Positions 1-36,382 of a stretch of DNA of 36,382 nt are shown in pieces. Location of the stretch: positions 1-36,382 of the forward strand of contig JAEERC010000026.1 of assembly GCA_016285645.1 (NCBI GenBank), in the 5' to 3' direction. Made by a program: the position numbers and the translations under genes. Every line of letters begins with the position of its first letter. Position 1 is the first letter of the stretch. This stretch comes from Clostridiaceae bacterium (lineage in GTDB: Bacteria > Bacillota > Clostridia > Oscillospirales > Acutalibacteraceae). The notes below the pieces were generated by a model. The model did no database searches. It had not been told where the DNA came from and saw only the letters and a program-made list of their open reading frames with translations.

Positions 1-390
1 AAGGCGGTTCTCACAATCACAACTCCCGCGAACATAGTAAAGGTCACAATCGGTGACACTGAAATAACGGAATACACCGAAACCGAAAACGGCAGACAGT
101 TCATATTTGAAACAACACCCGAATCGGCAGGCGTGTTCAGGTATTCGGTAATACTCACGGAAACCTTCGGCTATTCGAGCGCGAACGGAACAACACCGGG
201 CATCACGGTCAAAGTTCCCGCAGCTGATGAACCCGACACTCCCGAAAACCCGGAGAACCCCGAAAATCCCGACAACCCAGGCACAGATGACGAACCCGAA
301 AAGGAACTGAACTTCTTCGAAAAACTCGTAAAGTTCTTTACGGAACTTTTCGCGAAGGTAATCAACATTTTCAAAAAGGCGGTGAACTGA
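1..390 (+). CDS. C-terminal end of an exported/surface protein (5' truncated by window edge)
   Basis: The reading frame is open from base 1, so this is the tail of a larger protein. About 75 visible residues look like a beta-rich domain (alternating Thr/Val/Glu strands). A Pro-Glu-Asn repeat linker (PENPENPENPDNP) and a Glu/Lys stretch follow. The last ~27 residues form an amphipathic Phe/Leu/Ile-Lys helix (NFFEKLVKFFTELF, then AKVINIFKKAVN). A linker plus amphipathic tail suggests a secreted or wall-associated protein; the signal peptide would lie outside the window. The stop is one base before the next ATG, so the two genes are probably co-transcribed. The function of the main domain cannot be told. 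The tail resembles those of four other exported proteins in this window. Confidence 0.75.
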   Translation, partial: KAVLTITTPANIVKVTIGDTEITEYTETENGRQFIFETTPESAGVFRYSVILTETFGYSSANGTTPGITVKVPAADEPDTPENPENPENPDNPGTDDEPEKELNFFEKLVKFFTELFAKVINIFKKAVN

Positions 391-391
391 A

Positions 392-631
392 ATGGCAAAA
401 CTGAATTACACAAAACCGGCGTTTGCCTTTCATCAGATACCGCTGGTGACGGGCGGCGGCACGGGCTGCTCCTATAACTGGGAAGCGACCAATGAGAACT
501 GCACGGTAACCGATCCCGACCTTGGAATGACAATTTTCACAGATAAAAATATCTCCTGCGAAATACAGGGCGACCCCTCGGATTTCTGCTACACGGTTCC
601 CATGGCGGACCACAACATTTACAATTCATAA
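392..631 (+). CDS. Candidate RiPP precursor peptide, 79 aa, four cysteines
   Basis: A small protein with ribosome site AGGCGGTG seven bases before ATG. The N-terminal part (KLNYTKPAFAFHQIPL) reads like a leader. A Gly-rich turn (GGGTG) follows, then a polar C-terminal part with Cys26, Cys37, Cys56 and Cys66, ending FCYTVPMADHNIYNS. There is no signal peptide or membrane segment. An intrinsic terminator follows directly, and beyond it lie a P-loop kinase-like protein, a radical SAM/SPASM enzyme and a PqqD-like protein. That set is typical of peptide-modification loci, so a role as the modified substrate is inferred from size, Cys content and context. It could instead be a small unmodified secreted peptide. 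The modification (for example thioether links at the Cys residues) is unknown. Confidence 0.7.
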   Translation: MAKLNYTKPAFAFHQIPLVTGGGTGCSYNWEATNENCTVTDPDLGMTIFTDKNISCEIQGDPSDFCYTVPMADHNIYNS

Positions 632-634
632 ATT

Positions 635-667
635 AACATCCCTGCTCCGTGGGGCAGGGATGTTTTT
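635..667 (+). terminator. Intrinsic terminator or attenuator after the precursor gene
   Basis: A perfect 11-bp stem (AACATCCCTGC at 635-645 with its complement at 654-664), an 8-base loop, and a run of T at 663-667. It lies four bases after the precursor stop and 18 bases before the start of the next gene in the same direction. Partial read-through would give much precursor and less of the modification proteins, an arrangement known from many RiPP operons. Confidence 0.85.
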
Positions 668-684
668 GCCACAGTGAGGGTGCT

Positions 685-1383
685 ATGAAGAATAAAAAAA
701 TAATAATCGCCGTCGCCGCTCTGCTTATTGTTGCCGCTGCTGTAACGGCTGTTGTGATTCATTCAAAAAAGAATAACACCGACACTTTTCCGACAACCTC
801 AGCGCAGACGGCAGCGGAGAAAGCCGCGGTTGAAACCGGCTTTGTTCTCGCGCCCGGTCTCAACGCCTCCGATCTGTTTGCGTACAGCGGCGAATTTGTT
901 GAGGACGGCAGCAACGAGGCGGTTGAAAATATTGCCGCGGTCATGATCAGAAACACGGGCAAAACGGATTACGAATACATTGAATTCACCCTTAAAACCG
1001 AAAAAAATGAATATTCCTTCAAGGCAAGTTCCGTGCTTGCGGGTACTGTAACAACGGTGCTCTGCAAAGATAAAAAGGCGTTTGACGGCGACGGAAAAGT
1101 CGCCTCCGGCGAACTGACACTTGAGAGCGAATACGCCGCCGCGCCCTCGCTTCGCGATGACCTGTTCAAACTCTATCTGCAGGACGGTACGCTGAATATT
1201 CAGAACATTTCGGGAAAAGACCTCGACGGCAGTATTGTTGTCTATTACAAAGGCGCCGATGAAAACGGCTTTTTCGGCGGCATCACATACAGAATGACGA
1301 TTGAAGGCCTTAAAAAGGATTCAATAGCGCAAAGGCATTCCGAACACATAGGCGAAGTGGTGAATATAACTTATGGTGAGTAA
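685..1383 (+). CDS. Membrane-anchored extracellular protein of the RiPP-like locus, 232 aa
   Basis: The start is the ATG at 685, preceded by GTGAGGG. A GTG at 649 would read through the terminator hairpin and is unlikely. Residues 1-25 hold a Lys-rich N terminus and one strong membrane helix (IIIAVAALLIVAAAVTAVVI). A Thr/Ala-rich linker follows, then about 170 residues rich in beta strands, including NISGKDLDGSIVVYYK and FGGITYRMTI, which look like a beta-sandwich domain outside the membrane. The last 11 bases overlap the kinase-like gene, so the two are translationally coupled. No enzymatic motif is seen. A role in holding, sensing or exporting the peptide product is inference only. Confidence 0.75.
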   Translation: MKNKKIIIAVAALLIVAAAVTAVVIHSKKNNTDTFPTTSAQTAAEKAAVETGFVLAPGLNASDLFAYSGEFVEDGSNEAVENIAAVMIRNTGKTDYEYIEFTLKTEKNEYSFKASSVLAGTVTTVLCKDKKAFDGDGKVASGELTLESEYAAAPSLRDDLFKLYLQDGTLNIQNISGKDLDGSIVVYYKGADENGFFGGITYRMTIEGLKKDSIAQRHSEHIGEVVNITYGE

Positions 1384-2206
1384 GTATTATTCTCTCGCGG
1401 GGCTTATACTCCGTGTTGACAGCGAAACACCCATAGAAAACAGCGACCGCTTTGAAGAGTTTTACGCTCCTCAGGGCAGTGCCGATATAACCGTAACCGT
1501 CGTAAACGGAAAACTTCCGCAAAAAAGCGGTGAGCCGCTTTACAAGAGTCTCGGGCGCGAAACATATTCGGAAAACGGCTGCATTAAACTGTATTCCTCA
1601 TATTACAGACCCGATTACTGGACGGATTACGCCTGCCGCGAAACGGTTGACGGGCGCGTAACGCTCTGTATTGACTACGAGCAGGGGATTTGGGATTCAA
1701 TGCTTTTCAACGCCCTCAACATCCCCGGAATCCTCGCTCAAAAAGGTGTTTTCCTTCTCCACAGTTCCTTTGTCATCCATAACGGCGAAGCGCTGATTTT
1801 CTCGGGTGAAAAGGGCGCGGGCAAGTCAACACAGGCGGCGCTCTGGAACAGCCGCTTCGGCGATGTAATCGTAAACGGCGACCGCTCGCTTCTCAAATTC
1901 GAAAACGGCGTTCTCACGGCGTACGGCACGCCGTACTGCGGCTCTTCGAGAATAGCACTTAATAAATACGCCCCCGTCAGAGCGATTGTTATGCTTGACA
2001 AGGGCGATAAAAACATAATTGAAAAACTGAGCGGAATCGAAGCATTCGGTAAGATATCCGCCCAGTTGAGTTACGAAAAAAACCAAACCGGAATCCTTTC
2101 GGATTTCGTGTCCCGAATCTGCGGGCAGACCGATATTTACAATATGAAATGTCTGCCCGATATATCCGCCGTGACGGCGCTTGAGGAGATATTATGGCAG
2201 GTATGA
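1373..2206 (+). CDS. HPr-kinase-like P-loop protein of the RiPP-like locus, 277 aa
   Basis: Residues 130-175 hold the HprK-like core. LLHSSFV precedes a Walker A motif, GEKGAGKST (145-153), and NGDRSLL (168-174) occupies the place of the acidic metal-binding motif. The N-terminal ~110 residues are divergent. HprK-like proteins without the HPr-docking region are often encoded beside PqqD-like proteins and radical SAM enzymes in peptide-modification loci, where their biochemical role is often unclear. It overlaps the genes on both sides (11 and 13 bases), so it belongs to one tightly coupled operon. The position usually holding two acidic residues reads Gly-Asp here, so catalytic competence is uncertain. 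It is unlikely to be the true HPr kinase, because no PTS gene is nearby. Confidence 0.8.
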   Translation: MVSKYYSLAGLILRVDSETPIENSDRFEEFYAPQGSADITVTVVNGKLPQKSGEPLYKSLGRETYSENGCIKLYSSYYRPDYWTDYACRETVDGRVTLCIDYEQGIWDSMLFNALNIPGILAQKGVFLLHSSFVIHNGEALIFSGEKGAGKSTQAALWNSRFGDVIVNGDRSLLKFENGVLTAYGTPYCGSSRIALNKYAPVRAIVMLDKGDKNIIEKLSGIEAFGKISAQLSYEKNQTGILSDFVSRICGQTDIYNMKCLPDISAVTALEEILWQV

Positions 2207-3321
2207 AGGAATCCTCCGAGCCTCTGATTGTGCGCTATCTGCACATGAAGGCAGAAAAAAACAGAATACCTCTGGGCGTTACGTTCGAGCTGACCTCACG
2301 TTGTAATTTCAGTTGCAGAATGTGCTATGTACACAGCACCGACTGCAACATTAACAAGCCCCTTGAACTGAGCGCGGGGCAGTGGATTGAAATCGCGCAG
2401 AAGGCGAAGGAAGCCGGCTCCCTGTTTTTGCTGATTACCGGCGGCGAGCCGCTCGTGCGCGATGATTTCGCCGAAATTTATGAGGCGATAGCTAAAATGG
2501 GTTTTGTCATTTCCGTAAACACGAACGGTTCGCTGATTGATGAAAAAATACTCGACCTCTTTACAAAATACCGCCCGAACAGGGTGAATGTCTCGCTCTA
2601 CGGCGCGGACGGCGAAACTTATAAAAAACTCTGCGGCGCGGACGCGTTCGAAAAAGTTACAGGAAATATTATGAAGCTCCGCGAGCGCTCAATTCCCGTA
2701 AAGATAAACTCGAGCATCACGCCCTATAACATAGACGACCTTGATAAGATGATTGATTTCTGCCTTGAAAAATCACTGGTCTTCAAGGCCACGGGCTATA
2801 TGTTCCCCGCCGTCAGATGCCAAAAAGAGTGCGGCGAAAAACTCACCCCGTCTCAGATAGCAGCCGTCAGGGCTTATCTTGACAAAAGACTGCTGAGCGA
2901 TGAGGACTATGCCGACCGTGTGCGCAGAATCAAAGCGGGAATAAGGGCTGAGGAAAACCCCGACTGCCCGGTTGATGATTCCGATTTCGGAAAAATCCGC
3001 TGCCGCGCGGGCAGAACGAGCGCGTGGATTGACTGGCGAGGTAACATGAGCTACTGCGGAATGATTCCCGCTGACGAAGACTGCAATGTGCTTACTAAGG
3101 GCTTCAACGAGTGCTGGGATGAGGTTTCGAAAAAGGCGTCGGCAGTCAGAATGCCCTCAAAATGCGCTGTATGTAAATACAGGCACATCTGCTTTTTATG
3201 CGCCGCCTCGCAGTTTTGCGAAAAAGGCGATTTTGCAGAGCCGCCTCAATATATCTGCGACACGGCTGCGTGTATGTGCGGGGAGTACGAAAAACTTCTT
3301 AATAAAACCGAAGAAGGGTGA
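2194..3321 (+). CDS. Radical SAM/SPASM peptide-modifying enzyme, 375 aa
   Basis: The radical SAM cluster motif is C37-x3-C41-x2-C44, followed by the SAM-binding TGGEP (82-86). The C-terminal part is a SPASM domain: C270-x12-G283-x4-C288, then C324-x2-C327-x5-C333-x2-C336, and further cysteines at 342, 355, 360 and 362, enough for auxiliary [4Fe-4S] clusters. In this family (PqqE, AlbA, ranthipeptide/sactipeptide maturases) the enzyme makes C-C or thioether links on a ribosomal peptide. Here the likely substrate is the 79-aa peptide at 392. GAGGAG lies 5 bases before ATG, and the gene overlaps the kinase-like gene by 13 bases. The PqqD-like partner is encoded directly downstream. Anaerobic sulfatase-maturase identity is less likely, since no sulfatase is present. 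Confidence 0.9.
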   Translation: MAGMKESSEPLIVRYLHMKAEKNRIPLGVTFELTSRCNFSCRMCYVHSTDCNINKPLELSAGQWIEIAQKAKEAGSLFLLITGGEPLVRDDFAEIYEAIAKMGFVISVNTNGSLIDEKILDLFTKYRPNRVNVSLYGADGETYKKLCGADAFEKVTGNIMKLRERSIPVKINSSITPYNIDDLDKMIDFCLEKSLVFKATGYMFPAVRCQKECGEKLTPSQIAAVRAYLDKRLLSDEDYADRVRRIKAGIRAEENPDCPVDDSDFGKIRCRAGRTSAWIDWRGNMSYCGMIPADEDCNVLTKGFNECWDEVSKKASAVRMPSKCAVCKYRHICFLCAASQFCEKGDFAEPPQYICDTAACMCGEYEKLLNKTEEG

Positions 3322-3326
3322 AAAGT

Positions 3327-3593
3327 ATGAAACTCAATTATGAATTTGTTATGCGTGAAATAGCGGGCGAAAAATTCCTTGTGCCGATAGGGCAGGCGGC
3401 GTCCGTGTTTGACGGAATAATCACCGTAAACGATATAGGCGCCTTCATTTTTGAAAGCATACCGCTCTGCGAAAGCGCCGGGGAAATAGCGGACAGAATA
3501 GTTGAAGCCTATGATATCGACCGCGAAACAGCATTGAGCGATGTAAACGAGTTCCTTACATCCCTTTCCGAAGCGGGAATAAAAACCGAATAA
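3327..3593 (+). CDS. PqqD-like peptide chaperone (RiPP recognition element), 88 aa
   Basis: The length and pattern fit PqqD. Early beta strands (YEFVMREIAGEKFLVPIG) are followed by the NDIGAFIFE segment, matching the 'N-x-x-G-x-x-I/L-W' hallmark with Phe/Ile in place of Trp. Two helices follow (AGEIADRIVEAYDID, ETALSDVNEFLTSL). PqqD-type domains bind the precursor leader and present it to the radical SAM enzyme. The ATG at 3327 is used because AGGGTG ends seven bases upstream; a GTG at 3318 is poorly placed. It is the last gene of the cluster, ending at a strong terminator. No peptidase or exporter follows, so those would have to lie left of the window or elsewhere. Confidence 0.85.
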   Translation: MKLNYEFVMREIAGEKFLVPIGQAASVFDGIITVNDIGAFIFESIPLCESAGEIADRIVEAYDIDRETALSDVNEFLTSLSEAGIKTE

Positions 3594-3601
3594 AACAAAA
3601 A

Positions 3602-3635
3602 AGCAGGAAGCCGAAACTTCCTGCTCTGTTTTTTT
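3602..3635. terminator. Bidirectional intrinsic terminator
   Basis: The stem AGCAGGAAG (3602-3610) pairs with 3617-3625 across loop CCGAAA, and T7 follows at 3629-3635. On the opposite strand the same stem is followed by a T-rich run, so it serves both the peptide-modification operon and the convergent DUF1667 gene. Confidence 0.9.
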
Positions 3636-3638
3636 GTA

Positions 3639-4004
3639 TTACGCTTTATCGCAGTGGTTGGTGGCTACAATGTCAATTCCCGTGCCGAGGATGTCGCTGC
3701 ACACCACATCGCCGATTTTAACCGGAGCGGGGATTTCCACATCGCAGAGCGCCTTGGCGCAGTCGATAATTTTGCCCTTGGGAATCGCGCCCGCGGATTT
3801 GCAGGGAACAACGGGACCTTTGCCGCCGCTGACCTTGACCGTGGTGGTGAGACTTCTTACGGGGTTTGTGCACTCCGTTCTCGCGTAGGCGTCGCCGCGC
3901 TTGCAGGTGTTGCCCGTGACCGAAATGATTTCGTTGTTGTCGTCCAGTTCAACCGTAATGCCGCAGCCCATGGGGCAGGCAACGCAAATAATATTTCTTG
4001 TCAT
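3639..4004 (-). CDS. DUF1667 protein, small Cys-rich partner of the flavoprotein pair, 121 aa
   Basis: The protein begins with an IICVACPMGCGI motif and has further cysteines (GNTCKRGDAYA, TECTNP), as in DUF1667. That family is usually encoded with a GlpA-like FAD dehydrogenase and an FAD/NAD oxidoreductase, exactly as here. The Cys pattern suggests an iron-sulfur or electron-transfer role; its detailed function is not known to me. The start lies 3 bases after the end of the next gene upstream, so it is the last gene of a three-gene minus-strand operon. Confidence 0.88.
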   Translation of the reverse strand: MTRNIICVACPMGCGITVELDDNNEIISVTGNTCKRGDAYARTECTNPVRSLTTTVKVSGGKGPVVPCKSAGAIPKGKIIDCAKALCDVEIPAPVKIGDVVCSDILGTGIDIVATNHCDKA

Positions 4005-4007
4005 GGT

Positions 4008-5261
4008 TTACACCTCCACCGATATACTGATTTCTCCGCCCTCTTCGAAGCCGTCAAGATCGGCTTTCTTCAGGAGAACGTTCTCCATTTCGCCGGGGGC
4101 GAGACGGGGCCTTTTGCGGCGCTGGATTTCATTGCCGTTATATTTTACGCTGATAAACGCGTTTTTATAAACCTGACCTACGCGGAAATAGAGCTTTACA
4201 TCCTCGCCTATGTTGAGATTGACCTTCTGGGGCACGATGTAGCGCACTCCGCCGACACCCTTTGTGGATATATATTTCTTTTCGGGTGAGGTGCCGAGAA
4301 CATATTTTGCCGCGCCTTCGCCCGCCGCGTAACTTTCGAGCGTTACATAGTCAACAAGGTCGTGCACATGAAGCACATTGCCGCAGGCGAACACACCCGC
4401 CTGAGTCGTTTCGCGTGATTCGTTTACAACCGCTCCGCTTGTAACGGGGTCAAGCTGAATGCCCGCGCCTCTGGTAAGTTCGTTTTCGGGTATAAGACCG
4501 ACCGAGAGAAGCAGAGTGTCACACTCAATGAACTTTTCTGTGCCGGGAATGGGCTTGCGGTTCTGGTCCACCTTGGCCACGGTTACACCTTCAAGGCGCT
4601 CCTCGCCGTGAATTCTTATAACCGTGCAGCTCAGTTCAAGCGGAATTGAGAAGTCGTCAAGGCACTGAACAATGTTCCTTGTAAGACCGCTTGAATAGGG
4701 CATAAGCTCGCACACAAGCTTGACCTCCGCGCCCTCAAGCGTCATTCTTCTCGCCATAATAAGACCGATGTCGCCCGAGCCGAGTATAACAACCTTTTTG
4801 CCGGGCATATAGCCGTCAATGTTAACATATTTCTGCGCCGTGCCTGCGGTCATAACGCCAGCGGGGCGGGTGCCGGGGGTGTTGAGCGCTCCTCTGGGGC
4901 GTTCCCTGCATCCCATTGCGAGAATAATCGCTTTTGCCTTTATTTCAAGCAGGCCGTCCGATGAGTTTACGGCGTAAACGGTGTTGTCGGGAGTGACCTC
5001 GAGCACCATTGTATCGGTTTTGTATTCAATATTCTTTTCTTTTACAAGTTGAATGAACCTGTCGGCGTATTCGGGACCCGAAAGCTCCTCGCCGAAATAG
5101 TGAAGACCGAAGCCCGTGTGTATGCACTGCTCGAGAATGCCGCCGAGCGACTCAGCGCGTTCGAGAATAAGAATACTGTCAACACCCGAATCCTTTGCCT
5201 TTATGGCTGCCGCCATGCCCGCGGGACCTCCGCCGACAACAACTATATCATAATTGAGCAT
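4008..5261 (-). CDS. FAD/NAD(P)-dependent oxidoreductase, 417 aa
   Basis: Two Rossmann folds are visible: GGGPAG at residues 10-15 (FAD) and a second nucleotide site at VVILGSGDIG (about residue 160). GVFACGNVLHVHDLVD matches the late FAD-binding motif of pyridine-nucleotide-disulfide-type enzymes. In sibling operons it works with a GlpA-like dehydrogenase and a DUF1667 protein in anaerobic oxidation of glycerol-3-phosphate or a related hydroxy-substrate, passing electrons to NAD(P) or another carrier. The last ~70 residues lie beyond the enzyme core. The physiological acceptor is not visible from sequence. Confidence 0.88.
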   Translation of the reverse strand: MLNYDIVVVGGGPAGMAAAIKAKDSGVDSILILERAESLGGILEQCIHTGFGLHYFGEELSGPEYADRFIQLVKEKNIEYKTDTMVLEVTPDNTVYAVNSSDGLLEIKAKAIILAMGCRERPRGALNTPGTRPAGVMTAGTAQKYVNIDGYMPGKKVVILGSGDIGLIMARRMTLEGAEVKLVCELMPYSSGLTRNIVQCLDDFSIPLELSCTVIRIHGEERLEGVTVAKVDQNRKPIPGTEKFIECDTLLLSVGLIPENELTRGAGIQLDPVTSGAVVNESRETTQAGVFACGNVLHVHDLVDYVTLESYAAGEGAAKYVLGTSPEKKYISTKGVGGVRYIVPQKVNLNIGEDVKLYFRVGQVYKNAFISVKYNGNEIQRRKRPRLAPGEMENVLLKKADLDGFEEGGEISISVEV

Positions 5262-5272
5262 TCTTATTCACC

Positions 5273-6715
5273 TCACTTCGTTTTGCCGACAAGCAGTTTT
5301 GATTTGCCGCCGAACTTCGTTATGTCATCAAGATTATCACCGTTTTCACGGGCGATGAGCTCCACAACCTTTGAGCCGCAGAAGCCGCCCTGGCAGCGAC
5401 CCATACCCGCGCGTGTTCTGCGCTTTACGGCGTCAACATCCCTTGCGGGAATCGGGGAGTGTATGGCGTCGAGAATCTCGCCTTCCGTTACGGTTTCGCA
5501 TCTGCAGATTATTCTGCCGTAGCGGCTGTCCTTTTCGATGAGGGCTTTGCGCTCCTCGTTTGAAAGTTCGTTGAAGCGAACGGGCGCCTTGCGTGAGGGC
5601 TCGTAGTTTTCCTTCAATTCCGCGCCGCCCATAATACCGAGAAGCATATCTTTAACATAAACGCCGATTGCGGGCGCGGCCGAAAGGCCCGGGGATTCGA
5701 TGCCCGCAACGTTTATAAACGCTCCGTTTGCCTTGCTGGGTCCTATAATGAAATCGTTTGAATTGTCGTGTGCGCGGATGCCCGCAAATGAGGTTATTAC
5801 ATTGCGCATATTGAGTTCCGGCACGGATTTAATCGCCGAAGCGAACACCGAATCAAGAACTTCGGAATTTGTGGATAAATCCTCCGTGTTGTACGCTATG
5901 TCAAGCGAGCTGGGGCCCACAAGCAGGTTGCCGTCAACCGTGTTGGTTACAAGCACGCCCTTGCCCATCTCGGTCGGGCACTGGAAAATAACCGTGTTCG
6001 CGAGGTAATTCATGGTTTTGTCCATGAGCATATATTCGCCTTTTCTGTAGGTGATGTTTACGGAATCGTCACCTATCATATTGGCAACCTTGCCGCTGAA
6101 AATGCCCGCGGCGTTAATTACATATTTCGCTTTTACTTCTTCTCTGCCGTCGGATACGGTAAATATTTTTTTGACCTCATCAAAGTCGATTTTGCATACA
6201 TTGTAATTGAGTTTGATTTCCGTCCCGTTTAGCACCGCGTTCTCGGCGGAGGCGATGGCAAGCTGGTAGGGGCATACAATGCCCGCCGTGCGCGCGTAGA
6301 GAGCGCCCTTTGCCTCGTTGCTGATGTGCGGCTCGATTTCGCGAAGCTTCGCCTCATCGATAATCTCCATATCCTTTACGCCGTTCTGAACGCCTCTGTC
6401 ATAAAGCGCCTGAACGGTGTTCATCTGCTCGTCCGAAAACGCAACAACAACGGAGCCCGTGTTTTTGAACGGCACGTGGAGTCTTTTGCAGTATTCGGGC
6501 ATAAGAGCCGTGCCTTCAACATTGAGTTTCGCCTTGAGCGTGCCGGGCACAGCGTCGAAGCCCGCGTGAACTATGGCGCTGTTTGCCTTGGTTGTGCCCA
6601 TGGCAACATCGTTGAACTTTTCAACAACAACGCTTCTGATGTTGTAATGGCTCAGTTCCATAGCGATCATTGAGCCGATAACGCCCGCGCCGATAACGGC
6701 AACATCATAAACCAT
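5273..6715 (-). CDS. GlpA-like FAD-dependent dehydrogenase with C-terminal [2Fe-2S] domain, 480 aa
   Basis: The N terminus carries the FAD motif VIGAGVIGS, and the DAO fold spans roughly residues 1-370 (NSAIVHAGFDA, AGIRAHD). The C terminus is a BFD-like [2Fe-2S] domain with C404-x-C406 and C441-x4-C446. This is the architecture of anaerobic glycerol-3-phosphate dehydrogenase GlpA and of L-2-hydroxyglutarate-oxidase-like proteins. Gene order with an FAD/NAD oxidoreductase and DUF1667 supports the GlpA-type role, but the true substrate could be another 2-hydroxy acid or polyol phosphate. It is the first gene of its operon, with a near-consensus promoter directly upstream. Confidence 0.87.
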   Translation of the reverse strand: MVYDVAVIGAGVIGSMIAMELSHYNIRSVVVEKFNDVAMGTTKANSAIVHAGFDAVPGTLKAKLNVEGTALMPEYCKRLHVPFKNTGSVVVAFSDEQMNTVQALYDRGVQNGVKDMEIIDEAKLREIEPHISNEAKGALYARTAGIVCPYQLAIASAENAVLNGTEIKLNYNVCKIDFDEVKKIFTVSDGREEVKAKYVINAAGIFSGKVANMIGDDSVNITYRKGEYMLMDKTMNYLANTVIFQCPTEMGKGVLVTNTVDGNLLVGPSSLDIAYNTEDLSTNSEVLDSVFASAIKSVPELNMRNVITSFAGIRAHDNSNDFIIGPSKANGAFINVAGIESPGLSAAPAIGVYVKDMLLGIMGGAELKENYEPSRKAPVRFNELSNEERKALIEKDSRYGRIICRCETVTEGEILDAIHSPIPARDVDAVKRRTRAGMGRCQGGFCGSKVVELIARENGDNLDDITKFGGKSKLLVGKTK

Positions 6716-6738
6716 TTTTATTCCCCCATATCATTTTA

Positions 6739-6749
6739 CGGTTTTACCG
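6739..6749. promoter_or_regulatory. Small palindrome in the 5' leader of the GlpA-like operon
   Basis: CGGT-TTT-ACCG is a perfect 4-bp inverted repeat between the -10 box and the ribosome site of the minus-strand operon. It is a possible operator half-site pair, but too short to be more than a suggestion. Confidence 0.3.
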
Positions 6750-6756
6750 AAATTTA

Positions 6757-6785
6757 ATTATAACACACGCAATTATATATTTCAA
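6757..6785 (-). promoter_or_regulatory. Promoter of the GlpA-like operon
   Basis: On the minus strand the -35 box TTGAAA (6780-6785), a 17-bp spacer and a perfect -10 TATAAT (6757-6762) sit about 42 bases before the start codon. It lies just past the stop of the dehydrogenase gene at 6800, so the two minus-strand units can be transcribed separately. Confidence 0.8.
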
Positions 6786-6799
6786 TTATGATAATATGT

Positions 6800-8059
6800 T
6801 TAAATTGATTTCGCGTTTTTGAGCAGATACTGTTCCGCCTCGGCGTTCCAGAGTCCGTTTGTCTTTTTGACAATATCCGCGAGGTCTTTGAAGAACGGGT
6901 CGGTTTTTCCCTTTTCCTCAAAATCGGAAATAGCGGTGAGCGGTAGCGAAACGCCGGTGTAAATGAGTTTTTTGCCGCCGGGAATCTTGGGAAGGTTGAG
7001 GGTTGTTTCAACAACGCTGTCAAGTCCGCCTATGTGGGTTACGAGAATGGCGGGGTTGAGTTTGCCCTCTTTTATCATTTCAATACTTTCAATCATATCG
7101 TCGGTGTTGCCGCCGGACGTGCCTACAATGTGGGTCGCCGCGTAGTGGACGTTATAAAAATTGAACATAGCCGAGAACTCGGGATTCGTAGGACCCGCGA
7201 AGAAATTGAGACAGCCGTCGTTTGCGAGGAGTTTGTCCGCCATTTCAACAACAGCCGCGACAGGGGCAAACACAAACACATCGTCATACGCTCCTCCCGC
7301 GAGATCTTTGAGATATGTTACGGTGTCCTCGATTCCCGCCGTGTTGACATAGGTCAGTTCTATGCCGTTTTTCTTCGCTTCCTCAACGGGCAGAATCTCG
7401 CCCGCTCTTTTAATACGCGCTTCGTCAATGTCGGTTACAACAAGCGTGGCGGGGCGGCGGGGGCAGTGGATGATGTAATCTATGGCGGCGAGTCCCATCG
7501 GACCCACACCGGCGATTATAGCCATCTTTCCGCCTTCCTTTATGCCCATGGAATGCTCATAGCTTCCGCGAGTTGTGTGGTAGGAGGCGTGGAAAGCGCC
7601 GATAACGCAGGAGAGGGGCTCCGTGAGCGAGCCGCAGAAAAAGCTGTCGCTCTCGTAGGGGAGCAGGCAGTTCATTATCATAACCTCTTCGGGAATAACA
7701 ATGTAGGTCGCATCACCGCCTATATATCTGAACGAATAGCCGGGAGCGTCAAGCGAGCCCTTGTAGTTGAGCGACGGCTGAATGACGAATTTGTCACCCG
7801 CTTTATATTTGTCAGCCCATTTCGCGCCTATTTTCACAAGCTCGCCGCAGAATTCGTGGCCGATAATAACGGGGTTTTCCGCAACATCGTCCGGCACGCG
7901 CTTGTGATTCTCGCCCTGCATCGCTGCCTTGTATGATGACATGCATATACTGTCCGACACGATTTTTGCCAGAATCTCGGTGTCCTTTATTTCGGGCAAC
8001 TCGAACCTGTCAAGGCGTAAATCGTTCTTTCCGTAGAGTCTTATCGCTGTTGTCTGCAT
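6800..8059 (-). CDS. Zinc-type MDR alcohol/polyol dehydrogenase, 419 aa
   Basis: This is a medium-chain dehydrogenase. The catalytic Cys region is ICMSSYKAAMQG, followed by GHEFCGEL with the zinc-binding His-Glu, and the Rossmann motif is AGVGPMGLAA. The usual four-Cys structural zinc lobe is absent, as in sorbitol/sorbose-1-phosphate-type dehydrogenases. It is longer than the ~350-aa family norm because of an insert (FRYIGGDATYIVIPEE) and a C-terminal extension (SDFEEKGKTDPFFKDL). The start is the ATG with AGGAGG nine bases upstream. It is divergent from an Lrp/AsnC regulator, which probably controls it. The likely substrate is a sugar alcohol or sugar-alcohol phosphate; the exact one cannot be read. 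Confidence 0.85.
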   Translation of the reverse strand: MQTTAIRLYGKNDLRLDRFELPEIKDTEILAKIVSDSICMSSYKAAMQGENHKRVPDDVAENPVIIGHEFCGELVKIGAKWADKYKAGDKFVIQPSLNYKGSLDAPGYSFRYIGGDATYIVIPEEVMIMNCLLPYESDSFFCGSLTEPLSCVIGAFHASYHTTRGSYEHSMGIKEGGKMAIIAGVGPMGLAAIDYIIHCPRRPATLVVTDIDEARIKRAGEILPVEEAKKNGIELTYVNTAGIEDTVTYLKDLAGGAYDDVFVFAPVAAVVEMADKLLANDGCLNFFAGPTNPEFSAMFNFYNVHYAATHIVGTSGGNTDDMIESIEMIKEGKLNPAILVTHIGGLDSVVETTLNLPKIPGGKKLIYTGVSLPLTAISDFEEKGKTDPFFKDLADIVKKTNGLWNAEAEQYLLKNAKSI

Positions 8060-8125
8060 AAACAAAATCCTCCTGTTGATGCTCAATCAATTAATAATAA
8101 CAAAAAAATACGCTTATTTCAATAT

Positions 8126-8155
8126 ATTATGACCCGCAATTCACCCATAAATCAA
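8126..8155 (-). promoter_or_regulatory. Probable promoter of the MDR dehydrogenase gene
   Basis: On the minus strand TTGATT (8150-8155), an 18-bp spacer and CATAAT (8126-8131) lie about 70 bases before the start codon. The match is moderate and stands next to a palindrome that may be a regulator site. Confidence 0.5.
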
Positions 8156-8159
8156 AAAT

Positions 8160-8179
8160 TTTTCAACAATTGTGGAAAA
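8160..8179. promoter_or_regulatory. 20-bp palindrome between dehydrogenase and Lrp-type gene (candidate operator)
   Basis: TTTTCAACAATTGTGGAAAA is palindromic at 9 of 10 paired positions around an ACAATTGT core. It lies between two divergent promoters in an AT-rich region. Local Lrp/AsnC regulators commonly bind such sites to control themselves and a divergent catabolic gene. Confidence 0.6.
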
Positions 8180-8204
8180 CTCAAAAAAATTTTTCCGTTT
8201 TGTA

Positions 8205-8232
8205 TTGACTTATGCAAAAATTTTGTTAACAT
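8205..8232 (+). promoter_or_regulatory. Probable promoter of the Lrp/AsnC gene
   Basis: TTGACT (8205-8210) with TAACAT (8227-8232) at a 16-bp spacing, or CATATT (8230-8235) at 19. The -35 is good and the -10 weak, as expected for an autoregulated gene. Confidence 0.5.
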
Positions 8233-8267
8233 ATTATTGTACGATGTAAGAAAAAAGGGGTGAGGAA

Positions 8268-8717
8268 TTGGACTCAACAGACAAAAAAATAATCGCCTGT
8301 CTCAAGGTCAATTCCCGCGAAAATGCCTCTGTTATCGGCGCTAAGGTCAATATGTCCGTGTCGGCGGTCATCGAGCGTATCAAAAAGCTTGAGGCGAGCG
8401 GAATAATAAAGCAGTACACCCTCGTGCTCGACGGTGAAAAATCAGGTCTTCCCGTTTCGGCTTATTTCAGGGTTTCAATGGAAAATTCGAAATTCAACGC
8501 TAAATTTGAAGAATATATGGAGAAGCATCCCCACGTTACGGAATGCTACTACACAGCCGCCGATTACGACTATCTTATCAAAGCGTACGCGGCGGATATG
8601 AAAGCGCTGAGAGCCCTTGCCGATGACATAAAATCGCTCGCGGGCGTGAGTTCGGTGACAGCCGAGGTTATACTCACAACGGTCAAGGAAGAAAGTTCAC
8701 CCGAAATAACTGAATAA
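8268..8717 (+). CDS. Lrp/AsnC-family transcriptional regulator, 149 aa
   Basis: The start is TTG, preceded by GGGGTGAGG. Residues 1-50 form the AsnC-type helix-turn-helix (DSTDKKIIACLKVNS, then MSVSAVIERIKKLEASGII). Residues 65-140 form the RAM ligand-binding domain (VTECYYTAADYDYLIKAYA). It is divergent from the MDR dehydrogenase gene across a 208-bp region holding a 20-bp palindrome, so local control of that gene and itself is likely. The ligand is probably an amino acid or related metabolite, as for the family, but nothing here names it. It ends at a bidirectional terminator. Confidence 0.92.
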   Translation: MDSTDKKIIACLKVNSRENASVIGAKVNMSVSAVIERIKKLEASGIIKQYTLVLDGEKSGLPVSAYFRVSMENSKFNAKFEEYMEKHPHVTECYYTAADYDYLIKAYAADMKALRALADDIKSLAGVSSVTAEVILTTVKEESSPEITE

Positions 8718-8723
8718 AAATAA

Positions 8724-8757
8724 CGGCAGAGTTAAACGCTCTGCCGCTTTTCTTTTT
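8724..8757. terminator. Bidirectional intrinsic terminator
   Basis: CGGCAGAG (8724-8731) pairs with 8739-8746 and is followed by CTTTTCTTTTT. On the other strand the stem is followed by TTATTTTTATTC, so it also closes the minus-strand epimerase pair. Confidence 0.85.
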
Positions 8758-9625
8758 ACAATGATTCAATCATCCTGCGCAGGTTTTCAAGCCCCGTGGG
8801 AATGCCGACGAGCACCGCGTCCTCCATACCCTCGAACTCTACGCTTACATAACCGTCGTAACCGCTTCTTTCAAGGATTCCGAGGCACTGGTAAACGGGT
8901 ATGTCGCCGTGACCGATTATGGCTCCGCGCAAATAGTTTCCGCCTCTGCTCCGGAAGAATCCTCTGCCGGGATTCATACCGTTGCCGCTCTTTATGTGAA
9001 AATCTTTCGCGTGAACATATTTCGCATAGGGCGCGAGTCTGCCCACGGCGAGAGGGGAGGGCTCGTCCGCGCAGGCGAAGTTGCCTATGTCTATAAGCAG
9101 ACCGAAATTGTCGTCCGCCACCGCGTTCACGAGCTTTTCAACCCTTAAGCTCTCCTGGCTGAAAAAACCGTGATTCTCAACACAGGTTTCAATGCCGTAC
9201 CGCTTTGCGTACTGCGTGACCGCTCTGCACCCTTCGGCAAGAACCGGGAGGGCGTTGTCAAAGCCCATTGTTTTGCTTCGCGCATCCTTGAAACCCGTTG
9301 TCGCGTCGTGGCGCATAATCTTTGCGCCGAGAATGTTCGCTATGTCAACCTTCCTGCAAACTCTGTCGATTTCATCCTGAAGATTGTCGGCGTTTATGAA
9401 ATCCGCGCCGACCGTGTAACTCGAAACGGGAAGGGAAACGGCATCGCACTCCTCACGGATAAGTTTCGCGTAGCTTTCCTCGCTGACTCCCTCGGTGGGG
9501 CAGAGGTCTGTAAACTCTATGGCGTCAAAGCCCATATTTTTAGCGAGTTTTATGACACCAATCTGTGACTGAATGACGGTGTTGAGATACTGCGAAAAAC
9601 TGTAACTGCTGACCGATATTTTCAT
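8756..9625 (-). CDS. Xylose-isomerase-like TIM-barrel epimerase/isomerase, 289 aa
   Basis: Length and motifs fit the sugar phosphate isomerase/epimerase (AP endonuclease 2-like) superfamily. Metal-ligand residues lie in CVENHGFF (Glu), LLIDIGNF (Asp), VHAKDFH (His) and SVEFEG (Glu). Such enzymes interconvert keto-sugars or act on inositol-type compounds using a divalent metal. GAGAGGTGG precedes the ATG. It lies 11 bases after a second enzyme of the same fold, so the two are probably successive or alternative steps of one pathway. The substrate cannot be determined. Confidence 0.87.
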   Translation of the reverse strand: MKISVSSYSFSQYLNTVIQSQIGVIKLAKNMGFDAIEFTDLCPTEGVSEESYAKLIREECDAVSLPVSSYTVGADFINADNLQDEIDRVCRKVDIANILGAKIMRHDATTGFKDARSKTMGFDNALPVLAEGCRAVTQYAKRYGIETCVENHGFFSQESLRVEKLVNAVADDNFGLLIDIGNFACADEPSPLAVGRLAPYAKYVHAKDFHIKSGNGMNPGRGFFRSRGGNYLRGAIIGHGDIPVYQCLGILERSGYDGYVSVEFEGMEDAVLVGIPTGLENLRRMIESL

Positions 9626-9636
9626 ATTTCCACCTC

Positions 9637-10476
9637 TCAGCCGAGCTTTTTGAGGAATTCAACCGCGCTGCGGATATCCTTTTCCGGGTTGTCGCCGACC
9701 TCGCGCTCGATTGTGAGGAAGCCCCTGAAGCCGATATCCTCAAGCGCCGCGAGATATTTCTCCCACGGAACACTTCCCTCGCCCAGAGGAACCTCCTCAA
9801 ACGACGGTCCGGTCACTATCGGGTCGCTCTTTACGCCGTAAACGATTTCCGGATCCTTGTAGAAAAGCTGTTTTCCGTCTTTAGCGTGGGTGTGGACTAT
9901 ATAATCGCGCAGGTTGTAAACCGCGCCCGCGGGGTCATCGCCCGTAACCATAACAAGGTTCGCGGGGTCAAGGTTTACCGCAACGCCCGTCGAATTGAGG
10001 GAGTCGAGGAATTCCTTTAAAACTGCCGAGGTTTCGGGCCCTGTTTCAATGGCGAAATGAGCCTGCACGCTGTCTGCGTATTCCGCGAGTTCCGCGCACG
10101 CCTCCTGCATTATTTTATATCTGTCAACCGATTTGTCGGTCGGCACAACGCCTATATGAGTGGTGACAACATCCGTGCCGAGTTCCTTCGCGAGGTCGAG
10201 TATTCTCTTGCTCTTTTCCACTCTTGCGGGGTTTTCATCCTTGTTCGCGAAACCGCCGCCGAGGTCGCCGCACAAAGCGGAAATAACAAGCCCGTTGTCC
10301 GCAACAAGTTTTCTGAACTCACTGCGCTTTGAGGCGTCCATATTCTCGGGCGCCATTTCGCCGCGGGTAGCGTAAACCTGAATACCGTCAGCGCCCACTT
10401 CAGCCGCCTTTTTAACCGCCGAAACGGTGTCGGTACGGAAACTGTCGATAATTACGCCTATAGGAAATCTGCCCAT
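9637..10476 (-). CDS. Second xylose-isomerase-like TIM-barrel epimerase/isomerase, 279 aa
   Basis: It has the same superfamily fold as its neighbour but is only distantly similar. Candidate metal-site residues lie in FAIETGPET (Glu), VNLDPAN (Asp), VHTHAKDG (His) and LTIEREVG (Glu). The start is the inner ATG, with AAGGAGAT six bases upstream; the outer ATG at 10482 abuts the ribosome site and is unlikely. It is the first gene of the minus-strand pair and divergent from the Gfo/Idh/MocA oxidoreductase. Dehydrogenase and isomerase pairs of these families are typical of inositol, hexose or rare-sugar breakdown. Confidence 0.87.
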
Positions 10477-10523
10477 AATCATATCTCCTTGCTCTTCATA
10501 GATTTTGAGTATCGCTCAGGTAG

Positions 10524-10552
10524 ATAATAACAAATAAATAAAATATATTCAA
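10524..10552 (-). promoter_or_regulatory. Promoter of the epimerase pair
   Basis: On the minus strand TTGAAT (10547-10552), 17 bp, TATTAT (10524-10529), about 48 bases before the ATG. It is back to back with the promoter of the oxidoreductase operon. Confidence 0.65.
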
Positions 10553-10570
10553 TCTTTTTTACTAAACTTA

Positions 10571-10598
10571 TTTACATTTTTTACGGCTGTGATAAAAT
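10571..10598 (+). promoter_or_regulatory. Promoter of the Gfo/Idh - nagB - mannosidase - glycerate kinase operon
   Basis: TTTACA (10571-10576), a 16-bp spacer and TAAAAT (10593-10598), followed by TTGGAGGT and ATG at 10632. Confidence 0.65.
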
Positions 10599-10631
10599 GA
10601 ATATGTAATTTTTGATTGGAGGTATATTTCT

Positions 10632-11699
10632 ATGTCCGAAAAAGTCAATGTGGCCGTTATCGGCTGCGGGTCAATTGCGAATTGCGCGCATATTCCCGCC
10701 TATCTCAAACTGCCGGATGTCAACATCAAATACTTCTGCGACATCATTCCCGAAAGGGCTGACGCGGCGGTTGAAAAATACGGCTGCGGCAAGGCGGTTT
10801 ACGATTATCACGAGATTCTCGGCGACCCCGAACTCGAAGCGGTCTCCGTATGCACACACAACGATTTTCACTCGATTATCGCAATCGATTTTATGAAAGC
10901 GGGCAAGCATGTTCTCAGCGAAAAACCCGCGGCGAGAATACTCTCCGAAGCGCTCGAAATGCAGAAGGTTGCCCACGAAACGGGCAAAATCCTCAACATC
11001 GGCGTCTGCAACCGTTTCGGCACTCAGGTAAACAATGTCAAAAAACTCATTGACGAGGGCGCTCTCGGCGAGGTCTATCACGTTTACGCGAGCTTCCGCG
11101 CCCACAGGTCAATTCCCGGTATAGGCGGCGATTTCACCCGCAAGGCGGCGTCCGGCGGCGGAGCGCTCATTGACTGGGGCGTTCATTACCTCGACCTCAT
11201 TCTCTACTGCTGCGGCGAGCCCAAGCCCCTTACCGCCTCGGGCGAAGCGTTCTGCAAACTCGGCAAGGATATTAAAGATTATGTATATACCTCAATGTGG
11301 GCTGAGGACACAGCCGACAAAAACGGAGTCTATGATGTTGACGACAGCGTGGTCGGCATAATCCGCACGGACGGTCCCGTAATAAGCTTCAACGGCGCCT
11401 GGGCGCAGAACATAGGCGTGAGCGAAACCTATATTGATTTTATGGGCACAAAGGGCGGCATAAGACTCAACTACTGCGGCGATTTTACATATTACTCCAC
11501 CAAGGACGGCATGCTAACCTCAATGCAGACCGAGTCAAGGCACAACAACTTCTATGACGAGGAAATAAAATCCTTTATAAACTGCGTAAAAACCGGCGAG
11601 CACAATCAGGCGTACATCGATTACGCTATAGAAACCTCAAAAATAATGCAGGCGATTTACGATTCGTCCGAGAGTCATAAAGAAATTGTAATTGAATAA
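10632..11699 (+). CDS. Gfo/Idh/MocA-family NAD(P)-dependent oxidoreductase, 355 aa
   Basis: An N-terminal Rossmann fold (VAVIGCGSIANCAHIPAY), the family motif LSEKPAA, and a C-terminal Gfo/Idh domain (DWGVHYLDLILYCCG) support the call. Members oxidise or reduce sugars, inositol or sugar derivatives at a ring hydroxyl. TTGGAGGT precedes the ATG. It is the first gene of a four-gene operon with NagB, a GH38 mannosidase and a glycerate kinase, and is divergent from two epimerases, which together suggests dismantling of a mannose- or aminosugar-containing glycoside. The exact substrate is not readable. Confidence 0.9.
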   Translation: MSEKVNVAVIGCGSIANCAHIPAYLKLPDVNIKYFCDIIPERADAAVEKYGCGKAVYDYHEILGDPELEAVSVCTHNDFHSIIAIDFMKAGKHVLSEKPAARILSEALEMQKVAHETGKILNIGVCNRFGTQVNNVKKLIDEGALGEVYHVYASFRAHRSIPGIGGDFTRKAASGGGALIDWGVHYLDLILYCCGEPKPLTASGEAFCKLGKDIKDYVYTSMWAEDTADKNGVYDVDDSVVGIIRTDGPVISFNGAWAQNIGVSETYIDFMGTKGGIRLNYCGDFTYYSTKDGMLTSMQTESRHNNFYDEEIKSFINCVKTGEHNQAYIDYAIETSKIMQAIYDSSESHKEIVIE

Positions 11700-11718
11700 T
11701 CGAAAAGGAGGACAGACA

Positions 11719-12441
11719 ATGGATATCAGAGTTTACAAAAACGAGCAGGAAATAGGCGAAGCGGCGGGTAAGATTTATGTCGATTACATAAACGCCAACC
11801 CCTCCTGCGTGCTCGGCTTCGCCACGGGCGCGACCCCCGTGCCGACCTATACATATATGGCAGAGCAGTGCAAGGCGGGCAATGTCAGCTTTAAGGATGT
11901 AAAGACCTTCAATCTCGATGAATACTGTGACCTTCCCAAGGAACACAAAAACAGCTTCTATATGTTTATGTATGACAACCTTTTCTCAAAGGTCGATTTA
12001 AAGCCCGAAAACATCGACTTCCTCAACGGCAACGCCGACCCCGAAGCGGAGAGCGAAAGATACAGAAAATCGATTGAGGACAAGGGCGGAATCGACATCC
12101 AACTGCTCGGCATCGGCAGAAACGGTCACATCGCCTTCAACGAGCCCGCCGACGAGTTCTCGGGTGAAGCGTATAAAATCAAACTCACCGAATCCACGAT
12201 TGAGGCAAACTCAATCTATTTTGACGATATTCCCATGCCGCGCTACGCGATGACTATGGGCATCGGCTCAATTATGAAAGCCCGCAAAATCATATTCATC
12301 GCCACCGGAGCGGCTAAGGCGCAGGCGGTTCGCGATATGATAAAAGGCGAAGTCACCCCGAAATGTCCCGCGTCAATCCTTCAGACCCACCCCGATGTGA
12401 CCGTTTTCCTCGATGAAGCGGCCGCGTCTCTTCTTGACTGA
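11719..12441 (+). CDS. nagB: Glucosamine-6-phosphate deaminase, 240 aa
   Basis: It converts glucosamine-6-phosphate to fructose-6-phosphate and ammonia. Family signatures are clear: GFATGATPVPTY (phosphate loop), FNLDEYCDL, LLGIGRNGHIAFNEP (catalytic Asp/His region), AMTMGIGSIMKARKI and CPASILQTHPDV. The length is normal for NagB. EYCDL has Asp where many homologues have Gly, a minor change. AAAGGAGG lies 7 bases before the ATG; an upstream ORF extension would overlap the previous gene and is not used. Its place before an alpha-mannosidase suggests N-glycan or aminosugar catabolism. The allosteric C-terminal extension of the E. coli enzyme is not obvious. Confidence 0.93.
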   Translation: MDIRVYKNEQEIGEAAGKIYVDYINANPSCVLGFATGATPVPTYTYMAEQCKAGNVSFKDVKTFNLDEYCDLPKEHKNSFYMFMYDNLFSKVDLKPENIDFLNGNADPEAESERYRKSIEDKGGIDIQLLGIGRNGHIAFNEPADEFSGEAYKIKLTESTIEANSIYFDDIPMPRYAMTMGIGSIMKARKIIFIATGAAKAQAVRDMIKGEVTPKCPASILQTHPDVTVFLDEAAASLLD

Positions 12442-12453
12442 CGGGAGGTAAGG

Positions 12454-15400
12454 ATGGCGAGATTTGATATTGATTTTGTTGACAGAAACAACGAGAGGGA
12501 AATGCTGCCCTTCCGCATAAAGAAAATCGCGGAATCCCTTGCCGAGCGTATTTATATCGACTCGAGAGACACAGGCGATTTCCTCTTCTGCGAAGGTGAC
12601 GGCACTCCTCAGAATTCCGACGGCTGCGACTGGACTCCCTTCGGAAAAGACGATTTCTGGGGCTACAAAGAGCAGTACTGCCGCTTTAAACAGACGGTTA
12701 CCATACCCGATGAGTTTGACGGTATGCCGGTTATCTACGAACTCAATCCCTACCCCCACAGAGCCTGGGAAACAAGCGCCGAGCAGTTCATTATCTATGT
12801 AAACGGCAGAATGGTTCAGGCGATCGACCACAACCACACCTATGTCTTCCTCGGCGACCCCGCCAGGGGCGGCGAGAGTTTCGACATTTTTCTGAGCGCC
12901 TACTGTGACGACTGGAGCTACAGAGGTCCCGTTCAGCTCAGGGGTTCAATAAAGGTTCCCGACAAGGAAATAAGAGGTCTCTATTTCGATTTTGCCGTGC
13001 CGTGGGAGAGCGCCCATGTTTACGGCGCGGACGACAAACCGAGAATCGACATTATAAAGCATCTCAACAACGCCGCGAACCTGCTTGAGTTCTCAAACCC
13101 CGACCGCGAGGTGTTCAAGGAGTCCGTGCGAGCGGCGAAGGATTATATTGAGAAGAACATATACGGCGAGAGTATGGACGCCGTAACTAGCGCCATAGGT
13201 CACACCCACATCGACACCGCCTGGCTCTGGCGCTTAAAGCAGACAAGGCAGAAGGCGGGGCGCTCGTTCGCGACAGTCATAAATCTTATGAAGGAATATC
13301 CCGATTACAGGTTTATGTCATCGCAGGCGCAGCTCTATGATTTCGTAAAGCAGGATTATCCCGAACTCTATGAGGAAATAAAAGCCGCAGTTAAGAGAGG
13401 GCAGTGGGAGCCCGAAGGCGGTATGTGGGTTGAGTCCGACACAAATGTTGTCTCGGGCGAGTCCCTTGTGCGCCAGTTCCTTGTCGGCAAAAGATTCTTC
13501 AGGCAGGAATTCGGCGCCGACAACAAAATACTCTGGCTGCCCGATGTTTTCGGCTACAGCGGAGCGCTTCCGCAGATTATGAAGCTCGCGGGAATCGATT
13601 ACTTTATGACAACCAAAATTTCCTGGAGCGAATATGACAAATTCCCGTTTGACACCTTCAGCTGGAAGGGCATTGACGGCACAAAGATTCTTTCGCACTT
13701 CATCCCGAGCTCCGACTGCAAAAACAGGGGCTGGATGACCACCTACAATGCCGCGTTGAGACCCGAGATGGTTATCGGCGGCTGGAGAAGGTACAGCAAC
13801 AAGGATTTAAACAGCAATGTTCTGTGCAGTTTCGGTCACGGCGACGGCGGCGGCGGACCCACGAGGGGCCAGCTTGAATGCGGCGTGCGTATGGCCAAGG
13901 GCGTGCCCGGCTGCCCGAAGGTGCAAATAGAGTTTTCGCGCAAGTTCTTCGACCGCCTCAAAGAGGATGTCGGCTCAAGCCCGCGTCTTCCCGAATGGGC
14001 GGGTGAACTCTATCTCGAATTCCACAGGGGCACTCTCACATCCCAGTCCCGCAACAAGAGATACAACCGCAAAAGCGAGTTCCTCTATCACGATATGGAA
14101 ACCCTCTGCGAAACTGCGAACATTTTCGGAGAGTACGATTATCCCTCGGAGCAGATACTCGGGGGCTGGAAGATTATTCTCTTAAACCAGTTCCACGACA
14201 TCATCCCCGGCTCCTCCATAGCCGCGGTTTATGAGGATTCAAAGGAGCAGTATGAAAAACTCCTCGCCGAAGGCAGGGAAACCGTCGCGGCGGCTTCAAA
14301 GGCAATCGCCTCAAGGGCGACAACCTCGGGAGAGTCGCTTGTTGTTGAAAACACTCTCGGCTTTGAGAGAAGCGATGTTGTTATCACCGACTGCGTGAAC
14401 GGCGATATTACCGTCCGTGATTCGGACGGAAGCGTTCTTCCCTCGCAGAGAACTTACGACGGCAAATTCGCTTTCTACGCCCCCGGTGTGCCCTCAAAGG
14501 GCTTCAAGGCGTTCCGCGTTGACTCCGCAGGCGAAAAGGCACAGGCGGATTACACAGCGGACACCAACGGGGCTGAAAACGAGTTCTACAAACTTGCCTT
14601 TGACGGTAATATGAACATCTCCTCGCTCTACCACAAAAAGAGCGGCAGATACACCTTCCCCGAAGGCAAGGTCTCGGGCAGACTTATCGCCTATGACGAC
14701 AGACCCCACAGCGACGAGGCGTGGGATATCAAGTGCTACTACGGTGAAAAATTTGAATACATTGACAATGTTCAAAGCAGTGAAGTTGTAGAATCGGGTC
14801 CCGTACGCACGGTCGTGAAAATCGTCCGCAAATTAAACCTTTCAACAATAAATCAGTATTACATTTTCTATCCCCACACGGCTCGCATCGACATCTTTTT
14901 CGATGTTGACTGGAAGGAGAGGAAGGTGCTCCTCAAAGGCGATTTCCCGGTTGATGTAAACGCCGACAGGGCCACATTCGATATCCAGTTCGGCAACATC
15001 AAGCGCACAACCCACCGCAACACCACCTGGGATTATGCCCAGTTTGAGGTCTGCGGTCACAAATGGGCTGACCTCTCCGACAACAGCTTCGGTGTGTCCG
15101 TGCTCAACGACTGCAAATACGGCTGGACCGTCAAGGACGGCTCAATAAAACCCTCAATGCTCAGGAGCCAGGAGCGCCCGAACCATCTGCAGGACAGGGA
15201 ACGCCACAACTTCACCTACGCCGTTTATCCGCACTGCGGCGATGTCAGCACTTCGGATGTTGTCTATGAAAGCTACTGCCTCAACGCTCCGCTCTATTGC
15301 GTGAAGGTTGACTCCGCGCAGGAGGGCGTCGGCGAAAAATATTCACTCGTGAGTGTTGACAAAAAGAATATCGTTATTGAAACCGTCAAGAAGGCTGAGG

Positions 15401-15600
15401 ACAGCGACGCTCTTATTATCAGACTGTTCGAAACCTGGAACGGCACAACTCCCTGCACTCTCACTCTCGGCGAAAACATCAAAGAGCTTTACGAGTGCAA
15501 TCTTATGGAGGAAAACGATGTTCCCGTCGCCTTTGACGGCAGAAGCGTAAATCTCACCTTCAGACCCTTTGAAATCAAAACATTAAAGGTTGTTTTATGA
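12454..15600 (+). CDS. GH38 alpha-mannosidase, 1048 aa, cytoplasmic
   Basis: This is a retaining, metal-dependent alpha-mannosidase. The catalytic domain starts with the zinc-binding GHTHIDTAWLW (H250, H252 and D254 nearby) and has WLPDVFGYSG, with D364 as the likely nucleophile. Later motifs include LNQFHDIIPGSS, with another metal His. The size fits bacterial class II enzymes, with a central three-helix region and beta-sandwich C-terminal domains. There is no signal peptide, so it acts inside the cell on imported oligosaccharides or phosphorylated ones. GGGAGGT precedes the ATG. Its last four bases (ATGA) overlap the glycerate kinase start, indicating translational coupling. Substrate linkage is not determined. 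Confidence 0.94.
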   Translation: MARFDIDFVDRNNEREMLPFRIKKIAESLAERIYIDSRDTGDFLFCEGDGTPQNSDGCDWTPFGKDDFWGYKEQYCRFKQTVTIPDEFDGMPVIYELNPYPHRAWETSAEQFIIYVNGRMVQAIDHNHTYVFLGDPARGGESFDIFLSAYCDDWSYRGPVQLRGSIKVPDKEIRGLYFDFAVPWESAHVYGADDKPRIDIIKHLNNAANLLEFSNPDREVFKESVRAAKDYIEKNIYGESMDAVTSAIGHTHIDTAWLWRLKQTRQKAGRSFATVINLMKEYPDYRFMSSQAQLYDFVKQDYPELYEEIKAAVKRGQWEPEGGMWVESDTNVVSGESLVRQFLVGKRFFRQEFGADNKILWLPDVFGYSGALPQIMKLAGIDYFMTTKISWSEYDKFPFDTFSWKGIDGTKILSHFIPSSDCKNRGWMTTYNAALRPEMVIGGWRRYSNKDLNSNVLCSFGHGDGGGGPTRGQLECGVRMAKGVPGCPKVQIEFSRKFFDRLKEDVGSSPRLPEWAGELYLEFHRGTLTSQSRNKRYNRKSEFLYHDMETLCETANIFGEYDYPSEQILGGWKIILLNQFHDIIPGSSIAAVYEDSKEQYEKLLAEGRETVAAASKAIASRATTSGESLVVENTLGFERSDVVITDCVNGDITVRDSDGSVLPSQRTYDGKFAFYAPGVPSKGFKAFRVDSAGEKAQADYTADTNGAENEFYKLAFDGNMNISSLYHKKSGRYTFPEGKVSGRLIAYDDRPHSDEAWDIKCYYGEKFEYIDNVQSSEVVESGPVRTVVKIVRKLNLSTINQYYIFYPHTARIDIFFDVDWKERKVLLKGDFPVDVNADRATFDIQFGNIKRTTHRNTTWDYAQFEVCGHKWADLSDNSFGVSVLNDCKYGWTVKDGSIKPSMLRSQERPNHLQDRERHNFTYAVYPHCGDVSTSDVVYESYCLNAPLYCVKVDSAQEGVGEKYSLVSVDKKNIVIETVKKAEDSDALIIRLFETWNGTTPCTLTLGENIKELYECNLMEENDVPVAFDGRSVNLTFRPFEIKTLKVVL

Positions 15601-16682
15601 AAATTATAATCGCTCCCGACAGCTTCAAGGGCTCTCTTTCAGCCGTGCAGGTCTGCGATATAATCGGCGCCCGGTTAAGTGAAACTTTCCCCGGAGCCGA
15701 AATCGTGAAAATACCGATAGCGGACGGCGGCGAGGGCACGCTGGACTGCTTTGCCGAGATTGTGAACGGCGAAAGAATCGCCTGCGAGGTGACGGGTCCC
15801 AATTTCAGAAAGGTTGCCGCCGAGTACCTTTTATGCGGAGACCTCGCTGTTATCGAATCCGCCCAGGCGAACGGCCTGCCCCTCGCAAACCCGAAAAGCG
15901 CGAAGGATACAACCACATACGGCGTGGGCGAACTCATCGCTCACGCCTCAGATAACGGCGCTCAGAAGTTCATTATCGGCATAGGCGGCAGCGCCACAAA
16001 CGACGGCGGCTGCGGCATGGCGGCTGCTCTCGGCACAAGATTCCTCGACAAAAACGGAAAAGAATTTGTGCCCGTCGGCGCTACTCTCTGCGATATTGCG
16101 GAGATTGAATTCGGCAAAAAATACGACATCACCGTTCTCTGCGATGTAACAAATCCGCTCTGCGGCAAAAACGGAGCGGCTTATGTCTATGCCCGTCAGA
16201 AGGGCGCGACGGATGAGGATACAGCGATGCTCGACTCGGGGCTTAAGCATCTGAGCGATGTTCTCGGGCGGTACGGAATCAATATTTCCGATATGCGCGG
16301 CGCCGGAGCCGCGGGCGGTATGGGAGCGGGCTTTTCCGCTTTCACGGGCGCTGAACTTAAAAGGGGAATCGACACAGTCCTCGACCTTATAAATTTTGAC
16401 TCTCTCGCCGAAAGCGCGGATTTCATTATCACCGGCGAGGGCGCTCTCGATTCACAGAGTTTTTCGGGCAAGGTTATAGACGGCATCATCTCACGCTCTC
16501 ACTCCGCTCCCGTGCTGGCGGCTGTGGGCATTTCAAAAATCGAAAACCCGTCGGATTACGGTCTTACAACCGTGTTTGAATCCAACGAAAATCACCTGCC
16601 GTTTGAGCAGGTTCTTCCGCGCGCACAGGAGGACCTCGCCGCCTGCGCCGGAAAACTCGCGCAATTTATCAAATCATTTTAA
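15597..16682 (+). CDS. Glycerate 2-kinase (GlxK/GarK type), 361 aa
   Basis: It phosphorylates D-glycerate with ATP to 2-phosphoglycerate. Family signatures are IIAPDSFKGSLSA at the N terminus, PIADGGEGTLD, IIGIGGSATNDGG and a late ITGEGALDSQS motif. The length is that of the class. It overlaps the mannosidase gene by four bases and has no ribosome site of its own beyond that coupling. The presence of a glycerate kinase beside a mannosidase suggests either a mannosylglycerate-type compatible solute as substrate or an oxidative pathway ending in glycerate. Both are inference. Confidence 0.93.
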   Translation: MKIIIAPDSFKGSLSAVQVCDIIGARLSETFPGAEIVKIPIADGGEGTLDCFAEIVNGERIACEVTGPNFRKVAAEYLLCGDLAVIESAQANGLPLANPKSAKDTTTYGVGELIAHASDNGAQKFIIGIGGSATNDGGCGMAAALGTRFLDKNGKEFVPVGATLCDIAEIEFGKKYDITVLCDVTNPLCGKNGAAYVYARQKGATDEDTAMLDSGLKHLSDVLGRYGINISDMRGAGAAGGMGAGFSAFTGAELKRGIDTVLDLINFDSLAESADFIITGEGALDSQSFSGKVIDGIISRSHSAPVLAAVGISKIENPSDYGLTTVFESNENHLPFEQVLPRAQEDLAACAGKLAQFIKSF

Positions 16683-16689
16683 ATTTTAG

Positions 16690-16718
16690 TTGAAATGATA
16701 TATTATATATGATATACT
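16690..16718 (+). promoter_or_regulatory. Promoter of the AAA+ / phosphoesterase / lipoprotein operon
   Basis: TTGAAA (16690-16695), 17 bp, TATACT (16713-16718), within a very AT-rich stretch with repeated ATAT motifs. No terminator is evident between the glycerate kinase and this promoter. Confidence 0.75.
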
Positions 16719-16766
16719 ATATATCGTATATTTTCGGCTGTTTATGCCTATACTTAGGGGGAACCG

Positions 16767-18698
16767 ATGAAAGCAGATACATTCGGCTTTTACCGCTATT
16801 ACTACAACGTTGACGAAATTCCGTCAACGCTTTTAAATGAACTCATACTTGAATCGAACGGCAAGTCCGACAGTTTCAAGTCCGTAAACGGAGAGGATTG
16901 CAGGGAGTTATATCTTTTCATTCCCAACAGATGCACCTACACCGATACGGGCGAAACTTTCGACCTTGCCAATCTGCCTTTGGGCAGCAGCAAGAAATTC
17001 TTTTATATGAGCGCGCGCAACAGGTTCCTCTTCAACGGCCATCTCGACGACTACATAGGCAATTTCAAGGATTACGACCTCATTGACTACGCGTCAAAGC
17101 CCTTCGATATAACCGCGAACCCCGACAGCCACACCGTCAATATCGGTCCCTTTTCAATGGTCATCGATGTCGCTTTTGATTTCAATCTTCTTATCCTTCT
17201 TTCAAAATGGTCGGATCTGATGTGGCGCAACGGTCTGCTCAAGGATAAGGCGGTGCGCTACAACGACTACTATGTTGACAATGAAATATGTCAGAAATAC
17301 GGCATTGATCCCGATGACGACACAAACTACATAACCTTCGAAAACGCCGCCTTTGTACATATGAGCGATTACAACGATGAAATACCCGACCGCTCGTCAA
17401 ACGGTAAAATGCATGTTTTCTTCCACGGCTACAAGTCAAATTTCATGCAGGCGACAATGTCCGAAATGCTTGAGTCGCAGACCGAGCTTATAAACAACGA
17501 AATTCAGCCCGCCGTAAGTTTCGAGGCGCCGGACGGCACCACAACGGTTTTCGAGTTCTGCTCGCTTCGCACGGCGGATGATCTGATACTCAACGGCAAA
17601 CCCGGCACAAACGAGATTTATCTGTTTCGCTTAAACGGCAACTGGGGCGGCTTCCGTTTTGTGCTTTCAAGCCGCGAGGACTATTACCGTATGGGCGTGT
17701 GGCTTATCAAAGCCATATCACGCTACCTTGTTCTCACGGATAAAAAGATAGCCGCTTCGCACGATGTTTCGGCAAAGCGTTTAGCGCGCCGCTACTGGCC
17801 CGATTATCTCGGTATTCAGAAGCCCGCCAAAAAGGAGCAGGCAGCTGTCGCTGCCCCTCCGCAGAAAAACAAATACGAAATAAAAGAGCCCTCGCCCGAA
17901 AACCTTCAGGCGCTTATGGACGAGCTCAATGCCCTTGTCGGTCTTGACGAAATCAAAAAGGATGTCGAAAGTCTTGTCGGCTTTGTTAAAATGCAGAAAA
18001 TGCGCCGCGAAATCGGAATGCAGTCCGTGCCCGTTTCGCTCCATCTCGTATTCTCGGGCAATCCCGGCACCGGCAAAACCACGGTTGCCCGCATTCTTGC
18101 GGGGCTTTACCGCGAAATCGGCATTCTCGAAAAGGGGCATCTCGTTGAGTGCGACCGCTCCGATCTGGTTGCCGGCTATGTCGGTCAGACCGCTAACAAA
18201 ACCCAGGATAAAATCCGCGAGGCGATGGGCGGCGTGCTCTTTATTGATGAGGCATATACTCTCGCCAAGGACGGTAACGACTTCGGTCAGGAGGCGATTG
18301 ACACTCTCCTCAAGGCGATGGAGGACAACCGCGATTCCTTTGTTGTTATTGTCGCCGGCTACCGCGACCTTATGGAAAAATTTATAAACAGCAACCCCGG
18401 TCTTCGGTCAAGATTCAATAAATATTTCAATTTCAAGGATTACACATCCGATGAGCTTATAAGAATTTTCGAAAAGATGTGCAGCAAATACGAATACACC
18501 TACGACGATGAAACCTTCAAATGCATTGTAGAGAATATCTGTCAGATGGTGCTCAACAAAAACGAGAATTTCGCCAACGCCCGCGATATCCGCAATTATT
18601 TTGAAAGCATCATCACCCGCCAGGCAATGCGCGTTTCGGCTATGCCCGCGCCCACCAAGGACGATATGATGGCAATAACCGTTGACGATGTTATCTGA
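16767..18698 (+). CDS. AAA+ ATPase of the CbbX/SpoVK type with a large unknown N-terminal region, 643 aa
   Basis: Residues about 370-643 hold the CbbX/SpoVK-like AAA+ module: LNALVGLDEIKKDVESL, Walker A GNPGTGKTT (431-439), Walker B VLFIDEAY (IDEA at 493-496), IVAGYRD, and an arginine-finger region PGLRSRF. The first ~340 residues (many Asp/Tyr/Phe, no known motif) are not recognised and likely bind the target. Relatives include rubisco activase CbbX, SpoVK and EccA of type VII secretion, so it is a protein-remodelling motor. The preferred start has TTAGGGGGAACCG upstream. It is followed 22 bases later by an exported phosphoesterase, probably in the same operon. Confidence 0.88.
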   Translation: MKADTFGFYRYYYNVDEIPSTLLNELILESNGKSDSFKSVNGEDCRELYLFIPNRCTYTDTGETFDLANLPLGSSKKFFYMSARNRFLFNGHLDDYIGNFKDYDLIDYASKPFDITANPDSHTVNIGPFSMVIDVAFDFNLLILLSKWSDLMWRNGLLKDKAVRYNDYYVDNEICQKYGIDPDDDTNYITFENAAFVHMSDYNDEIPDRSSNGKMHVFFHGYKSNFMQATMSEMLESQTELINNEIQPAVSFEAPDGTTTVFEFCSLRTADDLILNGKPGTNEIYLFRLNGNWGGFRFVLSSREDYYRMGVWLIKAISRYLVLTDKKIAASHDVSAKRLARRYWPDYLGIQKPAKKEQAAVAAPPQKNKYEIKEPSPENLQALMDELNALVGLDEIKKDVESLVGFVKMQKMRREIGMQSVPVSLHLVFSGNPGTGKTTVARILAGLYREIGILEKGHLVECDRSDLVAGYVGQTANKTQDKIREAMGGVLFIDEAYTLAKDGNDFGQEAIDTLLKAMEDNRDSFVVIVAGYRDLMEKFINSNPGLRSRFNKYFNFKDYTSDELIRIFEKMCSKYEYTYDDETFKCIVENICQMVLNKNENFANARDIRNYFESIITRQAMRVSAMPAPTKDDMMAITVDDVI

Positions 18699-18720
18699 TT
18701 GACAAAAAAGGGGAGTTAAT

Positions 18721-19956
18721 ATGAAAAAGATTTTTTGTGTTGTTTTCGCAGTTATATTCGCTCTTATGAGTTTCTCCGCCACCGTCTTCGCGGACAGCGC
18801 CGAGGGCTCCGTGCTTAAATTCAGTCAGGACGGCAAGTTCAGAATCGTTCACCTGACAGATGTGCAGGATGTTTATCCTCTCAACGCCACCACCAAGGAG
18901 TTCATTAAGGAAATGCTCGCTCAGTTAAAGCCCGATCTCATTGTTCTGGGCGGCGACAACTGCGTGGCTGACGCCGAGCATAAAGAGGCAGCTATTGAAG
19001 AACTCTGCTCGCTCTTTGTTGAAAACGAAACTTATTTTACCCTCGTTTTCGGCAATCACGACCACCAGCAGCACTTTGAAAGCCAGGAGGACAAAACCGG
19101 TCAGAGCGAGGGCATCCGCGAATATCTTTTAGGGCTCTATCAGCAGTACGGCGGCGATTACTGCCTCGCTTATGACGCCGAACCCGCTCTCACGGGTGTG
19201 GGTACCCACAATCTCACCATAGCGGCGAGCAACTCCGACAAGCCCGCTTTCAATCTCTATATGATGGATTCAAACGCCTACTATCCCAACGAAAACGAGG
19301 ACAAGGGCTACGACGGCGTTCATACCGACGAAATCGAATGGTATAAAAACAAGGCAGCCGAATTAAAAGAGGCAAACGGCGGTGAATGCGTGCCCGCAAT
19401 GATGTTCCAGCACATTGTCGTTCAGGAGGCTTATGACGCCCTCTTCATTGAATCCCCCTCGTCAATGGGCGATATGACCGCCACATTTGAGGACATTGAC
19501 GGCAACGAAAAATACTACACCTATCTTCCCAAGGTCGGCGGTATCAAGGAGGGCTTTATGCTCGAGCATCCCTGCCCGAACTACCGCGATTACGGTCAGT
19601 TCACCGCTCTTGTTGAAACCGGCGATGTTATGGCAATCTTCTCCGGCCACGACCATGTCAACAACTACACGCTAAACATTGAAGGCATAGATGTAGTCAA
19701 TTCGGCGGGCTGCACCTTCCACTCCTACGGCGACCATATGAACAGGGGAGTGCGTGTTATTGATCTCGATGAAAAAGACCTTTCAACCTACAGCACCTTC
19801 ACCTACACACTCGCCGAGCAGGCGCTCAAGGAAGGATCAACCCTCACCACTCTCGGCGATATCAGTAAGGCGGACGCGGTTTTCGCAGTTATCGGCTCAA
19901 AACTTCTCGCCGTTCTGATGAAGGTTCTTTCGGCGGTATTCTTCTTTGTAAAATAA
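18721..19956 (+). CDS. Exported calcineurin-like metallophosphoesterase with hydrophobic C-terminal tail, 411 aa
   Basis: A signal peptide (KKIFCVVFAVIFALMSF, cut near VFA-DS) precedes the catalytic domain. Metal motifs are VHLTDVQD (Gln where His is usual in DxH), LGGDN, FGNHDHQ, MFQHIV and FSGHDHVN, so the site is of the purple-acid/Icc type. The last ~25 residues (VIGSKLLAVLMKVLSAVFFFVK) are strongly hydrophobic and may hold the protein to the membrane. It probably hydrolyses extracellular phosphoesters. GGGGAG lies before ATG. It is followed by a lipoprotein gene. The substrate is unknown. Confidence 0.9.
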   Translation: MKKIFCVVFAVIFALMSFSATVFADSAEGSVLKFSQDGKFRIVHLTDVQDVYPLNATTKEFIKEMLAQLKPDLIVLGGDNCVADAEHKEAAIEELCSLFVENETYFTLVFGNHDHQQHFESQEDKTGQSEGIREYLLGLYQQYGGDYCLAYDAEPALTGVGTHNLTIAASNSDKPAFNLYMMDSNAYYPNENEDKGYDGVHTDEIEWYKNKAAELKEANGGECVPAMMFQHIVVQEAYDALFIESPSSMGDMTATFEDIDGNEKYYTYLPKVGGIKEGFMLEHPCPNYRDYGQFTALVETGDVMAIFSGHDHVNNYTLNIEGIDVVNSAGCTFHSYGDHMNRGVRVIDLDEKDLSTYSTFTYTLAEQALKEGSTLTTLGDISKADAVFAVIGSKLLAVLMKVLSAVFFFVK

Positions 19957-19981
19957 TCAAATCTGATTGCGGAGACAGAAA

Positions 19982-20635
19982 ATGAAAAAAGCATTTGCCA
20001 TTATTATCGCTCTTGCCCTGTTTCTCCTTTCATCCTGTTCGGGCGGCGGCTCGGCGGACGCGGAGTCAAGGTCAATTATCGAAGCGACCCGGTATGAAAA
20101 AATGCTCTCGTTTGAGGGCGGCTTTATGGTGTCCTATATAGTTCGGGATTTGCAGAACACCGAAGCGTCCTGCAACGGCAAAATAAACGCCAGATTAAGC
20201 GGCGACACAGTCGAGTTCAACCATCTTGTCGATTACACCAACAAGACCTTCTCGCACACCTATTATTCGAATTCGCCCGATGACGACAACATCTACACTC
20301 TCACCGAAGAGGGCTCAACCGTTTCGGGCGGGGCGAAAAGCGCGATCGGCAACCTGCTCAAGGAATCCCTTTTCGGCTATGAACTCTACAAAGTTGTCAC
20401 AACCGAAATAAGTGAGGACGGCACCGTCTATAATCTGGAACTCTACGACCCCGATACGGACGAGCTTGCCGGCAAGGATATTCTCACCGTTGAAAAAACG
20501 GATTCGGGCCTTAAGGTGACCCACGCCGAATGCAGACGCTTTGACGGCGATGAGATGATACTCGGCGAAAGCTTCACGATTGACTATTACAGCAATGTGA
20601 AAATGGACTACACGCCGAAAACTCAAAGCAAATAA
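19982..20635 (+). CDS. Putative lipoprotein of unknown function, 217 aa
   Basis: The lipobox-type signal (AIIIALALFLLSSC followed by SGGG) predicts cleavage before Cys20 and lipid attachment. The mature part is about 195 residues, beta-rich and polar, without an enzymatic motif. A phrase such as LVDYTNKTFSHTYYS alternates like a beta-barrel or lipocalin-like sheet. The ATG at 19982 has GGAGA six bases upstream; the TTG at 19967 is not used. It follows the phosphoesterase by 25 bases and is closed by a GC-rich hairpin. Confidence 0.8.
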   Translation: MKKAFAIIIALALFLLSSCSGGGSADAESRSIIEATRYEKMLSFEGGFMVSYIVRDLQNTEASCNGKINARLSGDTVEFNHLVDYTNKTFSHTYYSNSPDDDNIYTLTEEGSTVSGGAKSAIGNLLKESLFGYELYKVVTTEISEDGTVYNLELYDPDTDELAGKDILTVEKTDSGLKVTHAECRRFDGDEMILGESFTIDYYSNVKMDYTPKTQSK

Positions 20636-20641
20636 CAATTC

Positions 20642-20664
20642 TGCCCGCCTCAGGCGGGCATTTT
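20642..20664 (+). terminator. Short intrinsic terminator after the lipoprotein gene
   Basis: GCCCGCC (20643-20649) pairs with 20653-20659 across a 3-base loop, with TTTT after it. The hairpin is strong but the T-run short, and the next gene starts about 20 bases on, so read-through is likely. Confidence 0.65.
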
Positions 20665-20681
20665 GATAAAGGATGGTTCTT

Positions 20682-22700
20682 TTGAAAAAAACTGTCTGCG
20701 CTCTGCTTGCCGTATTATTGTTTTTGCCGACGGTTTCGGTCTCTTCATCGGCGAAAAGCGGCGTGAAAAAAACAGTAAAAGTCTATGACAATATGAGTTA
20801 TCACTTTGCCGACTTAAACGGCGGCAGGGTGGATATTCCTATATCTTCGAGTAAACCCGGCAGAAAAACCGCAAGCAAAAACTCACTGCCCGATTCGTTC
20901 GACAGCCGCGATTACGGCTGTATTACGCCGGTGAAGGACCAGGGCAACACGGGCCTCTGCTGGGCGATGGCGGCGGTCGGCGCGCTGGAAGCGGACTGTG
21001 TCAAAAAGGGCTTCACGACTCTCGAAAATACAGATTTTTCCGAGGCGCACCTCGCGTGGGCGGCTTACACTCAATCGGGAATTGACATTGATGTAAACTC
21101 GGGCGAGAGCGTAAAGATTACGGACAACGATCCCTTTGACTCGGGCGGCTTTGACGACTACGCCGTAGGCGCTCTTGTGAAGGGCTGCGGAATAGCGGAT
21201 GAAAAGGATTTCCCGCTGAATATCGACGACACCTCCCTTATGGGCAATTATCCTCCCTACAGTTACTATACCGACAACGGTCTTGTAATCGGCGAAGCGG
21301 TAAAGCTTGACGGGGATATGGACGCCGTGAAGGAGTGGATAAGCGCTCACGGCGCCGTGACAATGAGTTATTTCGCTTCAACGGGCGGCTATTACAGGGA
21401 ATATGAACTGCCCGGCGGCGAAAGGGCTGTTTCCTATTATTACGGCAGCGCCTCCTTCGGGGCGGATCACATAGTCACCGTCATCGGCTGGGACGACAAT
21501 TTCTCAAAGGAATATTTCAGACGCACTCCCTCAACAGACGGCGCCTGGCTTGTAAAGGGCTCATACGGTGAGAACTTCGGTGTTGACGGCTATTACTGGG
21601 TGTCCTACTGCGAGCCGTCAATTGTCGATTTTTACGGCTACAGCGTAAAGCAAAAGGATTACGATTATATCTACACATATAACGGAGCGCCCTACGAAAC
21701 GGCTCTTGAAATAAACGGGTCGCCGAGCGCGACATACGCGGAAATATTTGAAATAAACACCGATGAAAACCTGCTCGAAGCGGGAGTTTATACCGTGAAC
21801 AATAACACGGATATAAGCGTAACCGTTTATGAAATGCCTGCCGGCGCCGACTCTCCCTCGCAGGGTGAGGAGATTGCCCGCACAAACTCGGCAGCGGCTG
21901 TTCAGGGCTGGCACCGCGTGGCTTTTGACACGCCCGTGACCCTTTCGGCTGATGGTGCATATTGTGTGAGAGTCACAGTCACCGCTTACTCGGGCGCGGC
22001 GTATATCCCGCTCGAAAACAGCGGCAGCGCGAGATTCAATTACACCTCATCACCGGGCAGAAGCTTTTATATTGATGAAAACGGGGAGTGGGCGGATTCA
22101 TATTCCCTCGGCGGCGATGCCTTTATAAACATCTATACCGCCTGCCGCCACACACCCGCTTACAGAAAGGACTGTTCCGCGCCATCCTGTACACAGAGCG
22201 GCTACTCGGGCGATCTGTTCTGCCCCGATTGCGAAAAAACACTTGCCTCGGGTGAAATAATTCCGCCTTCACATACCGATATTCAGGGTGACGGAATCTG
22301 CGATTTGTGCGGCGCTGTTGACGAAGCGGCACACAACGCGTATCTGCTGAATTCGGCGGTTATCACCGTTCCCGAAGGGAAAAACATCCGTTACGGCTTC
22401 AGGGCTTCAATCACAGCGAAGGTAAGCGTTCTGCCCGACGGTTATTATATACGCTGGTTCAGCGGCGACACTCCTCTGGGGGAGAAGGGCAAAACAGAAT
22501 GCACCCTTGTCACCGACCCTCTTGAAGCGGACGGAACCTTCACTGTGAAAATAACGGATTCGGCGGGCAATCCGGTTGACACGGCAAACTCCGGAAAATC
22601 CGTAACAATCAGCGTTGACAGCGGCTTTTTCGCGAGATTCATCTCATTTATTCTGCTCATATTCGCCCGAATTTCGGGGAAAGATATAATTGAAATATAA
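20682..22700 (+). CDS. Secreted papain-family (C1) cysteine peptidase with lectin-like and C-terminal domains, 672 aa
   Basis: A signal peptide (KKTVCALLAVLLFLPTVSV) is followed by the C1 domain. Gln of the oxyanion hole and Cys93 lie in VKDQGNTGLCWAM, and His263 in GADHIVTVIGWDD. The third catalytic position, usually Asn in KNSWG, is Gly293 here (LVKGSYGENFG). Residues ~330-490 resemble the lectin-like domain that follows bacterial C1 peptidases. Next come a Cys-pair segment (CPDCEKT, CDLCGAVD), an Ig-like strand region and a hydrophobic tail (FFARFISFILLIFARI). The TTG at 20682 is chosen because AAAGGATGG lies at proper distance; an ATG at 20673 lies inside that ribosome site. Activity may be reduced or altered. 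Confidence 0.88.
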   Translation: MKKTVCALLAVLLFLPTVSVSSSAKSGVKKTVKVYDNMSYHFADLNGGRVDIPISSSKPGRKTASKNSLPDSFDSRDYGCITPVKDQGNTGLCWAMAAVGALEADCVKKGFTTLENTDFSEAHLAWAAYTQSGIDIDVNSGESVKITDNDPFDSGGFDDYAVGALVKGCGIADEKDFPLNIDDTSLMGNYPPYSYYTDNGLVIGEAVKLDGDMDAVKEWISAHGAVTMSYFASTGGYYREYELPGGERAVSYYYGSASFGADHIVTVIGWDDNFSKEYFRRTPSTDGAWLVKGSYGENFGVDGYYWVSYCEPSIVDFYGYSVKQKDYDYIYTYNGAPYETALEINGSPSATYAEIFEINTDENLLEAGVYTVNNNTDISVTVYEMPAGADSPSQGEEIARTNSAAAVQGWHRVAFDTPVTLSADGAYCVRVTVTAYSGAAYIPLENSGSARFNYTSSPGRSFYIDENGEWADSYSLGGDAFINIYTACRHTPAYRKDCSAPSCTQSGYSGDLFCPDCEKTLASGEIIPPSHTDIQGDGICDLCGAVDEAAHNAYLLNSAVITVPEGKNIRYGFRASITAKVSVLPDGYYIRWFSGDTPLGEKGKTECTLVTDPLEADGTFTVKITDSAGNPVDTANSGKSVTISVDSGFFARFISFILLIFARISGKDIIEI

Positions 22701-22705
22701 AAATA

Positions 22706-22738
22706 AAAACGCGGGGATGACATCTGTCCCCGCGTTTT
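22706..22738 (+). terminator. Strong intrinsic terminator
   Basis: A 12-bp perfect stem, AAAACGCGGGGA (22706-22717) with TCCCCGCGTTTT (22727-22738), loop of nine bases. It separates the peptidase from citrate synthase. Confidence 0.9.
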
Positions 22739-22764
22739 GTAATTAATCTGTAATCTCACCGCTG

Positions 22765-22793
22765 TTGATTGAACCCGCTTTTTATGTTAAAAT
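22765..22793 (+). promoter_or_regulatory. Promoter of the citrate synthase gene
   Basis: TTGATT (22765-22770), a 17-bp spacer and TAAAAT (22788-22793), about 34 bases before the start. Confidence 0.7.
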
Positions 22794-22827
22794 ATATTTA
22801 CTTTTATACCCTTAAAGGAGAATGATA

Positions 22828-24186
22828 ATGCTCGATTTCAACAACTACCGCGAACAGATAAGCGCTCTGTCACGGCAGTGCGTTTCAAGCACATCCATAA
22901 ACCCCGAACTCTACACGAAATATGATGTAAAGCGCGGATTGAGGGATTTGAACGGCAACGGTGTGCTCACCGGACTTACCGAGATTTCCGAAATCAACAG
23001 CGCGGTCTATATCAACGGCGTAAAGACGGCGTGCGAGGGTTCGCTCTATTTCAGGGGCTACAATATAAAGGATCTTGTGTCGGGCGCAATGACCTCCGCC
23101 CACAGCGGCTTTGAGGAGACGGCTTATCTGCTTCTTTTCGGCAGACTCCCCACAAGGGACGAACTTCAGAGCTTCAGAACTCTTCTCGCCGATATGCGCA
23201 AACTGCCGGGCAGTTTCGTGAGGGATGTCGTTATGAAAGCCGCGAACCCGGATATTATGAACTCAGTTTCAAAAAGCGTGCTCACCCTTTATTCATACGA
23301 TGAAAACGCCAATGATTTAGCGGTTGACAATGTTCTGCGCCAGTGCCTTCACCTTATTTCGGTTTTCCCGATGCTCTGCGTTTACGGCTATCACGCCTAT
23401 AACTATTACAAAAACGGTCAGTCCCTCTTTTTCCACGCCCCCGAGCGCGAACTGTCCGTTTCGGAAAATATTCTTCATATGCTGAGACCCGACAGCAGCT
23501 TTACCGAGCTTGAGGCGAGCGTGCTTGACGCCTGCCTTATGCTTCACGCCGAGCACGGCGGCGGCAACAACTCCACCTTTACAATGCACGTTGTGACCTC
23601 CTCGGGCACGGATACCTACTCCGCCGTTTCAGCGGCTCTCGGCTCGCTCAAAGGCCCCAAGCACGGCGGCGCGAATATCAAAGTTGTCAGAATGTTTGAC
23701 GATATCAAGGCGAATGTAAGGGACTGGTACGACGAGGATGAGGTCACCGCCTATCTCGACAGAATCCTTTCAAAGCAGGCATTTGACAACACCGGGCTTA
23801 TTTACGGAATGGGTCACGCCGTCTATTCGCTCTCTGACCCAAGGGCGGATGTGCTCAAGGGCTTTGTGGAGCGCCTGAGCACCGAAAAAGGGCTCGGTGA
23901 GGAGTTCGGTCTCTACTCGCTTGTGGAGCGCCTTGCGGCTGATTTAATCTGCAAAAAGCGTAAAATCTATAAAGGTGTGAGCGCCAATATCGATTTCTAT
24001 TCGGGCTTTGCCTACAGAATGCTCGGCATACCCGATGAACTTTTCACTCCGCTTTTCGCCATTTCGAGAATAGCGGGCTGGAGCGCCCACCGCCTTGAGG
24101 AGATTCTTTCGGGCAGCAAAATAATCCGCCCCGCGTATATGAGCGTCAGCGACCACCGTAAATATATACCGATGGATGAAAGATAA
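22828..24186 (+). CDS. Citrate synthase family protein, 452 aa
   Basis: It condenses acetyl-CoA and oxaloacetate to citrate (or propionyl-CoA to 2-methylcitrate). Catalytic residues lie in HAEHGGGNNSTF (His), GPKHGGAN (His) and NIDFYSGF (Asp), with CoA-site GMGHAVYSLSDPRA and C-terminal ISRIAGWSAHRLEE. The N-terminal domain has EGSLYFRGYNIKDL. The length is slightly above the ~370-430 usual because of a ~45-residue N-terminal extension. AAAGGAG lies seven bases before the ATG at 22828; the ATG at 22822 is one base from it and rejected. It stands alone between two terminators, so it is an independent unit. Such a gene in an otherwise fermentative genome probably supplies glutamate precursors. 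Confidence 0.93.
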   Translation: MLDFNNYREQISALSRQCVSSTSINPELYTKYDVKRGLRDLNGNGVLTGLTEISEINSAVYINGVKTACEGSLYFRGYNIKDLVSGAMTSAHSGFEETAYLLLFGRLPTRDELQSFRTLLADMRKLPGSFVRDVVMKAANPDIMNSVSKSVLTLYSYDENANDLAVDNVLRQCLHLISVFPMLCVYGYHAYNYYKNGQSLFFHAPERELSVSENILHMLRPDSSFTELEASVLDACLMLHAEHGGGNNSTFTMHVVTSSGTDTYSAVSAALGSLKGPKHGGANIKVVRMFDDIKANVRDWYDEDEVTAYLDRILSKQAFDNTGLIYGMGHAVYSLSDPRADVLKGFVERLSTEKGLGEEFGLYSLVERLAADLICKKRKIYKGVSANIDFYSGFAYRMLGIPDELFTPLFAISRIAGWSAHRLEEILSGSKIIRPAYMSVSDHRKYIPMDER

Positions 24187-24199
24187 AAGTTAAAAAGAT

Positions 24200-24233
24200 A
24201 AAGGACTTGCGGCTTTGCCTCAAGTCCTTTTTT
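24200..24233. terminator. Bidirectional intrinsic terminator
   Basis: AAGGACTTG (24201-24209) pairs with 24221-24229, flanked by A-run and T-run. It separates the convergent citrate synthase and phosphodiesterase genes. Confidence 0.88.
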
Positions 24234-24239
24234 ACTGTT

Positions 24240-25016
24240 TTATTCAAGCGGCAGCGCCTTGCCCTCCCACTCGCCGTCCGGCTTAACGCCGAGCACCTTG
24301 CAAACGGTAGGCGCTATGTCGATTATGTTTCCGCCTTCGCGCACGCCTCTTTTTATACCGCTGTTTAGCAGAATAACGGGAATAGTCATATCCTCGGGCA
24401 GGTCGCTCCCGTGGCTTCTGCCGTGCCCGCCGTGGTCGGCTGTGATTATAACAAGGTAATCGTCGGGCAGGTCTCTGCATATTGTTTCAATGCACTCAAA
24501 ACTCCGGTCTACCGCTTCCATATATTCGTCACTCATCCAGCCGCAGTCGTGCCCGGCGGCGTCAACTCTGCCGAGATAGACAAAGGTGAAATCGGGAGCG
24601 TCGCTTTCAATGTAACTTTTCGCCGCTTCACTGACTCTTCTGTTTGCCTCCTCATAGCCGTAAACGTGCCCGGAAACATAATTCGCGAAGGCGAGGGAAT
24701 CGGGGCGCGACAAATCCTTTAATTCCTCCCAGTTATAGAAAAAGGCGCATTTTTTGCCCGCGGCTCTGAGCACCTCGCAGACGCCCTTAACGGGGCGCAC
24801 CTGCGGAACATAGGTGTTTGTGAGAATGCCGTGCCTGTCGGGCGTTACGCTGTGAAAAAGCGACATATGGCAGGGCAGGGTGACCGACGGCATAACCGTT
24901 GAAGCGGCGCTGAAATATCTGCCGTTTTCGGTCGCCTCCTTCGCGAAGGGATGGCTGCACTGAGCGACCGCGTCCGGTCTCATACCGTCAACAAGTATCA
25001 ATATTACTTTATTCAT
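24240..25016 (-). CDS. Type I phosphodiesterase / nucleotide pyrophosphatase-like protein, cytosolic, 258 aa
   Basis: Alkaline-phosphatase-superfamily signatures are visible: ILVDGMRPDAV at the N terminus (metal Asp), MPSVTLPCHMSLF with the nucleophile Thr, GRVDAAGHDCGW (Asp/His), TADHGGHGRSHG and a late His-containing region. There is no signal peptide, and the protein is short for the family (nearly core only). It should cleave phosphodiester or pyrophosphate bonds of small molecules in the cytosol. The start is fixed by GGAGG at good spacing; an ATG four bases upstream runs into a stop. A secreted relative is encoded at 26054. Confidence 0.87.
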   Translation of the reverse strand: MNKVILILVDGMRPDAVAQCSHPFAKEATENGRYFSAASTVMPSVTLPCHMSLFHSVTPDRHGILTNTYVPQVRPVKGVCEVLRAAGKKCAFFYNWEELKDLSRPDSLAFANYVSGHVYGYEEANRRVSEAAKSYIESDAPDFTFVYLGRVDAAGHDCGWMSDEYMEAVDRSFECIETICRDLPDDYLVIITADHGGHGRSHGSDLPEDMTIPVILLNSGIKRGVREGGNIIDIAPTVCKVLGVKPDGEWEGKALPLE

Positions 25017-25047
25017 TCATATTACCTCCCGCCAGATATCCAAAACA

Positions 25048-25076
25048 ACTATATCAAACCCGCCCGCCCGTGTCAA
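25048..25076 (-). promoter_or_regulatory. Near-consensus promoter of the phosphodiesterase gene
   Basis: On the minus strand TTGACA (25071-25076), a 17-bp GC-rich spacer made of repeated CGGG units, and TATAGT (25048-25053), about 30 bases before the start codon. Confidence 0.8.
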
Positions 25077-25119
25077 TCGGAACTTCGGTGCTTAACATAT
25101 GAAAATACAAATATGAATT

Positions 25120-25153
25120 ATTTGTAACTTTTTGTAATAATTTGGTTACAAAT
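25120..25153. promoter_or_regulatory. Repeat cluster upstream of the CHAP amidase promoter (candidate operator)
   Basis: ATTTGTAAC (25120-25128) and its exact inverse GTTACAAAT (25145-25153) flank a third TTTGTAA (25131-25137). The two direct copies are 10 bp apart, one helical turn, and the array ends exactly at the -35 box. The layout suggests binding of an activator or repressor. Confidence 0.5.
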
Positions 25154-25181
25154 TTGACATTTTTGAAATTTGTGATATAAT
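25154..25181 (+). promoter_or_regulatory. Consensus promoter of the CHAP amidase gene
   Basis: A perfect TTGACA (25154-25159), 16 bp, and a perfect TATAAT (25176-25181), 65 bases before the start. Confidence 0.85.
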
Positions 25182-25246
25182 AACGGCAACAAAAAAATGA
25201 AAAGGCAATAACGGCGGCTTTAATACGCTGCCGACGGAGGAACAAA

Positions 25247-25894
25247 TTGAAAAGGTTTTTTAAAAGATTTATTGCTGTCGCGCTCTGCGTGACGATGCTT
25301 CTGTGCCCGCTCGCGTTAAACGCGTCCGCAACAAACAAAACAAGCGATGAGGCAATCAACTGGGTAAAATCAAACCTCGGAGAAAGCTTCGGCGCGGGCT
25401 ACTGCGTTGATCTCATCTGCGCTTATTACAGTTATCTCGGTGAAACGGCGCCCTATATTCCCGCCTATATGTTCTCAACAATCTCCCTGCCCGCGGGCTG
25501 GACCCGCACACAGGGCGGTCATCCCCAGAAGGGCGACATCCTTGTTTTCACAAACGGCACAATGGGTCATGTGGCGATTTACGAGTCGGATTACTCGACC
25601 TATCACCAGAACTGGTCCGGCCAGCTTTTCGTAACCCACTACACGGGCTTATACAGCTGGAGAGATTACTGGGGCTGCATTCATCCGAATTTCGCCGATT
25701 CTTCATCGGGCGCGACGGTGACATCACCTGTTGACACCGGCTCAACCCAGACCACGACCTCGCAGACGGGCGAAAGCTCATCCGCCTCTTCCGGAACCGA
25801 TGTTTCGAGCATCATCTCCCTCGCGGTGAATTTCGCGGCAATCTGCATAAAAGCGCTGTCGCTCTTGATAAACATAATAGCATCATTCAGATAA
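25247..25894 (+). CDS. Secreted CHAP-domain amidase-like protein with hydrophobic tail, 215 aa
   Basis: TTG start with GACGGAGG six bases upstream. A signal peptide (FFKRFIAVALCVTMLLCPLAL, in part) ends near NASA. The CHAP-type domain has Cys in GAGYCVDLICAYY and His in GTMGHVAIYES, with HPQKGDILVF between them. A Ser/Thr-rich linker of about 40 residues leads to a hydrophobic tail (IISLAVNFAAICIKALSLLI). CHAP enzymes cut peptidoglycan stem peptides or cross-bridges. The protein could act in wall remodelling. It is a single-gene unit between its own promoter and terminator. Which bond is cut is unknown. Confidence 0.85.
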   Translation: MKRFFKRFIAVALCVTMLLCPLALNASATNKTSDEAINWVKSNLGESFGAGYCVDLICAYYSYLGETAPYIPAYMFSTISLPAGWTRTQGGHPQKGDILVFTNGTMGHVAIYESDYSTYHQNWSGQLFVTHYTGLYSWRDYWGCIHPNFADSSSGATVTSPVDTGSTQTTTSQTGESSSASSGTDVSSIISLAVNFAAICIKALSLLINIIASFR

Positions 25895-25900
25895 AACTTG

Positions 25901-25934
25901 ACGGACATTCTCATTTCGGGAATGTCCGTTTTTA
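25901..25934 (+). terminator. Intrinsic terminator after the CHAP gene
   Basis: ACGGACATTC (25901-25910) pairs with GAATGTCCGT (25920-25929); T-run after the stem. Confidence 0.88.
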
Positions 25935-25984
25935 TAATATGAACCGCTCTTTGATAAAACACCCGAATAAATCTTTTAAAGACC

Positions 25985-26013
25985 TTGCCCGGGTGTAAAA
26001 TATTTGCTATAAT
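25985..26013 (+). promoter_or_regulatory. Promoter of the secreted phosphodiesterase gene
   Basis: TTGCCC (25985-25990), a 17-bp spacer and perfect TATAAT (26008-26013) with an upstream TG (extended -10). Confidence 0.75.
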
Positions 26014-26053
26014 AAAACCGATCTTTTGTAAAACAGATAAGGAGACAAACAGA

Positions 26054-27109
26054 ATGAGAAAAACAATTTCACTGCTTCTTGCCGCCGCTATGGTTATTTG
26101 CTGCGCTCTTCCCGTTTTTGCCGCGGACACTCAGAAGTCCGGTTTCGGTGAGTACGAGCACGTTTTCATTATAGGGGTTGACGGCGCGGGCGCCGCTTTT
26201 GGGCAGGTTGAATCGCCCAATTTTGACCGCATCTTCGCCGACAACGCCTACATCCACAACGCCCATACGGAATATATCACCACCAGTGCGCAGAACTGGG
26301 GCTCTATTCTTCTCGGCGTTGACTACGAAACACACGGTATGACAAACGGCTCCACCGAGGAGAACCGCCACACCTCGCAGGATGAATACCACAGCATTTT
26401 CTATTACGCCCGTCAGGCAATGCCCGACGCCAGACTCGTTTCAATCTGCCACTGGCCGAACATCAACTACGGCATTATTGAAAACGATATAGATGTCAAA
26501 AAGGTCAACCGTTTTACGGACACCCTTGTTGTTGACGAGATTCTCAACAACATTTCCGGCTCCGCTCCCGAGCTTATGTTTGTTCAGCTCGATGAGGTTG
26601 ACCACGCCGCGCACACCTACGGCGGCTTCAGCGACGAGTATTACGAAGCCGTAAGAACAGCCGACAAGCGCCTGGGCACGATTTATGACGCGCTTGAAAG
26701 CAAAGGACTTATGGAAAACAGTCTGTTTATTGTTGTTGCCGACCACGGCGAAACAGAGAACGGTCACGGCGGTCAGACAGTGGAGGAGAGTTCAGCCGTT
26801 CTTGCCGTCGCGGGCAAATCCGTAAACAAGGGGCTGATTGTGGACAGCGCCCACAACCGCGATGTTTCAGCCATCGCCCTTTACGCTCTCGGCGTTGAGC
26901 AGCCCGAGGTGTTCATTACCTCGGTGCCCGAAGGGCTTTTCGGCGAAGCGCGTGAAAAGACCGTTGAAAAAAATCCGATTTCCGATTCCGACAAACTTCT
27001 CGACACACTCGCCTTCCCGTTCATAAGACTGTTCAATCTGATTATGCCGGCGTTTGCCTTCATTTATGATATCTATTATCACGACGGTATCTTCGCTATG
27101 TTCAAATAA
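26054..27109 (+). CDS. Exported alkaline-phosphatase-superfamily phosphodiesterase with hydrophobic tail, 351 aa
   Basis: A signal peptide (KTISLLLAAAMVICCALPVFA) precedes the catalytic domain. Motifs: FIIGVDGAGAAF, nucleophile region ITTSAQNWGSILLG (Thr or Ser), QLDEVDHAAHTYGG, and VVADHGETENGHGG. The C terminus has a hydrophobic segment (LFNLIMPAFAFIYDI) for membrane retention. It is the extracellular relative of the cytosolic enzyme at 24240. The start is the ATG at 26054, with AAGGAGA upstream; longer N-terminal versions would lack a proper signal peptide. The function is probably extracellular phosphodiester hydrolysis. Confidence 0.88.
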   Translation: MRKTISLLLAAAMVICCALPVFAADTQKSGFGEYEHVFIIGVDGAGAAFGQVESPNFDRIFADNAYIHNAHTEYITTSAQNWGSILLGVDYETHGMTNGSTEENRHTSQDEYHSIFYYARQAMPDARLVSICHWPNINYGIIENDIDVKKVNRFTDTLVVDEILNNISGSAPELMFVQLDEVDHAAHTYGGFSDEYYEAVRTADKRLGTIYDALESKGLMENSLFIVVADHGETENGHGGQTVEESSAVLAVAGKSVNKGLIVDSAHNRDVSAIALYALGVEQPEVFITSVPEGLFGEAREKTVEKNPISDSDKLLDTLAFPFIRLFNLIMPAFAFIYDIYYHDGIFAMFK

Positions 27110-27128
27110 TAAACAGAATAATAAAAAT

Positions 27129-27160
27129 AAACTGCCGCCCCCGGACGGCAGTTTTTCTTT
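27129..27160. terminator. Bidirectional intrinsic terminator
   Basis: AAACTGCCG (27129-27137) pairs with CGGCAGTTT (27146-27154), T-rich after it. It ends both the exported phosphodiesterase gene and the minus-strand gene at 27162, and marks the left edge of the accessory island. Confidence 0.85.
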
Positions 27161-27161
27161 T

Positions 27162-28154
27162 TTACTCATCCTCCTCAACAAGTCCGAGTGAGTAGAGCGT
27201 CTCGTCCGAATAACCGAACGGCATCGCGGTTTTTATAACGTCTTTAAGCTGCAGAATAAAATACGAGTTCGCGAAAAGGTCGGCGTTTATTTCGCCGAGC
27301 AGAAACAGGGAAACAAGGCGGATGATTTCGAGTTTTCTGTCAAAGCCGCCTTTATAATATTCCATATCCATATAATTCCCGAATGTTTCGCTGAAAAGAA
27401 AACCCCCGGGGTCAAGGGTGCAGCCGTAAATGTCCATATCCCAGCTGTCATAGTACTCAATGCTCCTTTTGTTGTGCCTTTTGTAATCCGCGTTTATTAC
27501 AACCGTCGGACCAAGCGTGTGCTCCGTGTCGGCTTCGTCCAACGCCGGAATATACACTATGTCGCCTTTTTTAAACGGAACGGGAAAATCGCAGAAAAGA
27601 TTATTGAAGGCAAGTTCAATATCACACTCCTCTTCATCCTCAAGGCAGAGAACCCAGTAAGAGGAATAAACCGGTTCAAAATCACCGTTCAGCAGTATTT
27701 CCGGGCCAAACCGTTCTGCAAACCGCTTTTTCACAACCTTGTAAAACTGCGGAGGGTCATCGTCTTGTTTATAATAATTTTTAATCTCATCCATTGAGCC
27801 GAAAACAAGCAGGTTTGCCTCATCGTCATAGAAACGCCCTTCACAGTATTCCTGCACAACATAGATGCTCTGAGCGTCGCTCTCGTAAAACCCGGCAATA
27901 AAGCGTAAAAGTATATCCGAATAATCCTTCAGGAAGGCGTGAAGCGAATCATACTGAGTCTGCCGGTCTATCCGCGGTATTTTCATATCCGGCATAGTCC
28001 GCGCTATCTCACGCCACGCCTCAATCTGCTCATTTAAAGTTGCTTTTTTTGAATTGTAAACAAGCCACGCCGCACCGAGCGAATCGGGCGTGTAGCCGAT
28101 TTCCTGCCAGTATTCATATACCGCCCGTGAATTGATGAATCTTTTTAAATCCAC
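27162..28154 (-). CDS. Unrecognised 330-aa protein, paralogue of the gene at 35276
   Basis: I do not recognise the family. It is clearly homologous along its length to the 339-aa protein at 35276: both begin with a [YR]EYWxEI-x-Y-xP segment and AAWLVY. They share SLHAFL[KR]DY, FPVPFKKGD near residue ~200, and a FGN[YI]MD[MF]E[FY] motif towards the end. The middle is acidic and rich in aromatic residues, with no membrane segment, so it is probably cytosolic. The start is GTG at 28154, with AAAGGAG six bases upstream. It lies four bases after the SLOG gene on the same strand, so the two form a unit. The paralogous pair frames the island on opposite strands. Confidence 0.75.
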   Translation of the reverse strand: MDLKRFINSRAVYEYWQEIGYTPDSLGAAWLVYNSKKATLNEQIEAWREIARTMPDMKIPRIDRQTQYDSLHAFLKDYSDILLRFIAGFYESDAQSIYVVQEYCEGRFYDDEANLLVFGSMDEIKNYYKQDDDPPQFYKVVKKRFAERFGPEILLNGDFEPVYSSYWVLCLEDEEECDIELAFNNLFCDFPVPFKKGDIVYIPALDEADTEHTLGPTVVINADYKRHNKRSIEYYDSWDMDIYGCTLDPGGFLFSETFGNYMDMEYYKGGFDRKLEIIRLVSLFLLGEINADLFANSYFILQLKDVIKTAMPFGYSDETLYSLGLVEEDE

Positions 28155-28158
28155 ATTA

Positions 28159-28545
28159 TCACTCCTTTGTTTTCTTTTGATAATCAATTATTATTACATT
28201 GATATTCAGGCCTTTTGCCTTGTCGATTGTGTCCTTTGTTCCGTGGCTCTCGCCGTCCCAGAAGGCGACGACCGCCGGAGTTTCCTCAAGGGCGTAATCT
28301 ATCATCTGCGAATTGCGCATAAACCCCGCCCTTATGGGATGTTTCTTCCAGTCCGCGGGAAAGACGGCGCAGGGGATGCCGTTTTCACCGGCGTATCTCT
28401 CGCCCAGCAGATCCGCGCCCTTCGCGTGGCCGGATACAATTTCAACATCCTCATAATTTTTAATTATTTCGTCAAGCGATTTTTTCATGAGGGCGTAATC
28501 GTCAAAATCCCTTCCGCCCGCGACTATAATTCTTGTTTTGCCCAT
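28159..28545 (-). CDS. DUF2493/SLOG-family nucleotide-binding protein, 128 aa
   Basis: Rossmannoid SLOG (YpsA/YspA-like, DUF2493) motifs: IIVAGGRDFDDY at the N terminus, VSGHAKGADLLGE, FPADWKKHP, MRNSQMIDYA, and AFWDGESHGTKDTI. The full domain is present and nothing else. SLOG proteins bind nucleotides or their derivatives, and some are predicted to make or sense signalling molecules in conflict systems. The ATG at 28545 is used, with AAAGGTG upstream; a GTG at 28557 overlaps it. It is divergent from the PPP phosphatase gene, and downstream of it is the 330-aa protein. It is the most canonical of the three SLOG copies in this window. Confidence 0.88.
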   Translation of the reverse strand: MGKTRIIVAGGRDFDDYALMKKSLDEIIKNYEDVEIVSGHAKGADLLGERYAGENGIPCAVFPADWKKHPIRAGFMRNSQMIDYALEETPAVVAFWDGESHGTKDTIDKAKGLNINVIIIDYQKKTKE

Positions 28546-28575
28546 AAAAATCAGCACCTTTCTTTATTGTTTTCA

Positions 28576-28604
28576 ATTCAATAATACTATAAGGTATGTG
28601 TCAA
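28576..28604 (-). promoter_or_regulatory. Possible promoter of the minus-strand SLOG pair
   Basis: On the minus strand a perfect TTGACA (28599-28604), 17 bp and TTGAAT (28576-28581). The -35 overlaps one copy of a repeated 14-base element. Confidence 0.5.
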
Positions 28605-28615
28605 AAACGGCACAT
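28602..28615. repeat. Copy 1 of a 14-bp direct repeat in the divergent SLOG/phosphatase control region
   Basis: CAAAAACGGCACAT here matches CAAAAACGGGACAT at 28670-28683 at 13 of 14 positions. One copy touches each side of the divergent promoters, so a shared regulator site is possible. Confidence 0.45.
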
Positions 28616-28669
28616 GCTTTTCTTTTTTTGTGAATATCACGAAATTTTTTTGGAATTCGGCGAATGGGA

Positions 28670-28683
28670 CAAAAACGGGACAT
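28670..28683. repeat. Copy 2 of the 14-bp direct repeat
   Basis: CAAAAACGGGACAT, located just before the -10 box of the phosphatase gene, where the -35 box would be. Two GGGACA units (28666 and 28677) are 11 bp apart in the same place. Confidence 0.45.
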
Positions 28684-28692
28684 CCGGTGATA

Positions 28693-28698
28693 TATAAT
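28693..28698 (+). promoter_or_regulatory. -10 box of the PPP phosphatase operon
   Basis: Perfect TATAAT, but no recognisable -35 at 16-18 bp. The repeats just upstream may bind an activator. Confidence 0.5.
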
Positions 28699-28746
28699 GC
28701 AGATGAAAGATAAAGGCACCCGAAAAAAACGAAAGGAGCGAAAGCA

Positions 28747-29460
28747 ATGATTTATGTATGCTCGGATCTGCACGGATATCCGCTGACCGCATTTAAAGAA
28801 CTTCTGAAAAGCGTGGGATTCACAAAGAACGACACGCTTTATATTCTCGGCGATGTGATTGACCGCCGCGGCGACGGCGGCGTGGAGATGCTCAGTTGGA
28901 TAATACGGCAGAAGAATGTGAAAATGATAATGGGCAACCACGAGCGAATGCTGCTTGACTGCAAGGGCATTTTCGATAAAAGCCGCGGTCTTCGTATGGA
29001 CGATGTGCTCGCCCTTGACGATTATCTTTATAACGGCGGAGCGGTCACAATCGAAACCCTCGAAAAACTCAGGGAAAAGGATTCCGGTGAGTTCACGCAC
29101 ATTATGGGTTATCTTGAAAAACTGCCCTGTTATGACGAAACCGAAGTGAACGGCAGAAAGTTCGTGTTTGTTCACGGCGGGCTTGAGGATTTCAAAAGCC
29201 ACAGAAGACTTTATGATTATGACGGTTACGACCTTTTGTGGAGCAGACCCGAAATGACCGACGAATACTTCAAAACCAAAACCGTCATTCTCGGCCACAC
29301 TCCGACTTCCCTTTACGGTGAAGAATACAGGGGCAGAATCATAATAACCCCCACCTGGATAAATATTGACACCGGCGCGGCTTACGGCGAAGGTCCCGCG
29401 CTGCTGCGGCTTGATGATATGGAAGTGTTTTACGGAGAAAAAACTTATGAAACAGACTGA
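28747..29460 (+). CDS. PPP-family metallophosphatase (PrpE/ApaH-like), 237 aa
   Basis: All PPP motifs are present: SDLHG (6-10), GDVIDRRGDGG (35-45), GNHE (63-66), VHGG (142-145) and GHTPT (183-187). The metal site is therefore complete. Such enzymes are serine/threonine protein phosphatases or Ap4A-type hydrolases. DVIDRRG instead of DVIDRGP is typical of the short bacterial PrpE-like group. GAAAGGAGCG lies before ATG. It is divergent from a SLOG gene and heads the plus-strand series of island genes, so it may remove a phosphate from a nucleotide signal or a partner protein. Which one cannot be told. Its last 14 bases overlap the next gene. Confidence 0.88.
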   Translation: MIYVCSDLHGYPLTAFKELLKSVGFTKNDTLYILGDVIDRRGDGGVEMLSWIIRQKNVKMIMGNHERMLLDCKGIFDKSRGLRMDDVLALDDYLYNGGAVTIETLEKLREKDSGEFTHIMGYLEKLPCYDETEVNGRKFVFVHGGLEDFKSHRRLYDYDGYDLLWSRPEMTDEYFKTKTVILGHTPTSLYGEEYRGRIIITPTWINIDTGAAYGEGPALLRLDDMEVFYGEKTYETD

Positions 29461-29785
29461 CGGCGTCTTCTGGCTTATCGGCGAAAAACTTTACGCCTTC
29501 CCTTTTGAGAAGGGAAAATATCCCGAAGCGTATGCCAAATCCGGCAGAACCTACAACCACGAAAAACTCTGGGATTATGTAAAGCCGAAGGGCTGCGGTA
29601 AGCCGTTTGATTATTATCCGCGGGGCAGGGCGGTTATAAAAAAGGACGGCACGGCAGTTATCTATATGAGCCCGCACATCCCCGAAAGCCATATTGAAGA
29701 GATAAAAAAAGCGTTCGGCACCGAAACGGAAACGGCAGTTAAATATGACAGAAGCAGACATTACAGATGCTTTTTAGATATGTGA
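29447..29785 (+). CDS. Small unrecognised protein, 112 aa
   Basis: Family not recognised. It begins MKQTDGVFWLIGEKLYAFPF and has a tight Gly/Pro/Tyr motif in the middle (GCGKPFDYYPRGRAVIKK), then AVIYMSPHI and a basic end. There is no signal or membrane segment. GGAG lies nine bases before the ATG at 29447, inside the end of the phosphatase gene in another frame, so translation is coupled. A longer start at 29366 would lie wholly inside the phosphatase gene and is rejected. Size and coupling suggest a partner of the phosphatase; a DNA- or RNA-binding role from the basic residues would be guesswork. Confidence 0.75.
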   Translation: MKQTDGVFWLIGEKLYAFPFEKGKYPEAYAKSGRTYNHEKLWDYVKPKGCGKPFDYYPRGRAVIKKDGTAVIYMSPHIPESHIEEIKKAFGTETETAVKYDRSRHYRCFLDM

Positions 29786-29800
29786 AAAAAGGTGAACAAT

Positions 29801-30694
29801 ATGAAAGAATACTTAAAAAACAAAAATGAATACTTTGAAGACGGAAAGCTTTATATTGAGGCAATAAAAAAATGTGAGTGCAGTGAAAAAAGATACAGCA
29901 CATATTTTATTGACTGCAGCATACATCAAAGGGGAGTAAGAACCTATACATACAAAAAAGGCGCGGAATTTATTGAAAAAGATGACTGTTCCGGCAAAAA
30001 GCTCTGGCTTTGTCAGAAAGCCATGCAGGCGGTAAAAGAAGCCGTATCCGCATTTGATGAAGCTGTTGAACAGGCGAAAACCGGAGATTATGAAAAAATT
30101 GAAATAAAAGATATTGATTATGTTGTTTATATTGAAAAACCGATTGCAGACAAAGGCAGGATTGTTAAAGAATCCGACTGCGGCGGAATCACCGAAATAA
30201 GTACCGGCGGAATCTTCGGCGCAATGAGCGGCTTTTATTACCGCGGAAAAAGCGACCGTAAGAGCAACAGAATGTTTGAAATTTGCAGCCGCCCCAACGA
30301 AGAAACCATCAAAGAGAACCCGTTTTACCTTGCCGCGCTTAGAACGGGAGACGAGCTCCTGGCTCTTGAAATAAAACTGCATTACAATGTTGCCGCCGCG
30401 CAGGACTGCAGACGCCTTACGGAGCTTACGGGCAAAAGGGTTCTGCCGAAACTCCCGGAAAAATACAACAGGCGGTATGCCGTAACCAAAGACAGCGTCT
30501 CATACGAATTACTGGGTAATTCGGGCTACGGGCTCGGGCACTGGCCGTGCTTCGCAATGATGAACCGCACATATAAAAATATTACTCTGAACCCGCACAC
30601 AAGAACGGGAGGCGACTCAGCTCCCGCTGACGAAGAGCCGATTACATTTGACGAATTCTTAAAACTGTTTGAGGAGGCGGAAAACAATGAGTGA
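29801..30694 (+). CDS. Unrecognised 297-aa island protein (family A); ends in an acidic 'ITFDEFLKLFEE' tail
   Basis: Not recognised. It is mostly helical and rich in Lys/Glu in the first 100 residues, with the Cys-containing segments KKCECSEKRYSTYF and FIDCSIHQRG. It then has a Gly-rich centre (DCGGITEISTGGIFGAMSGF) and a conserved-looking end (HWPCFAMMNRTYKN, then ITFDEFLKLFEE). There is no signal peptide. The ATG at 29801 has AAAAAGGTG six bases upstream. It overlaps the next gene by eight bases. The last 90 bases reappear at 32125-32214 as a gene fragment, so a second copy once stood there. It is lower in GC than genes left of 27 kb, as seen by eye. Confidence 0.75.
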   Translation: MKEYLKNKNEYFEDGKLYIEAIKKCECSEKRYSTYFIDCSIHQRGVRTYTYKKGAEFIEKDDCSGKKLWLCQKAMQAVKEAVSAFDEAVEQAKTGDYEKIEIKDIDYVVYIEKPIADKGRIVKESDCGGITEISTGGIFGAMSGFYYRGKSDRKSNRMFEICSRPNEETIKENPFYLAALRTGDELLALEIKLHYNVAAAQDCRRLTELTGKRVLPKLPEKYNRRYAVTKDSVSYELLGNSGYGLGHWPCFAMMNRTYKNITLNPHTRTGGDSAPADEEPITFDEFLKLFEEAENNE

Positions 30695-31616
30695 CAACAT
30701 CAACAAGGACAGAAGAAACGCTTATTCGGCAAGCAGATACCGTGAGCAGGCATTGAAAGATTACAACCTGTTTTATAAAAACGGGGATGAAGAAGAGTAT
30801 TTCCGTTTAAGCGAAAACGGAGTTCTTTATATGAGTGAAAAAGAACAGACACCTTTCTCATATCCGAAGGGGATTCCTTTCACATGGTATTTCGGGCATC
30901 TGCAGCGAAAAGACGGAAAAAGCATCCCCGCAACCGCGGCGCAGAGAGAGATTGTTCTTAAGCACTGCCCGTGGCTTGAAAATCATGTCAGGGAAACCGT
31001 GAACATATTGAAACCGCGCTTGTTTTCGCTTTTTCTCTATTCGCTTGAAAACGGATATGAAGGAATAAGCAAACTGATAATCCGCCGCTATTCATTAAGT
31101 GAAGAAGACATTAAAAAAACAGAAGCCCTCAGAGCAACCCGGAGTAAAAAAAGCGATGAAAAAGAGGCGGATACAAAAAGCGGTCCGCAGATGCCATCCT
31201 TTAACAGTATGGAAGAATTCAATGCGCTGTTTACAAAGGTAAAAGCACTCTTCGCCGGACTCGAAAAGCACATAACCGCCATCAGAAAAGAGGGTGATTA
31301 CGGCGATTTCAAGCCATACAGCGAAGGCGACATTGAAAAATTCGATTACCGTAACTGCAGCTGTCTGCTGGATGACGGCAACATAATCGTTTTTCGTGAA
31401 GAATGGTATAAGGATTACGGTGCCAGGGTAATTACGGCAGCCAGAGATTACATCAATCTCAAGGGCTTTCAGACATTTGAGGAGTATATGAAATCGAAGG
31501 GCCTTTTTACATACAATTATGTTGAAGATGAAAAAGGCAGAAAATGGGAATATCGCGGAACCGACGGCAAAGAAAAAAGTTTCCGGTTGCGTTATGTTGA
31601 AATATCGTTCGGATGA
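30687..31616 (+). CDS. Unrecognised two-part island protein (family B long form), 309 aa
   Basis: The N-terminal ~165 residues are helical and charged (DRRNAYSASRYREQALKDY, FTWYFGHLQRKDGKSIP), then a Lys/Glu linker. Residues 169-309 match the whole 143-aa protein at 33429: shared are the EKHIT-x-IR segment, the [YF]-x-NCSC-[LV]-LDDGNII motif, W-Y-K-D, and LKGF-x-TFEEYMKSKGL. The family itself is unknown to me. GAGGAGG precedes the ATG at 30687. A SLOG gene follows nine bases later, the same order as at 33429/33871. So the B domain and SLOG are a repeated pair, and the N-terminal part is an extra module in this copy only. Confidence 0.78.
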   Translation: MSDNINKDRRNAYSASRYREQALKDYNLFYKNGDEEEYFRLSENGVLYMSEKEQTPFSYPKGIPFTWYFGHLQRKDGKSIPATAAQREIVLKHCPWLENHVRETVNILKPRLFSLFLYSLENGYEGISKLIIRRYSLSEEDIKKTEALRATRSKKSDEKEADTKSGPQMPSFNSMEEFNALFTKVKALFAGLEKHITAIRKEGDYGDFKPYSEGDIEKFDYRNCSCLLDDGNIIVFREEWYKDYGARVITAARDYINLKGFQTFEEYMKSKGLFTYNYVEDEKGRKWEYRGTDGKEKSFRLRYVEISFG

Positions 31617-31625
31617 GGTGTGATA

Positions 31626-32153
31626 ATGAAAAATAAAACGAAGGGCAACGGCACTTTCAAAATAATAATCTGCGGCGGCAGACATTTTGACGATTACGAA
31701 TATCTCAAAGCGTCCTGCGATTCCGTCATTTCACAAATAGGAACGGATAAGGGGATTGAAATAGTCAGCGGTCACTGTAAGGGCTGCGATATGCTCAGCG
31801 AAAAATACGCGGAAGAGCGCGGATATAAACTTACCGTATTTCCCGCCGAATGGAAAAAATACGGCAAATCCGCGGGCATAAAAAGGAATATCCGGATGAT
31901 TGAGTATATCGAAGTTCCCGACAGCGCGGTTATTGCCTTCGTCAGCGAGAACACCAAGGGCACAAGGTTCACAGTAAAAGAAGCGGAGAGAAACGGAATT
32001 GCCACCTATGTTTTTGAGTATATGCCCGGCAAAAAGGAAAAGGCATCGGTAAGGGAGATTACCGACAGCGAGTATGAAAGCATTGTTGACAAGGCGTTTT
32101 CCTCCGCGGCTATGAAAATATCAGCTGAACCCCCATACAAAAACCGGAGTTGA
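31626..32153 (+). CDS. DUF2493/SLOG protein, truncated C terminus, 175 aa
   Basis: SLOG motifs: IIICGGRHFDDYEYL, VSGHCKGCDMLSEKYA, FPAEWKKYGKSAG, and NTKGTRFTVKEAE. It is nearly identical to residues 9-160 of the protein at 33871 (roughly nine amino-acid differences by eye). Just after that shared part the frame runs into a fragment of a different gene, giving a short false tail (ISAEPPYKNRS) and a stop at 32151. The SLOG domain itself is complete, so the protein may still fold and bind its ligand. GAGGTG lies five bases before the ATG at 31626. It belongs with the family B gene directly upstream. Confidence 0.87.
   Translation: MKNKTKGNGTFKIIICGGRHFDDYEYLKASCDSVISQIGTDKGIEIVSGHCKGCDMLSEKYAEERGYKLTVFPAEWKKYGKSAGIKRNIRMIEYIEVPDSAVIAFVSENTKGTRFTVKEAERNGIATYVFEYMPGKKEKASVREITDSEYESIVDKAFSSAAMKISAEPPYKNRS
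31661..32118 (+). repeat. Copy 1 of a 458-bp duplicated SLOG segment
   Basis: It matches 33894-34351 without length difference at about 94% identity by eye, with mostly third-position changes. It starts at the first strand of the SLOG domain and ends at CCTCCGCGGCTATGAAAA, after which the two loci have nothing in common. Confidence 0.9.
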
Positions 32154-32220
32154 CGCCGCGCCCGCGGGCGAAGAGGCAATTACATTTGATGAGTTTTTAA
32201 AACTGTTTGAGGAGAATTGA
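32125..32220 (+). pseudogene. Remnant of the 3' end of a family A gene
   Basis: Bases 32125-32214 align without gaps to 30587-30676, the end of the 297-aa gene. In its own frame the fragment still reads NPHTKTGVDAAPAGEEAITF and DEFLKLFEEN before a stop at 32218-32220. It has no start codon or upstream body. The SLOG frame crosses it in another frame. It shows that a second family A gene stood before 32224 and lost all but its end by a deletion that joined it to the SLOG gene. Confidence 0.85.
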
Positions 32221-32223
32221 ATT

Positions 32224-32583
32224 ATGGGATATTTTTCAATGTTGGATATTGATCACGAAGATTACAGTTATCCTCCGCCGGAGCGTCAGCTTGAAATGAG
32301 GCTTGACATATTGAAAGACCGGTTGCGGGAATTAAAAGAAAAAGATGCGGTATACAGATCCGGAGATTATTTGTCCGGGGATGATATAAGATATGTTCAG
32401 CCTGAGAGTCTGAAATGTATTTATCATGTGGAAAAAGCAATTGAGATGGCAATTAAGGATTTGAGCGAAAAATACGGAATTGTCGTAACCGAAAACGGAT
32501 ATCGGGAATATGACGAATCAGGACAACAGGCTGTATTTGGTTTAAATAAAACTCAAGCAAATCAGCTTATAACAGCAGCATAA
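32224..32583 (+). CDS. Small unrecognised island protein, 119 aa
   Basis: Not recognised. It begins GYFSMLDIDHEDYSYPPPER, continues as a charged helix (LEMRLDILKDRLRELKEKD) and ends in a polar part with no motif. There is no signal peptide. GAGGAG lies eight bases before the ATG; that ribosome site is itself part of the family A remnant, so the old gene end now serves this gene. Codon use is AT-richer than left of 27 kb. Coding status rests on the good start, length and position in a run of same-strand genes. Confidence 0.65.
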   Translation: MGYFSMLDIDHEDYSYPPPERQLEMRLDILKDRLRELKEKDAVYRSGDYLSGDDIRYVQPESLKCIYHVEKAIEMAIKDLSEKYGIVVTENGYREYDESGQQAVFGLNKTQANQLITAA

Positions 32584-32616
32584 AGAAAACCATAAACAAT
32601 AACGGAGGAATTGATT

Positions 32617-33126
32617 ATGAAAGTAACATCGGCGCAGGCAGCCAAAATACTCAGAAACTTTACAAATGAACTGAATGACCTGCTCAGGCTTGAAAACAAG
32701 GTGAGCACATTTGTTGCCGCCGTGGGCGAAGATCCGGAAAGCGTAAGGCCCGCTTACAGCTTTGAAGAAACCGCGGCAAAAAAGAAGGCACTTGAAGAAA
32801 AGATAAGAAAAATAAAGCACGCCTTGAATGTATTCAATACCAACACTGTTGTGCCGGGCTTCAATATGACCGTTGACGAGGTGCTTGTATATATGCCGCA
32901 ACTGACCGCGGATGTATCGCGTCTCAACAGCCTTAAGTCGGCTCTGCCCAAAGAAAGAGTTGATTCTTATGGTAAAACAAGTGTCGGCCTTATAGATTAC
33001 CGCTATGCGAATTATGATATTGCGGCCGCAGAGCGAGAATATCAGACCACCGCCGACACACTTGCAAAGCTTCAGCTTGCTCTTGATGCCGTCAACAACA
33101 CAGCCGAGTTTGAAATTGATATTTGA
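32617..33126 (+). CDS. DIP1984-like helical protein, 169 aa
   Basis: A largely helical protein with a coiled-coil-like stretch (KKKALEEKIRKIKHALNVF). It continues with a FNTNTVVPGFNMTVDEVL motif and a second helical pair near the end. The 'x-N-T-N' turn between charged helices resembles the DIP1984-type family, whose function is not established. CGGAGGA lies six bases before the ATG at 32617; the TTG at 32611 is rejected. It follows the 119-aa gene and precedes a ~300-base stretch without genes. Family assignment is tentative. Confidence 0.7.
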   Translation: MKVTSAQAAKILRNFTNELNDLLRLENKVSTFVAAVGEDPESVRPAYSFEETAAKKKALEEKIRKIKHALNVFNTNTVVPGFNMTVDEVLVYMPQLTADVSRLNSLKSALPKERVDSYGKTSVGLIDYRYANYDIAAAEREYQTTADTLAKLQLALDAVNNTAEFEIDI

Positions 33127-33428
33127 TAAAGAATAAATCCCGTCAGTGCGCTTCTCAAATCGAATAAAAGGCATTGTTGATGTTCAGAGTATGAGTTTTC
33201 CGTTATTCCTGTTGTTATCCGTTATTTATAAAGGTTTAATGTCAGAAGGAATATTCAACAAAACAGCGCGCTGCCGAAAGCTTCGGAGGATTAATTTGTT
33301 TAATCTGTCTACCCGGCGGAAGCACAGGGTTATATGCCGGGAATCTGTTATTAAAAAGGAACCGAGATGAATATTTACGAATAACTTAATCAGATATGAT
33401 TACAGCGAGCATTGAGGAGGAAGAGATT
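33127..33428 (+). other. 302-base intergenic stretch with hairpins, no supported gene
   Basis: Low-GC, no convincing ribosome site before any long frame; a 74-codon frame at 33146 has no support. Two inverted repeats are visible: CCGAAAGCTTCGG near 33283, and CCCGGC (33312-33317) with GCCGGG (33336-33341), flanked by the similar words AATCTGT on both sides. It may hold a small RNA, a leader or decayed sequence. No clear promoter is seen. Confidence 0.4.
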
Positions 33429-33860
33429 ATGAATGAAAAAAACGGATTTTCAAAAGCGTCCGCCGAAAAAGTGTTTATCGATGTAAAAAAACTTTATTCG
33501 GGTGTTGAAAAACACATCACGGGAATCAGAGCGGCTGACGAACGCGGCGGGTTTACGGATTATAAAGAAGGGGATCTTTATGATTTTAAGTACTGTAACT
33601 GCAGCTGTGTTCTGGATGACGGAAACATCATTTCCTTTAAAACGCAGTGGTATAAGGATGAGGAGTACCGCAAAGTTTTCGCCGATAAAAACAGCATTGA
33701 CCTCAAGGGCTTTGACACATTCGAGGAGTATATGAAATCCAAAGGCCTTGCCGCGGGTCCCGTCAGGGAGGAAAACGGCTGCAAATGGGATTACCGCCGC
33801 CTCTGCGAAAACGGCGGGGAATGCTTCACCCTGGAATATATCGGATTGTTTTTTTGCTGA
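33429..33860 (+). CDS. Unrecognised island protein (family B short form), 143 aa
   Basis: It matches residues 169-309 of the protein at 30687 nearly end to end: GVEKHITGIR, YCNCSCVLDDGNIISF, W-Y-K-D and LKGFDTFEEYMKSKGL. The family is unknown to me, and I see no catalytic pattern. The conserved Cys-x-Cys and Asp-Asp may be a binding site. GAGGAGGAAGAG lies in front of the ATG at 33429. It is followed ten bases later by a SLOG gene, as its relative is. The N-terminal module of the long form is absent, so this domain can stand alone. Confidence 0.8.
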   Translation: MNEKNGFSKASAEKVFIDVKKLYSGVEKHITGIRAADERGGFTDYKEGDLYDFKYCNCSCVLDDGNIISFKTQWYKDEEYRKVFADKNSIDLKGFDTFEEYMKSKGLAAGPVREENGCKWDYRRLCENGGECFTLEYIGLFFC

Positions 33861-33870
33861 AAGGAGAAAA

Positions 33871-35265
33871 ATGAGCAACGAAAACACAATGAGAATAATA
33901 ATCTGCGGCGGCAGACATTTTGACGATTACGAATATCTCAAAGCGTCTTGCGATTCCGTCATTTCACAAATAGGAACGGATAAGGAGATTGAAATAGTCA
34001 GCGGCCACTGTAAGGGCTGCGATATGCTCGGCGAAAAATACGCGGAAGAGCGTGGATATAAACTTACCGTATTTCCCGCTGAATGGAAAAAATACGGCAA
34101 ATCCGCGGGAATAAAAAGAAATATCCGGATGATTGAGTATATTGAAGTTCCCGACAGCGCGGTAATCGGCTTCGTAAGCGAAAATACAAAGGGCACAAGG
34201 TTCACCGTAAAAGAGGCGGAGAGAAACGGAATTGCCACCTATGTTTTTGAGTATATGCCCGGCAAGAAGGAGAAGACATCGGTAAAAGAAATTCCCGACA
34301 GCGAGTATGTAGGCATTGTTGACAGGGCGTTTTCCTCCGCGGCTATGAAAAAGTTTTATAAGAAAAAGGAAAACCGCCTGACAAAACACGGCATTGCCGA
34401 GGTTGTTATCGGTACGCCCGAAATGAATATTTATGAAAAATATGAAATTCTCAAAAAACTTGCCGGAACAGCCGACGGCGACCTGTACGAAAAGCTTAAT
34501 AATTATGCTGAGGATTTTGAAAACGCCATAGACGGGCTTCATAACTGCCGTGAGGGCGAAATATTCATTGTTCACGATGAATGGCCGGATAATGAATGTC
34601 GCAATATAGAGAGAGGTTCGTCATGGCCTTCCGCAAACTTTGAAAATTTGCTTAAAACCATTGCTCTTGACGAAATCGAGGAGGAGACAAATGCTCAGTC
34701 TCTCACCTGGGATGTCATTGAAAAATGGGCGCCCGACGGCAGCGGCGGCTTTATACAGAAATGCACTTATTACCATATTTACAAAAAGGGTATATGCTGG
34801 TTCGCTCCGTTCATTCCCGAGAAGGACAGGGACAACCGCGATTACTCTTTTGAGTGCAGTCAGTTGAATCTTGAAACCCCGTTCAGAACGGGAGACATAG
34901 CCCGTATTGACTGCACTCCTTTCGCTCCGCCCTTAACCGCGCTTATAGTCTATAACGGCGAACCGTGGGACTGCTGCAGTATTCTTGCTCTGTATTATGA
35001 TGACGGGAAGTATGACTGCGGGGCGGTAAAACACGCGGATTTCTGGCTGAGAAAATATATGTCCGATTTTCCGATTGTATCCCCGCTCTACCGCCTGCAT
35101 AAATTCACCGGCAGACTCGGCGAAAACGAGGAGATTTACAGGGAGATATCCGCTCTCATAAAGGGCGACAACAAAAAGGGCGACAAGGTGTGGGAGATTG
35201 TAAACAAAGAAGAAATCGGAACTCCCGAAGAACTGATGAAAAAGGTTAAAGAACTGAATTTATAA
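33871..35265 (+). CDS. SLOG domain fused to an unknown C-terminal domain, 464 aa
   Basis: Residues 8-135 form a complete SLOG/DUF2493 domain: IIICGGRHFDDYEYL, VSGHCKGCDMLGEKYA (43-58), FPAEWKKYGKSAG (69-81), NTKGTRFTVKEAE. After a Lys-rich linker (~160-185) comes a ~280-residue domain with helices, then TPFRTGDIARIDCTPFAPPL, IVYNGEPWDCCSI and YDCGAVKHADFW. Its general plan resembles the proteins at 27162 and 35276 (a helical front, then a '[FT]xxGD[IV]' strand segment), but the match is weak. AAAGGAG lies five bases before the ATG at 33871; longer starts run back into the previous gene. It is the intact form of the truncated copy at 31626 and precedes the 339-aa protein by ten bases. Confidence 0.83.
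   Translation: MSNENTMRIIICGGRHFDDYEYLKASCDSVISQIGTDKEIEIVSGHCKGCDMLGEKYAEERGYKLTVFPAEWKKYGKSAGIKRNIRMIEYIEVPDSAVIGFVSENTKGTRFTVKEAERNGIATYVFEYMPGKKEKTSVKEIPDSEYVGIVDRAFSSAAMKKFYKKKENRLTKHGIAEVVIGTPEMNIYEKYEILKKLAGTADGDLYEKLNNYAEDFENAIDGLHNCREGEIFIVHDEWPDNECRNIERGSSWPSANFENLLKTIALDEIEEETNAQSLTWDVIEKWAPDGSGGFIQKCTYYHIYKKGICWFAPFIPEKDRDNRDYSFECSQLNLETPFRTGDIARIDCTPFAPPLTALIVYNGEPWDCCSILALYYDDGKYDCGAVKHADFWLRKYMSDFPIVSPLYRLHKFTGRLGENEEIYREISALIKGDNKKGDKVWEIVNKEEIGTPEELMKKVKELNL
33894..34351 (+). repeat. Copy 2 of the 458-bp duplicated SLOG segment
   Basis: It matches 31661-32118 at about 94% by eye with equal length. Here the frame continues into the linker and C-terminal domain, so this copy is likely closer to the ancestral gene. 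Confidence 0.9.
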
Positions 35266-35275
35266 AGGAGAAAAA

Positions 35276-36295
35276 ATGGTTTTTACCGATCTGCTCAATT
35301 CCGAAAGCATAAGAGAATACTGGGAGGAAATTGACTATAAGCCCACACCCGTTGAGGCGGCGTGGCTTGTTTATGCCAACAACATCCTGAGTTTTGAAAA
35401 GAAGTGCGACTGCTGGGAGGAGATTATTGAAACCATGCCCGATACTCAGGTTCAGAAGCGCCTCCTCCGCTCCGGCTACAGCAGCCTTCACGCCTTTCTG
35501 CGCGATTATATGGCTCTCAAAAGAAAATTCCTTGAATGGTTTTATAACGGTGAGGGCTGCGTTTACACGGTTAAGGGTGTTGATGAAAGATATTATTCTT
35601 TGCCCGAAGGAGCGTTTTCTTCGGTTGACAAAGCCCTGGAATATATTAAAAACGAGTCGGGTCCCGATTGCTGTGAATTGTATGAAATCGGCAGACTCCC
35701 TGTTGACCCCGTTGCCGAAGTTTCGCAGTGCTGCCTGCTGCTCAATCACAACCTCGAGCCGGTCAGGGAGAGCCGATGGTGTTCGGGTGACTTTTGGGAA
35801 AACTGTTTAACGGAGGAGGAACAGGATATTCTGCTTGCGTTTGAAGCCATGTTCTTCGATTTTCCCGTTCCTTTCAAAAAAGGGGATGTCCTTTTTGATC
35901 CTTATCAAAGATACAATTTTTACGGCGATGAAGTGCCTGCACTGTATGTCTTTCTTGACAACTCCATACCCGAAGACAGAAGGCAGCTCTATATCGACGG
36001 CGAATGCGGCGACAGTACCGATATGGCTTTTTTCGGCTGCACTCTTTTGGGAGACGGCTCGCTGTTCCGCGAAGTTTTCGGCAATATTATGGATTTTGAG
36101 TTTTACCGCGGAGAATTTGAAGGCAAAAACCGTGTTATAAAAGCCGCTTCAAATTATGAAAAGGGACTTATCGACGGATATATTTTTTTGCGGGCGTATC
36201 ATCAGATAATTGAGCAGGAGAGGGCGAAAACCCTCGTTCCGCCGCTTTACGATGATGAAAATCTCGAACTTGCCGGCATCAATATAGACAAATAA
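35276..36295 (+). CDS. Unrecognised 339-aa island protein, paralogue of the gene at 27162
   Basis: Same family as the 330-aa protein at the other end of the island: IREYWEEIDYKPTPVEAAWL at the start, SLHAFLRDYMALK, FFDFPVPFKKGDVLF, and EVFGNIMDFEFY. Cysteines (TVKGVDERYY region onward: CCELYE, QCCLLL) are frequent. There is no signal or membrane segment. AAAGGAG lies six bases before ATG. It follows the SLOG fusion by ten bases, so the order SLOG then this family holds at both ends of the island, in opposite directions. Function is unknown; a common job with SLOG is inference from that repeated neighbour relation. Confidence 0.78.
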   Translation: MVFTDLLNSESIREYWEEIDYKPTPVEAAWLVYANNILSFEKKCDCWEEIIETMPDTQVQKRLLRSGYSSLHAFLRDYMALKRKFLEWFYNGEGCVYTVKGVDERYYSLPEGAFSSVDKALEYIKNESGPDCCELYEIGRLPVDPVAEVSQCCLLLNHNLEPVRESRWCSGDFWENCLTEEEQDILLAFEAMFFDFPVPFKKGDVLFDPYQRYNFYGDEVPALYVFLDNSIPEDRRQLYIDGECGDSTDMAFFGCTLLGDGSLFREVFGNIMDFEFYRGEFEGKNRVIKAASNYEKGLIDGYIFLRAYHQIIEQERAKTLVPPLYDDENLELAGINIDK

Positions 36296-36322
36296 TATGG
36301 GCGAAAATCGTCACATCGTCGA

Positions 36323-36351
36323 TTGTAAGCTTTATTCCGAAAAAGTATAAT
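36323..36351 (+). promoter_or_regulatory. Promoter for a gene beyond the window end
   Basis: TTGTAA (36323-36328), 17 bp, perfect TATAAT (36346-36351), then a ribosome site AAAGGGAG at the very end of the window. The next gene starts outside. Confidence 0.75.
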
Positions 36352-36382
36352 ATAATCAACAGTTTATAAAAGGGAGTTGATC

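What the first reader, a model, noticed from the sequence alone, without database searches (positions are those of the whole stretch)
392..3593. Candidate RiPP locus: four-Cys peptide, HprK-like protein, radical SAM/SPASM enzyme and PqqD
Seen: a 79-aa peptide with Cys at 26, 37, 56 and 66 and an unusual end (FCYTVPMADHNIYNS), followed by a membrane-anchored protein, a P-loop HprK-like protein, a SPASM radical SAM enzyme and a PqqD-like protein, with overlapping genes. Known: SPASM enzymes plus PqqD modify ribosomal peptides. Inferred: the peptide is the substrate. It does not fit the SCIFF six-Cys pattern, no exporter or peptidase is next to it, and the kinase-like protein has no HPr context, so the product class may be new.
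Basis: partly seen in the sequence, partly recalled or inferred. Interest (0 to 1): 0.78.

Follow-up and report, generated by a model that had tools for sequence, protein, structure and literature searches.

The report
Modified peptide paired with giant protein
A gut bacterium carries a gene set that seems to chemically rebuild a small cysteine peptide and put a phosphate on its last residue, and relatives usually encode that peptide right beside a giant secreted protein, which points to a cell-surface role rather than an antibiotic.

Summary
In detail: the window encodes a 79-aa four-Cys peptide, a membrane-anchored protein, an HPr-kinase-fold protein, a radical SAM/SPASM enzyme and a PqqD-type RRE. 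The peptide belongs to a family found in 9 genera of its bacterial family and 3 genera of another. It keeps a lasso-type leader motif, and 48 of 49 peptides end in Ser, the residue that lasso-peptide HPr-type kinases recognise (PMC8498205, passages).

At 34 of 41 peptide loci the peptide starts right behind such a giant (25 by its conserved module, 9 by its tail only); 4 of the other 7 have too little upstream DNA. Giants have varied N-termini. Giant+peptide copies without enzymes lie in genomes that hold the kinase elsewhere. A minority of loci sit beside capsule/EPS genes.

Best reading: a new RiPP-type maturation system (RRE, C-terminal Ser kinase, SPASM enzyme) whose product is a partner of a giant surface protein. 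The chemistry and the physical link are inferred. My searches of open-access papers found no description.

The parts
1..390 (+). 3' end of a giant secreted protein gene (cut by the contig start): Ig-like repeat end plus amphipathic C-terminal tail FFEKLVKFFTELFAKVINIFKKAVN
   Evidence: 97.5% identical to the piece before the second peptide copy (L026); similar to the ends of giants in relatives (ORFs of 930-2896 aa, some still cut by contig ends)
392..631 (+). precursor-like peptide, 79 aa, 4 Cys, C-terminal Ser
407..424 (+). leader motif Y6-T-K-P9-A-F11 (YxxPx-hydrophobic), of the kind read by lasso B1/PqqD-type RREs
   Evidence: alignment A3, counts; YxxPxL in PMC10368454 (passages)
467..589 (+). 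span of the four Cys codons (467-469, 500-502, 557-559, 587-589)
626..628 (+). codon of C-terminal Ser79, predicted phosphorylation site
   Evidence: Ser last in 48 of 49 peptides
635..664 (+). hairpin after the peptide stop; possible leaky terminator between peptide and enzyme genes
   Evidence: z -4.7 here; hairpin in 26 of 32 loci, but my T-run test was met in only 8 of 32 and not here; the consensus scan did not list it
685..1383 (+). membrane-anchored protein (N-terminal hydrophobic stretch, extracytoplasmic domain by inference), no family name
1373..2206 (+). HPr-kinase/PEPCK-fold protein, predicted peptide Ser kinase; H130, GKST 150-153, NGD 168-170
2194..3321 (+). radical SAM/SPASM enzyme
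3327..3593 (+). PqqD-like discrete RRE (leader-binding protein by inference)

Best explanation
This is a RiPP-type peptide maturation unit whose product is a dedicated partner of giant surface proteins. Steps: (1) giant exoprotein and small peptide are made from adjoining genes, the enzymes perhaps at lower level because of a hairpin in between (inferred). (2) The PqqD-like RRE binds the N-terminal YxxPx-hydrophobic leader (inferred from lasso B1). (3) The SPASM radical SAM enzyme modifies the Cys-bearing core, most likely by thioether cross-links (inferred; chemistry unknown). [quoted passage not shown] (5) The modified peptide leaves the cytoplasm and binds or joins the giant protein at the cell surface, in some species in a capsule/EPS setting (inferred). 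Shown here: the gene set, its recurrence in several gene orders, the conserved peptide features, the kinase fold, the adjacency to giant genes, and giant+peptide copies without adjacent enzymes in genomes that have the kinase elsewhere. Rough confidence per step: peptide is the substrate 0.9; C-terminal Ser phosphorylation 0.6 (lowered from 0.65 on recheck, because two of six residues important in BsfK are not kept); Cys cross-links 0.6; physical partnership with the giant 0.55.
For: Substrate: of 45 genus genomes, the 14 with a peptide (one chance hit dropped) all have the strong-scoring kinase (E below 1e-90, a cut chosen after seeing the scores); 1 of 31 others does, G004, whose peptide gene is interrupted (Fisher 9e-11). 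With the kinase cut at 1e-60 it is 14 of 14 against 6 of 31 (2e-7). Genomes are related, so these are not independent trials. YxxP in 37 of 39 type I peptides (Ala for Pro in the other 2) and 10 of 10 type II; C-terminal Ser in 38 of 39 and 10 of 10. Kinase fold. SPASM Cys complete in 24 of 24. Giant partner: directly upstream at 34 of 41 loci, gap -7 to 27 nt in 33 of these. Giant module (E 1e-10) and kinase (E 1e-60) coincide: 18 genomes both, 1 giant only, 2 kinase only, 24 neither. Type II units have a different peptide core but the same two ends, and 10 of 10 have kinase, rSAM and giant in the locus. Outside the genus the parts occur in other orders (L114, L116, L117, L123).
Against: No biochemical data. 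Of six residues important in BsfK (H148, G163, K169, S170, D186, D187; PMC10368454 section 23), the match of D186 is Gly in 24 of 24 and that of G163 varies (Gly, Ala or Ser) in our family. BsfK itself phosphorylates an internal Ser, so the terminal site is not certain. Eight giants with the shared module have no peptide behind them, and a ninth (L091) has only 105 nt held behind it. L039, L064, L113 and L115 have a peptide without a giant. PqqD was seen at only 3 of 10 type II loci. Kinase-rSAM loci L122 and L124-L127 showed neither peptide nor giant. No exporter or leader peptidase was noticed, but none was searched for apart from the lasso B2 family. The window's own giant is cut off by the contig end.
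Confidence: 0.58

Rival explanations
1. Free RiPP natural product: the peptide is modified as above, cleaved and secreted as a bacteriocin or signal, and the giant protein upstream is only an operon neighbour (for example an adhesin expressed under the same conditions).
For: RRE + SPASM + small precursor is common RiPP logic; cores vary between copies in one genome (8 of 79 codons differ nonsynonymously and 5 synonymously between the two own copies); peptides without a giant exist (L039, L064, L113, L115).
Against: Giant directly upstream at 34 of 41 loci, with varied N-terminal domains; giant+peptide copies without enzymes; type II units with another core keep the giant in 10 of 10.
Confidence: 0.22
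2. The kinase-fold protein does not phosphorylate the C-terminal Ser: it is an ATP-binding helper, or acts on another residue or protein; the terminal Ser is a recognition end for export or for the rSAM enzyme.
For: Gly for the first Asp of the DD pair in 24 of 24 and a variable match of G163; BsfK acts on an internal Ser (PMC10368454 section 23).
Against: H130, G150, K151, T153 and D170 invariant in 24; HPr kinase/PEPCK-type fold; terminal Ser kept in two peptide classes that share the kinase.
Confidence: 0.2
3. Tether or sorting system: the phosphorylated, cross-linked peptide is the chemical link that fixes giant exoproteins to an exopolysaccharide or the envelope, a counterpart of sortase/exosortase systems.
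For: Capsule/EPS genes at 11 of 58 distinct loci (four of these supplied the query proteins) and 5 of 20 later loci, three of them with giant and peptide; typed in part as CpsB_CapC, Wzz, UDP-GlcNAc 2-epimerase, Polysacc_synt_C; sugars can be added to the Ser phosphate in the lasso peptide pseudomycoidin (PMC8498205 passages).
Against: 47 of 60 locus names show no such gene, the window included (many are short contigs); no acceptor or transferase identified.
Confidence: 0.15

Closest known systems
Kinase-bearing lasso peptide systems (paeninodin, ThcoK, SyanK, pseudomycoidin)
   Same: Discrete PqqD-like RRE, YxxPx-hydrophobic leader, HPr-kinase homologue, C-terminal Ser in the precursor
   Different: No B2 protease family in the genome; SPASM radical SAM enzyme instead; 3-5 Cys in the peptide; kinase motif NGD rather than DD; adjacent giant protein genes
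SPASM radical SAM RiPPs (sactipeptides, ranthipeptides/SCIFF)
   Same: SPASM rSAM enzyme and Cys-bearing peptide; best PDB hit of the rSAM profile is SkfB, 1.7e-25
   Different: No SCIFF pattern; no NCBIfam precursor family matched (one stray hit at 0.047 in 1 of 32 members); kinase in the set
Quinohemoprotein amine dehydrogenase small subunit with QhpD (small-subunit details recalled; Cys-Asp/Cys-Glu thioethers in a PMC8326336 passage)
   Same: An rSAM enzyme cross-links a small Cys-bearing subunit that stays with larger exported proteins (recalled)
   Different: Giant here is a modular surface protein with GH, lectin or Cna_B domains; kinase present; QhpD membership of the rSAM not tested
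SynChlorMet cassette (make-up recalled; model names)
   Same: HprK-like protein together with SPASM rSAM
   Different: One rSAM here; scores far below cut-offs (11.1 of 125, 98.9 of 400, 62.1 of 400 bits)

Membership tests
Lasso peptides | YxxPxL-type leader motif | tested here: met
   YxxP in 37 of 39 and 10 of 10 peptides; with I/L/V/F/M/A at the sixth position 36 of 39 and 10 of 10; often F or I rather than L
Lasso peptides | PqqD-like B1 RRE | tested here: inconclusive
   PF05402 51.1 bits; lasso model NF033530 33.3 bits, cut-off 70
Lasso peptides | B2 transglutaminase-fold leader peptidase | tested here: not met
   PF13471 not found in the own genome, 97.9% complete
Lasso peptides | Asparagine-synthetase-like cyclase C | not tested
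   no family search was made for it
HPr kinase/phosphatase-PEPCK fold | Fold and P-loop | tested here: met
   model pLDDT 95.2; PEPCK 3.2e-7 and HPrK/P 3.7e-6, best TM by target length 0.55 for HPrK/P
Lasso-type peptide Ser kinases | H - G..G.GKS - DD motif | tested here: inconclusive
   H, GK and last Asp invariant; first Asp is Gly in 24 of 24; first P-loop Gly varies
HprK-related kinase A/B (TIGR04352/TIGR04355) | Curated score 200 bits | tested here: not met
   18.3 and 24.5 bits
SPASM radical SAM enzymes | CxxxCxxC and seven SPASM Cys | tested here: met
   invariant in 24 of 24
SCIFF/ranthipeptide precursors | Six Cys in 45 residues | tested here: not met
   4 Cys in the window peptide, 3-5 in 49 peptides; no NCBIfam precursor hit
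Sactipeptides | S to C-alpha thioethers | not testable with these tools
   needs mass spectrometry
SynChlorMet cassette | ScmC/ScmE/ScmF members over cut-off | tested here: not met
   11.1 of 125, 98.9 of 400, 62.1 of 400 bits
PEP-CTERM/exosortase sorting | Exosortase gene | tested here: not met
   PF09721 not found in the own genome
LPXTG/sortase substrates | LPXTG near the giant's C-terminus | tested here: not met
   none in the 129 C-terminal residues of the window's giant, though the genome has 4 sortase hits; other giants not checked

The most novel reading that the evidence does not exclude
A new kind of surface-protein attachment system in gut Clostridia: a ribosomal peptide is cross-linked by a radical SAM enzyme, phosphorylated on its C-terminal Ser, and then serves as the chemical joint that links giant modular exoproteins to an exopolysaccharide or the envelope, with shared enzymes acting in trans on several giant+peptide copies.
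Probability: 0.15. Interest if true: 0.92.

Novelty: new variant of a known kind. Interest (0 to 1): 0.72.

Why it matters
It joins parts known from separate systems, the leader reader and C-terminal Ser kinase of lasso peptides and a SPASM radical SAM enzyme, and ties them to giant surface proteins instead of a free antibiotic. If right, it shows RiPP chemistry used to build a bacterial cell surface, and it offers a role for HPr-kinase-like/PqqD/rSAM neighbourhoods in uncultured Clostridia. It may also explain part of the roughly 300 rSAM-associated 'false positives' that RRE-Finder's lasso model retrieves (PMC7470986, passages). Two predictions, +80 Da on the last Ser and losses of about 2 Da per link, can be tested in E. 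coli.

Tried and rejected
Peptide as SCIFF or any NCBIfam/Pfam precursor: no hit for the window peptide, one stray hit at 0.047 in 1 of 32 members. PDB by sequence for kinase, giant module and peptide: nothing useful (the only peptide hit had E 1.1). Fold search of the giant module: beta-rich jelly-roll/bicupin and CBM-like hits at TM about 0.2, not informative. Class-wide search with the first profile A1: 1 of 391, the own genome; that profile misses divergent members (G374 was in that sample and was found only by A3), so the absence says little. A3: 6 of 295 in the order; of the five beyond the own genome, G945, G374 and G817 have fitting neighbours, the G794 hit (L118) looks like noise, G733 was not fetched. 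Hits in G001 (E 0.004, 1033-aa frame) and G152 (E 0.003, 279-aa frame) were dropped as chance. Lasso, exosortase and SynChlorMet membership: tested, not met. The consensus scan did not list the hairpin; ViennaRNA did.

Rows left out of the counts: from the 41 loci, L037 and L077 (peptide fragments), L079 and L082 (chance hits), and duplicates (L026, L035, L046-L063, and L001-L025 where refetched). From the 49 peptides, L071 (interrupted), L077, L037, and L029 (same peptide as L028). EPS counts: the query proteins came from L080, L099, L064 and L070, where I had seen such genes by eye, so these four match by construction; the 60 names include giant-only loci and the two chance loci.

Papers: searches looked for this combination and gave no description of it in their listings; subscription journals are mostly not held. 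Passages only were seen of PMC8498205, PMC7470986 and PMC8326336; PMC12710340 held none of the terms asked; PMC10368454: section 23 and passages. Zhu 2016 (JBC) was not held.
Full report
WHAT IS THERE. The peptide has Cys at 26, 37, 56 and 66 and ends in NIYNS. The next genes encode a protein with an N-terminal hydrophobic anchor, an HprK-like protein, a radical SAM protein (PF04055, 2.9e-28) and a PqqD-like protein (PF05402, 1.7e-13). The window is contig C40 of an unnamed 2.63-Mb genome, 97.9% complete. Four relatives with named records are MAG contigs of Clostridia from sheep, goat and water buffalo gut.

THE PEPTIDE IS A FAMILY. In 45 genomes of the genus 15 gave a hit; one (G001) I count as chance. 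In the family 15 of 300 sampled genomes gave a hit, one of them (G152) chance, leaving 9 genera. A class-wide sample gave only the own genome (1 of 391), but that profile misses divergent members. With the wider profile A3, 6 of 295 in the order did; of the five beyond the own genome three are borne out by neighbours, one looks like noise and one was not fetched. An alignment of 32 peptides has invariant Y6, C26, C56, C66, Y67 and C-terminal Ser; K8, P9, C37 and P70 are nearly invariant. A second class (type II...YCKF..S...) lies behind giant proteins in kinase-rSAM loci; 9 of its 10 peptides have three Cys, one has four. Over 49 peptides (39 type I, 10 type II) 48 end in Ser and 44 in aromatic-x-Ser; L114 ends in Ser-Tyr. 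YxxP lies in the first 16 residues in 47; L073 and L074 have Ala for Pro. The fuller pattern YxxPx[ILVFMA] is met by 46.

THE ENZYMES. The HprK-like family (24 sequences) has invariant H130, G150, K151, T153, N168, G169 and D170. The model is confident (pLDDT 95.2). Foldseek finds ATP-PEPCK (best, 3.2e-7) and HPr kinase/phosphatase (3.7e-6), with modest TM-scores, so the match is of the core. Curated models of HprK-related kinases A and B are not reached. [quoted passage not shown] PMC10368454 (section 23 and passages) gives the kinase motif of BsfK, with H148, G163, K169, S170, D186 and D187 important, and the leader motif YxxPxL tied to the PqqD-like B1; BsfK itself acts on Ser3, not on the end. 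Our kinase keeps the His, the GK of the P-loop, Ser (Thr in L072) and the last Asp; it has Gly for the first Asp and a variable residue at the place of G163. The rSAM has ten cluster Cys invariant in 24 of 24; its best solved relative is SkfB.

THE GIANT PARTNER. The DNA before the peptide (1-390) is the end of a giant gene. In relatives the ORF is 930-2896 aa, apart from pieces cut shorter by contig ends. A module of about 490 aa is shared; Pfam gives Big_9 or Cadherin_5 in 3 of 16 members each and little else. Seven giants were scanned with Pfam: GH2 in L070 and L071, GH88 in L076, Cna_B in L072, ricin lectin plus a weak metallo-lactamase match in L075, weak PA14 in L041 and weak VWA in L132. 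I counted 41 peptide loci (35 type I, the interrupted L071 included, and 6 type II). A giant lies directly upstream at 34: 25 recognised by the module, 9 only by the tail, the window among these. L033, L034, L043 and L081 have less than 140 bases upstream. L039 and L064 have enough DNA and lack it. L078 has the giant behind PqqD instead. The gap from giant stop to peptide start is -7 to 27 nt in 33 of 34 and 109 nt in L065 (start codons of L066 and L101 uncertain). Four further type II loci have the giant directly before the peptide too (L119, L120, L121, L132).

COPIES WITHOUT ENZYMES. The own genome has a second giant+peptide copy without enzymes (C12, peptide 90% identical). Nine type I loci show no enzymes in the DNA held (L027, L029, L031, L032, L039, L065, L080, L081, L095; L027 has only 2.1 kb downstream). 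They lie in seven genomes, all of which hold the family's kinase elsewhere (G036 at E 3e-64). In G044 both peptides are such copies, and the mem-kinase-rSAM-PqqD set stands on another contig (L102). In 45 genus genomes the giant module and the kinase (E 1e-60) coincide in 18; giant only 1, kinase only 2, neither 24 (relatedness not corrected for). Against a strict pairing: eight giants in G000, G014 and G027 have no peptide behind them, and a ninth (L091) has too little DNA behind it to tell. L113 and L115 have a peptide and no giant; L115 shows no enzyme either. L122 and L124-L127 have kinase and rSAM but neither peptide nor giant. PqqD was seen at 3 of 10 type II loci.

GENE ORDER AND EXPRESSION. 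Outside the genus the parts occur in other orders: giant-mem-PqqD-peptide-kinase-rSAM (L116), giant-peptide-kinase-rSAM (L117), kinase-peptide-giant (L114, no rSAM seen), PqqD-mem-peptide-kinase-rSAM-giant (L123). This argues for a functional set rather than frozen order. Within 50 nt after the peptide stop a stable hairpin (mfe below -9, z below -1.5 against shuffles) lies in 26 of 32 loci tested, with differing sequences; a T run by my test follows in 8 of 32 and not in the window. A leaky terminator that favours peptide over enzymes is my inference.

SURFACE POLYSACCHARIDE LINK. Capsule/EPS-type genes lie at 13 of 60 locus names, that is 11 of 58 distinct loci; four of the eleven (L080, L099, L064, L070) supplied the queries and so match by construction. 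In later loci they lie at 5 of 20, of which L116, L121 and L132 have giant and peptide, L125 and L126 neither. Pfam confirms CpsB_CapC, Bact_surface_Ig-like, Wzz, UDP-GlcNAc 2-epimerase and Polysacc_synt_C for the queries of L080, L099 and L064; the L070 sugar genes are named by eye. In the enzyme-less copy of the own genome CpsB, the Ig-like protein and Wzz follow the peptide directly (L080). The window shows none. Many contigs are short, so the true share is unknown.

INTERPRETATION. The two ends of the peptide match two proteins of the set: the YxxP leader the PqqD-like RRE, and the terminal Ser the HPr-type kinase. The middle, with its Cys, suits the SPASM enzyme. Lasso peptides share the first two matches but not the third, and the lasso B2 protease family was not found in this genome. 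So it works like a lasso kinase system at its ends and like a SPASM RiPP in its middle, and is shown to be a member of neither. The tie to giant surface proteins is the part without a close precedent that I know of; the nearest (largely recalled) is the rSAM-cross-linked small subunit of quinohemoprotein amine dehydrogenase. What the finished peptide does at the surface is inference.

Noticed in passing
window 18721-22700 and 25247-27109: Several exported proteins (metallophosphatase, C1-type protease, CHAP protein, phosphodiesterase-like; names by eye) end, like the giant, in a hydrophobic or amphipathic C-terminal tail of about 20-25 residues; a possible general C-terminal anchor (tail values).
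   Followed up: partly
window 27162-36295: Repeated small gene families, by eye: ORFs at 27162-28187(-) and 35276-36295(+) look paralogous, and so do 28159-28557(-), 31620-32153(+) and part of 33748-35265(+).
   Followed up: no
L085, L088-L093: Giant proteins with the same C-terminal module but no peptide seen behind them, some in tandem (three in L089), in genomes that have the peptide elsewhere; they might share it in trans.
   Followed up: partly
L122, L124, L125, L126, L127: Kinase-rSAM pairs of the same family without recognised peptide or giant, two of them beside EPS genes (L125, L126); probably further variants with other substrates.
   Followed up: no
L071 7959-8093 (-): Peptide gene of G004 interrupted by an in-frame stop although giant, mem, kinase, rSAM and PqqD are present.
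   Followed up: no
L045 300-1184: The ORF before the peptide joins an unrelated N-terminus to a giant's tail, probably a MAG misassembly.
   Followed up: no
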